Below are positions 1-64,000 of a stretch of 64,000 nucleotides of DNA, piece after piece. How positions within the stretch are numbered: position 1 is the stretch's first letter; every line of letters starts with the position of its first letter. This DNA comes from Heyndrickxia coagulans 36D1. GTDB taxonomy: Bacteria; Bacillota; Bacilli; Bacillales; Bacillaceae_C. Under the pieces are notes generated by a model. The model did not search any database and was not told where the DNA came from. It worked only from the letters and a program-made list of their open reading frames with translations. A program made the translations under genes and the position numbers. The DNA lies in the NCBI RefSeq assembly GCF_000169195.2, contig NC_016023.1, positions 2,728,001-2,792,000 on the forward strand. Direction: 5' to 3'.

Positions 1-1
1 A

Positions 2-694
2 TTGATGAGCTATTTTATCGGCAAGTTTACAGAAGATACCAGTGCGTTTTCAATTTTGGACCCTGCGGTGGGCACCGGCAATTTGCTTGCGACCATTTTG
101 AACCAGCTCAGTGGGAAAAACATCACCGCTTACGGCGTGGATATCGATGATGTGCTGATCCGGCTCGCATACACGGGGGCAAACCTTCTGCACCATGAAA
201 TCGAACTGTTTACGCAGGATGCCCTGTCCCAATTGTTCATTGACCCTGTCGATGTTGTTGTTTGCGATTTGCCAGTCGGGTACTATCCGAATGATGCGGG
301 CGCCGCGGATTACAAGCTGAAGGCAGATGAAGGGCATTCGTACGCCCATCATTTGTTTATCGAGCAAAGCCTGAGAGCGGCGCGCCCGGGCGGATTTTTG
401 TTTTTTCTCATCCCAAACGGATTATTTGAAACAAAAGAAGCTCCGAAACTTCGCCAGTTTTTAAAAGAAGAAGCGGATATCCAGGCGATTTTGCAATTGC
501 CGATGACCATCTTCAAAAACGAACAGGCTGCCAAAAGCATTTTTGTCATCCGCAAGAAAGCGGAAGGCGTAAAAGCACCGGAACAAGTGCTGCTGGCGTC
601 GCTCCCGTCCCTGTCTAACGAGGGGGCGCTAAGGCAGCTGATGGCAAAGATTGACGCCTGGTGCAAAGAAAATATCCAAAGCGGCAAAATTTGA
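2..694 (+). CDS. ytxK: Class I SAM-dependent DNA methyltransferase-like protein YtxK, 5' truncated
   Basis: The gene enters the window already open, so the true N-terminus is missing; 230 residues are visible, against about 330 in B. subtilis YtxK. Near residue 20 is the SAM-binding motif DPAVGTGN. Near residue 88 is DLPVGYYP, in the place of the NPPY catalytic motif of N6-adenine methylases. These are the marks of the N6_Mtase fold. No restriction or specificity subunit is nearby, so an orphan methyltransferase is likely and its substrate is not shown by the sequence. It sits directly upstream of ackA, as in B. subtilis, but a strong terminator separates the two. Family call is sure; biochemical activity is inferred. 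Confidence 0.85.
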   Translation: MMSYFIGKFTEDTSAFSILDPAVGTGNLLATILNQLSGKNITAYGVDIDDVLIRLAYTGANLLHHEIELFTQDALSQLFIDPVDVVVCDLPVGYYPNDAGAADYKLKADEGHSYAHHLFIEQSLRAARPGGFLFFLIPNGLFETKEAPKLRQFLKEEADIQAILQLPMTIFKNEQAAKSIFVIRKKAEGVKAPEQVLLASLPSLSNEGALRQLMAKIDAWCKENIQSGKI

Positions 695-705
695 CGAATT
701 GGGAA

Positions 706-760
706 AAATGGGGGCTGGAAAGCAGGAAATTGCGTTCCGGCCCCCATTTGTTTGTTTTTT
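706..760 (+). terminator. Rho-independent terminator after ytxK
   Basis: A 15-bp stem (706-720 with 735-749; one G-U pair) is followed by a T-rich tail at 748-761. It separates ytxK from ackA. Confidence 0.85.
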
Positions 761-903
761 TATGGTATCATTTTATATGTTCCCGGGAGACGGAACCAAA
801 AACCGGTTGAAAAAAGTCGGATAGAATGGCAAAATGAGAAAATGAGATCACTATTTTAAAAAAATAAAAGGGTTCATTTGATTTTGCGAAGGGAAGACGA
901 GCA

Positions 904-2094
904 ATGGCAAAAATTATGGCAATTAATGCGGGGAGCTCCTCCTTAAAATTTCAATTATTTGAGATGCCGAATGAAAGCGTTATAACGAAAGGCCTGATTG
1001 AACGGATCGGGTTAAACGATGCCTTGTTTTCCATTACGGTAAACGGGGACAGGGTGAAGGAAATTACCGATATTCCGAACCATGAAATTGCTGTACAGTT
1101 TTTATTAAAAAAATTAACGGAAACCGGCATTATCCGGTCTTTGGATGAAATAGAAGGCGTGGGCCACCGGGTTGTGCACGGCGGCGAAATTTTCAATGAT
1201 TCTGCTGTCGTCAATGACCAGGTGCTCGCGCAAATTGAAGATTTGGCGGAACTCGCGCCGCTTCATAACCGGGCGAACGCAACGGGGATCCGGGCGTTCC
1301 GTGCCGTGCTGCCGGATGTGGTTCAAGTGGCCGTGTTTGATACCGCTTTCCACCAAACGATGCCGGAAAGTGCTTTCTTATACAGCCTCCCCTATGCATA
1401 CTACGAAAAATACCGGATCCGCAAATACGGGTTTCATGGCACTTCCCATAAATATGTGGCGATGCGTGCCGCTGAGCTGCTCGGCAGGCCAATTGAACAG
1501 CTGCGCCTGATTTCATGCCATTTGGGCAACGGGGCAAGCATTGCGGCGATCCAGGGCGGCCGGTCAATCGATACGTCCATGGGCTTTACGCCATTGGCCG
1601 GCGTGACGATGGGCACGCGCTCCGGCAATATCGACCCCGCACTGATCCCGTTTATTATGGAGAAGACAGGCAAAACGGCAGAAGAAGTGCTCGAAGTGTT
1701 AAACAAAGAATCCGGGCTTCTCGGCATTTCGGGCGTTTCCAGCGATTTGCGCGATATCCAGGTAGCGGCGGAACTCGAGCGGAACAAGCGGGCTGAACTG
1801 GCGCTTGACATTTTTGCAAGCCGCATCCATAAATACATCGGGTCGTATGCGGCGAAAATGGCCGGCGTCGATGCGATTATTTTCACGGCTGGCATCGGGG
1901 AAAACAGCGATGCCATCCGCGCAAGAATTTTAACGGGACTGGAATTTATGGGCATTTACTGGGACCCGACTTTGAACCAGATCCGCGGGACGGAAGCGTT
2001 TATCAATTATCCGCATTCCCCTGTAAAAGTACTCGTTATCCCGACAAACGAAGAGCTGATGATCGCACGCGATGTTGTCCGGCTCTCTTCATGA
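904..2094 (+). CDS. ackA: Acetate kinase
   Basis: Interconverts acetyl phosphate plus ADP and acetate plus ATP in the cytoplasm, the last step of overflow acetate production. The 396-residue length is normal for the family. Visible signatures of the ASKHA fold are NAGSSSLKF at residues 8-16, RVVHGGE near 90, [10 protein letters not shown] near 178, the adenosine-binding HLGNGAS near 207, [13 protein letters not shown] near 235 and FTAGIGENS near 325. The start is the ATG preceded by a purine-rich GAAGGGA. The gene has its own upstream spacer and ends without a clear terminator before an EcsC-like gene. In B. subtilis ackA is activated by CcpA from an upstream cre site; I could not find a convincing upstream cre here. 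Confidence 0.97.
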
Positions 2095-2251
2095 CCGCGG
2101 AATCTTAACGGCTGGCGCCGACAGTTTGCTTTCCTGCTGCCCGTGTCCGAATAAATTGTTTCAGGGTCACTTTGGCATGGCATAAACGAACAGCCGTCCA
2201 TGAACTTTATGATATAATGGCTGTAAAACAGCGTTAGGGAGCGGATTGAAA

Positions 2252-3082
2252 ATGGCGGAATGGACAGGCAGGGAAAAAATTGTACTGGATGAAATCAACG
2301 ACTGGGCGGAGAAGCTAAAAACGGCCGGAAAAGAAGGGGACGGGCGCAAGCAAAAACTGGATGCGCTCTTTGCCCATTTTCCGGATGAGGCGCTCGAAAA
2401 TATTCATGAAAAAATAGATGCTGTTTTGTTTCAAATCTGTTCATTTGCCGATGAAAATCTGCCTTACGGGCATGAAATCGAAAAAATACTTGCTGCGGGG
2501 CGGCTTTTTGACAGTTCTGTTGCAACGATTCCCGATATGAGGAAGCTTACCATCGACCAGGCAGGGTTTATTGCGGCGCGGCAGCAGGCAAAATACCGCC
2601 GTTTCTCACTCTTCGAAGGAGCATTGAGCGGGACGGGGAAAGCTGTTTTTGCCGCGGCGGATCCGTTTTTCCTGCTGGCTGTGAATCTCCGGGCGGTCCA
2701 GCTCACCGGTGCAGCTTACGGATTTGAAACAAAAACGCCCGGCGAACTCGTGGCGGCGCTGAAAATGGTGCTGATGGCCGCTGCCCCGGACATGGTGAAA
2801 TATGCGCTCTGGGAAGAATTGATGGATGAACTGGAAGCGCGCGAGACCGGCTTCTATGTGGGAAACGATAAGTTATTCCACCGGTATTTGTGGCCGGGGG
2901 CAATCGGGCATGCCGGCAAACTCGCTTTTCTGGCGCTGCTCCGGCCGAAAAAGCGGGGAGAAAACAGCTGGGCCGGGATGGCCATCGGGGCTCTTACAAA
3001 CTACTATTTTTCTAAAAGGGTTTGTGAAATTGCGGAGAAATATTATCAATACCGGTTTTTAACAGAAAAAAGCGGCCGTTAA
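2252..3082 (+). CDS. EcsC-family protein
   Basis: A protein of about 276 residues resembling the C-terminal domain of the EcsC family: a Gly/Ala-rich amphipathic central stretch (FLLAVNLRAVQLTGAAYGF, residues 147-165) followed by helical segments. The function of EcsC proteins is not well defined; EcsC belongs to the Ecs ABC transporter locus in Bacillus, but no ABC partner is present here. An alternative TTG start lies at 2246; the AGGGAG at 2236-2241 could serve either. An extended -10 TGATATAAT at 2210-2218 suggests a promoter of its own. It ends in a bidirectional terminator shared with the convergent Usp gene. Confidence 0.7.
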   Translation: MAEWTGREKIVLDEINDWAEKLKTAGKEGDGRKQKLDALFAHFPDEALENIHEKIDAVLFQICSFADENLPYGHEIEKILAAGRLFDSSVATIPDMRKLTIDQAGFIAARQQAKYRRFSLFEGALSGTGKAVFAAADPFFLLAVNLRAVQLTGAAYGFETKTPGELVAALKMVLMAAAPDMVKYALWEELMDELEARETGFYVGNDKLFHRYLWPGAIGHAGKLAFLALLRPKKRGENSWAGMAIGALTNYYFSKRVCEIAEKYYQYRFLTEKSGR

Positions 3083-3110
3083 AAAACCAGCCCGTAAAAG
3101 GCTGGTTTTT
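3081..3110. terminator. Bidirectional terminator between EcsC-like and Usp genes
   Basis: AAAAACCAGCC and GGCTGGTTTTT flank a 7-nt loop, with A and T runs on opposite sides, so the hairpin can end transcription from both convergent genes. Confidence 0.85.
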
Positions 3111-3112
3111 GC

Positions 3113-3577
3113 TTAATTTTCCCCTTTGCCTTCTTCTTCCTTAGGCGTTCTCACGACAAGCACATCGCAGGGGGAAGTGCGGACAATATGTTCGGAAACG
3201 CTTCCGATCAGGAGCCTTTCCACCGCGTTTAAACCGGTTGCGCCGCACACAATTAAATCCGCATGCACTTTCGGCGCGACATTTTTTGTGATTTGAAGTT
3301 TTGGAGAGCCGAGCTGGATGATCGTCTGGACTTTGATCCCTTTTTCTGCGGCGCGGTCTTTATAATTGCTTAACAGTTCATCCCCAAATTTTTCGTTTTG
3401 CTCATAGAGCGTTGAATCAATCGGGGTCAAAGTGGCGAGTGCTCGGTTATCGACCACATGGACAACCGATAATTCGGCCCCATTCCGTTTGGCGATTTCA
3501 ACCGCTTTCGTAAAAGCCCAGTCGGCTTCTTTGGAGCCATCTACCGCTACTAAAATATTCCGGTATTGTGTGCCCAT
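3113..3577 (-). CDS. Universal stress protein (UspA family)
   Basis: A 154-residue single-domain Usp protein. The N-terminal ILVAVDGSKEAD (residues 8-19) supplies the conserved Asp. The C-terminal GATGLNAVERLLIGSVSE (near 119-136) matches the G-2X-G-9X-G(S/T) ATP-binding signature, so an ATP-binding Usp is predicted. Such proteins accumulate under stress or growth arrest; their molecular targets are usually unknown. A strong ribosome binding site (AAAGGAGA on the minus strand, 3587-3594) supports the start. The gene is monocistronic and convergent with the EcsC-like gene. The C-terminus is unusually acidic and lysine-rich (KEEEGKGEN). Confidence 0.9.
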   Translation of the reverse strand: MGTQYRNILVAVDGSKEADWAFTKAVEIAKRNGAELSVVHVVDNRALATLTPIDSTLYEQNEKFGDELLSNYKDRAAEKGIKVQTIIQLGSPKLQITKNVAPKVHADLIVCGATGLNAVERLLIGSVSEHIVRTSPCDVLVVRTPKEEEGKGEN

Positions 3578-3883
3578 CTTCTTTCATCTCCTTTATAAAC
3601 TGCCTGCCTTTCATGTCTATTTTACTAGAATTTTCCGGGTTTGTGTGCGAAAAATGAAAAAACCTGGCGATCTATTTTTTAATCAAAAAGGGCGGAAGCC
3701 AGGAAAAATAAAAACGCTATCCCGTTCCCGGGCGCGAATAAGAAATTTGCAAAAAAAGCATAGGAAAAAGAGGGAATTTTTGCTACACTAAAGATGTTTA
3801 AGAAAGTTTTCAACCGTTTGATATGTTTTCTTACAATAATAAGAAAACGGATTGCAAAACACGAACAAGAGGAGGAACTTTCT
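3578..3883 (+). other. Divergent intergenic region between Usp gene and ald
   Basis: About 300 bp with no supportable gene. An in-frame extension of ald reaches back to 3794, but the strong GAGGAGG at 3869-3875 points to the ATG at 3884. A possible extended -10 (TGCTACACT, 3781-3789) has no good -35 partner, so the ald promoter remains unassigned. Confidence 0.5.
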
Positions 3884-4999
3884 ATGCGAATTGGCGTACC
3901 AAAAGAAATTAAAAACAATGAAAGCCGTGTGGCCATGACCCCGGCCGGCGTTGTGACCCTGACCAAAGCGGGGCATGAAGTTTTTATTGAAAAGAATGCG
4001 GGCCTTGCATCGGGGTTTAGTGATGAAGAATATGTAAAAGCCGGTGCCCGGATCGTTGAGACCGCTCGTGAGGCGTGGTCTTTTGAAATGGTTATGAAAG
4101 TGAAGGAGCCGATCGAAAGCGAGTACCGCTATTTCCGTGAAGGCATGATTTTATTTACATATTTGCATCTTGCTGCAGCACCAAAGCTTACGGAAGAACT
4201 GCTGAAAAAGAAAGTGACCGGCATTGCTTATGAAACCGTGCAGCTTGCCAACCGTTCGCTGCCGCTTCTGACGCCGATGAGCGAGGTGGCGGGCAGAATG
4301 GCGCCGCAGATTGGCGCACAGTTTCTTGAAAAAAATAACGGTGGAAAAGGGATCCTGCTTTCCGGCGTACCGGGCGTCAAAAGAGGCAAGATTACGATTA
4401 TCGGCGGCGGGGTTGCCGGAACGAATGCGGCAAAAGTCGCGATCGGCCTTGGGGCGGATGTGACCGTTGTCGAATTGAATCCGGATCGCTTGCGCCAGCT
4501 TGATGACATTTTCGGCAGCAAAATTACAACCTTGATGTCGAATCCATACAATATTGCGGAAGCAGTGCGTGATGCGGACCTTGTCATCGGATCCGTTCTG
4601 ATCCCGGGTGCAAAAGCGCCAAAACTGGTAACGGAAGAGATGATCAAAGCGATGCAGCCGGGCTCTGTTGTCGTGGATATTGCGATTGACCAGGGTGGCA
4701 GTTTTGAAACGACAGACCGTGCCACGACACATGATGATCCGGTTTATATCAAGCATGATGTCGTCCATTATGCAGTCGCAAATATTCCGGGCGCGGTTGC
4801 CCGCACATCGACGATTGCCCTTACCAATGTGACGGTGCCGTACGCGGTGCAAATTGCCAATAAGGGGTATGAGAAAGCGGTTTTGGAAAATGAAGCGCTG
4901 TTAAAAGGGGTCAATACGCTGAACGGGCATGTGACGTATAAAGCGGTGGCCGATTCGATCGGGCTCTCCTATACCGATGTGAAAACGCTTTTAAAATAA
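3884..4999 (+). CDS. ald: Alanine dehydrogenase
   Basis: Catalyses NAD-dependent oxidative deamination of L-alanine to pyruvate and ammonium. In Bacillus it supports growth on alanine and sporulation. The 371 residues begin [13 protein letters not shown], the family N-terminus. Expected catalytic residues are visible: Lys in KVKEP near residue 75 and His in YLHLAAAP near 96. The Rossmann glycine motif [11 protein letters not shown] is near 175. The ATG at 3884 was chosen over an in-frame codon at 3794 because GAGGAGG lies 8 bases before it and homologues start there. It ends at a strong bidirectional terminator facing the peptidase gene. Confidence 0.96.
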
Positions 5000-5033
5000 G
5001 CTTTCAAAAGCCGGCTGCAAGAATTGCCGGAAC

Positions 5034-5080
5034 AAAAAAAGAAGCACAAGCAGCATGAAAGCCGCTTGTGCTTCTTTTTT
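5034..5080. terminator. Bidirectional terminator between ald and the M24 peptidase gene
   Basis: A 17-bp perfect stem, AAAAAAGAAGCACAAGC paired with its complement at 5064-5080, with a 12-nt loop and A/T runs at both ends. It overlaps the stop codon of the convergent peptidase gene. Confidence 0.92.
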
Positions 5081-6173
5081 AAACATACTGCAAGGCTTTC
5101 GGGTACTTTGTCAGCACTTCGGCACCCGTTTTTGTAATGCAGACGTCATCTTCAATCCGGACGCCGGCAACCCCTGGCACGTATATCCCCGGTTCGATCG
5201 TGAAGACCATCCCTTCTTCAAGCACCAGCTCATTCGTATGGGTGACAGAAGGATATTCGTGGATGCTGATCCCGAGGCCGTGGCCGAGCCGGTGTGTAAA
5301 ATATTCGCCGTATCCCGCGTCTTCAATGATGCGGCGTGCAATCAAGTCGAGCTCTTTTGCCTTTACCCCCGGTTTTGCTGCCGCAACGGCCGCTTCTTCC
5401 GCTTTTAATACCGTTTCGTAAATCCGGGTTTGCTCTTCGTTAAGCCCCCCGAATGCGACCGTCCTTGTAATATCGGAACAGTAGCCTTGATGCACAACGC
5501 CAAGGTCAAACAGGACAAAATTCCCTTTTTCGATCTTGTCAAGGCCGGGGACGCCGTGCGGGGAAGCCGCCTTCGCACCTGAGAGGACGGTGGTGGCGAA
5601 GCTCATTTCTGAAATCCCTTTTTCTTTCATTGCAAATTCAATGGCTGCCACGATTTCAAGTTCGGTTTTCCCTTCCTTAATTTCGCGGATGCCCGTTTCA
5701 ACGGCCAGGTCGGCAAAAGCAGCCGCTTCCCTTAAAATCTTCCGTTCATGCTCATCTTTAATAAGGCGCATCATGCGCAGTTTTTCTTCAGCAGCGGTAA
5801 AGCGGGCGCCGCCAAACCGTTCTTTCAGCGCTTCGAACCGTTCCACGTTCAAATGCTCTTTTTCAATCGCTAACGTATGGACATCCCCGATTCGCCCGCG
5901 TATTTCTTCCGCAACCAAATCCCACGGGTTATCCGTATCCTGGACGCCGAGAATGTCATATTCCCAGCCAGCTTTTTTCGCGTCATATGCCTCCATTGCC
6001 GGGCAGACGAGAAACGGCTCTTTTTCTTGGAATACACAAATGCCGAGCAGCCTTTCGTGCGGGTCGCTGCGGTAACCGCTCAAATAAAAGACATTGTCGG
6101 GCGATGTAATAAAAGCAGCATCGGTCTTTTCCGCTTTCAGCCACGCCGCCACACTTGCTAAACGCTTATTCAT
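5079..6173 (-). CDS. Xaa-Pro aminopeptidase/dipeptidase, M24B family
   Basis: A 364-residue cytoplasmic metallopeptidase predicted to cleave Xaa-Pro bonds. The N-terminal creatinase-like domain (about 1-130) is followed by a pita-bread catalytic domain. Metal ligands are visible: Asp in FDLGVVHQGYCSDITRT (two Asp), His in HRLGHGLGISIHEYP, Glu in TIEPGIYVPG and Glu in GVRIEDDV. The start is the ATG at 6173, because AAGGAG on the minus strand lies 9 bases upstream; an ATG 9 bases earlier overlaps that site. The sequence cannot separate PapA/PapB-type aminopeptidase from PepQ-type dipeptidase. Confidence 0.9.
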   Translation of the reverse strand: MNKRLASVAAWLKAEKTDAAFITSPDNVFYLSGYRSDPHERLLGICVFQEKEPFLVCPAMEAYDAKKAGWEYDILGVQDTDNPWDLVAEEIRGRIGDVHTLAIEKEHLNVERFEALKERFGGARFTAAEEKLRMMRLIKDEHERKILREAAAFADLAVETGIREIKEGKTELEIVAAIEFAMKEKGISEMSFATTVLSGAKAASPHGVPGLDKIEKGNFVLFDLGVVHQGYCSDITRTVAFGGLNEEQTRIYETVLKAEEAAVAAAKPGVKAKELDLIARRIIEDAGYGEYFTHRLGHGLGISIHEYPSVTHTNELVLEEGMVFTIEPGIYVPGVAGVRIEDDVCITKTGAEVLTKYPKALQYV

Positions 6174-6326
6174 TCCATTCATCTCCTTATCAGACGTTAC
6201 TAGCATAGCAAAAAACAAGTTAAGATGCTACAGGTGAAGCGCGAGGCAGGATTACGGGGCAAAGAAATAATATAATGAAAGTGGCCCCTAAAAGCCGTAC
6301 AAATTTTTAAAAGGAGTGATATGTTG

Positions 6327-7010
6327 ATGAAAGTTTCTTTTCACGGCCATTCGATTGTAAAAGTGGAAACGGAGGGCAAAACGATACTCTTTGATCCATT
6401 TATTACCGGCAACAGCCAGACAGACCTGAAAGTGGAGGAAGAAAGCCCGGATGTGATTATTCTCACACATGGGCACGGCGATCATATCGGGGATACAGAA
6501 ACGCTTGCCCGCAAAAAGAATGCGCTTATTATTGCCAATAATGAAATCGCAAATTACTTTGCCTGGAAAGGGTTGAATACGCATCCGCTCCATATCGGTG
6601 GCTCGTACCAGTTTGATTTCGGGAAAGTGAAGCTTACCCAGGCGTTCCACGGCTCGGCGGTTGTGGATGACGAAAAGAAAGAAATCGTTTATCTCGGGAT
6701 GCCGACGGGCGTTTTGCTGATGGCGGAAGGGAAAACGATCTACCACGCCGGTGATACCGGGCTGTTCTCGGATATGAAATTAATCGGCGAACGCCATCCG
6801 ATTGATCTTGCATTTCTTCCGATCGGCGACAACTTCACGATGGGACCGGAAGACGCAGCAGTGGCGGCAACATTTTTGCAGGCGAAAACGGTCGTGCCGA
6901 TCCATTACAATACGTTCCCGCTCATTCAGCAGGATCCGCAGAAATTTATCGATTTGCTCGACGGCGTAAACGGTAAAATTATGAAAGCCGGAGATGCGAT
7001 CGAATTGTAA
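6327..7010 (+). CDS. ytkL: UPF0173 metal-dependent hydrolase YtkL
   Basis: A 227-residue metallo-beta-lactamase-fold protein. The HxHxDH metal motif is present as [12 protein letters not shown] near residue 50. Further expected ligands appear in [14 protein letters not shown] and the C-terminal VPIHYNTFP. The substrate of this conserved Firmicute family is not known. Three candidate start codons (6321 ATG, 6324 TTG, 6327 ATG) follow AAGGAG at 6311-6316; I chose 6327 because homologues begin MKVxxHGHS and the spacing is good. It lies alone, divergent from the M24 peptidase gene. Confidence 0.88.
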
Positions 7011-7118
7011 TAGACGCGCAAGATTGGCAAATACAGGGGTTCGCTTGCAGCCGGCATGTGCTGAAAAAGTGCCGGCCGCACTTCCCCTTTTCCATGATGG
7101 AAAGATAAAGGTGCCTGA

Positions 7119-7148
7119 TTGCCCTTTCCCCCTTTTTCCATCTATAAT
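7119..7148 (+). promoter_or_regulatory. Sigma-A-type promoter for ytoI
   Basis: TTGCCC at 7119-7124, an 18-bp spacer and a perfect TATAAT at 7143-7148, about 65 bp before the ytoI start codon. Confidence 0.65.
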
Positions 7149-7214
7149 AGAATTATACAGATGACTCCATACATATTCCTTGAAAGCGGATAAAAACGGA
7201 AAGAAGGTGAAAAA

Positions 7215-8531
7215 ATGGCGACAAAGCACGAACAGATTTTACAATATATCAATGAGCTGCCGGTCGGGGAAAAAATATCCGTCCGCCAGATTGCAAAAGC
7301 GCTGAATGTCAGTGAAGGGACCGCCTACCGCGCCATTAAAGATGCTGAAATAAAAGGGTATGTCAGCACGATTGAACGGGTCGGCACTATCCGGATTGAG
7401 CAGAAGAAAAAAGAGAACATTGAAAAGCTGACCTTTTCGGAAGTCGTCAATATTATCGACGGCCAGGTGCTGGGCGGAAAATCCGGCTTGCATAAAACGC
7501 TTACAAAATTCGTAATCGGCGCCATGGAGCTTGAGGCGATGTCGAAGTATACGGATCCGGGGAGCCTGCTCATTGTCGGAAACCGCACGGACGCGCATGA
7601 ACTGGCGTTAAGGTCAGGAGCTGCCGTTTTGATCACCGGCGGATTTGATACGAAAGATTATGTAAAAAAAATTGCGGATGAAAAATCGCTGCCGATCATC
7701 TCGACGAGCTACGACACGTTTACCGTTGCGACGATGATTAATCGTGCTGTCTATGACCAGCTGATCAAAAAAGAAATTATTCTCGTTGAAGATATTTTAA
7801 CACCGATTGAAAAAACGGCTTATTTGAATACAACGGACACGGTTCAGGACTGGTACCGCAAAAAACGGGAAACAGGCCACTCGCGCTTTCCTGTTGTCGA
7901 CCGCAATTTAAAGGTGGCGGGTATTATTACCTCAAAAGACGTGATGGAAACCGACACGCACTTAAGCATCGAGAAAGTGATGACGAAAAATCCGATTACG
8001 GTCAGCGAAAAAACAAGCGTTACATCTGTTGCCCATATGATGGTCTGGGAAGGGATCGAAATCTTGCCGGTGACCGACGATTTTAACCGGCTGAGGGGGA
8101 TTGTCAGCCGCCAGGACGTCTTAAAGGAGCTGCAAATGACACAGCGCCAGCCGCAAGTCGGGGAAACGATCGACAATATCGTCACGACCCAGCTTGATGC
8201 ATCATCGGCCAAAACGGAAGACCCGGATGATTACCAGTTTGAAGTGACGCCGCAAATGACCAACCCTTTAGGGACGATTTCATATGGTGTATTCACGACA
8301 CTCGTACACGAAACGACCAACCGCTTTTTGCGCTCCAGAAAAAAAGGCGAAATGATCATCGAAAGCTTAACGGTCTATTTTATCAAACCGGTCCAGCTCG
8401 AAAGCATGATCCGGATTGTACCGAAAATTCTCGATTCCGGCCGGAAATTTGCCAAAATTGATGTCGAAGTCTTCAACCAAGGCAGCCTTGTCGGTAAAGC
8501 CCTGCTGATGTGCCAACTGATTGAAAGATAA
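7215..8531 (+). CDS. ytoI: CBS/DRTGG/hotdog-domain regulatory protein YtoI
   Basis: 438 residues in four modules: an N-terminal helix-turn-helix (about 1-65; SVRQIAKALNVSEGTAYRAI), a DRTGG domain (about 70-180), a pair of CBS domains (about 190-310; FPVVDRNLKVAGIITSKDV and a second copy ending GIVSRQDV), and a C-terminal hotdog thioesterase-like domain (about 335-438). CBS pairs usually bind adenosine nucleotides and DRTGG domains accompany them, so a ligand-sensing regulator is likely, but no target is known. RBS AAGAAGGTG precedes the ATG. It is convergent with ytpI, with only 20 bp between the stops. Confidence 0.9.
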   Translation: MATKHEQILQYINELPVGEKISVRQIAKALNVSEGTAYRAIKDAEIKGYVSTIERVGTIRIEQKKKENIEKLTFSEVVNIIDGQVLGGKSGLHKTLTKFVIGAMELEAMSKYTDPGSLLIVGNRTDAHELALRSGAAVLITGGFDTKDYVKKIADEKSLPIISTSYDTFTVATMINRAVYDQLIKKEIILVEDILTPIEKTAYLNTTDTVQDWYRKKRETGHSRFPVVDRNLKVAGIITSKDVMETDTHLSIEKVMTKNPITVSEKTSVTSVAHMMVWEGIEILPVTDDFNRLRGIVSRQDVLKELQMTQRQPQVGETIDNIVTTQLDASSAKTEDPDDYQFEVTPQMTNPLGTISYGVFTTLVHETTNRFLRSRKKGEMIIESLTVYFIKPVQLESMIRIVPKILDSGRKFAKIDVEVFNQGSLVGKALLMCQLIER

Positions 8532-8551
8532 CGGTACGTGCCCACTCCTTT

Positions 8552-8860
8552 TTACAGTGTGCGCCGCGATTCGTTTCTTTCTTTCTGCATTTCGGGCCGG
8601 TAAAACTGCAGTCTTTTGAAACCACCTGCGATATTGAACAGCCCGAGCGCGATAAAAATGGCTGCGATGGCATAGGTGACGGCAGTGTGAAACAGAAACA
8701 ATTCATTCACGCCGAACAAAAAAATAAACGAACCGAGTGCCATATTGGCTTTGGCGGAAAACACCTTTTTTTCCATCTCCAACAGGCTGCGGATGTATTT
8801 TAGTTTAAAATATACATACGCGCAAAGGGATGCGAGAATCAAAACGGCAAGGATCGGCAT
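8552..8860 (-). CDS. ytpI: Small membrane protein YtpI
   Basis: A 102-residue predicted membrane protein. Three hydrophobic segments are visible: MPILAVLILASLCAYVYF at the N-terminus, MALGSFIFLFGVNELFLF and VTYAIAAIFIALGLFNIAGG, followed by a basic/acidic C-terminal tail. The start is the ATG at 8860, preceded by GAGGTG; the longer frame upstream lacks a ribosome binding site. Size and position beside nrnA match B. subtilis ytpI. Function unknown. Confidence 0.82.
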   Translation of the reverse strand: MPILAVLILASLCAYVYFKLKYIRSLLEMEKKVFSAKANMALGSFIFLFGVNELFLFHTAVTYAIAAIFIALGLFNIAGGFKRLQFYRPEMQKERNESRRTL

Positions 8861-8943
8861 CGTGCACCTCCAAATCGGGTTGTCCGTATTTTCTTCTATT
8901 TTACAAAATGAAAAAAGAACTTGCCAGAGAAACGGGGAGTAAG

Positions 8944-9882
8944 ATGAAAACAAAAATTTTACAGACGATCAAGCTTTTTGACACGATCATCATCCACCGC
9001 CATGTCCGGCCTGATCCGGATGCATATGGATCGCAGGGGGGACTTGCGGAAATATTGAAGGCGTCTTTTCCGGGTAAAAACATTTATATCGTGGGCGATG
9101 ATGAACCGGACCTCGCCTACTTGAATAGGATGGACAGGATTTCCGATGAAACGTATCGCGGGGCGCTTGTCATTGTTTGTGATACCGCGAACCGCGAGCG
9201 GATCAGCGACCAGCGTTTCCATCTGGGGGAAAGGCTGATCAAAATCGACCATCACCCGAATCATGATGCTTACGGGGATTTGCAGTGGGTCGATGAAGAT
9301 GCGTCCTCTGTCAGCGAAATGATTTATGAGTTTTACTTATCGGGGAAAGAAGAAGGGCTCAGGATGACAGATGTTGCGGCAAGGCTGCTGTTTGCCGGCA
9401 TTGTCGGGGATACGGGCCGGTTTTTGTATCCGAGTGCGACGGAAAAAACATTTGACTATGCCGGAGAACTGATCCATTACCATTTTGACCGGACAGCGCT
9501 CTTTAACAAGATGTACGAGATTGAACCAAGTGTGGCCAGGCTGCAAGGGTATATCTACCAGAACCTGGACATTCTTGAGCACGGGGCGGCCATCGTCGTG
9601 CTGAAAAAAGAACTGATTGAAAAATTCGGCGTAACGGTGCGCGAAGCCTCCCAGCTTGTCACCACGCTCGGCGATATTAAAGGGCTTAAAGCCTGGTGCT
9701 TCTTTATCGAAGAAGAAGGCCAAATCCGCCTCCGTTTCCGCTCCAAAGGCCCTGCCATCAATGAGCTGGCCCGCAAATACGGCGGCGGCGGGCATCCGCT
9801 TGCGGCCGGGGCCACCGCGTATTCGTGGGAAACGGCAGAGGCGGTAAAAAAGGAATTAATCGCGCTCTGCAAGGAAGGGTAA
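8944..9882 (+). CDS. nrnA: Oligoribonuclease NrnA / pAp phosphatase
   Basis: A DHH-DHHA1 phosphoesterase of 312 residues that degrades 2-5-nt RNA and dephosphorylates 3'-phosphoadenosine 5'-phosphate in B. subtilis. Motifs in order: HRHVRPDPDAYGSQ (residues 19-32), CDTANRERI (near 79), the namesake DHH in KIDHHPNHDAYGD (near 102) and the DHHA1 glycine loop GGGGHPLAAG (near 280). The ATG at 8944 (GGGGAG upstream) gives the family length; the frame extends upstream without homology. It is divergent from ytpI. Confidence 0.95.
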   Translation: MKTKILQTIKLFDTIIIHRHVRPDPDAYGSQGGLAEILKASFPGKNIYIVGDDEPDLAYLNRMDRISDETYRGALVIVCDTANRERISDQRFHLGERLIKIDHHPNHDAYGDLQWVDEDASSVSEMIYEFYLSGKEEGLRMTDVAARLLFAGIVGDTGRFLYPSATEKTFDYAGELIHYHFDRTALFNKMYEIEPSVARLQGYIYQNLDILEHGAAIVVLKKELIEKFGVTVREASQLVTTLGDIKGLKAWCFFIEEEGQIRLRFRSKGPAINELARKYGGGGHPLAAGATAYSWETAEAVKKELIALCKEG

Positions 9883-9924
9883 AAAAAGAAGGCAGAACCG
9901 CCGGAAAAGCGGATTTGCCTTCTT

Positions 9925-10431
9925 TTAGTCTGCCAGCTTTAAATTCAGGTGGACGCGGACAACGGAGTAAAACAAAATGTCCCGCACTTCGAAAGTATAG
10001 CGGCGGTGGTTGATTTTAATGACTTTGTTTTCAAGCATGCGGGTGATCAAGTCTTTGTTCAAATAAGCGGTTTTTAAATTTTTTGCAATCAGCGGGCTTA
10101 AGTCATGTTTAATATCCTCTTCTGCTTCAAAAATGCTTTGTGAATCGTGAATGTCATATTTTTCGTAGTTGCTGATTTTCACGTCAATACGCTGGATGGT
10201 CAGGAGCTTTTCATTTTTTTGATTGAGCTTTTTATAGTCTTCCTGCCAGATCGCCTTTTCCTGTTGCAAATCCTGGATCGTTTTTTCCTGTCGTTCAATC
10301 ATTTGCGCCTGCCTTTCCTGCATGACACCGAACATGTACAGAAAAATCAGCCAGCAGATGCACCCGCCCACGATAAATCCGGCCATGAACCGCTGCCAGC
10401 CCGGTTTCCGGTAAAGCGGCGGGATTCTCAT
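9925..10431 (-). CDS. ytrI: Sporulation membrane protein YtrI
   Basis: A 168-residue protein with one N-terminal membrane segment (about 16-40; FMAGFIVGGCICWLIFLYMF), a coiled coil (about 45-80; rich in Glu, Gln, Lys) and a C-terminal globular part. In B. subtilis ytrI is expressed with ytrH in the mother cell and is needed for efficient sporulation. The start codon overlaps the stop of ytrH by 4 bp, implying translational coupling. The start at 10431 is supported by GGAGA on the minus strand. Confidence 0.85.
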   Translation of the reverse strand: MRIPPLYRKPGWQRFMAGFIVGGCICWLIFLYMFGVMQERQAQMIERQEKTIQDLQQEKAIWQEDYKKLNQKNEKLLTIQRIDVKISNYEKYDIHDSQSIFEAEEDIKHDLSPLIAKNLKTAYLNKDLITRMLENKVIKINHRRYTFEVRDILFYSVVRVHLNLKLAD

Positions 10432-10769
10432 AGCACATTCTCCTGGGTTATCCATGAAATAATGAGCGCGGCCGTTTTGGCACCGCCCATGGCCGACAGA
10501 ATTAAAAGCAGCTGCTTGAACAATACCATCGTCTCGCTTTCCAAAAATCCTTTTTCAAAGCTGTAAACGGTATCGAACGTCCCCCCGATGGCGGCAATGA
10601 TCGCCCAGATGCGGAGGTCACGCGCAATCTTCGAAATTTCCGTCAAAAGCGGCTCGCCGGTAATGAACGAAGCGAGTCCCCCGATCAAGGCGCCGCCGAA
10701 CATTACGCCGAATGCGATAAAATAGCTGTTGAAAAATGCGGGAAAAAATCCTTCGCTCAACCGAACCAT
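10428..10769 (-). CDS. ytrH: Sporulation membrane protein YtrH
   Basis: 113 residues, the same as the B. subtilis protein as I recall it. Two or three hydrophobic stretches are present (FFNSYFIAFGVMFGGALIGG, IWAIIAAIGGTFDTVYSF, LLLILSAMGGAKTAALIISW). The frame continues far upstream, but the conserved protein begins at the ATG at 10769 (another ATG lies 6 bases upstream). It forms a two-gene operon with ytrI. A SigE-like promoter lies about 25-50 bp upstream of the start codon. Confidence 0.82.
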   Translation of the reverse strand: MVRLSEGFFPAFFNSYFIAFGVMFGGALIGGLASFITGEPLLTEISKIARDLRIWAIIAAIGGTFDTVYSFEKGFLESETMVLFKQLLLILSAMGGAKTAALIISWITQENVL

Positions 10770-10793
10770 CCCCATCTTTTCTTCATTACTAAC

Positions 10794-10822
10794 AATATAT
10801 GGGACAATGCATGCCTGTATGA
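10794..10822 (-). promoter_or_regulatory. Putative SigE promoter for ytrH-ytrI
   Basis: Read on the minus strand: -35 TCATACA, 14-bp spacer, -10 CATATATT. The SigE consensus is roughly KMATATT-N14-CATACAMT, so 5 of 7 and 6 of 8 positions match. SigE control of ytrHI is established in B. subtilis; the site here is inferred. Confidence 0.45.
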
Positions 10823-10905
10823 AATCGAACGTATCTTCTTTTTTGCTCGCGTGAAAACATGTATAATAAGAATCATGTACAGGTACGAATAGGAGGCAGT
10901 TTACC

Positions 10906-13900
10906 ATGCGTTTTGTCCATTTACAGGTCCAAACGGCCTACAGCCTGTTGGAAAGTACGATCTCCATCCCTGAATGGGCGGCGTACGCAAAAGCGCTTCA
11001 TTACGACACCCTTGCGATCACGGACCGCAATGTGATGTACGGGGCCTTTCCTTTTTACAAGGCTTGCCGCGAAAATGGCATTAAACCCATTATCGGCATG
11101 ACAGCGGATATCATGAGTTCGTTTGAACCTGACACAGCCTATCCGGTTGTGTTGCTTGCCAAAAACGAAACCGGCTACCGGCATTTGATGAAAATCTCAA
11201 GTGCCATCCAGACGAGACCCGAACCCGGCATTTTTATCAAATGGCTGCGCGCCTACAGCGACGGCCTGATCGCCTTTACGCCGGGGCTTGAAGGGGAAAT
11301 CGAACAGGCGCTACTTAGGGGAGATGAAGCGCGCGCAGAAGAGGTTGCAGTTTTATACCGGGACATTTTCGGGCCGAGCTTTTATCTTGCACTTGAAAAC
11401 AACGGGACAGTGCAAGCTAAGAAAGTGCTTCCCGATATGCACGCGCTCTCGGAAAAACTGGGTATCCCAGAAGTGGCGGCCGCAAATGTGAAATACTTAA
11501 AAAAGGAAGATGCTTTTGCTCATGAAGTGTTGCGCGCGATCAAAGCCGGGGTGAAACTGACGGATGAAAACCGGCCGCGCCCGGAAAGCGGCACGCACGA
11601 CTTTAAGCCGCAAGAGGAAATGGAACAGCTTTTTGCCGATTTCCCGGAAGCTTTGGCCAATACGGAAAAAATTGCAGATGCCTGCTCTGTGGAAATCAAA
11701 ACGGGACAGCGGCTGCTGCCGGCATTTCCGGTTCCGGGCGGGCAGACGGCGGATGCCTTCTTAGAAGAAGTATGCCGAAAAGGCCTTGCAGCACGCGTTC
11801 CGAATCTGGAAGAACGGTATACAGACCGGCTGGAGTATGAATTAAAAATCATTCAGGAAATGCAGTTCAGCGACTATTTCCTTATTGTCTGGGATTTTAT
11901 GAAATATGCGAGGGAGCACGGGATTCTTACCGGGCCGGGGCGCGGTTCCGCTGCCGGCTCCCTTGTCGCATACGCGCTTTATATTACCGACGTCGATCCG
12001 GTGCAATACGGGCTTTTGTTTGAACGGTTTTTAAATCCGGAGCGCATTTCCATGCCGGATATTGACAGCGATTTTCCGGATCACAAGCGGGACGAGATGA
12101 TTCGCTACGTTGCGGAAAAATACGGCAGACAGCATGTCGCGCAGATCATCACATTCGGCACATTTGCTGCGAAAGCCGCAGCCCGGGATGTAGCCCGGAT
12201 ATTCGGTCTCAGCGCAAAAGAACTTGAACAGTTGTCGCGCTTCATCCCGTCACAGCCTGGCATGACGCTTAAAAAAGCGTATGAAGCATCAAGCGCCTTT
12301 CGGGAATGGATCGGCCAATCGGATCAGCACCGCAAGCTTTTTGAAACGGCCCTGCTTTTGGAAGGATTGCCGCGCCATGTTTCGACCCATGCAGCCGGCG
12401 TCATTATCAGTGGGGAACCGCTTACGGGAATCATCCCGGTGCAGGAAGGGCATGACGGCATCTTTTTAACCCAGTATCCGATGAACCATCTCGAAGAAAT
12501 CGGGCTTTTGAAAATGGATTTTCTCGGCTTGCGGAATTTAACCATCCTTGAGCATATCCTCACGGGGATTGAAAAGGGGACGGGGAGAAAAATCCGCCTC
12601 CAGGATGTACCGCTCGATGATCCACAGACATTCCGCCTTTTTAGTTCGGGCAATACGACCGGGATCTTCCAGTTCGAGTCGGACGGCATGCGGAAAGTGC
12701 TCGAGCGGCTTAAACCGACTGAATTTGAAGACATTGTCGCGGTCAATGCGCTGTACCGGCCCGGGCCGATGGAAAACATCCCGGCCTATATTGAGCGGAA
12801 ACACGGGTTGAAACCGGTCGAATATCCGCATCCCGACCTCCAGCCGATTTTGGAAAAAACATACGGTGTGATTGTCTACCAGGAACAAATTATGCAGATC
12901 GCTTCAAAGATGGCGGGCTTTTCACTCGGGGAGGCGGATTTGCTCCGCCGTGCCGTCAGCAAAAAGAAAAGGGAAATCCTGGACGAACAGCGGCTGCATT
13001 TTATAAATGGCGCGCAAAAAAAAGGATATGAGAGAAAAACGGCGAATACTATTTATGATTTTATCGTCCGCTTCGCCAATTATGGTTTTAACCGCAGCCA
13101 TGCCGTCGCTTACAGCATGCTCGCTTGCCGGCTCGCCTATTTAAAAGCCCATTACCCGCTCTATTTTATGGCAAGCCTTTTGACGAGCGTGATCGGCAAC
13201 GAGGATAAAATTGCCCAGTATATTCGCGAAGCGCAGCAGATGGGGATCCGGGTTTTGCCGCCTTCCGTGCAGCACAGCCATTATCCGTTTACCGTGGAAA
13301 ACGGCGCCATCCGTTATAGCCTTGCCGCGATAAAAGGGATCGGATACGCCTCCATCAAAGAGCTGCTTAAAGAAAGAAAACGGCGCCCGTTTAAAAGCCT
13401 GTTTGATCTTGTCCTGCGGGTGAAAGGGCTGAACCGGAAAATTTTAGAGGCGTTTGCATTCTCAGGCGCGATGGATGAGTTTGGAAAAGACAGGGCAGTT
13501 TTGCTTGCCAGCATTGATGTCGCCCTTGAGCACGCGGAGATTATGAAGCCGGATGACGGGCAGGCGGATCTGTTCTTTGAGGATGAAGCGTTCAGCATTG
13601 AACCAAATTATGTGGAAACCGAGCCGATTTCACTGATGGATAAGCTTGCCTTTGAAAAGCAATATTTGGGGCTCTATCTATCCGGGCATCCGGCCGGGCA
13701 GTACCGCCCGGGTTGGGACGAAGCCGGCGTGCTTGCAGTAAGCAAGCTTCAACCCGGCATGAGAAAAATCCGGTTTGGCGCCTGCATTACGGACACAAGA
13801 ACGATCCGCACAAAACAAGGCAGCCTGATGGCATTTTTGCGCATGAGTGACGAAACGGATGAGATAGAATGTGTTGTTTTTCCGGATGTCTTTAAAAAAT

Positions 13901-14250
13901 ACAGCCCGTTATGCCAAAAAGGGTTGATTGTGGTCGTGGAAGGAAATGTTGAAAACAGGAACGGCAAAAAGCAGGTGATTGCCCGGGCGCTCGAAGATGC
14001 CAGCCCGTTCCGCAGCATGCCGACCGGTGCCACGTTATATTTAAAGATTCCGGCTGGAAAGGACCGCATGCTGCTTGTTCAAGTGAAGCAGGTGCTTGAC
14101 GCTTTTCCGGGGGACTCGCCGGTCATTCTTCATTATGAAGCGGAACGGAAAACGATCCGGCTTCCGGAAAAAAACCGGGTCCGGGCGGAGGAAGCATGCC
14201 TCGGAAAGCTTACGGAACTGCTTGGTGAAGGAAATGTCATATTGAAATAA
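10906..14250 (+). CDS. dnaE: DNA polymerase III alpha subunit DnaE
   Basis: 1114 residues, a C-family polymerase that in Bacillus extends RNA primers before handing over to PolC. Layout: PHP domain (1 to about 280), palm with the catalytic PDIDSDFPD near residue 383, fingers, helix-hairpin-helix, and a C-terminal OB fold (about 955-1030; IRFGACITDTRTIRTKQGS). The PHP start is FVHLQVQTAYSLLE, so the HxHxxYS metal motif has lost histidines, as in Gram-positive DnaE proteins without PHP proofreading. RBS AGGAGG precedes the ATG. TATAAT at 10862-10867 may be the -10. It is divergent from ytrH. Confidence 0.96.
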   Translation: MRFVHLQVQTAYSLLESTISIPEWAAYAKALHYDTLAITDRNVMYGAFPFYKACRENGIKPIIGMTADIMSSFEPDTAYPVVLLAKNETGYRHLMKISSAIQTRPEPGIFIKWLRAYSDGLIAFTPGLEGEIEQALLRGDEARAEEVAVLYRDIFGPSFYLALENNGTVQAKKVLPDMHALSEKLGIPEVAAANVKYLKKEDAFAHEVLRAIKAGVKLTDENRPRPESGTHDFKPQEEMEQLFADFPEALANTEKIADACSVEIKTGQRLLPAFPVPGGQTADAFLEEVCRKGLAARVPNLEERYTDRLEYELKIIQEMQFSDYFLIVWDFMKYAREHGILTGPGRGSAAGSLVAYALYITDVDPVQYGLLFERFLNPERISMPDIDSDFPDHKRDEMIRYVAEKYGRQHVAQIITFGTFAAKAAARDVARIFGLSAKELEQLSRFIPSQPGMTLKKAYEASSAFREWIGQSDQHRKLFETALLLEGLPRHVSTHAAGVIISGEPLTGIIPVQEGHDGIFLTQYPMNHLEEIGLLKMDFLGLRNLTILEHILTGIEKGTGRKIRLQDVPLDDPQTFRLFSSGNTTGIFQFESDGMRKVLERLKPTEFEDIVAVNALYRPGPMENIPAYIERKHGLKPVEYPHPDLQPILEKTYGVIVYQEQIMQIASKMAGFSLGEADLLRRAVSKKKREILDEQRLHFINGAQKKGYERKTANTIYDFIVRFANYGFNRSHAVAYSMLACRLAYLKAHYPLYFMASLLTSVIGNEDKIAQYIREAQQMGIRVLPPSVQHSHYPFTVENGAIRYSLAAIKGIGYASIKELLKERKRRPFKSLFDLVLRVKGLNRKILEAFAFSGAMDEFGKDRAVLLASIDVALEHAEIMKPDDGQADLFFEDEAFSIEPNYVETEPISLMDKLAFEKQYLGLYLSGHPAGQYRPGWDEAGVLAVSKLQPGMRKIRFGACITDTRTIRTKQGSLMAFLRMSDETDEIECVVFPDVFKKYSPLCQKGLIVVVEGNVENRNGKKQVIARALEDASPFRSMPTGATLYLKIPAGKDRMLLVQVKQVLDAFPGDSPVILHYEAERKTIRLPEKNRVRAEEACLGKLTELLGEGNVILK

Positions 14251-14343
14251 GTTTTTCTCTCTAGATTAAATATGTTATATTGTTTAATAGGCTTGTGAGT
14301 AAGAAACCGCATATCGTGCAGTGAAAACGGGGGAGTGAGGTTC

Positions 14344-15576
14344 ATGTCATTGCGGGAAGAAGCGTTACATATGCACCGCGAACACAAAGGGAAATTGGAA
14401 TCCAAGTCAAAAGTCACCGTCAAAAATGCAAAGGATCTGAGCCTGGCCTATTCGCCCGGTGTGGCTGAGCCTTGCAAAATGATCTACGACAAACCGGAAA
14501 CGGTCTATGAATATACGATGAAAGGCAATATGGTCGCGGTTGTAACGGACGGCACCGCCGTTCTCGGGCTTGGAAATATCGGCCCTGAAGCCGCACTCCC
14601 GGTCATGGAAGGCAAGGCGATTTTGTTCAAAAGCTTTGCCGGCGTCGATGCCTTTCCCATTTGCCTCGATACGACAGATATTGATGAAATCGTGGAGACA
14701 GTGAAACGGCTGGAACCGGTTTTTGGCGGCGTGAATCTGGAGGATATCGCCGCGCCGAACTGCTTTGTCATTGAAGAAAAATTGAAGAAGGAAATGAATA
14801 TTCCTGTTTTTCACGATGACCAGCACGGGACGGCGATTGTAACGGCTGCCGGGCTCGTGAACGCTTTAAAACTCGTTGGCAAAGAAATGTCTGAAATTAA
14901 AGTGGTGGCAAGCGGCGCGGGCGCTGCCGGCATCGCGATTATCAAACTGCTTTACAACTTTGGCGTCCGCGATATTATTATGTGCGACTCTAAAGGGGCG
15001 ATCTATGAAGGGCGCCCGTTTGGAATGAACAAGGTGAAATTCGAAGTGGCCAAATATACAAACCGTGATAAAGCAGCAGGTAGCCTGGCGGATGTGATCA
15101 AAGATGCGGATGTTTTTATCGGCGTTTCTGTAGAGGGGGCACTGACGAAAGAAATGGTGCAGTCGATGAAAAAAGACCCGATTATTTTTGCGATGGCCAA
15201 TCCGAATCCGGAAATCATGCCGCAAGATGCCAAAGCGGCCGGCGCGAAAGTCATCGGCACAGGCCGCTCTGATTTTCCAAACCAGGTCAACAATGTCCTC
15301 GCCTTCCCGGGTATTTTCAGGGGGGCATTGGATGTGCGCGCCACGCATATTAATGAAAAGATGAAACAAGCCGCTGTCCACGCGATCGCCGGTTTAATTG
15401 ATGAACATGAACTGAATGCGGATTATGTCATTCCGCGCCCGTTTGATCCGCGTGTTGCGCCGGCGGTTGCGGCAGCTGTTGCAAAAGCGGCGATGGAAAC
15501 CGGTGTCGCCCGCATCCAGGTGAGCCCGGAAGAAATCCGCGAAAAAACGAAACAGCTTTCCGAAATTGGCAAATAA
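14344..15576 (+). CDS. ytsJ: NADP-dependent malic enzyme
   Basis: Decarboxylates malate to pyruvate, making NADPH. The ATG at 14344 gives 410 residues, the length of B. subtilis YtsJ, and the N-terminus MSLREEALHMHREHKGKLE matches that family; a codon 9 bases upstream is less likely. The short malic enzyme type is shown by AYSPGVAEPC (Tyr near residue 36), the catalytic Lys/Asp region with FHDDQHGTAIV near 155 and the Rossmann loop SGAGAAGIAI near 192. No phosphotransacetylase domain is fused. It lies between dnaE and accD as in B. subtilis. Confidence 0.95.
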   Translation: MSLREEALHMHREHKGKLESKSKVTVKNAKDLSLAYSPGVAEPCKMIYDKPETVYEYTMKGNMVAVVTDGTAVLGLGNIGPEAALPVMEGKAILFKSFAGVDAFPICLDTTDIDEIVETVKRLEPVFGGVNLEDIAAPNCFVIEEKLKKEMNIPVFHDDQHGTAIVTAAGLVNALKLVGKEMSEIKVVASGAGAAGIAIIKLLYNFGVRDIIMCDSKGAIYEGRPFGMNKVKFEVAKYTNRDKAAGSLADVIKDADVFIGVSVEGALTKEMVQSMKKDPIIFAMANPNPEIMPQDAKAAGAKVIGTGRSDFPNQVNNVLAFPGIFRGALDVRATHINEKMKQAAVHAIAGLIDEHELNADYVIPRPFDPRVAPAVAAAVAKAAMETGVARIQVSPEEIREKTKQLSEIGK

Positions 15577-15701
15577 GCATCAGATGCCGGAAAAAAAGCC
15601 GCCTTTTTGCCGGTACGGGAAAACGCCATTTGCCGGTACTTCGGCAGAAAAACCGCCGGCTTGCCCGGTGGTTCCGGTGCCAGATACAGGAGGGGTAAGA
15701 T

Positions 15702-16577
15702 TTGCTGAAAGATTTTTTTTCTAAACCGAAAAAGCGAAAATATGCGACTATCCCTTCAGACCATACAAAGCAGGAAGTTCCTGAAGGGATCATGTCAAAA
15801 TGCCCGAAGTGCGGCAAAATTATGTATACAAAAGAACTGCAGAAGAATTTAAAAGTCTGCCTCCATTGCGGCTACCATTATCAAATGACCGCTTATGAAA
15901 GGGTGGAAAGCCTGCTGGATGAAGGAACGTTTGAAGAGTTCGACCGCGGGCTTGTTTCCAAAAACCCGCTTGCGTTTCCGGGTTACCTTGAAAAACTGGA
16001 AAAAGACCGCAAAAAAACAAACTTGAATGAAGCGGTACTGACAGGTAAGGGCAACATTCAGGAAAGGCCGGTCGTGCTTAGTGTCATGGATGCACAATTC
16101 CGGATGGGCAGCATGGGCTCGGTTGTCGGCGAAAAAATTACGCGCGCCATCGAAGAAGCAGACAGGCTCCATGTGCCGTTTATCATTTTCACGGCCTCAG
16201 GGGGCGCCCGCATGCAGGAAGGGATCTATTCTTTAATGCAGATGGCGAAAACGAGCGCGGCGCTCGAAAGGTTCAGCCGCCACGGCGGGTTAACGGTAAC
16301 CGTGATGACTCATCCGACAACAGGCGGCGTGACCGCAAGCTTTGCATCGCTCGGGGATATCAATCTTGCGGAGCCCGGCGCGTTGATCGGTTTTGCCGGC
16401 CGCCGCATCATTGAACAGACGATCCGCGAAGAACTTCCTGAAGTTTTCCAGACTGCAGAATTTCTTCTTGAACACGGCCAGCTCGATGCGGTTGTGAAAC
16501 GCCATGACCTGAAAAAAACATTGGCAGGCATTCTGGACATCCATCAACCAACAAACGCAGGTGAACTACAATGGTGA
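15702..16577 (+). CDS. accD: Acetyl-CoA carboxylase carboxyltransferase subunit beta
   Basis: With AccA forms the carboxyltransferase that makes malonyl-CoA for fatty acid synthesis. 291 residues. A four-cysteine zinc finger is seen as CPKCGK (about 34) and CLHCGY (about 53). The crotonase-fold core contains SGGARMQEG (about 165) and [12 protein letters not shown] (about 207). It starts at TTG 15702 behind AGGAGGGG. The 3' end overlaps accA by 7 bp, so translation is probably coupled, fitting a fixed subunit ratio. Confidence 0.95.
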
Positions 16578-17545
16578 ATGAACTTGAATTTGAAAAACCG
16601 GTCATTGAGCTGAAACGCAAAATTGCCGAGCTAAAGGAATTTACAAAACAGTCGGATGTCGATTTGTCAAGCGAGATTGAAAAACTGGAAGCAAGGCTTT
16701 CCCGGCTGGAAGAGGAAATTTACGAAAATATGGATCCGTGGGACAGAATCCAGATTGCGCGTTTTCCCGAACGGCCGACATCATTGGACTATATTCAATA
16801 TCTTTTTACCGATTTTCTTGAGCTCCACGGCGACCGTGTATACGGCGACGACGGGGCGGTTGTCGGCGGGATCGCAAAATTTGAGGGCCTTCCTGTCACC
16901 GTGATCGGCCAGCAGCGGGGGAAAGACACAAAAGAAAACATCCGCCGCAATTTCGGCATGCCACACCCGGAAGGCTACCGGAAAGCAATGCGGCTAATGA
17001 AGCAGGCGGAAAAATTTAAACGCCCGATTATCAGCTTCATCGACACAAAAGGTGCGTATCCGGGAAAAGCAGCGGAAGAAAGGGGCATCGCTGAATCGAT
17101 CGCGCGCAATTTGTTTGAAATGTCCGGGCTGTCCGTTCCGATCATCTGCCTGATTATCGGCGAAGGGGCCAGCGGCGGTGCGCTCGGCATTGGCGTCGGC
17201 GACCATATCCATGTCCTCGAAAATTCATGGTTCTCGGTCATTTCACCGGAATCCGCCGCGGCGCTTTTATGGAAAGATGCGTCGCAGGCAAAACGGGCCG
17301 TCGCCACCATGAAGATGACCGCGCCCGAGCTGAAAGAACTGGGTATTATCGATGAACTGATTCCGGAAGTAAAAGGCGGCGCACATAAAGATCCGAGAGC
17401 GCAGGCAGAGCTGATGCGCCCTGTGCTTGCCGCATCATTAAAGGAGCTGCGGGCATATGCCCCTGAAGAACTGGTGGAAAAAAGGTACGAAAAATACCGT
17501 AAAATTGGCGTATTTTCAACGCTCGAACAGTTTGCCCGCCAATAG
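16571..17545 (+). CDS. accA: Acetyl-CoA carboxylase carboxyltransferase subunit alpha
   Basis: The 324-residue partner of AccD. The N-terminal helical region (about 1-70; [20 protein letters not shown]) precedes the crotonase core with GRQR-type loop [12 protein letters not shown] (about 117), [13 protein letters not shown] (about 160) and [12 protein letters not shown] (about 197), all typical. The ATG lies inside the end of accD. A terminator follows at 17554. Confidence 0.95.
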
Positions 17546-17553
17546 CCGAAAAA

Positions 17554-17597
17554 AGCACCCAGGCAACCGGCATCCATCACCGGTTGCCTCGCTTTTT
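17554..17597 (+). terminator. Terminator after accDA
   Basis: GGCAACCGG (17562-17570) pairs with CCGGTTGCC (17580-17588), followed by a T run. Confidence 0.8.
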
Positions 17598-19023
<1,426 letters not shown>

Positions 19024-19044
19024 CGTTGTTTAGGAGGAAATAGA

Positions 19045-20805
19045 ATGAAAAAAACCAAAATTGTATGTACAATCGGGCCTGCCAGTGAAAGTGTTGAAAT
19101 GCTTGAAAGATTAATGGCAAACGGGATGGATGTTTGCCGCCTGAACTTCTCGCACGGCAGCCACGAGGAACATCTTGCCCGGATTAAAAATATCCGCGAA
19201 GCTGCAAAAAACCAAAACAAAACGATCGGGCTTCTGCTTGATACAAAGGGCCCGGAAATCCGCACCCACGATATGAAAGATGGCGGATTTGAGCTCGTTG
19301 AAGGCATGACGCCGGTCATTTCAATGACAGAAGTGCTCGGGACAACGGAAAAATTTTCGGTCACGTATGAAGGGCTGATTGATGATGTGCACGTTGGCTC
19401 TAAAATTCTGCTTGATGATGGTTTGATTGAACTGGAAGTGACGGCCATCGATAAAAACGCCGGTGAAATCCATACAAAAGTGCTGAACCGCGGCGTTTTG
19501 AAAAACAAAAAGGGTGTCAACGTCCCGGGTGTCTCCGTGAACCTTCCGGGCATTACCGAAAAAGACGTGAGCGATATCCTGTTCGGGCTTGAACAAGGCA
19601 TTGACTTCATTGCGGCTTCATTTGTACGCCGGCCGTCTGACGTTTTGGAAATTCGCCAGCTCCTTGAAGAACACGATGCTTTACATGTGAAAATTTTCCC
19701 TAAAATTGAAAACCAGGAAGGCGTCGACAACATCGATGAAATCCTAGCTGTATCGGACGGCTTAATGGTTGCCCGCGGTGACCTCGGCGTTGAAATTCCG
19801 ACCGAAGCGGTACCGCTCGTGCAAAAAGAGCTGATCAGAAAATGCAATACGCTCGGCAAACCGGTCATTACCGCAACGCAAATGCTGGATTCGATGCAGC
19901 GCAACCCGCGCCCGACCCGCGCAGAAGCAAGCGACGTGGCCAACGCCATTTTCGACGGCACGGATGCAATCATGCTTTCCGGCGAAACAGCAGCCGGAAA
20001 ATATCCTGCTGAAGCGGTTAAGACGATGTACAATATCGCGGTCCATGTGGAAAAAGCGATTAACCACCGCGATATTCTGAACAAACGCAGCAAGAGCACG
20101 GACCATAATATGACAGACGCCATTTGCCAGTCCGTTGCCCATACGGCTTTAAATCTTGATGTGAATGCCATTATTGCGCCAACCGAAAGCGGCTATACGG
20201 CGCGCATGATCTCCAAATACCGCCCGGCAGCCCCGATTATTGCTGTCACGAGCGATCCGAAAGTGCAGCGCGGCTTAACCGTTGTGTCCGGCGTATACCC
20301 GCAATTGGGCACAAAGGCAAACAATACGGATGAAATGCTTGAAATCGCAGTGGATGAAGCATTGAAATCCGATATCGTCCATCACGGCGACCTTGTGATT
20401 ATCACAGCCGGCGTCCCTGTTGGTGGGAAAGGCACAACCAACCTGATGAAAGTGCACCTGATCGGCGATATATTGGCAAAAGGCCAGGGAATCGGCAGAA
20501 AATCGGCATTTGGTCCGGTCGTTGTTGCTGAAAGCCCAGAAGAAGCAAACGCAAAAGCAACAGAAGGCTGTGTGCTCATCACGAGAACGACCGACAAAGA
20601 AATCATGCCGGCCATTGAAAAATGTGCCGCGCTGATTACGGAAGAAGGCGGCTTGACAAGCCATGCTGCAGTTGTTGGCATCAATGTCGGCATTCCGGTC
20701 ATTGTCGGTGTTGAAAAAGCCGTTTCCATTTTTAAAGACGGGCAGGAAGTTACGGTAGATGCAGCAACCGGCTCGGTTTACAACGGCCATGCGACTGTAT
20801 TGTAA
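19045..20805 (+). CDS. pyk: Pyruvate kinase with C-terminal PEP-utiliser domain
   Basis: 586 residues, about 110 longer than short-form pyruvate kinases. The N-terminal 475 residues carry the TIM barrel ([10 protein letters not shown] at 4-13, [12 protein letters not shown] near 219, ATQMLDSM near 273, [12 protein letters not shown] near 310). The C-terminal extension ends with [11 protein letters not shown] (about 535), the phosphohistidine-type swivelling domain also found in PEP synthase and PTS enzyme I, as is normal for Bacillus. RBS TAGGAGG precedes the ATG. It is co-transcribed with pfkA and ends at a bidirectional terminator. Confidence 0.97.
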
Positions 20806-20811
20806 ATAAGC

Positions 20812-20850
20812 AAAAAAAAACGCAGAGGCATCCGGCCTCTGCGTTTTTTA
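20812..20850. terminator. Bidirectional terminator between pyk and ytvI
   Basis: CGCAGAGGC (20821-20829) pairs with GCCTCTGCG (20835-20843), with an A run on the left and a T run on the right. Confidence 0.9.
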
Positions 20851-21966
20851 TATTGTTTTTTTGCCCATAATATAGTTCCAAATGTCATGGAATACATGGG
20901 CGCGGATCAGCGCGGTCAGCAACACGAGTGTAATCGGCCCGAGAATCAAGCCAAGGAACCCGACTGTTTTAAAGCCAATAAACAGGGCGATAAGCGTCGC
21001 GAGTGGATTCATTCCGATGCTGGACGATAAAATTTTCGGCTCCATAATCTGCCTTTGCACGATCACGACAATGTAAAGGACGGTAAGCCCGATCGCAAGC
21101 GGCAGGCTGCCGGTAATGAATTCGTAAATGATCCAGGGGACAAACACAACGCCCGTTCCCAAATACGGCAAAATATCGACAATGCCGCAAACAAGGGCGA
21201 TTGTAATCGCGTAATCCACGCGTAAAATCAAAAGCCCGATCAGCACAATGACAAGTGTCATGGAAATCAGTGTCAATTCAGCACGGACAAAACCGAAAAG
21301 CGCATTGCGGAGGTCGGCAAACACGGTGATCCCGCTTTTTCTTGCTTTTTTCGGCAGTAACAGCTTTCCTTTGCCTGTCAACTGGTTCCAGTCCTTGCTG
21401 ATGAAAAACGTTGCAAGCAGGGCAAAAATCAGCACGGTTGCCGCATTTGGAATCCAGGAAACAAGCCCCGGCAGTTTTTTAAACAGCCCGGACAGGAAAT
21501 CACCTGCTGAAGAAGCGATCTTTTGCCCGGCCGCCTGAATGTTTTGCACGATCGTTTCCTGCTGGCCTGCATCGAGATTTTTAAAGAGGCCCGCCAGCTG
21601 GTCGTACAGCGGTAAAACTTGGGCGGTGACAAGCGATTCCGAATAATTGACAAGCGTCTGGACATGCTCCGGCAAAACGTCAGCAAGGTAATTCGCCCCC
21701 GTTACGATCTCGGCAACAAGCAGCGTAATGATGCCGACAAAGACGCCAATGATCAGAATCAGGGATATCAAAACAGCAAGCGCCCGCGGAAGCCTTACCT
21801 TTCTGTCCAGAAAATTGACGAGCGGGTTGATCATAAGCGCGATCAACAGCGCAATAATAAACGGATAAGCGTATTTTACAGCCAGATAAACCGCAAAAAA
21901 GCCAACCAGGATGCACAGTGCAACAAAAAGGCCCCGCAGCGCGCGGTGTATGTAAACAGAATTCAA
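20848..21966 (-). CDS. ytvI: AI-2E family transporter YtvI
   Basis: A 372-residue polytopic membrane protein of the AI-2E (PerM-like) family. Hydrophobic segments lie in the N-terminal 90 residues (LFVALCILVGFFAVYLAVKY and LAVLISLILIIGVFVGIITL), a long soluble stretch follows, then a membrane-dense C-terminal half with the family-typical YLGTGVVFVPWIIYEF and GLILGPITLVLL. The start is TTG 21966, supported by AGGAGGG. Substrate unknown; sporulation- or ion-related roles have been suggested for related Bacillus proteins. It is convergent with pyk. B. subtilis has fxsA between pyk and ytvI; it is missing here. Confidence 0.88.
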   Translation of the reverse strand: MNSVYIHRALRGLFVALCILVGFFAVYLAVKYAYPFIIALLIALMINPLVNFLDRKVRLPRALAVLISLILIIGVFVGIITLLVAEIVTGANYLADVLPEHVQTLVNYSESLVTAQVLPLYDQLAGLFKNLDAGQQETIVQNIQAAGQKIASSAGDFLSGLFKKLPGLVSWIPNAATVLIFALLATFFISKDWNQLTGKGKLLLPKKARKSGITVFADLRNALFGFVRAELTLISMTLVIVLIGLLILRVDYAITIALVCGIVDILPYLGTGVVFVPWIIYEFITGSLPLAIGLTVLYIVVIVQRQIMEPKILSSSIGMNPLATLIALFIGFKTVGFLGLILGPITLVLLTALIRAHVFHDIWNYIMGKKTI

Positions 21967-22133
21967 GTCTGACCCTCCTGTATTCGTTAATATGTTATTA
22001 TTTTACACGGCGGGGGGCGTAAAACAAAGAAAAAGCCGTTTTTTTTGATAGATTTTCTATTTCTATCTTCACCAAAAATTCAGAAAAAAATACCCGGCAC
22101 CAAAAGATTTTCAGCATGAAAGAAGGGATGCTT

Positions 22134-22601
22134 ATGTACCAGCCGTATTTATTTTTGTTGCTGCTTTTAGCGATCGGATTTGCGGCAAAAAACCAATCGT
22201 TAATCATTTCTGTTATCGTGCTACTTGTCCTGAAAGTGGCAGGGCTGGATGCGAAAATTTTTTCAACCGTCCAGTCGAAAGGGATCAACTGGGGCGTCAC
22301 CATTATTACGATCGCCGTCCTTGTGCCGATTGCAACCGGACAGATCGGCTTTAAAGATTTGTATGAATCGCTCAAATCGCCGTATGCATGGATTGCACTT
22401 GCATCCGGTATCATTGTCGCGCTTCTGGCCAAAAACGGTATCACCCTGCTTGCGAGCGATCCGCAAATTACGACGGCGCTCGTGCTTGGCACCATTCTCG
22501 CCGTTTCTTTGTTTAAAGGGGTTGCGGTCGGGCCGCTGATCGGCGCCGGCATTGCCTGGATGGCCATGAAAATCGTCGAATGGGTGACAAACAGTTTTTA
22601 G
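22134..22601 (+). CDS. ytwI: DUF441 membrane protein YtwI
   Basis: A 155-residue protein of four or more membrane helices (LFLLLLLAIGFAAKNQSLII, GVTIITIAVLVPIATG, WIALASGIIVALLA, ALVLGTILAVSLF). It belongs to the DUF441 family; function unknown. I chose the ATG at 22134 because AGAAGGG sits 6 bases upstream; in-frame ATGs at 22116 and 22128 precede or overlap that site. It is divergent from ytvI and is followed by a terminator. Confidence 0.85.
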   Translation: MYQPYLFLLLLLAIGFAAKNQSLIISVIVLLVLKVAGLDAKIFSTVQSKGINWGVTIITIAVLVPIATGQIGFKDLYESLKSPYAWIALASGIIVALLAKNGITLLASDPQITTALVLGTILAVSLFKGVAVGPLIGAGIAWMAMKIVEWVTNSF

Positions 22602-22625
22602 CCGGGTGGAATTTGCTTAAACATG

Positions 22626-22662
22626 TAAAAACCGTTGGAAGAAAGATTTTTCAACGGTTTTT
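22626..22662 (+). terminator. Terminator after ytwI
   Basis: AAAACCGTTG pairs with CAACGGTTTT across a 14-nt loop, followed by a T run. Confidence 0.82.
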
Positions 22663-22794
22663 CTCCTGCTGCTACAGAAGGGCATATGCTAAAATCAAAA
22701 TGATTGCCAGCACGGCTGCGAAAGCGCTATACTAAAAGAAGAAATTTGGCTTTTTTCTGTACCAATGTGTTTGAAAATTGTTTATAATGATTTA

Positions 22795-22808
22795 TGTAAG
22801 CGGGCGCA
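22795..22808 (+). promoter_or_regulatory. Candidate CcpA cre site 1 upstream of citZ
   Basis: TGTAAGCGGGCGCA agrees with 12 of 14 positions of TGTAANCGNTNWCA. It lies about 15 bp upstream of the citZ -35. Confidence 0.4.
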
Positions 22809-22822
22809 TGTACGTCAAAAAA

Positions 22823-22850
22823 TAGACAAATATAATTATTATATTATAAT
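22823..22850 (+). promoter_or_regulatory. Sigma-A-type promoter for citZ
   Basis: TAGACA at 22823-22828, a 16-bp A/T-only spacer and TATAAT at 22845-22850. The leader to citZ is about 125 nt. Confidence 0.65.
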
Positions 22851-22856
22851 AGAGTA

Positions 22857-22870
22857 TGTGATCGCTTGCA
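22857..22870 (+). promoter_or_regulatory. Candidate CcpA cre site 2, at the citZ transcription start
   Basis: TGTGATCGCTTGCA agrees with 12 of 14 positions of the cre consensus and covers the expected start point, where CcpA would repress. CcpA and CcpC repress citZ in B. subtilis. Confidence 0.5.
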
Positions 22871-22980
22871 TATTGCCGGCCGGCAACCGTTATTTATTCC
22901 GCAGAAAAATATATACCCCGAAATCAACTTATCTACGTTTGAGATGGGGGAAACAACCTTAAGGAGAAGGAGAGATAAGC

Positions 22981-24096
22981 ATGACAGCAACAAGAGGTCT
23001 AGAGGGGGTCGTTGCAAGTGAAACTTCAATCAGCTCGATCATCGATGACACGCTTACATATGTCGGCTACGGCATTGATGATTTAGCAGAAAAAGCCAGC
23101 TTTGAAGAAGTCGTCTACCTGCTGTGGCATTTAAAACTGCCGACAAAATCCGAACTGGAAACATTTAAGCAGGAACTGGCGGATCATATGGAATTGCCGA
23201 AAGAAATTTTGGATAGCTTTAAAACTTACCCGATCGGGAAAGTGCACCCGATGGCCGCGCTCCGTACCGCTGTTTCCGCACTCGCGCTTTACGATGATGA
23301 AGCCGATGCAATGGACCGGGAAGCAAACTTGCGCAAAGCCATCCGGCTGCAGGCAAAAATACCGGCAATTGTTGCCGCTTTCGCAAGGGTCAGGAAAGGC
23401 CTAGAACCTGTCGCACCGCGCAGAGATCTCGGTTTTGCCGCAAACTTCCTGTACATGTTAAAAGAAAAGGAACCGGAACCGATTGAAGTGGAAGCCTTTA
23501 ACAAAGCGCTTGTACTGCATGCGGACCATGAACTGAACGCATCCACTTTTACTGCACGCGTTTGTGTTGCGACGCTTTCCGACATCTATTCCGGCGTTAC
23601 CGCTGCAATCGGCGCATTAAAAGGCCCGCTCCACGGCGGCGCAAATGAGCAGGTCATGAAAATGCTCACGGAAATCGGTTCGGTCGATAAAGTGGAAGAT
23701 TACCTGCATGAAAAATTCATCAACAAAGAAAAAATTATGGGTTTTGGCCACCGCGTTTACAGAAAAGGCGATCCGCGCGCAAAACACCTGAAAAAAATGT
23801 CGGAAAAATTGACAGAGCTGACCGGGCAGCGTAAATATTATGATATGTCGGTAAAAATTGAGCAAATTGTCACGAGCGAAAAAGGCATTCCTGCCAATGT
23901 AGACTTTTATTCTGCATCTGTCTATCATTGCCTCGGCATTGACCATGACCTGTTCACGCCGATTTTTGCCGTCAGCCGCATTTCCGGATGGATCGCCCAT
24001 ATTTTGGAACAATACGCCAACAACCGGATTATCCGCCCACGCGCGGAATATATTGGCCCGGGCATGCGCCAGTACGTTCCGCTTGAAGACCGGTAA
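22981..24096 (+). CDS. citZ: Citrate synthase
   Basis: Condenses acetyl-CoA and oxaloacetate at the entry of the TCA cycle. 371 residues, the short Gram-positive type. Catalytic landmarks: His in HADHELNASTF (about 181), GALKGPLHGGANE (about 212), GFGHRVYRKGDPRA (about 256, second active-site His) and Asp in ANVDFYSASVYH (about 305). RBS AAGGAGAAGGAG precedes the ATG. The leader carries a good promoter and two cre-like sites. icd follows after 197 bp and mdh after that, so the citZ-icd-mdh order of B. subtilis is kept, with wider gaps. Confidence 0.97.
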   Translation: MTATRGLEGVVASETSISSIIDDTLTYVGYGIDDLAEKASFEEVVYLLWHLKLPTKSELETFKQELADHMELPKEILDSFKTYPIGKVHPMAALRTAVSALALYDDEADAMDREANLRKAIRLQAKIPAIVAAFARVRKGLEPVAPRRDLGFAANFLYMLKEKEPEPIEVEAFNKALVLHADHELNASTFTARVCVATLSDIYSGVTAAIGALKGPLHGGANEQVMKMLTEIGSVDKVEDYLHEKFINKEKIMGFGHRVYRKGDPRAKHLKKMSEKLTELTGQRKYYDMSVKIEQIVTSEKGIPANVDFYSASVYHCLGIDHDLFTPIFAVSRISGWIAHILEQYANNRIIRPRAEYIGPGMRQYVPLEDR

Positions 24097-24293
24097 CGGG
24101 ACCTTGGCGGGGAACCATCCCGGCTGAATTTATCCGTTATTTTCTTAAAACGCCCGCCCGTTCCTGGAAGTATTTGGGGATGGGCAAGCGTGCATCTGGT
24201 GGGGAAGGACCGGCTCAGGACCATGCGCGGGGCCGGTTCATTCCGTGTACACCACAAGTATAAACTGATATTGGGACTGGAGGAGATTTTGAA

Positions 24294-25568
24294 ATGGCAC
24301 AAGGAGAAAAGATCACCGTAGAAAACGGCGTATTAAACACACCGAATCACCCGATTATTCCATTTATCGAAGGGGACGGCACCGGCCCTGATATTTGGGC
24401 GGCTGCACAGCGCGTATTGGATGCGGCTGTTGAGAAGGCCTATAAAGGCGAAAAGAAAATTGTCTGGAAAGAGGTCTATGCAGGGGAAAAAGCGTTCAAT
24501 AAAACAGGGGAATGGCTGCCGCAGGAAACGCTTGACACGATCCGCGAATATTTCATTGCCATTAAAGGGCCATTAACCACTCCGGTCGGCGGCGGGATCC
24601 GTTCGCTGAATGTTGCGCTGCGCCAGGAACTCGACTTATTCGTCTGCCTGCGCCCTGTCCGTTATTTTGATGGCGTCCCTTCCCCGGTTAAACGCCCGCA
24701 GGATACCGATATGGTCATTTTCCGCGAAAACACGGAAGACATTTATGCCGGCATTGAATATCAAGAAGGTTCACCGGAAGTGAAAAAAGTCATTTCGTTT
24801 TTGCAAGATGAAATGGGCGTGAAAAAAATCCGCTTCCCGGAAACTTCCGGCATCGGCATCAAACCGGTATCGAAAGAAGGAACGGAACGGCTGGTGCGCG
24901 CTGCGATTAACTATGCGATCAAAGAAGGGCGCAAATCCGTTACGCTGGTACATAAAGGCAATATCATGAAATTTACGGAAGGCGCGTTTAAAAACTGGGG
25001 TTACGAACTGGCGGAAAGGGAATTCGGCGATAAAGTCTTCACCTGGTCCGAATACGACCGCATTAAAGAAGAAAAAGGCGCGGATGCTGCCAACCAGGCG
25101 CAGAAAGAAGCAGAAGCAAACGGCAAGATCATTATCAAAGATGCGATTGCCGATATCTTCCTGCAACAAATTTTGACCCGTCCGCGCGAATTTGACGTCG
25201 TCGCAACGATGAACTTAAACGGCGACTACATTTCGGATGCGCTCGCTGCACAAGTCGGCGGCATCGGGATTGCCCCTGGCGCGAACATCAACTACGAAAC
25301 CGGCCATGCCATTTTCGAAGCGACGCACGGAACGGCACCGAAATATGCCGGCTTGGATAAAGTGAACCCTTCATCCGTTATTTTGTCGGGTGTTTTGATG
25401 CTTGAACATTTGGGCTGGAATGAAGCGGCAAAATTGATTATCGGTTCGATGGAAAAAACGATCGCATCCAAAGTGGTCACATACGACTTTGCCCGCCTGA
25501 TGGATGGCGCAAGAGAAGTCAAATGCTCTGAATTTGGCGATGAACTGATTAAAAACATGGGGAAATAA
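24294..25568 (+). CDS. icd: Isocitrate dehydrogenase (NADP)
   Basis: Oxidatively decarboxylates isocitrate to 2-oxoglutarate. 424 residues, homodimeric type. The IDH/IMDH fold is shown by [11 protein letters not shown] (about 24), the phosphorylatable loop [18 protein letters not shown] (about 100) with Ser and three Arg that bind isocitrate, the metal-binding Asp region [17 protein letters not shown] (about 306) and the nucleotide site HGTAPKYAG (about 345). GGAGGAG precedes the ATG. The 197-bp gap to citZ contains a small hairpin but no convincing terminator, so partial read-through from citZ is possible. Confidence 0.97.
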
Positions 25569-25588
25569 CGGACAAATGATTTACGGCA

Positions 25589-25614
25589 AGCCGGCTGCCT
25601 TTTTACAGCCGGCT
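25589..25614 (+). other. Hairpin between icd and mdh
   Basis: AGCCGGCTG and CAGCCGGCT can form a 9-bp stem with an 8-nt loop. There is no T tract after it, so it is more likely an RNA stability or processing element than a strong terminator. Confidence 0.45.
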
Positions 25615-25639
25615 GACATTTAAACAAAGGGGGCTCGTC

Positions 25640-26575
25640 ATGCTGAAAAGGAAAAAAATATCGGTCATTGGCGGCGGTTTTACAGGGGCGACAACGGCGT
25701 TTCTGATTGCCCAAAAAGAACTGGGGGATGTGGTGCTCGTTGACATCCCGCAAATGGAAAACCCGGTAAAAGGGAAAGCCTTGGACATGTTTGAAGCATC
25801 CCCGGTACAGGGGTTTGATGCAAAGATCACCGGCACGTCCGATTATGCAGACACAAAGGATTCCGATGTTGTCGTCATCACGGCGGGCGTTGCGCGCAAA
25901 CCGGGGATGAGCCGGGACGACCTTGTGCAGACAAACCAAAAGATCATGGAAAACGTGACAAAGGAAATTGTGAAATACTCGCCAAACGCCGTGCTGATAG
26001 TACTGACGAACCCGGTTGATGCAATGACCTACACGGTTTATCAAACATCCGGTTTTCCGAAAAACCGCGTAATCGGCCAGTCGGGTGTGCTCGACACGGC
26101 AAGATTCCGCGCTTTCGTCGCAGAGGAACTGGACGTCTCCGTCAAAGACGTTACCGGTTTTGTGCTCGGCGGCCATGGCGATGAGATGGTGCCGCTCGTC
26201 CGTTACGCTTACGCAGGCGGCATTCCGCTCGAAACATTACTTCCCAAAGAGCGCCTCGATAAAATTGTGGAACGGACAAGAAAAGGCGGCGGGGAAATCG
26301 TGAACCTGCTTGGTAACGGCAGTGCTTATTATGCGCCCGCAGCAGCATTAACGGAAATGGTGGAAGCCATTGCCAAAGATCAGCGCCGCATCCTGCCTGC
26401 CGTTGCTTATCTCGAAGGCGAATACGGCTACAACGGCATTTATCTCGGCATTCCGGTCATTTTGGGCGGCAACGGCCTTGAAAAAATCATCGAACTCGAT
26501 CTGACACCGGAAGAAAAAGCAGCGCTTGACAAATCCGCCGCCTCCGTCCGGAAAGTCATGGATGCCCTCGCATAA
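25640..26575 (+). CDS. mdh: Malate dehydrogenase (LDH-like)
   Basis: Reversibly oxidises malate to oxaloacetate with NAD. 311 residues, the LDH-like type of Bacillus. Seen: NAD-binding [12 protein letters not shown] (residues 9-20), the Asp that selects NAD after LVD, the active-site loop [13 protein letters not shown] (about 84) with substrate Arg, [11 protein letters not shown] (about 118), and catalytic His in [10 protein letters not shown] (about 176). The Arg of the loop RKPGMSR favours malate rather than lactate. GGGGG lies before the ATG. A terminator follows, and phoP-phoR, next in B. subtilis, are absent. Confidence 0.96.
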
Positions 26576-26587
26576 ACAGAAAATCCT

Positions 26588-26623
26588 GCTCCAAATCCGC
26601 ATGAAGGGTTTGGGGCTTTTTTT
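26588..26623 (+). terminator. Terminator after mdh
   Basis: GCTCCAAATCC pairs with GGGTTTGGGGC (two G-U pairs) across a 7-nt loop, followed by seven T. Confidence 0.85.
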
Positions 26624-26795
26624 CGCGTCTGATCCTCTAAAAATTGCTGGAAAAGGTGATGATCGCGCCTTTTTTAGCGGCAATATTTCATTTATTTTTT
26701 TAAAAGCGCCGCGATTTTTCCTTTGCGCCGAATCATGGTAAAATGGGGAAAGGAATATGAACGGATATTCTCCATTTTTCCGGGAGGTTTTGGTT

Positions 26796-29423
26796 TTGAA
26801 AAAATTGATTTTAATTGATGGAAACAGCATTGCCTATAGGGCGTTTTTTGCTTTGCCGCTTTTGAACAATGACAAAGGCATACATACGAATGCGGTTTAC
26901 GGCTTTACGATGATGCTTTCCAAAATATTGGAAGAGGAAAAGCCGACGCATATTTTGGTGGCGTTTGATGCCGGCAAAACGACCTTCCGCCACGAAACAT
27001 ACAGCGAATATAAAGGAACGCGCCAAAAAACCCCGCCGGAACTGTCCGAACAGTTCCCGCTGATTCGGGAACTGCTCGATGCCCACGGGATTGAACGGTA
27101 CGAACTGGAAAATTACGAAGCGGATGACATCATCGGCACCCTGTCGAAAAAAGCGGAAGAAGAAGGGTTTATTGTGAAAGTCATCTCCGGCGACAAAGAT
27201 ATGACGCAGCTTGTTTCGCCGAAAACAACGGTAATGATTACGCGTAAAGGGATCACCGATATGGAAGCCTACACGCCGGCGCATGTCGAGGAAAAATACG
27301 GGTTAACGCCGCATCAGATCATCGACATGAAAGGGCTGATGGGCGATTCATCCGATAACATTCCCGGCGTGCCGGGCATCGGGGAAAAAACAGCCATTAA
27401 GCTGTTAAAACAGTTCCCGACGGTGGAAGAGCTGCTTGACCATATCGGGGAAGTATCCGGGAAAAAACTGCAGGAAAAATTGGAGGCGAACAAAGAACAG
27501 GCGCTGATGAGCAAAGAACTCGCCACCATTCACCGTGACATTCCGCTTTCCATTTCCATTGAACAGGCGGCATACAAGCACGCCGACCCGGAAAAATTAC
27601 GGCATTTGTACCAGGAATTGGGCTTTAAATCAATGCTTGAAAAAATGGGCGGGGACACCCCGACGGAAGAAAAACCGGCACTGGAAGCCATTTCTTTTTC
27701 CATTGCCGAAGACATTACGGACAACTTGTTTGCCGATGTTTCTTCTTTTTATGTGGAGATTCTCGATGAAAATTACCATACTGGCGAGATCATCGGGTTC
27801 GGTTTAAAAAACGAAAAAGGGCTCTTTTTCCTCCGGGCGGAAGACGCACTTTCTTCCGAAGCGTTCAAAAAATGGGTGGAAGATGAAAGCAAAATCAAAC
27901 ACGTCTACGATGCAAAGCGTTCAATTGTCGCTTTGAGACGGTACGGCATAGACCTGCGTGGGACCGACTTTGACTTGCTGCTCGTTTCCTATCTCTTGAA
28001 TCCTTCCGATACGGTCGAAGATTTTGCCTCGGTGGCAAAAACGCATGATTATGGGAACGTGGAAACGGATGAGGCTGTCTACGGAAAAGGCGCGAAACGG
28101 AAGCTGCCCGAGGAAAAACGGTACGCCGAGCATATTTCCCGGAAAGCGGAAGCGATAGATGCCCTTTGCGAACCTTGCACAAAAGCGCTCAAAAACAACG
28201 GCCAGCTTGAACTGTTTGAACAACTCGAGCTCCCACTTTCCCTTATTTTGGCGGATATGGAATACACCGGCGTGAAAGTCGATACCGACCGGTTAAAAGA
28301 AATGGGCGAAGAATTTAAACTCCGGCTTCATGAAATTGAGCAGCGGATTTACAGCATGGCCGGCACTGAATTCAACATCAATTCGCCGAAGCAGCTTGGC
28401 GTCATTCTTTTTGAAAAAATGGGGCTGCCTGTCATTAAAAAAACAAAAACGGGATACTCCACGTCTGCCGATGTGCTCGAAAAACTGGAGCCTGCCCACG
28501 AAATCGTCAGGGAAATCCTTCATTACCGGCAGCTTGGGAAACTCCAGTCCACCTATATTGAGGGGCTCTTAAAAGTGGTCCACCAAGATGGCAAAGTCCA
28601 TACGCGTTTTAACCAAGCATTGACGCAGACCGGCCGCCTCAGCTCGACGGATCCGAATTTGCAAAATATCCCGATCCGCATGGAAGAAGGCCGGAAAATT
28701 CGTCAAGCGTTTGTCCCGTCGGAAGAAGGCTGGCTTATTTTTTCATCGGATTACTCGCAGGTGGAATTGCGGGTGCTCGCCCATATTTCCGGCGATGAAA
28801 AGCTGATTGAAGCGTTCCGCGAAGGCATGGATATCCATACGAAAACGGCGATGGAAGTTTTCCATGTGAAAGCGGAAGAAGTAACGTCTGAGATGCGGCG
28901 CCAGGCAAAAACGGTCAACTTCGGGATCGTATATGGCATCAGCGACTACGGGCTTTCGCAAAATCTCGGCATTTCCCGCAAGGAAGCCGGCGAATTTATC
29001 AAACGGTATTTTGCGTCCTACCCGCGCGTCAAGGAATATATGGATGAAATTGTCAGGGAAGCCAAGCAAAAAGGCTATGTCTCCACCCTTTTAAAGCGGC
29101 GGCGTTACTTGCCGGAAATTACAAGCCGGAATTTCAACTTGCGCAGCTTTGCTGAAAGGACGGCCATGAATACACCGATCCAGGGAAGTGCAGCTGATAT
29201 TATTAAAAAAGCGATGATCGATATGGCAAAAAGGCTGAAAAAAGAAAAACTGCGGGCGCGGCTGCTGCTGCAGGTCCATGACGAGCTGATTTTCGAAGCG
29301 CCGGAAGAAGAGATTGAAGTGTTAAAAGAAATTGTGCCGGAAGTGATGGAGCATGCCGTAGATCTCGCCGCTCCCCTGAAAGTGGATTCCGCATACGGGC
29401 CGACCTGGTTTGATGCAAAATAG
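26796..29423 (+). CDS. polA: DNA polymerase I
   Basis: Repair and gap-filling polymerase of 875 residues. The N-terminal 5' nuclease domain (1-290) has LILIDGNSIAYRAFFALPLL, YEADDIIGT and MGDSSDNIPGVPGIGEKTA. The middle 3'-5' exonuclease domain (about 300-470) lacks an intact DxE motif, as in B. subtilis. The polymerase domain has TGRLSSTDPNLQNIP (about 630), SSDYSQVELRVLAH (motif A), RRQAKTVNFGIVYG (motif B) and LQVHDELIFE (motif C). I place the start at TTG 26796, with GGGAGG 8 bases upstream; the frame itself opens at 26757. TGGTAAAAT at 26736-26744 is a possible extended -10. Confidence 0.95.
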   Translation: MKKLILIDGNSIAYRAFFALPLLNNDKGIHTNAVYGFTMMLSKILEEEKPTHILVAFDAGKTTFRHETYSEYKGTRQKTPPELSEQFPLIRELLDAHGIERYELENYEADDIIGTLSKKAEEEGFIVKVISGDKDMTQLVSPKTTVMITRKGITDMEAYTPAHVEEKYGLTPHQIIDMKGLMGDSSDNIPGVPGIGEKTAIKLLKQFPTVEELLDHIGEVSGKKLQEKLEANKEQALMSKELATIHRDIPLSISIEQAAYKHADPEKLRHLYQELGFKSMLEKMGGDTPTEEKPALEAISFSIAEDITDNLFADVSSFYVEILDENYHTGEIIGFGLKNEKGLFFLRAEDALSSEAFKKWVEDESKIKHVYDAKRSIVALRRYGIDLRGTDFDLLLVSYLLNPSDTVEDFASVAKTHDYGNVETDEAVYGKGAKRKLPEEKRYAEHISRKAEAIDALCEPCTKALKNNGQLELFEQLELPLSLILADMEYTGVKVDTDRLKEMGEEFKLRLHEIEQRIYSMAGTEFNINSPKQLGVILFEKMGLPVIKKTKTGYSTSADVLEKLEPAHEIVREILHYRQLGKLQSTYIEGLLKVVHQDGKVHTRFNQALTQTGRLSSTDPNLQNIPIRMEEGRKIRQAFVPSEEGWLIFSSDYSQVELRVLAHISGDEKLIEAFREGMDIHTKTAMEVFHVKAEEVTSEMRRQAKTVNFGIVYGISDYGLSQNLGISRKEAGEFIKRYFASYPRVKEYMDEIVREAKQKGYVSTLLKRRRYLPEITSRNFNLRSFAERTAMNTPIQGSAADIIKKAMIDMAKRLKKEKLRARLLLQVHDELIFEAPEEEIEVLKEIVPEVMEHAVDLAAPLKVDSAYGPTWFDAK

Positions 29424-29458
29424 CTGCAGGCAACAAAGAAAGGAAAGAGGAATCAAGC

Positions 29459-30292
29459 ATGCCGGAATTACCGGAAGTGGAAACGATACGAAGAACGCTG
29501 GCACAGCTCGTTGCTGGCGAAACGATTGAAAGCGTAACGGTGCTTTTGCCAAAAATGGTCAAAAAGCCGCTTCACACAGAGGCGTTTGCCGATGCTCTGG
29601 CCGGTGAAACGATCCGTTCGCTCGGGCGGCGCGGCAAATTTCTCATTTTTTACACGGACCATTACGCGCTTGTCTCCCATTTGCGCATGGAAGGGCGATA
29701 CCGGGTTTATGACCAAAATGAACCGGTTGAAAAGCATACGCATATGATTTTTCATTTTCAATCCGGAAAGGAACTAAGGTACAAAGATGTCCGCAAATTT
29801 GGGACAATGCATTTGTTTTTAAAGGGGGAGGAATTGTCCTCTCTCCCGCTTTCAAAACTCGGCCCTGAGCCGCTATCCGATACGTTTACGGAAAAATATT
29901 TATACGGCCAACTAAAGAAAACGGAACGCAATGTCAAATCCTGTTTGCTCGATCAGACGGTCATTTCCGGGCTCGGGAACATTTATGTGGACGAATCCTT
30001 GTTCCGTGCTCACATCTATCCGGAGCGAAAAGCAAAGTCACTGACAAAAAAAGACGTGCATCTTTTACACAGCGAGATCATTCAAACGTTGCAGGAAGCC
30101 GTTGAAAAAGGCGGCAGCACGGTCCGTTCCTATGTAAATTCGCAAGGACAGATGGGCATGTTCCAGCTCGAGCTGTATGTTTACGGCCGGAAAGGGGAGC
30201 CGTGCCGGAAATGCGGCACCCCGATTGAAAAGATGGTTACAGCAGGCCGCGGCACCCATTACTGCCCGAATTGCCAAAAGAAACGCAGATAA
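29459..30292 (+). CDS. mutM: Formamidopyrimidine-DNA glycosylase (Fpg)
   Basis: Removes 8-oxoguanine and formamidopyrimidines and nicks the abasic site. 277 residues. The catalytic N-terminus PELPEVETIRR starts right after Met, so Pro2 and Glu3 are in place. Lys in LGRRGKF (about 60) and the helix-two-turn-helix with GLGNIYVDESLFRA (about 170) are present. The C-terminal zinc finger is CRKCGTPI ... YCPNC (about 248-271). It lies 35 bp after polA, probably in one repair operon. Confidence 0.96.
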   Translation: MPELPEVETIRRTLAQLVAGETIESVTVLLPKMVKKPLHTEAFADALAGETIRSLGRRGKFLIFYTDHYALVSHLRMEGRYRVYDQNEPVEKHTHMIFHFQSGKELRYKDVRKFGTMHLFLKGEELSSLPLSKLGPEPLSDTFTEKYLYGQLKKTERNVKSCLLDQTVISGLGNIYVDESLFRAHIYPERKAKSLTKKDVHLLHSEIIQTLQEAVEKGGSTVRSYVNSQGQMGMFQLELYVYGRKGEPCRKCGTPIEKMVTAGRGTHYCPNCQKKRR

Positions 30293-30298
30293 CAGGTT

Positions 30299-30327
30299 GA
30301 ACATTGGCCATGCCCCCTCCATACACT
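30299..30327 (+). promoter_or_regulatory. Putative SigE promoter for ytaF
   Basis: -35 GAACATT (6 of 7 to KMATATT), exactly 14 bp, -10 CATACACT (8 of 8 to CATACAMT). The start codon of ytaF lies 30 bp downstream. Mother-cell expression of ytaF is known in B. subtilis. Confidence 0.65.
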
Positions 30328-30356
30328 AATAGCAGCGATGCAAAACGGAAGGGGCG

Positions 30357-30995
30357 ATGGCCGTGGGTTTCCGGCTTTCGATTTTGCTATTGGCATTGGC
30401 GGTCAGCATGGATAATTTCAGCACAGGTTTTACATACGGGCTGCGGAAGATGAAGATTCCGCTTAAGTCCCTCCTCATCATCGCCGTTTGTTCGGGGGCG
30501 TCTTTATTTCTTTCCGTGCTGTTCGGGAAGAGCCTACTCCATTGGATTCGCCCGGAAACGGCAAACCGGATTGGCGGCGTGATTTTAATTTTGATCGGGG
30601 CATGGGTGATGGTCCAGTTTTTCCGGTCAAACGACGAAAAAGAAGAACCCGGGGAAAAGGTCGTGCTCAACTTTGAAATCCGCTCATTGGGCGTCGTCAT
30701 CCATATTTTGAAAAAACCGACGAGCGCGGATTTTGACCGTTCCGGGGCCATTACGGGAATCGAAGCGGTCATGCTTGGGATTGCGCTCTCGCTCGATGCA
30801 TTCGGTGCCGGGATCGGTGCGGGCATCATGGGCTACTCCCCGTTTCTGCTCAGTTTCCTTGTTGCCGGCATGAGCTTTTTGCTTGTCTCTTCCGGCATCC
30901 GGCTCGGCATGCTGTTTTCCCGGCTGCAATGGATCCGGAAAATTTCCTTTATACCAGGTGTTCTCCTCATTTTGATCGGTATATGCAAGTTTTAA
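30357..30995 (+). CDS. ytaF: Sporulation membrane protein YtaF
   Basis: A 212-residue polytopic protein of the MntP/DUF204-like group. Six membrane helices can be placed; two repeats of the family's Asp-containing helix are seen, ALAVSMDNFSTGF (about 14) and GIALSLDAFGAGIGAG (about 142), suggesting cation handling. In B. subtilis it is sporulation-induced, with the exact function unknown. The RBS is GGAAGGGG upstream of the ATG. The gene sits between mutM and coaE and has its own SigE-like promoter inside the operon. Confidence 0.87.
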   Translation: MAVGFRLSILLLALAVSMDNFSTGFTYGLRKMKIPLKSLLIIAVCSGASLFLSVLFGKSLLHWIRPETANRIGGVILILIGAWVMVQFFRSNDEKEEPGEKVVLNFEIRSLGVVIHILKKPTSADFDRSGAITGIEAVMLGIALSLDAFGAGIGAGIMGYSPFLLSFLVAGMSFLLVSSGIRLGMLFSRLQWIRKISFIPGVLLILIGICKF

Positions 30996-31011
30996 CAAGG
31001 CAGGTGGGAGT

Positions 31012-31614
31012 ATGGCAAAGATTATCGGCTTAACAGGCGGGATTGCAAGCGGCAAAAGCACGGTGTCCAATATGCTGAAAACAAAAGGGTTTACGATTGT
31101 CGATGCGGATATTGCCGCAAGAAAAGTGGTCGAACCCGGCGAACTTGCGTATGAACAAATCATTGAAGCGTTCGGCGAAGGGATTTTGCTGCAAGATCTC
31201 ACGCTTGACCGGAAAAAACTCGGGGCACTCATTTTTGCGGATGAAGCACTCCGGATGAAACTAAACAGCATTGTCCACCCTGCAGTCCGGGCCTGGATGA
31301 CGCGGGAAAAGGACCGGGCAATTGAAAATGGGAAAAAAACTGTCTTTCTGGATATCCCGCTTCTTTTTGAAAGCCGGCTTACCTATATGGTTGAACGCAC
31401 CATCCTCGTTTACGTGGATGAAGAGACGCAGTTAAAGAGATTAATGACCCGAAACGGCCTTTCAGAAAAAGAAGCGCAGATGCGGATCCGGGCGCAAATG
31501 CCGCTGAGCGAAAAAAAGGCACTGGCGGATGCGGTGCTCGACAACAATGGCAGCCTGGAGGAAACAAAACAGCAGCTTGAAAAAATCGTGTCAGATTGGC
31601 AGCTCGTTCCATGA
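31012..31614 (+). CDS. coaE: Dephospho-CoA kinase
   Basis: Phosphorylates the 3'-OH of dephospho-CoA in the last step of CoA synthesis. 200 residues. P-loop GLTGGIASGKSTV (residues 5-17), DADIAARKVVEPG (about 33) and DIPLLFES (about 114) match the family. It follows ytaF by 16 bp. A terminator begins within its last codons. Confidence 0.95.
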   Translation: MAKIIGLTGGIASGKSTVSNMLKTKGFTIVDADIAARKVVEPGELAYEQIIEAFGEGILLQDLTLDRKKLGALIFADEALRMKLNSIVHPAVRAWMTREKDRAIENGKKTVFLDIPLLFESRLTYMVERTILVYVDEETQLKRLMTRNGLSEKEAQMRIRAQMPLSEKKALADAVLDNNGSLEETKQQLEKIVSDWQLVP

Positions 31615-31636
31615 TGGGTACATCATGGTTTTTTTT
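31609..31636 (+). terminator. Terminator after coaE
   Basis: CCATGATG pairs with CATCATGG across a 4-nt loop, then eight T. It overlaps the coaE stop codon. Confidence 0.9.
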
Positions 31637-31675
31637 ATGCAAAAATAGGGGAATAACGCTACATAACTTTTAAAA

Positions 31676-31686
31676 TATGATATACT
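31676..31686 (+). promoter_or_regulatory. CcpN operator box 1 overlapping the gapB -10
   Basis: TATGATATACT fits all 11 positions of the CcpN consensus TRTGHYATAYW. Its last six bases are the TATACT -10 of an extended -10 promoter (TGATATACT). Confidence 0.7.
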
Positions 31687-31710
31687 AATTGATGAATAAT
31701 GGATTAAAAG

Positions 31711-31721
31711 TATGTCATTTA
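31711..31721 (+). promoter_or_regulatory. CcpN operator box 2 upstream of gapB
   Basis: TATGTCATTTA fits 10 of 11 positions of TRTGHYATAYW, 35 bp after box 1, in the 5' leader. Confidence 0.5.
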
Positions 31722-31745
31722 TTATTCGAAGGAGTTGTCTGCACT

Positions 31746-32780
31746 GTGGAAACAAAAATTGCGATTAATGGTTTCGGCCGCATCGGCAGAATGGTTTTCA
31801 GAAAAGCCATGATGGATAACGCTTTAAATATTGTGGCGGTGAATGCCTGCTATCCGGCGGAAACACTGGCACATTTGATTAAATATGACTCCATCCACGG
31901 CGTATTTCCCGGAGAAGTGGAAGTGGAAGAAGAGGAAGCACTCATTGTGAACGGCAAACGCATCCGGCTTTTGGCGGAACGCAATCCGGCCCAACTGCCG
32001 TGGGGAAAAATGGATATTGATGTGGTAATTGAAGCAACCGGAAAATTCAATGCAAGGGAAAAAGCCGCGCTCCATCTTCAGGCAGGCGCGAAAAAAGTAC
32101 TGTTGACAGCGCCCGGGAAGAATGAAGATGCCACCATTGTTTTAGGGGTAAATGAAAACGTTTTAGATATCGAGCGGCATCATATTATCTCGAACGCTTC
32201 CTGCACCACAAACTGCCTGGCACCGGTCGCGAAAGTACTTGATGAACAATTCGGGATTGTAAACGGCCTGATGACAACAGTCCATTCTTATACGAATGAC
32301 CAGAACAATATCGACAATCCGCATAAAGATTTAAGGCGTGCCCGGGCCTGTGGCAAATCGATCATTCCGACGACAACCGGGGCGGCAAAAGCGTTAGGCC
32401 TTGTCCTCCCGCAACTGAAAGGGAAACTGCACGGCATGGCGCTGCGTGTTCCGACCCCGGATGTATCGCTAGTGGACCTTGTCGTCGATTTGAAAAAAGA
32501 AGTGACGGCAGAAGAAGTGAATGATGCATTTAAGGCGGCGGCGAAAGGCTCGCTGCAAGGCATTTTGGACTATACAGAAGTGCCGCTCGTTTCTTCGGAT
32601 TATACGACAAATCCGTACTCGGCCATTGTCGACGGCTTATCCACGATGGTCATGGATGGAAGCAAAGTCAAGGTGTTGGCCTGGTACGATAATGAATGGG
32701 GCTATTCTTGCCGCGTCGTACAACTGGCACAGCTCGTCGCGGAAAAAATGGAAGAAACCGGGAAAATCAATATTGCCTAA
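31746..32780 (+). CDS. gapB: NADP-dependent glyceraldehyde-3-phosphate dehydrogenase, gluconeogenic
   Basis: Runs in the gluconeogenic direction with NADPH in Bacillus. About 344 residues. Rossmann start INGFGRIGRMVFRKA, catalytic Cys in SNASCTTNCLAP (about 153), His in TTVHSYTNDQ (about 180) and WYDNEWGYS near the end. The early segment VAVNACYPAETLAHLIKYD resembles GapB rather than GapA, which has a conserved NAD-selecting Asp there. Start GTG 31746 follows AAGGAG by 11 bases; the frame opens at 31689. Two CcpN-like boxes imply repression during growth on glucose. speD, next in B. subtilis, is missing. Confidence 0.93.
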   Translation: METKIAINGFGRIGRMVFRKAMMDNALNIVAVNACYPAETLAHLIKYDSIHGVFPGEVEVEEEEALIVNGKRIRLLAERNPAQLPWGKMDIDVVIEATGKFNAREKAALHLQAGAKKVLLTAPGKNEDATIVLGVNENVLDIERHHIISNASCTTNCLAPVAKVLDEQFGIVNGLMTTVHSYTNDQNNIDNPHKDLRRARACGKSIIPTTTGAAKALGLVLPQLKGKLHGMALRVPTPDVSLVDLVVDLKKEVTAEEVNDAFKAAAKGSLQGILDYTEVPLVSSDYTTNPYSAIVDGLSTMVMDGSKVKVLAWYDNEWGYSCRVVQLAQLVAEKMEETGKINIA

Positions 32781-32784
32781 GCCG

Positions 32785-32816
32785 AACGGAGCAGCACCAG
32801 CCTGCTCCGTTTTCGT
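32785..32816 (+). terminator. Terminator after gapB
   Basis: AACGGAGCAG pairs with CTGCTCCGTT across a 7-nt loop, followed by a T-rich tail. Confidence 0.82.
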
Positions 32817-33098
32817 TACCAGTTTTCAGAGCCGCGCCGGAGGATGACTTGCTGAATAAAAACATAAGTTTCAGGCCCATTGGCAGATGGAAAAACAGCG
32901 GTTTTCCGGAAATAGGCGCCCATTTGCATTGTATCCGGCATGGGCAAAAGGATAAAAATGAGCCGGCGCAATTTTTTCAGGATAGAGAGATCTGGTCCGT
33001 TCTGCATAACAGATGGCGGCGGGACGCTTCCAAGATAGGAAGGAAAACCGCCCGTATTGATTGGAAAAGGAAATCTGATGCATGTGTAGCCGTTGTAA

Positions 33099-33128
33099 TT
33101 GACGTGGCAGCCGGGTCTATTTTATGAT
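33099..33128 (+). promoter_or_regulatory. Promoter ahead of the M81 gene
   Basis: TTGACG (33099-33104), 18 bp, TATGAT (33123-33128). The -10 lies inside a degenerate copy of the island's shared operator. Confidence 0.5.
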
Positions 33129-33130
33129 AA
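33115..33130 (+). promoter_or_regulatory. Degenerate copy of the shared island operator
   Basis: GTCTATTTTATGATAA differs at 3 of 16 positions from GTCTATTTAACGACAA, the core found identically at 36131 and 43429. Confidence 0.4.
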
Positions 33131-33295
33131 GTTTATCCTATTTACCGTCCATTTTGCGACGAGTTTCACGGCAGCAAATGGATGTAAGCCAGCAGAAACG
33201 GCATCGGAAATTGGTCCGCATCCGCATTGCTTTATAGTTAATAGGAAGAATATTTTTAAAATAAAGCTGCACAGTGCTATGGAGGGATGGCAGGT

Positions 33296-34765
33296 TTGCA
33301 AAAAAAGAGGATTGCGATCGGCGGCATTATGCACGAAACCAACACCTTTTCTACGGTCAAAACAACGGTCGATCTATTCAAATGCTATGAATGGCAAGTC
33401 GGGGAGGAGATTGTCGACCATCATGCGGAGGTAAACGACTATCTTGGCGGCATGATTACAAAAGGGCATGAACTGGGCGTGGAACTTGTGCCTGCATTTT
33501 GGGCTAATACGAATCCAACCGGGCTGATTACGCGCGACGCATACCGGGAATTGATTGAAACGCTTTTGAACCATATCAGCAAGACGGGAAAACTTGACGG
33601 CATTTGCCTCGCCCTGCACGGCGGCGGTTTGGCAGAAGGGATCGATGATTTGGAAGGAACCATTCTTTCCGAAATCCGGAAAATGGTCGGATACGGCATT
33701 CCGATCGTCGCCACCCTTGATTTGCATGCCAATCTTACAGAAACGATGGTGAAGGAAGCAGATGCATTGTTCGGGGTAAACTTTTACCCACATACAGACT
33801 GTTTTGCACGGGGACAGGAAGCATTGGAAAACTTGTTGAAGATCATAAATGGCGAGCTGAAGCCTGTCATGTACGTGGAAAAGCTTCCCATGATGATTGC
33901 TTCGTCCACCACAGATCTGCCGCCGGCAAAAGAGATTAACGAACTTTGCTGGAAATGGGAAGAACATCCATCCGTCATCGATTGTACATTTTTTCATGGA
34001 TTTTGCCAGACGGATATTCCCGACATGCGCGTTTCAGTTTTAACGATGACAAATGATGATGAAGAGCTGGCCCGGGAGGCTTCCAAAGACGTGTCGAGGA
34101 AAATTTGGGAACTGCGCGATCTATTTTATATCGGTTACCCCAACCCGGGAGAAGGGCTCGAACAGGCATTGGCTGTGCCGGGCGGACCGGTTGTAATAAA
34201 TGAAATGTCCGACAATCCCGGTGCAGGGGCTCCCGGAGACGGTACTCACCTGTTGAAAGTGCTGGTCGAGAGGAATATTGAAAACTCCTGCTTCGGGTTT
34301 ATTTATGACCCGCAAACAGCAGATTTGGCGCATCAGGCCGGTTGCGGCAACTGGATTACCACCCTTCTTGGCGGAAAAACCGATTCCCTTCATGGGGAAC
34401 CGCTGCGAGTAAAAGCCTACGTCAAAACCTTAACAGACGGCCGGTTTGTGCATACAACGCAAATGTACCGCGGGAAAAAAGCGGATCTCGGAAAGTCGGC
34501 ACGGCTTCAGGTCGGCAATGTGGACATCATTGTATGTTCCAAGCGGGCGCAAACGTTTGATGAGCAAATATTTAAACTGCACGGCATAGACGTCACCCAG
34601 TATAAGATTGTCGCCTTGAAGTCTGAAAACCATTTCCGCTCTTCTTTCACGCCGCTTGCCAAAAAGATTATACCTGTTGATTCACCGGGATTAAGCAGCT
34701 ACAATCTGCTGAACTTCCAATACCGGCGGGTGAAAAGGCCGGTACTGCCACTTGACCCTGTATGA
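33296..34765 (+). CDS. M81-family (MlrC-like) metallopeptidase
   Basis: 489 residues related to MlrC, the zinc peptidase that completes breakdown of microcystin, a cyclic peptide with D- and unusual residues. The N-terminal domain has IAIGGIMHETNTFS (residues 4-17), LDLHANLTET (about 142) and YPHTDCFARG (about 163), which carry the expected Asp/His metal ligands. The C-terminal MlrC_C domain contains DNPGAGAPGDGTHLL (about 305). Start TTG 33296 sits 9 bases after GGAGGG; an ATG at 33287 abuts that site. No signal peptide is seen, so it acts in the cytoplasm, presumably on peptides brought in by the downstream ABC transporter. The natural substrate is unknown. Confidence 0.88.
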   Translation: MQKKRIAIGGIMHETNTFSTVKTTVDLFKCYEWQVGEEIVDHHAEVNDYLGGMITKGHELGVELVPAFWANTNPTGLITRDAYRELIETLLNHISKTGKLDGICLALHGGGLAEGIDDLEGTILSEIRKMVGYGIPIVATLDLHANLTETMVKEADALFGVNFYPHTDCFARGQEALENLLKIINGELKPVMYVEKLPMMIASSTTDLPPAKEINELCWKWEEHPSVIDCTFFHGFCQTDIPDMRVSVLTMTNDDEELAREASKDVSRKIWELRDLFYIGYPNPGEGLEQALAVPGGPVVINEMSDNPGAGAPGDGTHLLKVLVERNIENSCFGFIYDPQTADLAHQAGCGNWITTLLGGKTDSLHGEPLRVKAYVKTLTDGRFVHTTQMYRGKKADLGKSARLQVGNVDIIVCSKRAQTFDEQIFKLHGIDVTQYKIVALKSENHFRSSFTPLAKKIIPVDSPGLSSYNLLNFQYRRVKRPVLPLDPV

Positions 34766-34772
34766 AAAAATA

Positions 34773-34797
34773 GAAACGGGGGGGGAGCCCCCGTTTC
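34773..34797 (+). other. Strong hairpin after the M81 gene
   Basis: GAAACGGGGG pairs perfectly with CCCCCGTTTC. No T tract follows on the plus strand (an A run precedes it), so it may stabilise or process the transcript rather than stop it fully. Confidence 0.55.
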
Positions 34798-34888
34798 CAT
34801 TCAATAGTAAAAAAACGTGCCAAAAGGGGTTTCATCATTGTAAAAAGGTTAAAAGCATTAAAATTTATTTTTGAAATCAGGTGGTTGT

Positions 34889-36001
34889 ATGGGAGAAAAC
34901 TATGAACAACAGATTTTGGATTGGTTTGAAGATTTTCATGCAAATCCGGAAGTAAGTTTCCGGGAATTCAGGACAACGAAAAGGATTGCGGAAATATTGG
35001 AACAGCTCGGAGTAACATACCGGCGTTTTCCTGATATCACCGGGTTGATTGCCGATATTGGTGAAGGCGAGGAAACGGCCGCCGTCCGTGCCGACCTGGA
35101 TGCATTGTGGCAGGAGGTGGATGGCGTCTTCCAGGCGAACCACTCCTGCGGGCACGATGCGCATATTTCGATGGTGCTTGGGGCGTTGTTGTATATAAAA
35201 AACCAGCCGCTGCCACCCAATAAAAGAATCCGTTTTATTTTTCAGCCGGCCGAGGAAAAAGGAAACGGCTCCCTTGCAATGATTGAGCGCGGCGCGTTGG
35301 AAAAGGTCACACATCTCTTTGGTATCCATCTCCGACCGGTGGAGGAATTGCCATTTGGAAAGTTTTCCCCTTCCATTCATCACGGCGCTGGTATTTTTCT
35401 GGAGGGGAAAATTTTCGGAACGGATGCGCATGGCGCCAGACCGCATGAAGGAAAGAGCGCCATTGATGTCATTGCCACCCTGTACCAATTTATAAAAACG
35501 CTTTCTTTCCCGCCTTTCGAATCGTATTCAGTCAAATTGACAAAAATTGCGGCGGGCAGCGAGAATCTAAACATTATTCCGGGAACGGCCGAGTTTGGCC
35601 TCGATATCCGAGCCAGGAAAAATCTCATTCTTAACCGGATTAAAGAAAGAATGGAAGAAGGCCTTTCCGGATTAAAAACCCTTTTTGGTGTCGAAATACA
35701 ATGGGAGTGGACAGACTACACACCGGGAGCTGAAGTCTCGAAAGAAGCAGAGGACATTGCCGAACAAGCGATTCGCCGGATAGCCGGCCCGAATGCGATT
35801 GCCGCTCCTGTTGTTACAACCGGTTGCGACGATTTTCACTTCTATACCATTAAAAAGCCGGAAGTAAAAGCGTCTATGATCGGCATTGGAGCTGATCTCA
35901 AACCGGGCTTGCATCACCCGCACATGCATTTTAACCGGTCGGTTCTGGATACCGGCGCAAGAATTTTGGCCGATGTCCTTCTTCGTTGCTCTTTTGGCTA
36001 A
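34889..36001 (+). CDS. M20-family amidohydrolase/peptidase
   Basis: 370 residues, similar in layout to AmhX and N-acyl-amino-acid amidohydrolases. Metal ligands: Asp in AVRADLDALWQEV (about 72), Cys/His in NHSCGHDAHISM (about 90), Glu-Glu in FQPAEEKGNGS (about 124) and a late His in GLHHPHMHFN (about 345). A dimerisation domain with GTDAHGARPHEGKSA (about 175) lies between. It probably releases an amino acid or acyl group from imported peptides. Start ATG 34889 (MGENYEQQ) is preceded by CAGGTGG; the frame extends 6 codons further. No signal peptide. Confidence 0.88.
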   Translation: MGENYEQQILDWFEDFHANPEVSFREFRTTKRIAEILEQLGVTYRRFPDITGLIADIGEGEETAAVRADLDALWQEVDGVFQANHSCGHDAHISMVLGALLYIKNQPLPPNKRIRFIFQPAEEKGNGSLAMIERGALEKVTHLFGIHLRPVEELPFGKFSPSIHHGAGIFLEGKIFGTDAHGARPHEGKSAIDVIATLYQFIKTLSFPPFESYSVKLTKIAAGSENLNIIPGTAEFGLDIRARKNLILNRIKERMEEGLSGLKTLFGVEIQWEWTDYTPGAEVSKEAEDIAEQAIRRIAGPNAIAAPVVTTGCDDFHFYTIKKPEVKASMIGIGADLKPGLHHPHMHFNRSVLDTGARILADVLLRCSFG

Positions 36002-36084
36002 GGTAAATAACTGCCGTCATGTGACAAAAAGCGGCAGGAACAGCTTCCTTCCCCTATTTACTTTTTCGAAAAGTCTAAAATTGA

Positions 36085-36114
36085 TTGACAGCTGTTCAGT
36101 CCATTGACTATAAT
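36085..36114 (+). promoter_or_regulatory. Strong sigma-A promoter of the ABC transporter operon
   Basis: Perfect TTGACA (36085-36090), 18 bp, perfect TATAAT (36109-36114). Start of transcription expected near 36121. Confidence 0.85.
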
Positions 36115-36129
36115 AAAAGTATTATATAG

Positions 36130-36147
36130 CGTCTATTTAACGACAAT
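36130..36147 (+). promoter_or_regulatory. Shared 18-bp island operator, copy at the transporter promoter
   Basis: CGTCTATTTAACGACAAT, identical to the element at 43428-43445. It lies about 9-26 bp past the expected transcription start, a position fit for repression. Its ends read GTC...GAC, a loose dyad. Confidence 0.7.
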
Positions 36148-36173
36148 TTAAAGAAAGTGGGGTTCTCCTGTTG

Positions 36174-37760
36174 ATGAGAAAAAAACCGATTTATTTTCTG
36201 CTCTTCATGCTTGTCATCGCCATGGCACTTTCCGGATGTTCCGGCAAATCAACGACAAAGTCTTCAAATGCGCCCGCTTCAAATAAAACATCTGAATCAG
36301 GCGGTACATTGAAAATTGCGGCACAAGCCCAGCCGGATACACTCGACCCGACAGTTACAACAGCTGAGGCAACCGCCCAGCCCGCAAGACTTGTATTTGA
36401 ATCACTGGTGACGTTGGATAAAAACTATAAAGTGGCCCCGCAGCTTGCTGAATCCTATAAAACAAGCAGCGATGGAAAAACGGTCACTTTTAAACTGCGA
36501 AAAGGCGTAAAATTCCACAATGGCAAAGAAATGAAAGCGGATGATGTGATCGCCTCGATGCAAAAGTGGGAGAAAAATGCCTCGCTGACGAAATCGATCA
36601 TGGACGGGGCGAAGTGGGAGAAAAAAGATGACTACACGGTAGAACTGGTTCTAAAGAAACCTTCATCTGTTGCAATGACGATTCTGGCAGACCAAACCCA
36701 GCTGGCCGCAGTAATGCCAAAAGAAATCGCCGAATCGGCGGGTCCTACTGGGGCAAAAGAATATGTTGGGACGGGCCCATTCAAATTTTCAGGATGGAAA
36801 AAGGACCAGTACCTCCATTTTACAAAGTTTAAAATTTATCAGCCCGTTAATAAACCGGCGAGCGGCGTTGCCGGGAAAAAAGCGGCTAAGGTAAAGGATA
36901 TCTACTGGTATTTTGCGCCTGATGCATCCACCAGGAGTGCCGGCCTGATCAGTGGGCAATATGATATTGCCCTCAGTGTTCCATATGATGCGGTGAAACA
37001 AATTGAAAGTACGCCGGGGAAGAAGATCCAGCCCTATACTTACGGGATGGAAATCCTCGTCTTCAACAAAAAACAAGGCCTTTTCAAAAATGTAAAAGCC
37101 CGCCAGGCAGTAAACGATGCCTTGGACAAAAAAGTCGTTCTGCAATCCGCATTTACGGATAAACGATTCTATAAATTGGAACCTGGCTTATTCCGGCCGG
37201 AACAGAAAGTATTGTATTCTGATGCCGGGAAGGAAGTTTATAATTCGAAAAATTTGGACAGGTCTAAGCAATTATTGCAAGCATCCGGCTATAAAGGCGA
37301 AACAATCAAGGTTCTGACCAGTCGGGATTATCCGCATCACTATAACGCAGCCATTGCCACCCAGCAACAATTGGAGAAAATCGGAATGAAAGTCAAACTT
37401 GATGTATATGACTGGGCCACTCTGCTTGAACATCGGGAAAATCCGGGCGACTATGACATTTTCTTCACCGGCTGGGATACGGGAATCGTGCCGCATCAAT
37501 ACGGTTTCCTGGATTCCAAGGCAAACTGGCCGGGCTGGACAAACGATCCGAAAATCGATCAATTGCTGGATCAGATCAGTTCTGCCAAAACGCAGGATGA
37601 GACAAAAGCACTCATTCGTGAGCTGCAACAGGAATTCTGGCAATACCTGCCGGTGATCAATCTTGGAACTTACAAAAATGTCAATGCCTGTTCCGATAAA
37701 GTCAAAGGATTTAAATGGTTTATTGGTCCGGTTCTCTGGAATGTCAGCATAGAATCATAA
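36174..37760 (+). CDS. Oligopeptide ABC transporter solute-binding lipoprotein
   Basis: A 528-residue family 5 (SBP_bac_5) binding protein. The signal peptide ends in lipobox ALSGC, with the lipidated Cys near residue 23, followed by a Ser/Thr/Lys linker. QAQPDTLDPTVTTAEAT (about 50) and GKTVTFKLRKGVKFHNGKEM (about 102) are typical of Opp/Dpp receptors. It is anchored outside the membrane and feeds the two permeases downstream. TTG 36171 is an alternative start. Ligand specificity cannot be read from the sequence; neighbours point to peptides. Confidence 0.93.
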   Translation: MRKKPIYFLLFMLVIAMALSGCSGKSTTKSSNAPASNKTSESGGTLKIAAQAQPDTLDPTVTTAEATAQPARLVFESLVTLDKNYKVAPQLAESYKTSSDGKTVTFKLRKGVKFHNGKEMKADDVIASMQKWEKNASLTKSIMDGAKWEKKDDYTVELVLKKPSSVAMTILADQTQLAAVMPKEIAESAGPTGAKEYVGTGPFKFSGWKKDQYLHFTKFKIYQPVNKPASGVAGKKAAKVKDIYWYFAPDASTRSAGLISGQYDIALSVPYDAVKQIESTPGKKIQPYTYGMEILVFNKKQGLFKNVKARQAVNDALDKKVVLQSAFTDKRFYKLEPGLFRPEQKVLYSDAGKEVYNSKNLDRSKQLLQASGYKGETIKVLTSRDYPHHYNAAIATQQQLEKIGMKVKLDVYDWATLLEHRENPGDYDIFFTGWDTGIVPHQYGFLDSKANWPGWTNDPKIDQLLDQISSAKTQDETKALIRELQQEFWQYLPVINLGTYKNVNACSDKVKGFKWFIGPVLWNVSIES

Positions 37761-38068
37761 AATTCGGCAAGGCAGGCGTTTGCATCTTTGCACTGAAAAA
37801 TCACATTTCAAGCGGCTCTGGTTTTAAATGCTGGCTGGGGAACCCCTTGGCTTTTTACGAAACCTCGTAAAAAGGCATACCATTTAATCGCGTATTGCAA
37901 AACGATCACGGATACAGCCTAACCCTTATCACCTGGGGGTTAAGCTGTATCATAAAGTGGCCGCAAGCGGAAATGCCCGCTTTGCCCATCTTTATAAAAG
38001 AATTTAGCAGCAAAAAAGAATATCAGAATGATCAACCCTACGACAGATTTGCAAAGGGGATTTGCCAA
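37761..38068 (+). other. Gap between binding-protein and permease genes with two hairpins
   Basis: About 300 bp, non-coding. Stem 1: CTTTTTACGA (37851-37860) with TCGTAAAAAG (37865-37874). Stem 2: a 15-bp stem with one mismatch, 37911-37925 with 37937-37951. Neither ends in a T run. Such structures between a binding-protein gene and its permeases often lower downstream expression. Confidence 0.6.
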
Positions 38069-39022
38069 TTGAAGAGATATATTTTAACCCGGCTATTGTC
38101 TCTTATACCGGTATTACTGATTGTAGCAATCGTTGTTTTCTTTCTGATTCACTTAACGCCGGGAGACCCGGCCTCCGTTATCCTCGGATCTCAGGCATCA
38201 CCGGCCGAGGTGGAACAATTGCGGGACAAACTTGGCCTGAATCTACCGCTTTACCAACAATTTTTCGATTGGTTTATCGGGCTTTTTCGGGGAGATCTTG
38301 GCTGGTCAATCTCCCAAAACAAACCGGTACTGGATGCTTTTCTGGAACATTTGGGGCCGACGCTCTCGCTCTCCATTCTTGCCCAGGCCATTTCTATCAT
38401 TTTGGCCATACCAATTGGCATCATTGCCGCTAGGAAGCGGGGGTCTAAAACTGACCAGTTCTTCATGGTGCTAGTTATGCTCGGAATGGCAGTACCGAGC
38501 TTTTTATTAGGGCTGTTGCTCATGCAGCTGTTCGGTGTAAAGCTGAAATGGTTTCCTGTGGCCGGATATGAACCATTAAGCGCAGGGGTATGGAATCATT
38601 TGCGGTATATGATCATGCCCGCTTTGGCCCTTGGCATCATCCAAACCGCCGTCATTGCCAGAATGACCCGGTCATCCATGCTGGACGTGCTGAGTGCCAA
38701 TTACATTAAAACAGCAAAAGCAAAAGGGCTTAAACAGCGGATCGTGATTTATAAACACGCCCTCAGAAATGCTTCCATTGCCATTATTACCGTTGTCGGG
38801 GAGTCTTTCGGTTCGCTGATCGCCGGTGCGGTAGTGACAGAAACCGTATTTAATCTGCCCGGGATTGGCCAGCTGATCATGAACTCCATTTTGCGCAGAG
38901 ATTATGCAGTCATTCAAGGGGTTATTTTACTGGCATCCGTCTCCTATCTGCTCGTCAATTTAATCGTTGATTTATTGTACGGCGTCATCGATCCGAGAGT
39001 CCGTTTAAACCGGAAAACATAA
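38069..39022 (+). CDS. Peptide ABC transporter permease, DppB/OppB type
   Basis: 317 residues with six predicted membrane helices. It begins with MKRYILTRLLSLIPVLLIVA, the usual DppB N-terminus, and has the signature FFLIHLTPGDPASVILG (about 26) and the EAA-like loop YIKTAKAKGLKQRIVIYKHA (about 212) that docks onto the ATPases. The start is TTG 38069, with AAAGGGGA 8 bases upstream; the open frame extends further back without homology. Confidence 0.92.
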   Translation: MKRYILTRLLSLIPVLLIVAIVVFFLIHLTPGDPASVILGSQASPAEVEQLRDKLGLNLPLYQQFFDWFIGLFRGDLGWSISQNKPVLDAFLEHLGPTLSLSILAQAISIILAIPIGIIAARKRGSKTDQFFMVLVMLGMAVPSFLLGLLLMQLFGVKLKWFPVAGYEPLSAGVWNHLRYMIMPALALGIIQTAVIARMTRSSMLDVLSANYIKTAKAKGLKQRIVIYKHALRNASIAIITVVGESFGSLIAGAVVTETVFNLPGIGQLIMNSILRRDYAVIQGVILLASVSYLLVNLIVDLLYGVIDPRVRLNRKT

Positions 39023-39151
39023 TTGATTACGGCAAAACCGTGGCTTAGCCAAAGTAATTTTTGGAAAAACCGGGCTCCGAAACCGATTTTAAAAAACAAG
39101 ATATGTTTTCAGCCCATTTTGTTTTGCCGAACAGCAGAGGAGGGGAAGAAA

Positions 39152-40057
39152 TTGGAAGTAGAGACAACATTGGAAATGGAGAACATGCTCTCCACAAAGA
39201 ACCGGCTGAAAAAAGAACGATTCAACCTGTTTGTAAAACGGTTTTTTGCGAACCGGCAGGCCGTTTTAGGCAGCATGATGGTCATTTTATTGGTTTTATT
39301 TGCTTTGATCGCCCCTTTTATCACAAAATATACGCCGCTTCAAATTGACCCTGCCCATCGTCTCCAGGCGCCCGGTTCCATCCATTGGTTCGGCACGGAT
39401 AACTACGGGCGCGATCTGTTCAGCCGTGTTGCTTACGGTGGACGGGTTTCACTGGCTGTGGGGCTATCCGCTACCGTGCTTACCGCCCTGATCGGAATGG
39501 TCACTGGTTTATATGCTGCCTATTACCGATTGCTGGATCATGTTTTAATGCGGATTTGTGATGGGCTGATGGCTTTTCCTGATATCCTTTTGGCGATTGC
39601 CATTACCGCTGTTCTCGGGCCCCGTCCGGTCAATGTTGTAGTTGCCATTACTGTCGTTAAAATTCCGTCAGTGGCGCGGGTTGTCCGGTCTGTGGCATTG
39701 GTGGTGAAGGAAAAAACCTATATTGAGGCGCTCAAGGCCCAGGGAGCCGGTTCGTTTCGGATTATTTGGCGCCATATTGCACCCAACACGATATCACCGT
39801 TTATCGTTCAGGCAACCTATGTTTTCGCATTGTCGATCATTCTGGAAGCAGGCCTCAGTTTTCTTGGCGCGGGCGTGCCGGCTCCCAATCCGAGCTGGGG
39901 AAATATTTTGTACGATGGAAAGATTGTTATTTTTAGTGCCTGGTGGATGACGGTTTTTCCTGGAATGTTTATTATCTTGTCCGTTTTGGGCCTCAATTTA
40001 TTTGGTGATGGGCTCCGTGATTTGCTGGATCCCCATACAAACAAGGCGAACAAGTAA
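39152..40057 (+). CDS. Peptide ABC transporter permease, DppC/OppC type
   Basis: 301 residues. N-terminal OppC_N region (NRQAVLGSMMVILLVLFAL) followed by HWFGTDNYGRDLFSRVAYGG (about 78), then an EAA loop YIEALKAQGAGSFRIIWRHI (about 190). The start is TTG 39152, preceded by AGGAGGGG; the frame runs on upstream to the end of the DppB-type gene but the extra 43 residues are not family-like. Pairs with the preceding permease to form the channel. Confidence 0.92.
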   Translation: MEVETTLEMENMLSTKNRLKKERFNLFVKRFFANRQAVLGSMMVILLVLFALIAPFITKYTPLQIDPAHRLQAPGSIHWFGTDNYGRDLFSRVAYGGRVSLAVGLSATVLTALIGMVTGLYAAYYRLLDHVLMRICDGLMAFPDILLAIAITAVLGPRPVNVVVAITVVKIPSVARVVRSVALVVKEKTYIEALKAQGAGSFRIIWRHIAPNTISPFIVQATYVFALSIILEAGLSFLGAGVPAPNPSWGNILYDGKIVIFSAWWMTVFPGMFIILSVLGLNLFGDGLRDLLDPHTNKANK

Positions 40058-40104
40058 AGCGGCTTCACACGGCAATAATGCGAAAAAGAAAGGGGGAAGC
40101 ATAC

Positions 40105-41118
40105 ATGCAGGAATGCCTGCTGGAAGTAAAAGATTTAAAAACATCCTTTTATACGGAAAAAGGTTTGGTGACAGCAGTGGACGGGGTCAGTTTCACGGTC
40201 CATTCCGGGGAAACGCTCGGCGTAGTGGGCGAATCCGGCTGCGGGAAAAGCGTAACAGCTGAGTCCATTATGCGCCTTTTGGATGAAAGTGCGACCCGGT
40301 ATGAAGGGGAAATCAATTACAAAGGAAAAAACTTGCTAAAGCTTCCGGAAAAAGAAATGGAAGCGATTCGCGGCAACGAAATTGCAATGATTTTTCAGGA
40401 TGCGATGACCTCGTTGAACCCTGTTTACACGATTGGGAATCAGATCGCCGAATCGATCATGGCCCATTCTGATTTAAACAAGAAGGAAGCTTACGAAAAG
40501 GCGGTGGAGATGCTCCGGCTTACCGGCATTCCTTCACCTGAAAAAAGGATACATGAGTATCCCCATGAAATATCCGGGGGCATGCGGCAACGGGCGATGA
40601 TTGCCATGGCGTTGTCATGCCGCCCGCAATTGCTGATCGCAGATGAACCGACTACAGCACTGGACGTTACGATCCAGGCTCAAATCTTGGAAGTGATGGA
40701 AGAATTAAAGAAAGAACTGAATATGGGAATTATTTTGATTACCCATGATCTTGGCGTCGTAGCGGAAGTCTGTACCCATGTGGTCGTCATGTATCTGGGG
40801 CAGGTCATTGAAGAAGCGGATGTGGAGACGATTTTTTCCAAACCGCTCCACCCCTATACAAACGGCCTGTTAAAGTGCATTCCGCAATTGGATGGAGACC
40901 GTACAAAGCCGCTTTTTACCATTGAAGGGGTAGTTCCTTCGCTGGACGATATCCCTCCCGGCTGCCGGTTTGCCGGGCGCTGCCCTTTTGCGGACAGCAA
41001 ATGCCGGAAGGAGCTCCCGCCATTGGAAGAAGCAGCGTACAGGCATAAAATCAGATGCTGGCATTACGAGGAAATTCAAAAACAGGGGGCATTTGAAGAT
41101 GTTGCAATCCCATCTTGA
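40105..41118 (+). CDS. Peptide ABC transporter ATPase, DppD/OppD type
   Basis: 337 residues. Walker [10 protein letters not shown] (about 42), Q-loop [10 protein letters not shown] (about 96), signature SGGMRQRAM (about 157), Walker [13 protein letters not shown] (about 176) and switch His in THDLG (about 213). The C-terminal oligo_HPY region has [14 protein letters not shown] (about 288) with cysteines that in relatives bind an iron-sulfur cluster. GGGGG before ATG 40105. The 3' end overlaps the next ATPase gene by 20 bp. Confidence 0.93.
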
Positions 41119-42106
41119 ACGTGAAACCAAAGAGCAGACAAACATCCCCCTCCTCGAAATTAGAAACTTAAAAAAATACTTTCCGATTACCACCACACTC
41201 GGGAAAACGAAGGGCTTTGTCAAGTCTGTGGACGGGGTTGATTTTGATCTGTATGAAAACCAAACATTGGGGCTGGTGGGTGAATCCGGATGCGGAAAAA
41301 GCACAACAGGGCGGACGATTTTACGGTTAATCGAACCGACAGATGGCGAGGCCATTTATCAGGGAAAGAATATTTTTCAATTAAAGGGAAAAGCGCTTAA
41401 GCAAATACGGAAGGAATTTCAGATTGTTTTTCAGGATCCGCACTCTTCGCTGGATCCGAAAATGAGGATAGGCGATGCCGTGATGGAACCGATGAAAATC
41501 CATCATATCGGAACAAAAAAAGACCGGATGGACCGGGCAATGGAACTGTTACTAAAGGTCGGCATCCGGGAAGACCAATTTTACCGTTATCCGCATGAAT
41601 TTTCCGGAGGGCAACGGCAGCGGATCGGGCTGGCAAGGGCGCTTGCCGTGAATCCCAAGCTGGTTGTCTGCGATGAACCGGTTTCGGCTCTCGATGTATC
41701 GATTCAGTCGCAGGTGATCAATCTCCTGGAAGAAATCCAGGAGCAGTTTCAATTAACCTATTTGTTTATTTCCCATGACTTAAGCGTTGTCCGGCACATG
41801 GCTGATCAAATTTGTGTCATGTATTTGGGTCAGATTGTCGAGCGTGCGCCGACAGATGAATTGTTCACACACCCGCTGCATCCGTATACACAGGCCCTGT
41901 TGTCGGCAATCCCGCTTCCCAACCCGAAGCTGAAAAAGGAGAGAATCATTATAAAAGGTGAGGTGCCCTCTCCGATCGATCCGCCATCCGGCTGCGTTTT
42001 TCACACCAGGTGCCCGTATGCAACGGCCCTGTGCAAAACCGAGCGCCCACAGGCAAGGGAACTGGCGCCGGGCCATATCGTATCATGCCATCTGGCTGAA
42101 AGCTGA
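41099..42106 (+). CDS. Peptide ABC transporter ATPase, DppF/OppF type
   Basis: 335 residues. Walker [16 protein letters not shown] (about 61), Q-loop FQDPHSSLDPKMRIG (about 113), signature SGGQRQRIGLARAL (about 168), Walker B LVVCDEPVSALDVS (about 189) and SHDLSVV (about 225). C-terminal oligo_HPY with PPSGCVFHTRCPYA (about 298). Start ATG 41099 lies within the previous gene. It completes a five-gene importer. The gene is convergent with the regulator, 49 bp apart. Confidence 0.93.
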   Translation: MLQSHLERETKEQTNIPLLEIRNLKKYFPITTTLGKTKGFVKSVDGVDFDLYENQTLGLVGESGCGKSTTGRTILRLIEPTDGEAIYQGKNIFQLKGKALKQIRKEFQIVFQDPHSSLDPKMRIGDAVMEPMKIHHIGTKKDRMDRAMELLLKVGIREDQFYRYPHEFSGGQRQRIGLARALAVNPKLVVCDEPVSALDVSIQSQVINLLEEIQEQFQLTYLFISHDLSVVRHMADQICVMYLGQIVERAPTDELFTHPLHPYTQALLSAIPLPNPKLKKERIIIKGEVPSPIDPPSGCVFHTRCPYATALCKTERPQARELAPGHIVSCHLAES

Positions 42107-42155
42107 TGCCACTTTTGCAGAACGGTTTTCATCAGTGACAGACTCTCGAAGCTGC

Positions 42156-43406
42156 TTATTTATAAATGGGCATATTCATTTGGTAAATGGCCCGGGGGCG
42201 GCCTTGCTGGTAAGTCATCTCATTGCCGACTCTTTCTGCATAGCCATGGTCGCTCAATTTTTTTAAAATGCGTTCTGCAGACCGCCGTGTTACCTGTAAA
42301 TATTCGGACAGGTCTGCGGCGGTAAAATGCGGGGACTGCCTTGACCTGCTAAATTCAACCAGCTTTGACAGGTTGGCCGGACTTAATCTTGTCTCTCTCG
42401 CAATCTCAAATAATTCAGGATCATCGTTTTTCAAGCGTTGCTGCTTGGCTTCGTTGGGGAAAGGCCCCAGCAGTTCTTTGTCTCCTGTCAGGACATAGCA
42501 GCAATGGGCGGCTCCGTCCTTTTCAGCGAAGTGGAGGGCCACTTTGGCATTCCGTTCTGCTTCCGTCGTTGTGGCACCAAAGCCAAAACCGACTGTAACA
42601 GGTTTCTTATCGCTTATAGACCCGTGGGAAAAATTTTGCTCGATCATGGCTTCGATATCGCCACGGGTGCTGTAAAAAACAAACAATGTGTCGTCCAGCT
42701 TTTGAAAAGAAGCATGGATTTTTTGGGCAAAACGGGCCATACTTGCCTGCGGGATGGTCGCAGAAATGTACCCGACTGCTACCTGGGAAGCTTTGCTTTT
42801 ATACAATTCAGCTTGATTTTTGGCATGCTGCAACCCCCGGATAAGGGATACTTTTGGATCATTGATCCGTATGGAGGGGATCTTAAGCGTTTGTAATTTG
42901 TCATAGACAGCATGGATGCTTGTTAATGCAAGATCCACTTTTTCCTGCCTCCAAAGGGCCATATGGAATTGTACAATTTGGTCCAGGTCAAAATTCTTTT
43001 CAACGAATTGGCGGTAGTCCAAAACATGGGAAGGGACAGCAACATGAATCTCGTTTAAAACATTGGTGACAACGGATGAATCAATGATATCAATGGAGAT
43101 CCGTTCCGGGTTAATGTGCTGGTTATACAGGATGGAAAGCAATGATGAAGCAATCGCCATCTCATCTGTAGCCAGGTAGACTGTGGGAATCGGCAGGTTT
43201 TCCCGGTCTTTTTCCGAAAAATAGTAAGGCAGGGCACCTGAAAATAAAATCACATCGCACGGTTTCATTTTCCTGACAAGCCCGGATGCATCCTGCGGTT
43301 TCTGATAAATGTAAGGATCAATTTCAATATCGGCAACCCAGGGAGAAACCGTTTCAATTCTGTTGATAAATTCATGAGACCCGATTACGGCAATTTTTGT
43401 AGCCAT
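42156..43406 (-). CDS. Putative transcriptional regulator with GGDEF-like and winged-helix domains
   Basis: 416 residues. The N-terminal third (1-140) resembles PrpR_N/periplasmic-binding-like sensor domains (KMKPCDVILFSGALPYYF). The middle (about 205-310) has a degenerate nucleotide-cyclase-like pattern (VTVGFGFGATTTEAERNAKV) without an intact GGDEF. The C-terminus (about 355-405) is a winged helix, HFTAADLSEYLQVTRRSAER with DHGYAERVG as wing. It is divergent from the epimerase gene, and the shared 18-bp element overlaps its own predicted transcription start, so it most likely controls itself and the island. Start is the second of two adjacent ATGs. Ligand unknown; a peptide or amino acid is a guess. 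Confidence 0.7.
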   Translation of the reverse strand: MATKIAVIGSHEFINRIETVSPWVADIEIDPYIYQKPQDASGLVRKMKPCDVILFSGALPYYFSEKDRENLPIPTVYLATDEMAIASSLLSILYNQHINPERISIDIIDSSVVTNVLNEIHVAVPSHVLDYRQFVEKNFDLDQIVQFHMALWRQEKVDLALTSIHAVYDKLQTLKIPSIRINDPKVSLIRGLQHAKNQAELYKSKASQVAVGYISATIPQASMARFAQKIHASFQKLDDTLFVFYSTRGDIEAMIEQNFSHGSISDKKPVTVGFGFGATTTEAERNAKVALHFAEKDGAAHCCYVLTGDKELLGPFPNEAKQQRLKNDDPELFEIARETRLSPANLSKLVEFSRSRQSPHFTAADLSEYLQVTRRSAERILKKLSDHGYAERVGNEMTYQQGRPRAIYQMNMPIYK

Positions 43407-43427
43407 CATGCACCTCTTCTTCTAAAA

Positions 43428-43445
43428 CGTCTATTTAACGACAAT
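43428..43445 (+). promoter_or_regulatory. Shared 18-bp island operator, regulator/epimerase copy
   Basis: CGTCTATTTAACGACAAT, identical over 18 bp to 36130-36147. It lies over the predicted start of the regulator transcript and upstream of the epimerase start codon. Confidence 0.7.
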
Positions 43446-43472
43446 ATATCAAATCATCAAAAGTTTTGTAAA
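43443..43472 (-). promoter_or_regulatory. Predicted promoter of the regulator gene
   Basis: On the minus strand: TTTACA, 18 bp, extended -10 TGATATATT. The -10 touches the shared operator. Confidence 0.5.
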
Positions 43473-43490
43473 TAGAAAGGAAGTTTTACA

Positions 43491-44600
43491 ATGCAAATTA
43501 CCGCCATTCATTTATACGCCGTCCAGTTTCCCTTGAAAGAACCGTTTGTGATCAGTTATCATGCTTATCATACCATGCCCGCAGTGATTCTGAAAATGGA
43601 GACAGATGAAGGGATCACGGGCTACGGGGAAGGGGTCCCGGATGAACATGTGACCGGCGAAACATGGGAAAGTGTCTTTTACACGCTTAAAAATACCCTT
43701 GGCCCCGCTTTAATCGGCCAAAATCCGTTGGAAATTGAAAAAATCCATGACCGGATGAACCAGACCATTTATGCGGCCCCTACATCGAAAGCAGCCGTTG
43801 ACATGGCTTGTTTTGACCTCTCAGGGAAAAAATGGGGCATGCCTGTTTATCAATTGATCGGCGGGCGCTATCATGAAAAATTCCCGCTTGCCTACACGCT
43901 CAGCATTGACTCGCCTGAAGCCATGGCGGAGCAGGCATTGAAAATGAAGAATCAGGGCTACTGTTTTCTAAAAATCAAAGTAGGGACCAGTATTGAAGAA
44001 GATGTGGCACGGATAAAAGCCGTCCGCTCGCGGGTTGGTAATGACATTGCCATCCGTGTCGATGTAAATCAGGGATGGAAAACGAGCACTGCTGCACTTA
44101 AAGCGCTAAAGCAACTGGAAGAATTGCAGATTGATTGGGTGGAACAGCCGGTAGCAGCAGATGATATCGACGGATTGGCCGAAGTAAGGGCGAAAATTGC
44201 GATTCCGGTCATGATTGACGAAGGTTTAAAAGGGACGCGGGAGATGTGGGAAACCATTCAAAAACGGGCGGCAGATAAAGTCAATATTAAGCTCATGAAA
44301 TGCGGCGGGATTTACCCGGCGGTCAAGTTGGCCCACCAAGCCGAGCTCGCGGGAATCGAGTGCCAGATCGGGTCCATGGTGGAATCATCGGTCGGATCGG
44401 CAGCCGGTTTCCATGTGGCTTTTTCGAAAAAAGTGATCACCAGTGTGGAATTGACAGGCCCGCTTAAGTTTTCGAAGGATATTGGCCATTTGACTTATGA
44501 TATCCCGTTTATAAGCCTGCCGGAAAAACCGGGGCTCGGAGTTGAAGTAAATGAAGAAATACTGGAGGAATTGACGGAATTTCAGGAAACCATTCGATGA
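43491..44600 (+). CDS. Dipeptide epimerase (enolase superfamily, muconate-cycloisomerase subgroup)
   Basis: 369 residues. The capping domain (1-120) precedes the barrel, which has all expected catalytic residues: KxK in FLKIKVGTS (about 162), metal ligands Asp in RVDVNQGW (about 191), Glu in WVEQPV (about 218) and Asp in MIDEG (about 243), and the second base Lys in NIKLMKCGG (about 267). This is the arrangement of L-Ala-D/L-Glu epimerases such as B. subtilis YkfB, which acts on murein dipeptides. Substrate cannot be fixed from sequence; other members act on different dipeptides or N-acyl amino acids. RBS AAAGGAAG lies before the ATG. Confidence 0.87.
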   Translation: MQITAIHLYAVQFPLKEPFVISYHAYHTMPAVILKMETDEGITGYGEGVPDEHVTGETWESVFYTLKNTLGPALIGQNPLEIEKIHDRMNQTIYAAPTSKAAVDMACFDLSGKKWGMPVYQLIGGRYHEKFPLAYTLSIDSPEAMAEQALKMKNQGYCFLKIKVGTSIEEDVARIKAVRSRVGNDIAIRVDVNQGWKTSTAALKALKQLEELQIDWVEQPVAADDIDGLAEVRAKIAIPVMIDEGLKGTREMWETIQKRAADKVNIKLMKCGGIYPAVKLAHQAELAGIECQIGSMVESSVGSAAGFHVAFSKKVITSVELTGPLKFSKDIGHLTYDIPFISLPEKPGLGVEVNEEILEELTEFQETIR

Positions 44601-44699
44601 GCATGATGGCTGTCCCGCGGGCGCCATGCCATTTGAAAAGTCCTACGGTGTGATGTCAAGGGTTAAAAACAAGTGAATTGGAAATTTTGTTGGCTCTAT

Positions 44700-46250
44700 G
44701 TCGTAAAAATGGCAATACTGAACTAAGCCTCCAGATAATTGGAATAATCTGGAAGTTTTCAAGTTCAGGCTATCGATGATGGTTACCTGGTTACCTCATC
44801 GCGTTACCTTCTTTTTCGGCGCATAAATTTGATCGTTGCGGAGCAGCGCATCGATCAGGCGCACCAGTTTTCTTGCCGTTAAGACGAAGGCGCGTTTGTG
44901 TGAGTGCTTATGCACCTCACGATATTTCTTTTGGTAAAAGGCGCGGTACTCAGGTTCGTGTCGCCGGACCAGATTGGCAGCCTCAACCAGGTAATACCGG
45001 AGATAACGATTGCCTGTACGCGCAAGCATTTTGTCATCAGCCTCAAAATCACCCGATTGGTGGCGGGGCCAGAACAATCCAGCAAATTTTGCGATCGCGG
45101 CTTGGTCGTCAAAGCGCTCAATGTCGCCGATTTCAGCGAGAATCCCAGCACAGCTCACCGGGCCTATTCCCGGAATGGTCTGGAGGGTATTCGGGATTCC
45201 ATCAAGAACGCGGGCAATCGCCTTATCCAAATCCTTGATTTGGCGTTTAAGATGCCGGATGATCTCAATAGAACTGCCCAGGACCAAGTCAATCGAATCC
45301 TCCACACATTTAGAAAGCCGGTAAGAGGACCGGGCAGCTTTTTGGATGGATGCGGCCAAATCCTCGGGATCGCTAAAGCGGCCATGGCCTTTGGTCTGGA
45401 GATACATCGCTAAGTCCTCCAGAGGCATTTGGGCCATTTCATCGAGGCTATAGGCCTCAAGCAAAAATTCCGTTATGGCATGGCCGAAGACCGGTGTATC
45501 CACTTCAAGGTTAAAGGCACTGAATTTGAAAAACAGATGATTCAAAAATACCTGTTGTTCCCGGGTTAAACTTTGAATCAGGTGATAGCGCATCCGTGTT
45601 AACCGTTGAAGGGCAAGGTATTGTTCTGACTGAATCACGGATTTCGGCAATCTCCCGAAACGCAAGCGGTCCGCAATTACCCAGGCATCTTTGGGATCGG
45701 TCTTGTCCATCTCGGCATAAGCCTTTTTGAAATTTCTCACCAGCTTCGGATTCAGGGTAAACACCTTTGTACGACGCTGTTTCAGCTCGGGATCTTCATG
45801 GAAAAACATTGCCGGGTGCCAACTATACACAGATGTGGCCTCCATGGCGATCTGGATGGTGTCATCCGCCTCCGCATGTTGGAGGATGGCGTCTCTTAAC
45901 TCAGAGGCACCGGGAAGATTGTTTGTCACCGTTTGGGTGGCTAACGTTTCCCCCATTCCATCCATCAGGCAGGCATCGAGGTTTTTGGAGCTCACGTCAA
46001 TACCGACAAATAAGGGCATATGATTTCCTCCTCTCTGTATTGGGATCGATGGAATCGGACGCTTCGGGATATCCCCAGATGGCTTGCCGATCTGTCAGCC
46101 TCGCGTATGAGAACTCATCCGGGCCGTGGGCTGCCTGGAACTGCTCATTTCCAGCACGGAGATCCGGAGGAACGGCCTACGGGTTAGACGTTCAAGCAAG
46201 AACCTGGGGATGCAGACTTTTCGAGTAGTCAGGCTACAAGGAGGGGAAGC
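44700..46250 (-). mobile_element. IS110-family insertion sequence (ends approximate)
   Basis: Built around a 407-aa IS110 transposase. IS110 elements lack terminal inverted repeats and target duplications, so the ends cannot be fixed by eye; the limits given are estimates. About 200 bp of non-coding DNA upstream of the transposase start (46020-46250) is where IS110 elements encode their bridge RNA. A short hairpin (TCCAGAT ... ATCTGGA) lies near 44730-44755 on the other side. Confidence 0.6.
44796..46019 (-). CDS. IS110 family transposase
   Basis: 407 residues. The N-terminal RuvC-like DEDD domain has FVGIDVSSKNLDACL (residues 4-18), AMEATSVYSW (about 60) and EMDKTDPKDAWVIADRLR (about 101). 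The C-terminal Transposase_20 domain has LQTIPGIGPVSCAGILAEIG (about 283) with the nucleophilic Ser, then FAGLFWPRHQSGDF (about 315). RBS AGAGGAGG on the minus strand supports the ATG at 46019. It appears intact. It inserts next to the peptide island and may have taken part in its arrival or in later rearrangement. Confidence 0.95.
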   Translation of the reverse strand: MPLFVGIDVSSKNLDACLMDGMGETLATQTVTNNLPGASELRDAILQHAEADDTIQIAMEATSVYSWHPAMFFHEDPELKQRRTKVFTLNPKLVRNFKKAYAEMDKTDPKDAWVIADRLRFGRLPKSVIQSEQYLALQRLTRMRYHLIQSLTREQQVFLNHLFFKFSAFNLEVDTPVFGHAITEFLLEAYSLDEMAQMPLEDLAMYLQTKGHGRFSDPEDLAASIQKAARSSYRLSKCVEDSIDLVLGSSIEIIRHLKRQIKDLDKAIARVLDGIPNTLQTIPGIGPVSCAGILAEIGDIERFDDQAAIAKFAGLFWPRHQSGDFEADDKMLARTGNRYLRYYLVEAANLVRRHEPEYRAFYQKKYREVHKHSHKRAFVLTARKLVRLIDALLRNDQIYAPKKKVTR

Positions 46251-46430
46251 ATTGACCCAAACGATCCTAAGACCATTATCCGGGAACATCGCGAAGCGTC
46301 CAAGTCCGAACTTGTATTCCGGGCTCGCCCGGAATACAAAATCTTATATTCACTTGTCAATGAGCAGCAGAATGAACTGGAAATTGACATCCACTTTGGA
46401 TTTAAACTTATTATACGAGGAGGGTTATAA
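46251..46430 (+). pseudogene. Possible 3' remnant of an interrupted gene
   Basis: A frame with native-looking codon use encodes about 59 residues ending EIDIHFGFKLIIRGGL and a stop at 46428-46430, 5 bp before the GNAT gene. It has no start of its own and its 5' side runs into the IS110 flank, so it may be the tail of a gene cut by the element. The product is not recognised. It contains a perfect 11-bp inverted repeat (GTATTCCGGGC / GCCCGGAATAC, 46314-46337). It could also be a chance open frame. Confidence 0.3.
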
Positions 46431-46435
46431 TATAC

Positions 46436-47143
46436 ATGCACATTTTTGAAGGCACGCTCAGGAAACAAGGGGAGGATACAGGTCGCCCATTTTATATCCG
46501 GCGCTTAACGATAGAAGATTTGTGTTCGGTTTTAACGGTGCAAAAACAAGTGTTTATACAGCTTGAAAATAAAAAAATATTACAGACGCTCTCTGAAGAA
46601 GAATTTGCGTATATTTTATCAGGGCACGGATTGATGCTCGGGGCTTATGAGGGGAATGACCTGATCGCCTTCCGTGCGCTGCTTGTTCCGCCTCTTGATG
46701 AGGAGCACCTCGGGATTGATATCGGTTTATCTGGCAGTGAACTGGCAAAAGTCATCTATCAGGAAATTTCCGTCGTGCTGCCGGCGTATCGCGGCAATCG
46801 CCTGCAAAAAATACTCGCCGGTGTGATTATGGCAGAGCTGGAGAAGGAGGGCCATTCCTTCCGCTATATTTGTTGTACCGTTGCGCCTTTTAACGTGCCC
46901 AGTTTGAAAGATAAATTTGCACAGGGCATGCAAATTGCAGCCCTGACCGAAAAATATGGCGGCCTTACGCGCTATGTATTCGTGAAAGATCTGTACGAAC
47001 CGGTTCCGCCGGCCTGCCGGGAGGTCACCCCAATCCCGATGAATGACTTCAGCGCGCAAAAAGAAAAACTTGCCGAGGGCTTTCGGGGGATTAAAATGGA
47101 AGAAAAAGAAAACGAGCTGTGGATCCATTACGGCCGGAGGTAA
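46436..47143 (+). CDS. GNAT-family N-acetyltransferase
   Basis: 235 residues. FYIRRLTIEDLCSVLTVQKQ near residue 20 is a typical GNAT first strand and helix. The acetyl-CoA-binding motif A is seen as VVLPAYRGNRLQKILAGVIM (about 113-132), with R/Q-x-x-G-N-R in place of the usual Q/R-x-x-G-x-G/A. The substrate is unknown. The upstream GAGGAGGG is 11 bases before the ATG. It is the last gene before the conserved nrdR block and has no counterpart there in B. subtilis, so it may belong to the accessory segment. Confidence 0.75.
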   Translation: MHIFEGTLRKQGEDTGRPFYIRRLTIEDLCSVLTVQKQVFIQLENKKILQTLSEEEFAYILSGHGLMLGAYEGNDLIAFRALLVPPLDEEHLGIDIGLSGSELAKVIYQEISVVLPAYRGNRLQKILAGVIMAELEKEGHSFRYICCTVAPFNVPSLKDKFAQGMQIAALTEKYGGLTRYVFVKDLYEPVPPACREVTPIPMNDFSAQKEKLAEGFRGIKMEEKENELWIHYGRR

Positions 47144-47250
47144 AAAATGGAGGTTCATAAAACGGCAGAGATCCTTTATTACGACAGAAAAAAGCCCGAG
47201 GCCGAATCATTCCGTGCCGCAACAGGTGCATAAGCTTTTAAAAAACCGTG

Positions 47251-47276
47251 CGGGGTGATTTTTTCATCCCGTTTTT
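47251..47276 (+). terminator. Terminator between GNAT gene and nrdR
   Basis: CGGGGTG pairs with CATCCCG (one G-U), with a T-rich loop and a T run after it. Confidence 0.65.
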
Positions 47277-47290
47277 CTAATGGCAATCTG

Positions 47291-47319
47291 TTGTCTATTC
47301 GCCTTCTTTTATATATGAT
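47291..47319 (+). promoter_or_regulatory. Sigma-A-type promoter for nrdR-dnaB-dnaI
   Basis: TTGTCT (47291-47296), 17 bp, TATGAT (47314-47319). Confidence 0.6.
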
Positions 47320-47352
47320 GGTAGTAAGAATGTATCAGAACGGGGGGTTCAT

Positions 47353-47811
47353 ATGAAATGTCCGTCTTGCCATAGCAACAATACGCGTGTGATCGATTCA
47401 AGGCCGGTGGACGAAGGCCGTTCCATCCGCAGAAGGCGTGAATGCGAAGACTGCTCGTACCGCTTCACCACGTTTGAAAAAGTGGAAGAAACCCCGCTCA
47501 TTGTCGTGAAAAAAGACGGCAACCGCGAAGAATTTAACCGTGAGAAAATTTTGCGCGGGCTGATTAAAGCGTGTGAAAAACGGCCTGTGTCGCTGGACCA
47601 GCTTGAAAAAATCTCCATGGAGATCGAAAAAGAAATCCGCAGGCAAGGATATACAGAAGTCAGTTCCACCCTGATCGGGGAAATGGTCATGGACAGGCTG
47701 TCAAAAGTGGATGAAGTGGCCTATGTCCGCTTTGCTTCCGTTTACCGCCAGTTTAAAGATTTGAATGTTTTTCTCGATGAACTGAAAGAACTGCTCAACA
47801 AGAATGCTTAA
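47353..47811 (+). CDS. nrdR: Transcriptional repressor NrdR
   Basis: Represses ribonucleotide reductase genes in response to ATP/dATP. 152 residues. The N-terminal zinc ribbon has CPSC (residues 3-6) and CEDC (31-34). The ATP-cone follows (about 49-139; [20 protein letters not shown]). It is first in the nrdR-dnaB-dnaI operon, 14 bp before dnaB, linking dNTP control with replication initiation as in B. subtilis (ytcG). Confidence 0.96.
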
Positions 47812-47825
47812 ACGGAGTGCCTTTT

Positions 47826-49223
47826 ATGAAACAGATATGGAATGAAATACAGCCGGCTGACCGTTACCGCGCATCGTCGAACGGCCTGCTCCAGGATTAT
47901 GATCAAAAGGTCATTTCGCTCCTGTACCAGCCGTTAATCGGGCCGCAATGTTACAGCCTGTATATGACATTATGGAATGAAGTGGAAGTCGGCCGGCTCT
48001 GGTCCGAAGACTGGAACCATTACCATCTGATGAGCTTTTTGTCCATGAATTTGTCTGAAATTTACGAAGCCCGGTTGAAGCTTGAAGGCATCGGGCTTTT
48101 GAAAACATATATGAAACAAACGGACGACATCCGCATGTTTATATACGAACTGCAGCCGCCCCTGTCCCCGGAACAGTTTTTTAACGACGGTTTGTTAAAT
48201 GTTTTCCTGTACCGGCAGCTCGGCAGGACACATTTCCTGCGGTTGAAACACTTCTTCTCCGACCGCGCCGTAGAACCGGGTGAGTACCGGGACATCACCC
48301 GCTCATTCCAGGATGTGTATGCCGCAAAAATCGGCCCCGAAGTGCTGAATGACGCGGAAGCGCAGCAACTCAGCCGGCTGGAAGAAAACCGCCGCTATAT
48401 CGAAAAAACCGCCGCCCCGGTCATAAAAATCGAAAACACCCATTTCAATTTTGACCTTTTATATGCAAACTTACGTGATGAACTGATTCCGCTGCGTGCC
48501 ATTACGCCGGAAGTCAGAGAAGCGATTGTCAAGCTTTCATTTTTATACGGTTTAAATGAGCTGGACATAAAGAAAATTTTGCTCCAGGCATTGACGGCAG
48601 ACTTGGAAATCCGGGTGGAGGATTTGCGGAAAATCGCGCGCAGCTGGTACCAGATTGAACATCATGATGAACTGCCGCGCCTTGTTGACCGCTTCCAGCC
48701 AGAAACGGATGCGAAAGAACAAAAAGAGCCGGAAAACGATGAGGAGAAATTCCTCCGCTACCTGGAAACGACCTCTCCACGGCAAATGCTCATCGATTTT
48801 TCAGGCGGCAGCGAACCGGCGAAAGCAGATCTTGCCGCCATTGAAGAAGTCATGTTTGCCCAGCAGCTTCCCCTCGGGGTTGTAAATGTACTAATCCAAT
48901 ATGTTTTATTTAAAACCGATATGAAGCTGTCGAAAAATTATTTAGAAAAAGTGGCTTCCCACTGGGCGCGCAAAAAACTGAAAACCGCTAAGGAAGCGAT
49001 GGCGTTTGCCAAAAAAGAAGACCGCCAGTACAAACAATGGCTGAACAATAAAGAGAAGAACGGCACCGGACGGAGAAAGCCGGTCCGGGTTGAAAAGCTG
49101 CCGGACTGGTTTAAAAAAGAAGACCAAAAAACCGCTGCGGCCGCGGTCCAAGCCGATGGCGAGTCATTGGAAGAAAAAAGAAAAAGGCTTGAAAAAATAC
49201 GTGAACAATACAAGAAAGGGTGA
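47826..49223 (+). CDS. dnaB: Replication initiation and membrane attachment protein DnaB
   Basis: 465 residues. In B. subtilis DnaB works with DnaD and DnaI to load the replicative helicase at oriC and at stalled forks. It is not homologous to E. coli DnaB. The C-terminal DnaB/DnaD domain (about 320-400) includes LPLGVVNVLIQYVLFKTDMK and ends with the conserved aromatic/charged helix. The tail is highly charged (EKRKRLEKIREQYKKG). I chose ATG 47826, 9 bases after CGGAG. It ends 5 bp before dnaI. Confidence 0.92.
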   Translation: MKQIWNEIQPADRYRASSNGLLQDYDQKVISLLYQPLIGPQCYSLYMTLWNEVEVGRLWSEDWNHYHLMSFLSMNLSEIYEARLKLEGIGLLKTYMKQTDDIRMFIYELQPPLSPEQFFNDGLLNVFLYRQLGRTHFLRLKHFFSDRAVEPGEYRDITRSFQDVYAAKIGPEVLNDAEAQQLSRLEENRRYIEKTAAPVIKIENTHFNFDLLYANLRDELIPLRAITPEVREAIVKLSFLYGLNELDIKKILLQALTADLEIRVEDLRKIARSWYQIEHHDELPRLVDRFQPETDAKEQKEPENDEEKFLRYLETTSPRQMLIDFSGGSEPAKADLAAIEEVMFAQQLPLGVVNVLIQYVLFKTDMKLSKNYLEKVASHWARKKLKTAKEAMAFAKKEDRQYKQWLNNKEKNGTGRRKPVRVEKLPDWFKKEDQKTAAAAVQADGESLEEKRKRLEKIREQYKKG

Positions 49224-49228
49224 AGGCG

Positions 49229-50164
49229 GTGGAAAACATAAATGAGACACTCAAAAGGCTTTCATCCAATCCTAGTTTCCGCAAGCGTTATGAAGAAATG
49301 AAGCAGGAAATCATCACGCATCCCGACATCCGCGCTTTTTTGGATGCACACCGCGGGGAAGTCACAAGGTCGATGATTGAAAAAAGCTGGATGAAACTGT
49401 ACGAATTCATTTCACAGGAAAAAAACTGCAGCCGGTGCAAAAGCCTTGGCGAATGCGTGAATATGATGAAAGGGTATGTGCCGGAACTCGTTATTGAACA
49501 TGGCAATATTGAGATCCACTATAAAAGGTGCCAGAAGAAAATATTGGAGGATGAGCGCAATAAAACGCGCAGGCTGATCCAAAGCATGCACATGCCGAAA
49601 AAAATATTGGAGGCGTCCTTTGGTGATTTTTTCCTTGAACAAATGGGGCGTCTTGATGCATACGATTTTGCGCATCGCTTTGTCCGTGAATACGAGCCGG
49701 GCAAAAAAATGAAGGGACTATATTTATACGGCAATTTCGGCGTCGGCAAATCGTATTTGCTTGGTGCAATTGCGAACGAGCTGGCGGACCTGAAACAGGT
49801 CTCTTCTTTAATCGTGTACGTGCCTGAGTTTTTCCGCGAAATGAAGGACTCGATCGGCGACCACTCCACCGGGGAAAAGCTGGATACGGTGAAGCAAGTG
49901 CCCGTATTGATGCTGGATGATATCGGTGCGGAAACGAACTCGAGCTGGACGCGGGATGAAGTGCTCGGCCCGATTCTCCAATACAGGATGCAGGAAGACC
50001 TTCCCACTTTTTTTACATCCAATTTCAGCTATGAGGATTTAGAGTACCATTTCACTTATACCCAGCGCGGGGAAAAGGAAGAATTGAAAGCAGCGCGCAT
50101 TCTCGAGCGCATCAAATATTTAAGCGCCCCTGTCCGAATGGAGGGGCCGAACCAGCGGGCCTGA
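49229..50164 (+). CDS. dnaI: Primosomal helicase loader DnaI
   Basis: An AAA+ ATPase that loads the DnaC helicase. From GTG 49229 the protein has 311 residues, the same as B. subtilis DnaI; an overlapping GTG at 49220 is possible. The N-terminal helicase-binding zinc domain has CSRCKSLGEC (about 68) and a later Cys. Walker A GNFGVGKSYLL (about 168), Walker B VLMLDDIGAE (about 228) and an Arg-rich C-terminus (AARILERIKYL) follow. AAGG upstream supports the start. It is followed by a long stem terminator. Confidence 0.93.
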   Translation: MENINETLKRLSSNPSFRKRYEEMKQEIITHPDIRAFLDAHRGEVTRSMIEKSWMKLYEFISQEKNCSRCKSLGECVNMMKGYVPELVIEHGNIEIHYKRCQKKILEDERNKTRRLIQSMHMPKKILEASFGDFFLEQMGRLDAYDFAHRFVREYEPGKKMKGLYLYGNFGVGKSYLLGAIANELADLKQVSSLIVYVPEFFREMKDSIGDHSTGEKLDTVKQVPVLMLDDIGAETNSSWTRDEVLGPILQYRMQEDLPTFFTSNFSYEDLEYHFTYTQRGEKEELKAARILERIKYLSAPVRMEGPNQRA

Positions 50165-50191
50165 CCCTTGCATGAGGGGGCCCGCCTTTTT
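50155..50191 (+). terminator. Terminator after dnaI
   Basis: GCGGGCC (50155-50161) pairs with GGCCCGC (50179-50185), with an inner CCCT/AGGG stem, then a T run. It overlaps the dnaI stop. Confidence 0.85.
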
Positions 50192-50289
50192 CATTTCGTA
50201 ACGCTTTCCCGTCTTCTATTTGCTGATGCCACTTCATATACATAAGGTAAAGCAAACGAGAATGTTTTACCGTACAGGGGGGGCTTGGA

Positions 50290-51126
50290 TTGGAATTCCT
50301 GATCAGGGACAAGGATGATGCATTATGGTTAAAAGCGTATTTTGCAAAGGAAAAACGGCGCACTGTGAAAATCCGGGAAGCAGTGCTGCATGGGAAAATA
50401 CATTATGTTGTGGAAGCGGCCGGCAATAAACAGGAACTGCAGGCAGCCGTTGCAAATTTTATTATGAAGAAAAAAAGAAACGAGTGGATTTGTAACCAAC
50501 TGAAACAAGCCTATTTTTTTCAGGCGGAAGAAGAGCAAAACCGGATACTCGAAATCGTAGACGGCATGCTGAAAGGAGAGCGGCCGGAGCTGACGGATCT
50601 GGCGGGTGAGATCGACGAACGCGCCGCTATTGAAGGAGCGGTCGCACCGCTGGTTGGCGAATCGTGCACATTGCCGCTCGCTTCCGTGCTGACGTTCCGC
50701 TTAAAAGGCTATTTTGACTGTCTTGACCGATACATCGGCATTGCGATTGACGAATACAAAATGGAACAGGAATACCAGATTTTTGTGCAAAGCCTTAGGG
50801 ATTACTTAAAGCAAAAAGAACCAAAAAGGGAAAAAATAAAGCTTTGCCTCGGGGAACAGGTGAAATTTTACAACGGCCAATTCCGGGAAATGACGAGGGA
50901 AGAACTGAACGGATTGATTGACCGCAGGCTTCTGTCCAACCACCCTGTCTATATTGACTCAGTCACAATTGCACCGCTTTTATCGATTGCGCCCAGCCGG
51001 ATTGAAATTTATACGGATACGCCGGACCAGGCTTTGATTCGTACGATATGCAATATTTTTGAAGAACGGGTGGCCGTGAAAAGCCGGATGCATTTTATGC
51101 ACGATCAATTCGCCGCCAGTGAATAA
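50290..51126 (+). CDS. ytxC: Sporulation protein YtxC
   Basis: 278 residues of the YtxC-like family found in spore formers, lying between dnaI and thrS as in B. subtilis, where it is mother-cell expressed. No catalytic motif is visible; the protein is charged and probably soluble, with a helical middle (FVQSLRDYLKQKEPKREKIK) and a C-terminal region APSRIEIYTDTP. Start TTG 50290 follows a run of G (50276-50283). I could not assign a clear SigE promoter. Confidence 0.83.
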   Translation: MEFLIRDKDDALWLKAYFAKEKRRTVKIREAVLHGKIHYVVEAAGNKQELQAAVANFIMKKKRNEWICNQLKQAYFFQAEEEQNRILEIVDGMLKGERPELTDLAGEIDERAAIEGAVAPLVGESCTLPLASVLTFRLKGYFDCLDRYIGIAIDEYKMEQEYQIFVQSLRDYLKQKEPKREKIKLCLGEQVKFYNGQFREMTREELNGLIDRRLLSNHPVYIDSVTIAPLLSIAPSRIEIYTDTPDQALIRTICNIFEERVAVKSRMHFMHDQFAASE

Positions 51127-51183
51127 AAAGGGGGCTTGAACCGGGGGCAAATGCAGCACGGCAACAAAATCAATCGCCATCCC

Positions 51184-51212
51184 TTGATTTTTTCATTGCA
51201 AACTTCTATAAT
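51184..51212 (+). promoter_or_regulatory. Sigma-A promoter of the thrS leader
   Basis: TTGATT (51184-51189), 17 bp, TATAAT (51207-51212). Transcript start near 51219. Confidence 0.75.
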
Positions 51213-51224
51213 TACTTACATAAT

Positions 51225-51490
51225 CAATTGGAAATGAAAAAGTCAATGTGATGACGAGGACAACAGGATTCTGTTACCGCCTTTCAGAGAGGAAAGCCTC
51301 AGGCTGCAAGCTTTCCGGCACGGACAGGATGCTTACCGCCTCCGAACTTCAGTCGTGAACAAAATCAGTAGCGGCTGACGGATATTTCCGTTATCATACT
51401 CAAGCCGCGCGTAAAGACGTGCGGAAATGAGGGTGGAACCGCGTGTACAAAACTCGTCCCTTGCCGGGGGCGGGTTTTTTATTTTTTGGC
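51225..51490 (+). promoter_or_regulatory. Threonine-specific T-box leader of thrS
   Basis: Has the T-box core TGGAACCGCG at 51434-51443, preceded by AAATGAGGG, the stem I AG-bulge region CAGAGAGG near 51284, and an intrinsic terminator with arms AACTCGTCCC (51451-51460) and the G-rich 3' arm before a T run (51475-51488). The most likely specifier is ACC (Thr) at 51335-51337; another ACC lies at 51276. Uncharged tRNA-Thr is expected to favour the antiterminator and allow thrS expression. Confidence 0.88.
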
Positions 51491-51587
51491 TGTGTTTTCG
51501 TGCGGACGTGCTCGTACGGATGCCTGCAAAAAGCAGCCTCGTGCAGGCCGCCCGCGTGACAGCTTAATTTTTAAAGGAGTGGGACAT

Positions 51588-53510
51588 ATGGCAGAGATCG
51601 TAAAAATCACTTTTCCAGATGGTGCTTTAAAGGAATTTCCATTTGGAACAACAACGGAAGAGATTGCCCAATCGATCAGCCCGGGCCTCAGGAAAAAGGC
51701 GCTCGCCGGCAAACTGAACGGCAAACTGCTCGATTTGCGCACACCGATTGAAGAAGACGGCGCAATTGAAATCGTCACCCCTGAGCATGAAGATGCGCTC
51801 GGAATCTTGCGCCACAGCACGGCACATTTGATGGCACAGGCTGTCCGCCGCCTGTACGGCAATGTCAAGTTTGGTGTCGGCCCTGCAATTGAAAACGGAT
51901 TTTACTACGACATGGATCTTGAAGTGTCACTCACGCCGGAAGACTTGCCGAAAATTGAAAAGGAAATGAAAAAAATTGTTGCGGAAAATCTTGAAATTGT
52001 CCGCAAAGTCGTATCCCGTGACGAAGCCAGAAAAATGTTTGCACATGATGAATACAAGCTTGAACTGATTGATGCGATTCCGGACGAAACGGTCACGGTT
52101 TATGAACAGGGCGAATTTGTTGACCTGTGCCGCGGCGTCCATGTGCCGTCAACCGGAAAAATTAAGGAATTCAAGTTATTAAACATTGCCGGTGCATACT
52201 GGCGCGGCGACAGCAACAACAAAATGATGCAGCGCATATACGGGACGGCTTTCTTCAAGAAAGAAGATCTTGAGGCCCATTTGAAATTCCTGGAAGAAGC
52301 AAAAGAACGCGACCACAGGAAAATCGGGAAAGAACTCGAACTTTTCACGAACTCGCAAAAAGTCGGACAAGGCCTGCCGCTCTGGCTGCCAAAAGGCGCA
52401 ACGATCCGCCGCACCATTGAACGGTATATTGTCGACAAGGAAGTCAAACTTGGCTATGACCACGTCTATACCCCGGTGCTTGGCAGCGTGGACCTGTATA
52501 AAACGAGCGGCCACTGGGACCATTACCAGGAAGATATGTTCCCGGTCATGAAAATGGACAATGAAGAACTCGTGTTGCGTCCGATGAACTGCCCGCACCA
52601 TATGATGGTGTATAAAAATACGATCCACAGCTACCGCGAATTGCCGATCCGGATTGCCGAACTCGGGCTCATGCACCGTTATGAAATGTCCGGTGCGCTC
52701 TCCGGCCTGCAACGGGTGCGCGGCATGACATTGAATGATGCCCATATTTTCGTGCGTCCGGACCAGATTAAGGAAGAATTCAAGCGCGTAGTCGAACTGA
52801 TTCTTGAGGTATATAAAGATTTCAACATTACCGACTACTCGTTCCGCCTGTCGTACCGTGACCCGGAAAATACGGACAAGTATTATGATGATGATGAAAT
52901 GTGGAACAAGGCACAGGCGATGCTGAAAGAAACGATGGATGATTTTGGTTTTGACTATTACGAAGCGGAAGGCGAAGCTGCATTTTACGGCCCGAAGCTC
53001 GACGTCCAGGTCCGCACGGCGCTTGGCAAAGACGAAACATTGTCAACCGTGCAGCTTGACTTCCTGCTCCCGGAACGGTTTGACCTGACGTATGTCGGGG
53101 AAGACGGTAAGCCGCACCGCCCGGTTGTCATCCATCGCGGCGTTGTCTCGACAATGGAACGGTTTGTCGCTTATTTAATCGAGGAATACAAAGGGGCGTT
53201 TCCGACATGGCTTGCGCCGATTCAAGTACAAGTGATCCCGGTATCACCGGATGCCCATTATGACTATGCGCGGAAAGTCCAAGAAGCGCTCAAGGCGGAA
53301 GGGGTCCGCGCTGAACTTGATGCCCGCGATGAAAAATTGGGCTACCGGATCCGTGAAGCCCAAGTGCAAAAAATCCCGTACGCGCTCATTGTCGGCGACC
53401 AGGAAGCCACAGACAATGCGGTCAATGTTCGCAAATACGGCGAGAAACAAACGGAAACGGTGCCGGTGGACACATTCCTCAGCAAGATAAAAGAAGAAAT
53501 AAAACGGTAA
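51588..53510 (+). CDS. thrS: Threonyl-tRNA synthetase
   Basis: 640 residues, class II. TGS domain (1-62), editing domain with [16 protein letters not shown] (about 73) and the [12 protein letters not shown] zinc/editing motif (about 179), catalytic core with motif 2 region [13 protein letters not shown] (about 330) holding the zinc Cys, [16 protein letters not shown] (about 363) and motif 3 [16 protein letters not shown] (about 517), then an anticodon-binding domain (about 540-640). ATG 51588 follows AAAGGAG. Expression is governed by the T-box upstream. Confidence 0.97.
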
Positions 53511-53527
53511 AACAGACAAGAAATCAC

Positions 53528-53568
53528 GCACCCTAAAGGACCACAAAAAGGTTTGCAGGGTGCTTTTT
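53528..53568 (+). terminator. Terminator after thrS
   Basis: GCACCCT pairs with AGGGTGC across a long loop, then five T. Confidence 0.7.
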
Positions 53569-53621
53569 ATTATATAATAGAGGAAAAAATGGGTTGGCAC
53601 AGGGGAAGGGGACGGAGCCTA

Positions 53622-54875
53622 ATGGACTTATTTCGGAATCGTCATTTTAATGCGTTGTTTTTTGGCAGGCTGTTCACCAATATCGGGGATAGTGTTTATT
53701 ATATTGCGATGATGTGGATGGTTTTAAAATTAGGGGGGAACTCGACGGTTTATACCGGATTTGCCGGATTCTTATTTTCAATGACAGAGGTGCTGAGTTT
53801 ATTTTACGGCCCGGTTCTTGATAAAATAAATGCAAAAAAATTGCTGGTTACAGCAAGCTTTTTACAAGCCGGCTTACTGCTTTTTCTTGTTGTTTTAAGC
53901 AAGTCTGGCATCATGAATGTCTGGCTGCTGTTGCTTTCCATCCCGGTTCTTTCGTTTTTATCGGAACTGACTTACCCGTTAGAAAGCGTATTATTGCCGA
54001 AAGCCGTGGAAAAGAAAGATCTCGTCAAGGCCAATTCACTCATGTCCATTGCATATAAGGGTTCGGATTTTTTCTTTAATGGGATTGCCGGGTTTATCCT
54101 CGCCGCTTTCTCGATGTCGATGGTGCTCGGGATGAATTCGCTTCTTTTTATACTCTCATCCATTCTGTTTTTGTTTTTAAAAGTACAGGTAAAAAGAAGC
54201 AAGCAAACCGGGAGCGTACGGGAAGAATGGCAGGCGTACAAACGGGATTTTAAAGAAGGCCTATCGTTTGTCAAACAGCCTTTCATCTTGCAATTATTAA
54301 TCCCCTTGCTGTTTTTAAACTTTTTTTTCGCAATTGTAATGGTCGTATTGCCTTCTTTCGCCAATACTGCGGGCGAAGGCGCTTCATCCTACGGCATCAT
54401 GACAGCGGCTTTGGGTTTAGGGGCTTTGGCGGGAGCGGCAGGCGCGGATAAAATCAGCCGGATATTTCCGTTTGGCAAAATATTGGCTGCAGGCTTTTTG
54501 CTCTCCGGGTTGTCCTGGCTTTTCATGATTTTATTGAGCAATGTTTCGATATGGTATGTTTATACGCTTATGTTTATTTCCGAGTTATCTATTGGCGCCA
54601 CCAATGTTTTGTTTTCTGCCATATTTCAGCAATTGCCTGATGAACAAATGTTAGGGCGGGTCAATACCATCAACGTGAGTTTGCTATCGCTTGCGATGCC
54701 GGCAGGATCATTGATCGGCGGCGTGATGGCCAAGATCACTTCTGTCCAGCTTACCATGAGCTTTTTTGGAATAGGGTTGTTTGTCCTGGCACTGTTTTAT
54801 ATGGGAAGCGGAAGAATGAGAAAACTGCCAAAAGTTGTGGAGATTGACCATACGTATGTGAAATTAAGTAGATAA
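53622..54875 (+). CDS. Major facilitator superfamily transporter
   Basis: 417 residues with about 12 hydrophobic segments, starting NRHFNALFFGRLFTNIGDSV, which resembles the MFS_3/EntS-like exporter group. The loop between helices 2 and 3 has YGPVLDKINAKKLL, a variant of the MFS motif GxLaDrxGrkxx. The substrate is not shown. The ATG at 53622 follows GGACGGAG; the frame extends upstream into the thrS terminator. This gene interrupts the thrS-infC neighbourhood. It has no partner nearby. Confidence 0.82.
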   Translation: MDLFRNRHFNALFFGRLFTNIGDSVYYIAMMWMVLKLGGNSTVYTGFAGFLFSMTEVLSLFYGPVLDKINAKKLLVTASFLQAGLLLFLVVLSKSGIMNVWLLLLSIPVLSFLSELTYPLESVLLPKAVEKKDLVKANSLMSIAYKGSDFFFNGIAGFILAAFSMSMVLGMNSLLFILSSILFLFLKVQVKRSKQTGSVREEWQAYKRDFKEGLSFVKQPFILQLLIPLLFLNFFFAIVMVVLPSFANTAGEGASSYGIMTAALGLGALAGAAGADKISRIFPFGKILAAGFLLSGLSWLFMILLSNVSIWYVYTLMFISELSIGATNVLFSAIFQQLPDEQMLGRVNTINVSLLSLAMPAGSLIGGVMAKITSVQLTMSFFGIGLFVLALFYMGSGRMRKLPKVVEIDHTYVKLSR

Positions 54876-55220
54876 AAAAGGAGATAAATGGAAGGTACAA
54901 CCATCATTCAGAAAAATGGATTGAAACCGGTGGCATGGTTAGGAGGGGAAAATGAAAAATTGATTTACATTTGATCCAATTTCCGTTCATTTTATATAAA
55001 ATGCCGCTCTCTTGCCTACCGAAAAAAGCATGTAAATAGATGCTCAGGCTTGATGTAAAAGCTTTATTTTTAGAAGCTTTTGTTTCAACAAAGACAAGCA
55101 TTTTCATTAAGCACTTCAGAGAGGAGACCAAAAAAACACTTGCGATTTCTCTGCCGTTTTGATAAAATAACGCATGTTGAGCCAAAAAAAGTTAAACAGA
55201 TTTTCCGGGATTCTTGCAAA
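54876..55220 (+). other. Intergenic region between MFS gene and infC promoter
   Basis: No gene is supported. A hairpin of AAAAGCTT (55057-55064) and AAGCTTTT (55074-55081) may be a weak terminator. The DNA is A/T-rich. Confidence 0.45.
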
Positions 55221-55249
55221 TTGACATGGATACGGTAAAGTGATACAAT
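55221..55249 (+). promoter_or_regulatory. Sigma-A promoter of infC-rpmI-rplT
   Basis: Perfect TTGACA (55221-55226), 17 bp, TACAAT (55244-55249) with an extended TG. Confidence 0.85.
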
Positions 55250-55269
55250 AATTGAGTGAAATTGAATAT

Positions 55270-55390
55270 AAGTTTGTGAAAAGAAGGAGCAGCCCGCTTC
55301 TCACCTGTTGACGCAATGGTGCAGTTGTCAGGTATCTATCAATGATCGTGATCATAAGCGCGGGTGTGTTCCCTGCGCTTTTTTTCGTGT
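55270..55390 (+). promoter_or_regulatory. L20-type autoregulatory leader of the infC operon
   Basis: The structured leader ahead of infC ends in an intrinsic terminator, AGCGCGGG (55357-55364) paired with CCCTGCGCT, then a T run to 55385. An upstream arm near 55295-55335 could form the alternative structure. Position and layout match the L20 leader, in which excess L20 promotes premature termination in B. subtilis. Confidence 0.75.
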
Positions 55391-55464
55391 GCAGTACGTT
55401 CAGGGCTTTTTCGCAAGCGAAATATTCACACGTTTGTTTGAAATTATCTTGGAGGTGGCTCATT

Positions 55465-55983
55465 ATTAGCAAAGACATGATGGTGAACGAAGGCATTCGT
55501 GCCCGCGAAGTCCGTTTAATCGGCCAAAACGGCGAACAGATGGGAGTTAAATCCCGGAACGAAGCATTGGAGATTGCGGCACGTGCCAACCTTGACCTTG
55601 TACTTGTTGCGCCAAACGCAAAACCGCCTGTTGCCCGCATCATGGACTACGGAAAATACCGTTTCGAGATGCAGAAAAAAGACAGGGAAGCACGGAAAAA
55701 GCAAAAAATCATTAACGTAAAAGAGGTTCGTTTGAGCCCGACCATCGAAGAACATGACTTTAATACAAAACTCCGCAATGCCATTAAGTTTTTGGAAAAA
55801 GGCGATAAGGTAAAAGCCTCGATCCGTTTTAAAGGCCGCGCCATTACCCATAAAGATATCGGGCAGCGCGTCCTCGACCGGTTTGCAGAAGCATGTGCCG
55901 AAGTCGCCACGGTCGAATCCAAACCGAAAATGGACGGACGGAGCATGTTCTTAGTGCTCGCACCAAAAACAGAGAAGAAGTAA
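55465..55983 (+). CDS. infC: Translation initiation factor IF-3
   Basis: 172 residues. Binds the 30S subunit and checks initiator tRNA and start codon. The start is ATT at 55465, six bases after GGAGGTGG, giving the usual N-terminus (Met)[19 protein letters not shown]; a standard gene finder would miss it or start elsewhere. AUU starts on infC are known and let IF-3 repress its own synthesis. Linker and C-terminal domain ([19 protein letters not shown], about 72) are complete. First gene of infC-rpmI-rplT. Confidence 0.93.
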
Positions 55984-56006
55984 CGTCAACTTAAGGAGGA
56001 CTAATC

Positions 56007-56204
56007 ATGCCAAAAATGAAAACACACCGCGGCTCTGCCAAGCGTTTTAAGAAAACCGGCTCCGGCAGCCTGAAACGTTCCCACGCTTACAGAAGCCATT
56101 TGTTCGCAAATAAAGTGACAAAACAAAAACGCCAGCTGCGTAAATCAACGCTTGTATCCGAAAGCGACATGAAACGCATCCGCCAAATGCTCGACAATCT
56201 GTAA
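56007..56204 (+). CDS. rpmI: 50S ribosomal protein L35
   Basis: 65 residues, very basic, beginning [20 protein letters not shown], the family signature. RBS AAGGAGG precedes the ATG. Middle gene of the infC operon. Confidence 0.98.
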
Positions 56205-56237
56205 GAAAACAAAGCTTTCAATTAGGAGGAAAAGATT

Positions 56238-56591
56238 ATGCCACGTGTAAAAGGCGGTACAGTTACCCGCAGACGACGCAAAAAAGTTCTGAAATTAGCC
56301 AAAGGTTATTATGGTTCAAAACATACATTATTTAAAGTTGCCAATCAGCAAGTGATGAAATCCTACATGTATGCGTATCGCGACCGTCGCCAGAAAAAAC
56401 GCGATTTCCGCAAACTGTGGATTACCCGTATTAACGCTGCGGCAAGAATCAATGGCCTTTCCTACAGCCGTTTGATGCACGGTTTGAAACAGGCAGGCAT
56501 TGAAGTGAACCGCAAAATGCTTGCCGACCTCGCTGTGAACGATGCACAAGCATTTGCCGAACTGGCAAACAAAGCAAAAGCAGCATTATAA
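56238..56591 (+). CDS. rplT: 50S ribosomal protein L20
   Basis: 117 residues, basic, with [20 protein letters not shown] at the N-terminus and [20 protein letters not shown] (about 73) in the globular part. Needed for 23S rRNA assembly and, in B. subtilis, the repressor of its own operon through the leader. RBS AGGAGG. A strong terminator follows. Confidence 0.98.
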
Positions 56592-56593
56592 TC

Positions 56594-56633
56594 AAAAAAC
56601 AGAGCTTCCGGCATGCCGGGGGCTCTGTTTTTT
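56594..56633. terminator. Terminator after rplT
   Basis: A long stem with AAAAAACAGAGC on the left and GCTCTGTTTTTT on the right, with an inner CCGGCATGCCGG palindrome. A and T runs on both sides allow use by the convergent small gene. Confidence 0.92.
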
Positions 56634-56642
56634 AAAAAAGCA

Positions 56643-56816
56643 TTATAAATTTTCCGTCTGCTGTCTGATTTCTTCCTGGTTCAAAGTTTCGTTTGCAGCT
56701 TCCAAATTGGCATGTTCGTCCACTGACTCGCCCGGCTGAAATTCTTTTTGGTCGGATGCGATTGTCATTTCAGGCTCTGCCGGAATTTTTGGCATCTTTT
56801 TCGTCATTTTAACCAA
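56643..56816 (-). CDS. Hypothetical small acidic protein (57 aa)
   Basis: A 57-residue frame on the minus strand: starts MVKMTKKMPKIPAEPE, ends EEIRQQTENL. It is hydrophilic and Glu/Gln-rich with no membrane segment. The TTG start at 56816 has GGGGGA 6-7 bases upstream; an internal ATG at 56807 is the alternative. Native-looking codon use and a good ribosome binding site favour a real gene. It is not recognised. It lies convergent to rplT and divergent from dut, where synteny with B. subtilis (ysdA next) ends. Confidence 0.55.
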   Translation of the reverse strand: MVKMTKKMPKIPAEPEMTIASDQKEFQPGESVDEHANLEAANETLNQEEIRQQTENL

Positions 56817-56921
56817 GAATAGTCCCCCTTCTGGTAAAAAATTTCCGGATTCCCCGGAAAAAAGTAAAAACCTGTTTTAGTTTGATATAATCATGGAAGA
56901 ACTATACGAGGAGCGATTTCA

Positions 56922-57374
56922 ATGGATGATGTCTTAAAAGTAAAATTATTGCATCCTGATGCACAACTGCCGCAAAGGGCCAATCCTGGAGATGCAGGGC
57001 TGGATTTATATTCCATCGAAGAAAAAAACATTGCGCCGGGGGAAGCGGAACTGATCCGTACCGGCATTGCCATCGAGCTGCCGCGCAGAACAGAGGCGCA
57101 GGTCAGGCCGAGAAGCGGGCTCGCTTTAAAACACAGGGTCACCGTTTTAAACAGCCCGGGTACGATTGATGAGGGGTACAGAGGAGAAATTAAAGTCATT
57201 TTAATCAACTTTGGAAAGACGCCATTCAAAGTTGAAAAAGGGATGCGAATCGCCCAAATGATTATCGCACCCGTTATGTCTGTCACCGTAAGCGTTACGG
57301 AACAGTTAGCAGAATCCGAAAGAGGGGAAGGCGGATTTGGGTCCACCGGGATTACCAAAATAAATGAAAAATAA
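56922..57374 (+). CDS. dut: dUTP diphosphatase
   Basis: Hydrolyses dUTP to dUMP, keeping uracil out of DNA. 150 residues, trimeric type, with all five motifs: [11 protein letters not shown] (about 21), [10 protein letters not shown] (about 62), [16 protein letters not shown] (about 77), RIAQMIIAP (about 108) and the C-terminal arm [10 protein letters not shown] (about 134). An extended -10 TGATATAAT lies at 56883-56891, and GAGGAG precedes the ATG. A decayed partial copy of its 3' end lies 1.6 kb downstream. Confidence 0.96.
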
Positions 57375-57465
57375 AATTTCTTTTCGTGAGATTTTTTCAA
57401 CGAAATTTAATCTGTGCATGGTATAGTGGTTCCTGAGCAATTAGATCCGAATAACGAGGAATCCT

Positions 57466-58878
57466 ATGAACAGTTTAATACACTTTATAAAAGAGCATGC
57501 ATTTGAACTGGCTGCAGTATTGTGTTTTGCGCTCCCGCCTGTTGGTCTGTTTATCATGCTTGTATTCAGCCTTTCGGAACTGTACAGGCATATCAAAAAT
57601 AAACGGTTGTTTTCATCTTCCCCTGTCTCCTTTTTCTTTCTCTGTCTTTTGGCAGCAACCACCGGAGCGGCTGTGCAAATGGGAGAACCGCTCCTTCTTG
57701 CTGAAAGCTTAAGGATTTTGTTTTACTGGGGAATTTTCCTTAAAATTATGGACAGCGGAACAAGGGGCAGATTCAAGCATTTCCGCTGGATTGTGATCGG
57801 CTGTGGCCTTTATGGTATTTTCATTGGCTGGCTTCCAAAAATGTTGTCGGATGACCCAGTGCTGGCATTTCTGACCGGCACGGAGCTGTTCGGTTTTAAA
57901 CATTACAACAGATTAATCGGCAGTACTTACAATCCGAATTTCACGATGTTTCTGCTACTGATCGGGATTTCATTTCTGTTTGCGGAGATGCTGAAAGACG
58001 CGGGCAAGAAAGACTGGAAAAACTTGATTTGGAAATGTATCCCGCTTTTTTTCCTTAGTAAAGGCGTCTTTGATACTGGATCACGGGCCGGTTTTATTTC
58101 GATGATATGCATTTATTTTATTTTCTTTTTCAGATGGAATAAATGGATTTTTGGAGGCGGGCTTCTGTTTCTGGCGCTCGGAGCAGGCAAGCTTGCGGCG
58201 GTCATCCCGAGAGTTCATTCCATTGAAGGTTCTCTAACGGGCAGGGAAAAGATCTGGTATCATTCCTATAAAATTTTTGAAACCCACTTTTTGTTTGGCA
58301 CAACACCACTTGGTTTCGGGAAAGTATATGCCAGCCTGTTCCATAAAAATATTTACCACGCCCATGATATTTTTATCGGTTTTTTTGTCGAATACGGGGC
58401 AATTGGCGGTATTGCTTTTCTTGCTGTGTTAGCCATGGGGGTGTGCAAATTGGGCAGATTATTTTTCATAAAAAGAAATTATCGTTACTTGAACATTTTT
58501 CTGCTCAGCCTGCCGGTAATCGTCCTGACCGGCTTTCTCGATGAACCAGTTTTCTCGCCCCAAATCGGGATGCTGGCAGTAGTGCTTTTATCCTACTGGG
58601 AGCGGTATTCAAAGCGAATGTTTCAACCGCATGTCGCGTTTTTAAACAGGCTGAACGTCAAACACAACATATTAAAACGGCAGCTTCCCAAACCGGAACT
58701 GCAGTCTATCAGTCGGGCCATCACGGGAGAAATAAAAGCGATTGAATCCGTGGTCCATGAAACGGCAGAGCCATTTGAAATCTGCAAAAAAGAAGCCAGG
58801 AACAATCGGGGCAAACCGGACGAAAAAACGCCGGACAAAGAGCTGAGTGATAAAACACCGGATAAAGAAAACGAATAG
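57466..58878 (+). CDS. O-antigen-ligase/polymerase-like membrane protein
   Basis: 470 residues with about ten membrane helices in the first 385 and a hydrophilic C-terminal tail. The Wzy_C-like core is suggested by GSTYNPNFTMFLLLIGISF (about 161), GSRAGFISMICIYF (about 205) and GKVYASLFHKNIYHAHDIFI (about 286), with Arg and His of the expected extracellular loops. The tail (about 385-470) ends with near-repeats KTPDKELSDKTPDKENE. Likely role: ligation or polymerisation of a cell-surface glycan. No other glycan genes lie in the window. RBS ACGAGGA; TGGTATAGT at 57419-57427 may be an extended -10. Confidence 0.72.
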   Translation: MNSLIHFIKEHAFELAAVLCFALPPVGLFIMLVFSLSELYRHIKNKRLFSSSPVSFFFLCLLAATTGAAVQMGEPLLLAESLRILFYWGIFLKIMDSGTRGRFKHFRWIVIGCGLYGIFIGWLPKMLSDDPVLAFLTGTELFGFKHYNRLIGSTYNPNFTMFLLLIGISFLFAEMLKDAGKKDWKNLIWKCIPLFFLSKGVFDTGSRAGFISMICIYFIFFFRWNKWIFGGGLLFLALGAGKLAAVIPRVHSIEGSLTGREKIWYHSYKIFETHFLFGTTPLGFGKVYASLFHKNIYHAHDIFIGFFVEYGAIGGIAFLAVLAMGVCKLGRLFFIKRNYRYLNIFLLSLPVIVLTGFLDEPVFSPQIGMLAVVLLSYWERYSKRMFQPHVAFLNRLNVKHNILKRQLPKPELQSISRAITGEIKAIESVVHETAEPFEICKKEARNNRGKPDEKTPDKELSDKTPDKENE

Positions 58879-59018
58879 AGGGACAAGCATATCTGTCGTA
58901 TGAAGTGGCACTGCGCGATCAAACTTGCTTTCCAACAGGCAAAAAACGTCCCTACAGATGTTTTCAGGAGCGTTTGCAGATTTGCCGGCTAGCTGTTCAA
59001 GATAGGTTGAGGATGAGA
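58879..59018 (+). other. Non-coding stretch before the dut remnant
   Basis: Continuous with the open frame of the remnant but without recognisable similarity; it may be a scrambled earlier part of the duplicated dut. Confidence 0.35.
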
Positions 59019-59129
59019 AATCCGTTCAAAGTGGAAAAAAGGTTACGAATTGCCCAAATGACGATCGCGCCCTGGAAACGGTTAGCTGAATCCAAAAGAG
59101 GGAAAGGCGAATTCGGGTCCACAGAATAG
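59019..59129 (+). pseudogene. Decayed duplicate of the dut 3' end
   Basis: The frame encodes NPFKVEKRLRIAQMTIAP and then LAESKRGKGEFGSTE, matching [18 protein letters not shown] and [15 protein letters not shown] of Dut, with about 10 residues deleted between them and a premature stop. The DNA is also alike (dut around 57225-57350). Motifs 1-3 of dUTPase are missing, so it cannot be active. Confidence 0.8.
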
Positions 59130-59263
59130 GCTGCGGGAGAGGACATGGACCGAGCCATTTCTAAACAGATTGGAACCGGTAAAAGAATGAAAATGGGCCG
59201 GCGTAAATGTTCAAGAACAGGATCAAGAAAAAATGCGTCTCATTTTTAAAATGGATTGTCGCA

Positions 59264-59281
59264 TACTATACTAGTATAGTA
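59264..59281 (+). promoter_or_regulatory. Perfect 18-bp palindromic operator upstream of the VOC gene
   Basis: TACTATACTAGTATAGTA reads the same on both strands. It contains TATACT and TATAGT, either of which could be a -10. It is followed by AAAAGGAGTG and the VOC start codon, 24 bp downstream. Typical of a dimeric repressor site. Confidence 0.7.
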
Positions 59282-59304
59282 ACCAAAAAAGGAGTGATAA
59301 AAAA

Positions 59305-59796
59305 ATGACGTATCCACGATCTTTTTCACATATCGGCCTTTCCGTTCCTGATTTGGACAAAGCCGTTCAATTTTATACCGAGGTGATGGGCTGGTACGTG
59401 ATCATGGAACCATCTGAAATTAAAGAAGACGACAGCGCCATTGGCATCATGTGCAAAGATGTTTTCGGCTCTGGCTGGGGGTCGTTCCGCATCGCACACT
59501 TGGCAATGGGCGACGGAACAGGTGTTGAAATGTTTGAGTTCAAAAACAATGAAACACCTGACAATAACTTCGAGTACTGGAAAACGGGCATTTTCCATTA
59601 TGCCGTCCAGGATCCGGATGTAGAAGGCCTCGTGGAAAAAATAAAAGCGCACGGGGGTAAACAACGGATGCCGATCCGTGAATATTATCCGGGGAAAAAG
59701 CCTTACCGGATGGTTTACTGCGAAGATCCGTTCGGCAACTTAGTGGAAATTTACAGCCACAGTTATGAATTGACATATTCAGAAGGCGCTTATTAA
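59305..59796 (+). CDS. VOC-family (glyoxalase/dioxygenase-like) protein
   Basis: 163 residues with two beta-alpha-beta-beta-beta modules. FSHIGLSVPDLDKAVQFYTE (residues 7-26) holds the first metal His; IFHYAVQDPDVEG (about 98) the second; EDPFGNLVEIYS (about 139) the Glu. Members are metal-dependent lyases, dioxygenases or resistance proteins; the reaction here is unknown. The strong RBS AAGGAG and the palindromic operator suggest inducible expression. The next gene, a quinone-oxidoreductase-like protein, follows after 14 bp in an apparent two-gene operon, pointing to defence against a carbonyl or quinone-type compound. Confidence 0.82.
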   Translation: MTYPRSFSHIGLSVPDLDKAVQFYTEVMGWYVIMEPSEIKEDDSAIGIMCKDVFGSGWGSFRIAHLAMGDGTGVEMFEFKNNETPDNNFEYWKTGIFHYAVQDPDVEGLVEKIKAHGGKQRMPIREYYPGKKPYRMVYCEDPFGNLVEIYSHSYELTYSEGAY

Positions 59797-59810
59797 GGAG
59801 GAACCGGAAA

Positions 59811-60797
59811 TTGAAAGGATGGCTTATCGGGAAACCCGCAAGCATTGACGACCTCACATGGGGAGAAGTGCCGGATCCCCGTGCAGGTGAAGGGCAGCTT
59901 GTTGTGAAAGTGATGAGCACCGCTTTAAACCCGGTTGACTACCAATTGATTGAATCCGGCAATCCAAACTGGGTGTATCCGCATATAACCGGTGTCGATC
60001 TTGCGGGGGAAGTTGTTGAAGTTGGCCCGGATCCGTCTGGTTTTAAAACAGGTGACCGGATAGCATGCCACACCGATTTGAACCGGAAAGGGGCATTTGC
60101 ACAATTTGCGGCCATTGATGCAAATGCAGCCGCAAAAATCCCTGATGGCGTTTCTTATGACGAAGCGGTAGCTGTGCTTTGTGCCGGGATGACCGCATAT
60201 CAGGCAGTGGTGCAAAAATTAAACCATACTGACAAGCAAACGATTTTGATCCATGCCGGCGCCGGCGGAGTTGGCGGATTTGCCATTCAGCTCGCGAAAG
60301 AACTCGGGTTAAAAGTATTCACCACCGCTTCCGCCGCCAATCACGAATGGGTCAAATCGCTCGGTGCAGATACAGCGATAGACTATCATACAGAAGATGT
60401 CACAAAAAGAATCATGGAAGAGACGGACGGGGAAGGGGTGGACCTGATATTGAACACTGTCAGTTTCGCCGAAGCGACCGAAGATTTGAAGCGGCTCGCT
60501 TTTTCCGGCCAGCTCGCATATATTGCAGGCGCCCCGGACTTATCCGGCATAAAGCCGTTCACGCTTGCGCCATCGATTCATGAAGTCGCCCTCGGTGCAG
60601 CCCATGCGAGCGGCTCCGTCCGGGCAAAGCAAAACCTGGCTTTTATGGCGGATGAATTGATGCAGCGTGTGAAAAAAGGGACGCTGAATCCGATGGTCAA
60701 CCAAGTGCTCCCGCGTGAGGAACTGCCGGCCGGTTTGAAAACCTTAAAAGGCCGCCACGTACGAGGAAAAATCATTGTCAGAATGCATGAAGCATGA
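59811..60797 (+). CDS. Zinc-independent alcohol dehydrogenase/quinone oxidoreductase (MDR family)
   Basis: 328 residues. GroES-like N-terminal domain with ALNPVDYQLIESG (about 38) and GVDLAGEVVEVGP (about 63), then a Rossmann domain with ILIHAGAGGVGGFAIQLAKE (about 146), the AGAGGVG NADPH loop. The structural-zinc cysteines and catalytic Cys-His of zinc ADHs are not seen, so it is closer to NADPH:quinone/enone reductases. It starts at TTG 59811 behind AAGGAGG. Second gene after the VOC protein. Confidence 0.85.
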   Translation: MKGWLIGKPASIDDLTWGEVPDPRAGEGQLVVKVMSTALNPVDYQLIESGNPNWVYPHITGVDLAGEVVEVGPDPSGFKTGDRIACHTDLNRKGAFAQFAAIDANAAAKIPDGVSYDEAVAVLCAGMTAYQAVVQKLNHTDKQTILIHAGAGGVGGFAIQLAKELGLKVFTTASAANHEWVKSLGADTAIDYHTEDVTKRIMEETDGEGVDLILNTVSFAEATEDLKRLAFSGQLAYIAGAPDLSGIKPFTLAPSIHEVALGAAHASGSVRAKQNLAFMADELMQRVKKGTLNPMVNQVLPREELPAGLKTLKGRHVRGKIIVRMHEA

Positions 60798-60894
60798 TTC
60801 TAAAAGCGCCCGCTGCCGGACTTGCGGGTACCCCAAGCGGGAACATTCCTGATTTTTGCCGGATTTGATCCATTCCCATTCAAATATGAACATC

Positions 60895-60945
60895 AAAACA
60901 GGCAGTGTGGTCACATCTTGCATGTTGATCACACTGCCTGTTTAT
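60895..60945. terminator. Bidirectional terminator between MDR and chemoreceptor genes
   Basis: AAACAGGCAGTGTG (896-909 of the 60-kb block) pairs with CACACTGCCTGTTT (930-943), a 14-bp perfect stem with A/T runs. Confidence 0.85.
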
Positions 60946-60947
60946 CG

Positions 60948-62276
60948 TCAGCTGACTTTAAATTTATTCATTTCGGTATCCAGCTTGCCAGCCAGCTCTT
61001 GCAATTCTTTCGCTGATTGTGAAATAATCTCTGTAAAGGCCCGCTGTTCCTGGCCGGAAGCAGACATCTCTTCGGAACTTGCCGCAAAATTTTCAACTGT
61101 AGAAGTTATCTCCTGAATCCGCTTCGAAATTTGTTTTGATTTTTCGTTGATCGTTTCAATCCCTTCTGCGGTATGCTGAAAACTGCCAACAATGTTGCTG
61201 TAAGTATGTTGAATCTGATGAAAAGCAGCTTCCGTTTTGTGGAACGCATCTTTTTGTTCATGTATAAAGGCGTTTGCTTTGCTAATATTTTCAACAGCTG
61301 CATTCGACTTTTTCGTTGTCGTGGCGATCAGGTCTTTAATTTCCCGGGCTGCTTTTGATGATCCTTCCGCCAGTTTGCGAATTTCGCCGGCAACAACCGC
61401 AAAACCTCTTCCGGCATCCCCGGCCCGGCTCGCCTCAATGGAAGCATTCAATGCAAGCAGGTTCGTCTGTTCTGCAATGGAAGTGATAACATTGACAAAT
61501 GCCTGGACCTGGTCGATCATCCCGCTCAGTTCTGTAATAGACTCGTTTGCCGTCGCTGTGATTTCAATATTTTGATCTATTTTTTTGAACTGATGGTCAA
61601 TCGTATTCTGCCCTTCTTTTACGGCGTCAAGCGAAGCAGCTGCATGTTCTGCCCCGTTGGCAGCTTCCTGCGTAATGGTTTCAATGAGATTGACCACCTC
61701 GTTTAAAGTTTTATTGATGTCATGGACGGTTTCTGACAGCTGACTGTTCCCTTGCGCAAATTCATCAATGGAAGAGGCTACTTGATTGATAGATTGAAAA
61801 CTTTCTTCCGTTCTTTTTGAGAGGGTATCCGTATGGGTAGCGACCTTTGATGAAAATTCCTTCAACCGTTTGGCCACTTCTCTTAAAGAGATTCTCGTTT
61901 GCCTGAGCGCCCTGGCAAGCTTGCCCGTTTCATCCTGAAAAGACTGAATTTTATCGAAAGACCCATTTTCTTCCCGTAAATCAAGTGCCGCTGTCTGTTC
62001 TGCCAGTTCGGCCGTTTGCAGGATCGGTTTTGAGATTACCCTACCCAGTATGTATGAAAGAATGATACCGATGATAAGGGAAATGAAAAGACCGATTAAA
62101 ACATTTGTCGGTATGATTGCGATTCCGGCCGGGGGCACGTGGTTTCCGGTGCCGCTGTTTCCCTTGCCGATATTTCCGTAAACCGATGCCCCAATATTAA
62201 TGGCAATCACAATCACAGAGTTGAGCACTGAGAGCATAATGATCTTGAATGAAATCTTTTTAACATTCTTTAACAT
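60948..62276 (-). CDS. Methyl-accepting chemotaxis protein with minimal extracellular domain
   Basis: 442 residues. TM1 (about 9-31), a short loop of about 20 residues ([18 protein letters not shown]), TM2 (about 52-78), a HAMP region (about 79-130; [18 protein letters not shown]) and a signalling coiled coil (about 150-435) with the conserved hairpin tip [20 protein letters not shown] near 283. With nearly no ligand-binding domain it must sense through the membrane, the cytoplasm or a partner. A SigD-type promoter lies upstream. The RBS GGTGGAGG supports the ATG. It stands alone. Confidence 0.93.
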
Positions 62277-62370
62277 AACGTTCCTCCACCATTTAAATCT
62301 GTATGTAGTATAGAAAAAAAGACTTAAAAAAGATTTAATCTTTTTGTTGCTTGCGGAATCCCTAATAAAT

Positions 62371-62396
62371 TGATCGGCAAAAGGAGAAAAATTTTA
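62371..62396 (-). promoter_or_regulatory. SigD (motility) promoter for the chemoreceptor gene
   Basis: On the minus strand: TAAA, 14 bp, GCCGATCA, against the SigD consensus TAAA-N14-16-GCCGATAT (11 of 12 bases). The leader is about 85 nt. Confidence 0.7.
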
Positions 62397-62463
62397 ATGG
62401 GGAAAATAAAATAAAGTAAAATTTCCCCCTGCTTTTAAACAATCAAGGAAAGGCCCAATGACG

Positions 62464-62506
62464 AAAAACAGCGGGAACCCTTTGGAAAAGGGATCCCGCT
62501 GTTTTT
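62464..62506. terminator. Terminator after the FMN reductase gene
   Basis: AAAAACAGCGGGA pairs with TCCCGCTGTTTTT, with an inner CCCTTT/AAGGG pairing; usable from both sides. Confidence 0.87.
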
Positions 62507-62524
62507 CAGCTTCCGATGGGTACA

Positions 62525-63079
62525 TCAGCCTTTGTATTTTTTAATTAAATCAACAAATGCATCTGTAAATGATTGCAGGAACCGGACTGTGCCTTCATTC
62601 ACAATTTTTCCGTTTTCATCAAACAGTGCAGTAACATTGCCGATATAAGCTTCAGGCTGCTGGAGGATTGGCATGTTCAGACAAACAAGCGACTGGCGCA
62701 GATGATGGTTGGCACCAAACCCGCTTAAGTTTCCAGGGGATTGGCTGATAATCGCCGCCGGTTTCCCATCCCATATACTTTGGCCGTACGGGCGCGAACC
62801 AACATCGATTGCATTTTTTAACACAGCCGGGATGGAGCGGTTGTATTCCGGTGTTACAAACAGCACCGCATCGAGCCCTTTTACTGTATTCCGAAATGTC
62901 GTATACTCGGCCGGAACCTGGTTATGGTCATCAAAATCCTGATTATATAAAGGGAGGTTCCCAATCTCGACAAATTCCGTTTCATATCCTTCAGGAAAAA
63001 GGTTTGCCACATTTTCCGCAAGTTTTCTTGAAAAAGATGCTTTCCGCAAAGAGCCAAGCAAAATTCCAACTTTCGTCAT
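62525..63079 (-). CDS. NADPH-dependent FMN reductase
   Basis: 184 residues, flavodoxin-like fold. GILLGSLRKASFSRKLA (residues 5-21) is the FMN phosphate loop; VTPEYNRSIPAVLKNAID (about 75) is the family signature; SPGNLSGFGANHHLRQSL (about 114) is typical. Such enzymes reduce FMN, quinones, azo dyes or chromate. TTGACT-17-TATCAT upstream is a good promoter; the ribosome binding site is weak. Monocistronic. Confidence 0.93.
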   Translation of the reverse strand: MTKVGILLGSLRKASFSRKLAENVANLFPEGYETEFVEIGNLPLYNQDFDDHNQVPAEYTTFRNTVKGLDAVLFVTPEYNRSIPAVLKNAIDVGSRPYGQSIWDGKPAAIISQSPGNLSGFGANHHLRQSLVCLNMPILQQPEAYIGNVTALFDENGKIVNEGTVRFLQSFTDAFVDLIKKYKG

Positions 63080-63117
63080 TTTATCGACCTGCTTCCATTT
63101 ATATTTTATGCTAGATA

Positions 63118-63146
63118 ATGATAAGAAAACCGCACCGGAAAGTCAA
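63118..63146 (-). promoter_or_regulatory. Sigma-A promoter of the FMN reductase gene
   Basis: On the minus strand: TTGACT (63146-63141), 17 bp, TATCAT (63123-63118). Confidence 0.7.
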
Positions 63147-63566
63147 AATTCCTGCTTGCTATGTTGCTATGTACCATTCAAGCCGGCTGGCGGTTTCCGG
63201 ATGTTCTTGGTGACAACCACAAGCAATCGAAGGTCAATGGTTGTTCCCGGTTTTTTGTTCCCCGATTAAAGTATTGACCAGTCTTCCTTATGGTAATCAA
63301 AAATAAAGGACCGATTTTGCCCAAACATTTTCGGTTTTAACGGGATGGCCCACGAGGCAAATACAAAACGCCTTGCCCTTTAGGTTTCACGCATTCAATC
63401 AGCAGACGAAAGTAGTCACGCTTCATTCTTCTTGCGTACCGCGTTCTTTGCAGCAAGGACGACGAATGAAGGAAGACGGCAATTATCTATGGAACCTTCA
63501 TGTAGCCGTGCGTGATTCTGGCAAGTCGCGTTGCCTTCTGCTAACGCCATGTTCTTTGCGGCATGG
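63147..63566. other. Non-coding region with diverged relatives of the downstream repeat
   Basis: No gene is supported. From about 63420 it contains inverted-repeat-rich DNA with two copies of GTTCTTTGC(A/G)GCA (63442 and 63551 regions) and a stretch near 63494-63525 that resembles the 52-bp unit, so the array seems to fade into older, decayed copies. Confidence 0.5.
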
Positions 63567-64000
63567 GCGTCTACGTAAAGGAAGCGGGGGAAATTGAGGG
63601 TCTTTCTTCACATAGAGTGCGTCTACGTTAAGGAAGCGTGGAAAAAAGGCAGCCTTCCTTCACATAGGGCGCGTCTATGTTAAGGAAGCGAAGGAAAATG
63701 GTCCTCTTCTTTAACCTAGAGCCCGTCTACGTTAAGAAAGCGTGGAAAAAATGAGTCCTTTCTTTACATAGAGCGCGTCTATGTTAAGGAAGCGAAGGAA
63801 ATTGAAGTTGTTCCTTAACATAGAGCGTGTCTATGTTAAGGAAGCGCGGAAAAAAGTCGGTCTATCTTCACATAGAGTGCGTCTACGTTAAGGAAGCGAA
63901 GGAAATTGAAGTTGTTCCTTAACATAGAGCGTGTCTATGTTAAGGAAGCGCGGAAAAAAGTCGGTCTATCTTCACATAGAGTGCGTCTACGTTAAGGAAG
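63567..64000. repeat. Tandem array, 52-bp period, hairpin-forming units
   Basis: Units begin at 63567, 63619, 63671, 63723, 63775, 63827, 63879, 63931 and 63983, exactly 52 bp apart, and run past the window end. Each carries a conserved GCGTCTACGTTAAGGAAGCG-like block and a variable part of about 20 bp. Inverted arms surround the unit start; at 63811-63843 they are 14 bp, perfect, with a 5-nt loop GCGTG. The last pairs repeat as a 104-bp unit (63775-63878 versus 63879-63982, one difference), showing very recent expansion. 52 is not a multiple of 3, so the array is not coding. Confidence 0.9.

Follow-up and report, generated by a model that had tools for sequence, protein, structure and literature searches.

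An Opp-type importer locus with an N-succinylamino-acid racemase orthologue in Heyndrickxia coagulans 36D1: a predicted route for salvaging basic D-amino acids as L-forms

In Bacillus subtilis, the ykfABCD/dpp murein dipeptide locus combines S66 and NlpC/P60 enzymes with an epimerase, and dipeptide epimerases are marked by a D-x-D motif that follows the final barrel strand. The N-succinyl-Arg racemase of Bacillus cereus is known as a single enzyme, and N-succinylamino-acid racemases (NSARs) reportedly act in a pathway, said to have been set out by Sakai et al. in 2006, that converts D- to L-amino acids irreversibly. PMC4372640 traces the divergent B. cereus N-succinyl-Arg racemase to Song et al. 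2007 and gives N-succinyl-arginine racemisation as the activity predicted by docking for a B. cereus enzyme of the group considered here; PMC5808125 covers the ykf epimerase and the two-lysine mechanism. For the mlr system of microcystin degradation (MlrB/MlrC), PMC11070527 reports MlrB modelled on a beta-lactamase fold, and PMC9982164 gives the zinc ligands of M81/MlrC peptidases.

The window, a stretch of 64,000 nucleotides from H. coagulans 36D1 (contig NC_016023.1, positions 2,728,001 to 2,792,000), carries between gapB (31689-32780) and nrdR (47353-47811) a gene set that shares with the pathway attributed to Sakai et al. its GNAT, NSAR and M20 proteins and their proposed logic. It differs in that its NSAR belongs to another family of the enolase superfamily, with 26.0% identity to the canonical type (L085), and in having, besides, an Opp-type importer, a peptidase of family M81 and a regulator (REG) with its operator. 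The features, in window coordinates, are:

33099..33128, + strand: sigma-A-like promoter 5′ of M81, TTGACG-18-TATGAT (consensus scan 10/12, a consensus match only)
33142..33170, + strand: weak candidate operator, an 11-bp repeat in degenerate form (7.6 bits by PWM, within background)
33287..34765, + strand: M81 metallopeptidase, MlrC-like (PF07364 E 9.6e-94, PF07171 E 1.8e-60)
34871..36001, + strand: M20 amidohydrolase (TIGR01891 E 4.5e-76, above cut-off), a proposed desuccinylase of N-succinyl-L-amino acids; ATG probably at 34889
36085..36114, + strand: importer operon promoter, TTGACA-18-TATAAT (consensus scan 12/12)
36126..36154, + strand: operator 1, tandem repeat with core GCGTCTATTTAACGAC, preceding the binding-protein gene (PWM 27.7 bits)
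36171..37760, + strand: solute-binding lipoprotein, family 5 (PF00496 E 1.9e-72)
37895..39022, + strand: Opp/Dpp-type permease B, true start near 38069 (PF00528 E 2.1e-42)
39023..40057, + strand: Opp/Dpp-type permease C, true start further in (PF00528 E 2.7e-26, OppC_N)
40078..41118, + strand: ATPase D (PF00005, oligo_HPY)
40970..42106, + strand: ATPase F, true start near 41099 (PF00005, oligo_HPY; NF008453 above cut-off)
42156..43409, − strand: divergent regulator REG, with a PrpR_N-like N-terminus, a weak GGDEF/GTP-cyclohydrolase-III-like middle and a C-terminal winged HTH
43424..43452, + strand: operator 2, core ACGTCTATTTAACGAC, in the REG/NSAR intergenic region (PWM 35.1 bits)
43491..44600, + strand: NSAR, MLE subgroup (PDB 2p88 E 3.2e-179, motifs, tree)
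about 44639..46423, − strand: IS110 element between NSAR and GNAT (transposase 44796-46019, NF033542 E 1e-75)
46436..47143, + strand: GNAT-fold protein, proposed succinyl-CoA:D-amino-acid N-succinyltransferase (fold model, NSAR adjacency)

All eight same-strand genes and the divergent regulator that the original prediction had placed between gapB and nrdR are present, and the gene content of its 33099..44600 span stands; its borders shift, since M81 begins at 33287 and the GNAT gene belongs to the set. In congeners the gapB-nrdR interval holds either a single orf of 127 aa, which we take to be speD (G001 and G003), or no orf of at least 100 aa (G004), so that the stretch is an extra one here. 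Positions 32819-46653 of the window are absent from a sister species of ~95% nucleotide identity (G002), which retains residues 74-235 of the GNAT protein between gapB and nrdR; the simplest reading of this remnant is that GNAT was part of the island. Together with the IS110 insertion and the adjacency of GNAT and NSAR elsewhere, it rules out a set ending at 44600. The insertion element splits GNAT from NSAR, which is why the former was at first overlooked, and GNAT, cut off in this way, may be poorly expressed. The genome has seven near-identical copies of the element, of which the other six have query bases 39-1823 in common.

The trio of GNAT, NSAR and M20 corresponds to a known route by which D-amino acids become L-amino acids via N-succinyl intermediates. 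We think, with rather more confidence than doubt, that the locus is fed by peptides and salvages basic amino acids by turning the D- into the L-form, with D-Lys and D-Arg peptides as its predicted substrates. The binding protein and the Opp-type transporter would bring in peptides bearing D-Lys or D-Arg, which the M81 zinc peptidase, identified by its family and metal site, would cleave in the cytoplasm. GNAT would then transfer the succinyl group of succinyl-CoA onto the free D-amino acid, NSAR would, by analogy with its B. cereus orthologue, interconvert the N-succinyl-D- and N-succinyl-L-amino acids, and M20 would strip succinate from the L-form only, pulling flux toward L-Lys and L-Arg. 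A known enzyme pathway is probably extended here by peptide uptake, by a peptidase and by a common genetic switch. That the locus takes up and degrades peptides containing D- or unusual residues, as first proposed, remains the best reading.

The racemase carries much of this argument. Its best match, PDB 2p88, presumably the characterised N-succinylamino-acid racemase of B. cereus, shares 70.5% identity with it, compared with 42.2% for the dipeptide epimerase 3jva, and the two fall in the same clade, apart from dipeptide epimerases, with D-x-x-V-T-G-E and E-L/M-x-G-P motifs common to them and found in 39/39 relatives of at least 45% identity. By alignment, K161, K163 and K267 supply the K-x-K motif and the second lysine base, and D191, E218 and D243 the D/E/D triad that we take to be the metal ligands. 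The D-x-D motif of dipeptide epimerases is absent from the enzyme: its residues 320-324 read E-L-T-G-P, where 3jva and a homologue elsewhere in the same genome (L002) have D-L-D. The name ‘dipeptide epimerase’, given in the original prediction, is therefore a misnomer, and the enzyme is, as judged from its sequence, an N-succinylamino-acid racemase orthologue with an activity predicted from that of the B. cereus enzyme. With this assignment two tempting but mistaken annotations, dipeptide epimerase and muconate cycloisomerase, are set right. Murein-peptide recycling of the ykf type, to which the shared superfamily, the Opp-type importer and the presence of peptidases might point, is accordingly very improbable: a D-x-D-bearing homologue is encoded away from the locus, and a Pfam scan of ten window proteins found neither the S66 carboxypeptidase nor the NlpC/P60 family of such a locus. 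Motif, tree and missing partners alike led us to reject a dipeptide epimerase, and with it a murein locus of the ykf kind.

The GNAT fold of the protein at 46436-47143 is recognised by model comparison (pLDDT 82), the Foldseek matches shown being GNAT acetyltransferases (best E 5.6e-9). By sequence the assignment is weak: Pfam gave no match for the window protein, an NCBIfam scan of it was uninformative, and PF00583 appeared in 5/18 members of its alignment at E up to 0.1. Across 249 genomes, 14 of 32 NSAR places have a GNAT homologue no more than 60 bp from NSAR, and 17 of the 31 outside the window genome have none within that distance. Several places without an adjacent GNAT have M20 beside NSAR, and in relatives M20 homologues (52-69% identity) are found close to NSAR and GNAT. 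These gaps, and the IS110 element separating GNAT here, would fit a system that imports basic amino acids already N-acylated, by succinyl or other groups, for NSAR to racemise and M20 to deacylate, with GNAT secondary. We regard this as unlikely, because GNAT adjoins NSAR at 14/15 non-window places of at least 63% identity, and because the M81 peptidase and the peptide-type binding protein would be left unexplained.

Among 39 NSAR loci, 18 have NhaC-type and six YfcC-type permeases. Those scanned match antiporter models for Arg/Orn or for basic amino acids, with scores below cut-off; against this, the NhaC-type permeases pass the cut-off of a plain Na+/H+ antiporter model. The Opp-type importer stands here in place of these permeases, a transporter swap, and its ligands are likely to be peptides with basic amino acids (Lys/Arg) rather than L-Ala-D-Glu from murein.

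REG probably represses the importer operon and its own gene until substrate appears, and would do so by binding a tandem operator of 11-bp spacing just downstream of the -10 boxes of both. HTH_11 and MarR_2 were found in 10/10 REG members and PrpR_N in 5/10, at E up to 0.1; its structure model is of low confidence (pLDDT 57) with weak Foldseek matches, and a sequence search against the PDB led nowhere. The operator PWM was trained on other genomes, and unrelated sites in the window reach 8.1 bits. The exact core occurs twice in the 3.55-Mb genome, at operators 1 and 2, with no further occurrence at one mismatch. Placed before the binding-protein gene and in the REG/NSAR gap, the two operators suggest that importer and racemase probably form one regulon. 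Of 19 exact sites in 249 genomes, 18 sit 49-8668 bp from an NSAR gene, and so defined an operator provides a means of finding regulon members. Loci with a REG of at least 40% identity had the operator in 11 cases and lacked it in one, against four and four otherwise, a difference that is not significant (p 0.11); when three Exiguobacterium loci with a REG of 25% identity were included as REG loci, the figures became 14/15 against 1/5 (p 0.005), a post hoc regrouping of related loci. Exceptions run both ways, with an operator but no REG in the 21 kb of L034, and a REG but no operator 5′ of NhaC in L067, and the operator is found at only 1/6 YfcC genes.

Whether M81 belongs with these genes bears on the alternative that it has another purpose, the pathway then comprising importer, REG, NSAR, GNAT and M20. 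No strong operator precedes M81 (the 7.6-bit repeat is positioned relative to the -10 box much as the binding-protein operator is), 15 of 27 M81 contexts lack an NSAR, and in G326 an M81 of 73% accompanies the importer genes nearest to those here (77-80%), in a stretch without NSAR. Moreover, of six genomes with both M81 and an MLE-subgroup NSAR, four (G106, G275, G431 and G540) hold them apart, and only the window genome and G140 together. G140, however, is a genome of another family in which the set recurs, minus M20, for which there was no match; non-recurrence had been named at the outset as evidence against the cluster, and this outcome favours it. There M81 again lies inside the set, between the importer and REG/NSAR. 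It follows the final ATPase gene by 59 bp in the same orientation, so that co-transcription with the importer, which bears the operator, is possible. In 11/27 of the M81 contexts examined, a member of a second, distant NSAR family is found close by, bringing the count for either family to 12/27, in ten families. Independent neighbours are, on this evidence, improbable.

Tentatively, and with slightly less than even confidence, we suggest an undescribed, general D-peptide salvage system across the Bacilli, comprising an Opp importer, an MlrC-type M81 peptidase that is often accompanied by a hydrolase of beta-lactamase fold, GNAT, NSAR and M20, and assembled with two distantly related NSAR families. 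The sphingomonad mlr microcystin pathway would be a specialised relative of its peptidase part. Among the matches listed from open PMC titles and abstracts, none describes M81 with NSAR. The window cluster offers a role in physiology that can be tested, both for N-succinylamino-acid racemases and for M81 peptidases of the MlrC type beyond microcystin degradation. A hydrolase of the beta-lactamase fold, on which MlrB is modelled, is often present as well at loci of the second NSAR family, a likeness in fold, and the window cluster differs from mlr in its importer, its N-succinyl inversion pathway and the absence of any link shown to microcystin. The M81 protein itself has both Pfam domains, matches PDB 7ylq (E 3.3e-61) and by alignment retains the MlrC zinc ligands as E17, D145, H147 and H169. 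As a minor observation on the published numbering, PMC9982164, which gives these ligands, prints H196 where the alignment shows H191.

The 3,552,226-base source genome is a single contig, from which the window takes bases 2728001-2792000, and its gapB-nrdR interval carries the following genes.

33287-44600, + strand: M81 metallopeptidase (33287-34765), M20 amidohydrolase (34871-36001), family-5 binding protein, two permeases, two ATPases and an enolase-superfamily enzyme (43491-44600)
42156-43409, - strand: regulator (REG)
Downstream of the enolase-superfamily gene: IS110 element with its transposase (element 44639-46423), a 235-aa protein (46436-47143), then nrdR and dnaB

The original prediction of same-strand peptide-import and breakdown genes with a divergent regulator between gapB and nrdR was borne out; all were found there. 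The proposed members are present, but the set was incomplete, having missed a partner gene beyond IS110 that encodes the 235-aa GNAT-fold protein. A 127-aa orf, presumably speD, sits between gapB and nrdR in congeners G001 and G003 (L185, L187), at the place which the island fills in the window genome; in congener G004, the interval holds no orf of at least 100 aa. In G540 (L169), an M81 gene (51%) on the opposite strand is a few genes away from gapB-nrdR-dnaB, close to where the island sits in the window.

The best solved relative of the enolase-superfamily enzyme is 2p88 (E 3.2e-179), which we take to be the B. cereus ATCC 14579 protein predicted as an N-succinyl-arginine racemase; identity is 70.5% over 369 columns, versus 42.2% to the dipeptide epimerase 3jva. 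D-x-x-V-T-G-E and E-L/M-x-G-P motifs are common to all 39 aligned relatives of at least 45% identity, and D-L-D replaces the latter in both 3jva and L002, a homologue from the same genome as the window. In a quick tree, in which seven long branches were flagged (five outside the group described here) and long-branch joins may be false, the window enzyme and 2p88 belong to one 41-row group (SH-aLRT 99) that excludes 3jva and L002, with the enzyme of G140, from another family, as sister of the window's (SH-aLRT 88). Identity, motifs and tree thus contradict the earlier assignment as a dipeptide epimerase, and sequence comparison makes the enzyme very probably an N-succinylamino-acid racemase (NSAR). 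Docking, according to PMC4372640, predicted a B. cereus ATCC 14579 enzyme of the NSAR group to be an N-succinyl-arginine racemase. PMC4922564 gives 'N-succinylamino acid racemase 2' as a separate family, 61 of whose 70 members share one active-site cluster with dipeptide epimerases. L002 (G000:C1:1660282-1661331), elsewhere in the genome, has a D-x-D motif, with one in-frame TAG counted in the search.

Across 249 genomes of the order, 26 match the window NSAR (E <= 1e-100), which gives 32 places when the window itself is counted. At 14/32 of them, NSAR has a homologue of the 235-aa protein (E <= 1e-10) within 60 bp, and none was found within that distance at 17/32; in relatives, the annotated spacing ranges from -35 to +31 bp. 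The window distance of 1,838 bp is filled by IS110, whose bases 44639-46423 match six other genome copies at 100%. The genome has seven near-identical copies of the element, and the right end of the one here reaches up to the ribosome-binding region of the GNAT gene. By sequence, the 235-aa protein yields no more than weak hits, and its model has a GNAT fold (pLDDT 82; Foldseek best E 5.6e-9); we consider it likely to be a succinyltransferase. In the near sister G002, window bases 26701-32818 and 46654-50885 are adjacent except for 58 bases, and GNAT residues 74-235 are kept at 96% identity, for which the simplest reading, from this one genome, is that GNAT once lay inside the island and most of the island was later lost. 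At this gapB-nrdR locus (L184), window 32819-46653 is absent and a 5'-truncated GNAT remnant stands at the gap.

The analysis shows which genes are present, the orthology of NSAR, the fold of the GNAT protein, the metal site of M81, the two operators and the recurrence of the set; the substrates, the succinylation, an L-specific M20, probably a desuccinylase, and control by repression are predicted. The GNAT/NSAR/M20 enzyme trio is a known pathway, reportedly described by Sakai 2006, which PMC8762209 cites. Among the matches listed for the open-access literature, none joins this trio to an Opp importer and M81, describes the regulator and its operator, or reports the recurrence with two NSAR families; this does not prove novelty.

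Permeases at 39 tabulated NSAR loci are NhaC-type at 18 and YfcC-type at six, and an Opp-type binding protein (at least 40% identity) occurs at two. PF03553 was found in 3/3 scanned NhaC-type permeases. In an NCBIfam scan of two proteins of each type, NhaC-type permeases matched a Na+/H+ antiporter model above cut-off and an Arg/Orn antiporter model below it, and YfcC-type permeases hit a model named 'basic amino acid antiporter' without reaching its cut-off. The Opp-type importer is present in the window, G140 and G054, the last (L110) having no REG and no M81 within its 20 kb. The gene set without M20 recurs in G140, as the original prediction had proposed to check: one run holds the binding protein (66%), permeases (80, 72%), ATPases (75, 76%), M81 (72%), REG (60%), NSAR (70%) and GNAT (60%), with no M20 match. 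A gap of 59 bp separates the last ATPase gene from M81, which comes after it in the same orientation.

A weight matrix built from the REG/NSAR intergenic regions of 15 relatives, with the window left out, scored 35.1 bits in that region of the 64-kb window and 27.7 bits ahead of the binding-protein gene; beyond these, the best non-overlapping site reached 8.1 bits, and maxima in 100 dinucleotide shuffles averaged 10.1 (largest 22.8). The core RCGWCTATWTARCGAC has exactly two copies in the whole genome, both at these strong sites, with no site at one mismatch and seven at two; a reversed control pattern has 26 sites at two or fewer mismatches. Matrix and core derive partly from the genomes counted, among which (249) there are 19 exact core sites in 12 genomes versus 12 exact control sites; 18/19 have an NSAR gene at a distance of 49-8668 bp, and 11/12 genomes belong to the 26 with NSAR (hypergeometric 2e-11, ignoring relatedness). 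At least 15 bits were reached upstream of the NhaC or binding-protein gene at 14/15 loci with a REG homologue versus 1/5 without (exceptions L034 and L067), and upstream of one of six YfcC genes (L131). One operator starts 12 bases downstream of the binding-protein gene's promoter, a perfect TTGACA-18-TATAAT, and the other closely follows a -10-like box of REG, positions that would suit a repressor. Judging by these sites, importer and NSAR very probably belong to one regulon. More distant REG-family regulators (24-28%) at L073-L081 have M20-type amidohydrolase homologues nearby in 7/9 loci.

In the alignment, window M81 residues E17, D145, H147 and H169 are the counterparts of the MlrC zinc ligands, given in PMC9982164 as E39, D167, H169 and a histidine. 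We sampled 27 contexts, mostly of 20 kb, around M81 homologues that share 45% identity or more: the order survey contributed every one of its 14 non-self places, and a class survey 13 of 33 further places, these chosen by hand, not at random. All four Opp genes share the stretch in 16/27 contexts and an NSAR of either family in 12/27, from ten families; in 11 of these 12, it is of the canonical NSAR/OSBS type (best matches of the L085 enzyme: 2zc8 and 1wuf). Partners in those 11, with Pfam confirmation limited to L085 and L087 proteins, are Opp genes (9/11), another GNAT (10/11), an RpiR-type regulator (10/11, eight at >=40% identity to that of L085), M20 at >=40% identity (5/11) and a beta-lactamase-fold hydrolase (6/11). 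No NSAR of either family shares the stretch in 15/27 contexts, among them G326, which is closest to the window in both M81 (73%) and importer (77-80%). Among the surveyed genomes, six were seen with both M81 and the window NSAR type; the two share a locus in the window genome and in G140, and occupy separate loci in G106, G275, G431 and G540. On balance, we lean slightly towards M81 as a feeder of D-residue peptides. At L087-L091, L165, L168 and L179, M81 occurs with beta-lactamase-fold hydrolases, and canonical NSAR in 6/8; these loci recall the MlrB/MlrC pair, MlrB having been modelled, in PMC11070527, on a D-aminopeptidase of beta-lactamase fold. The M81 proteins at L096-L101 form a subfamily of their own, 31-34% identical to the window M81, and have similar-sized neighbours in each locus.
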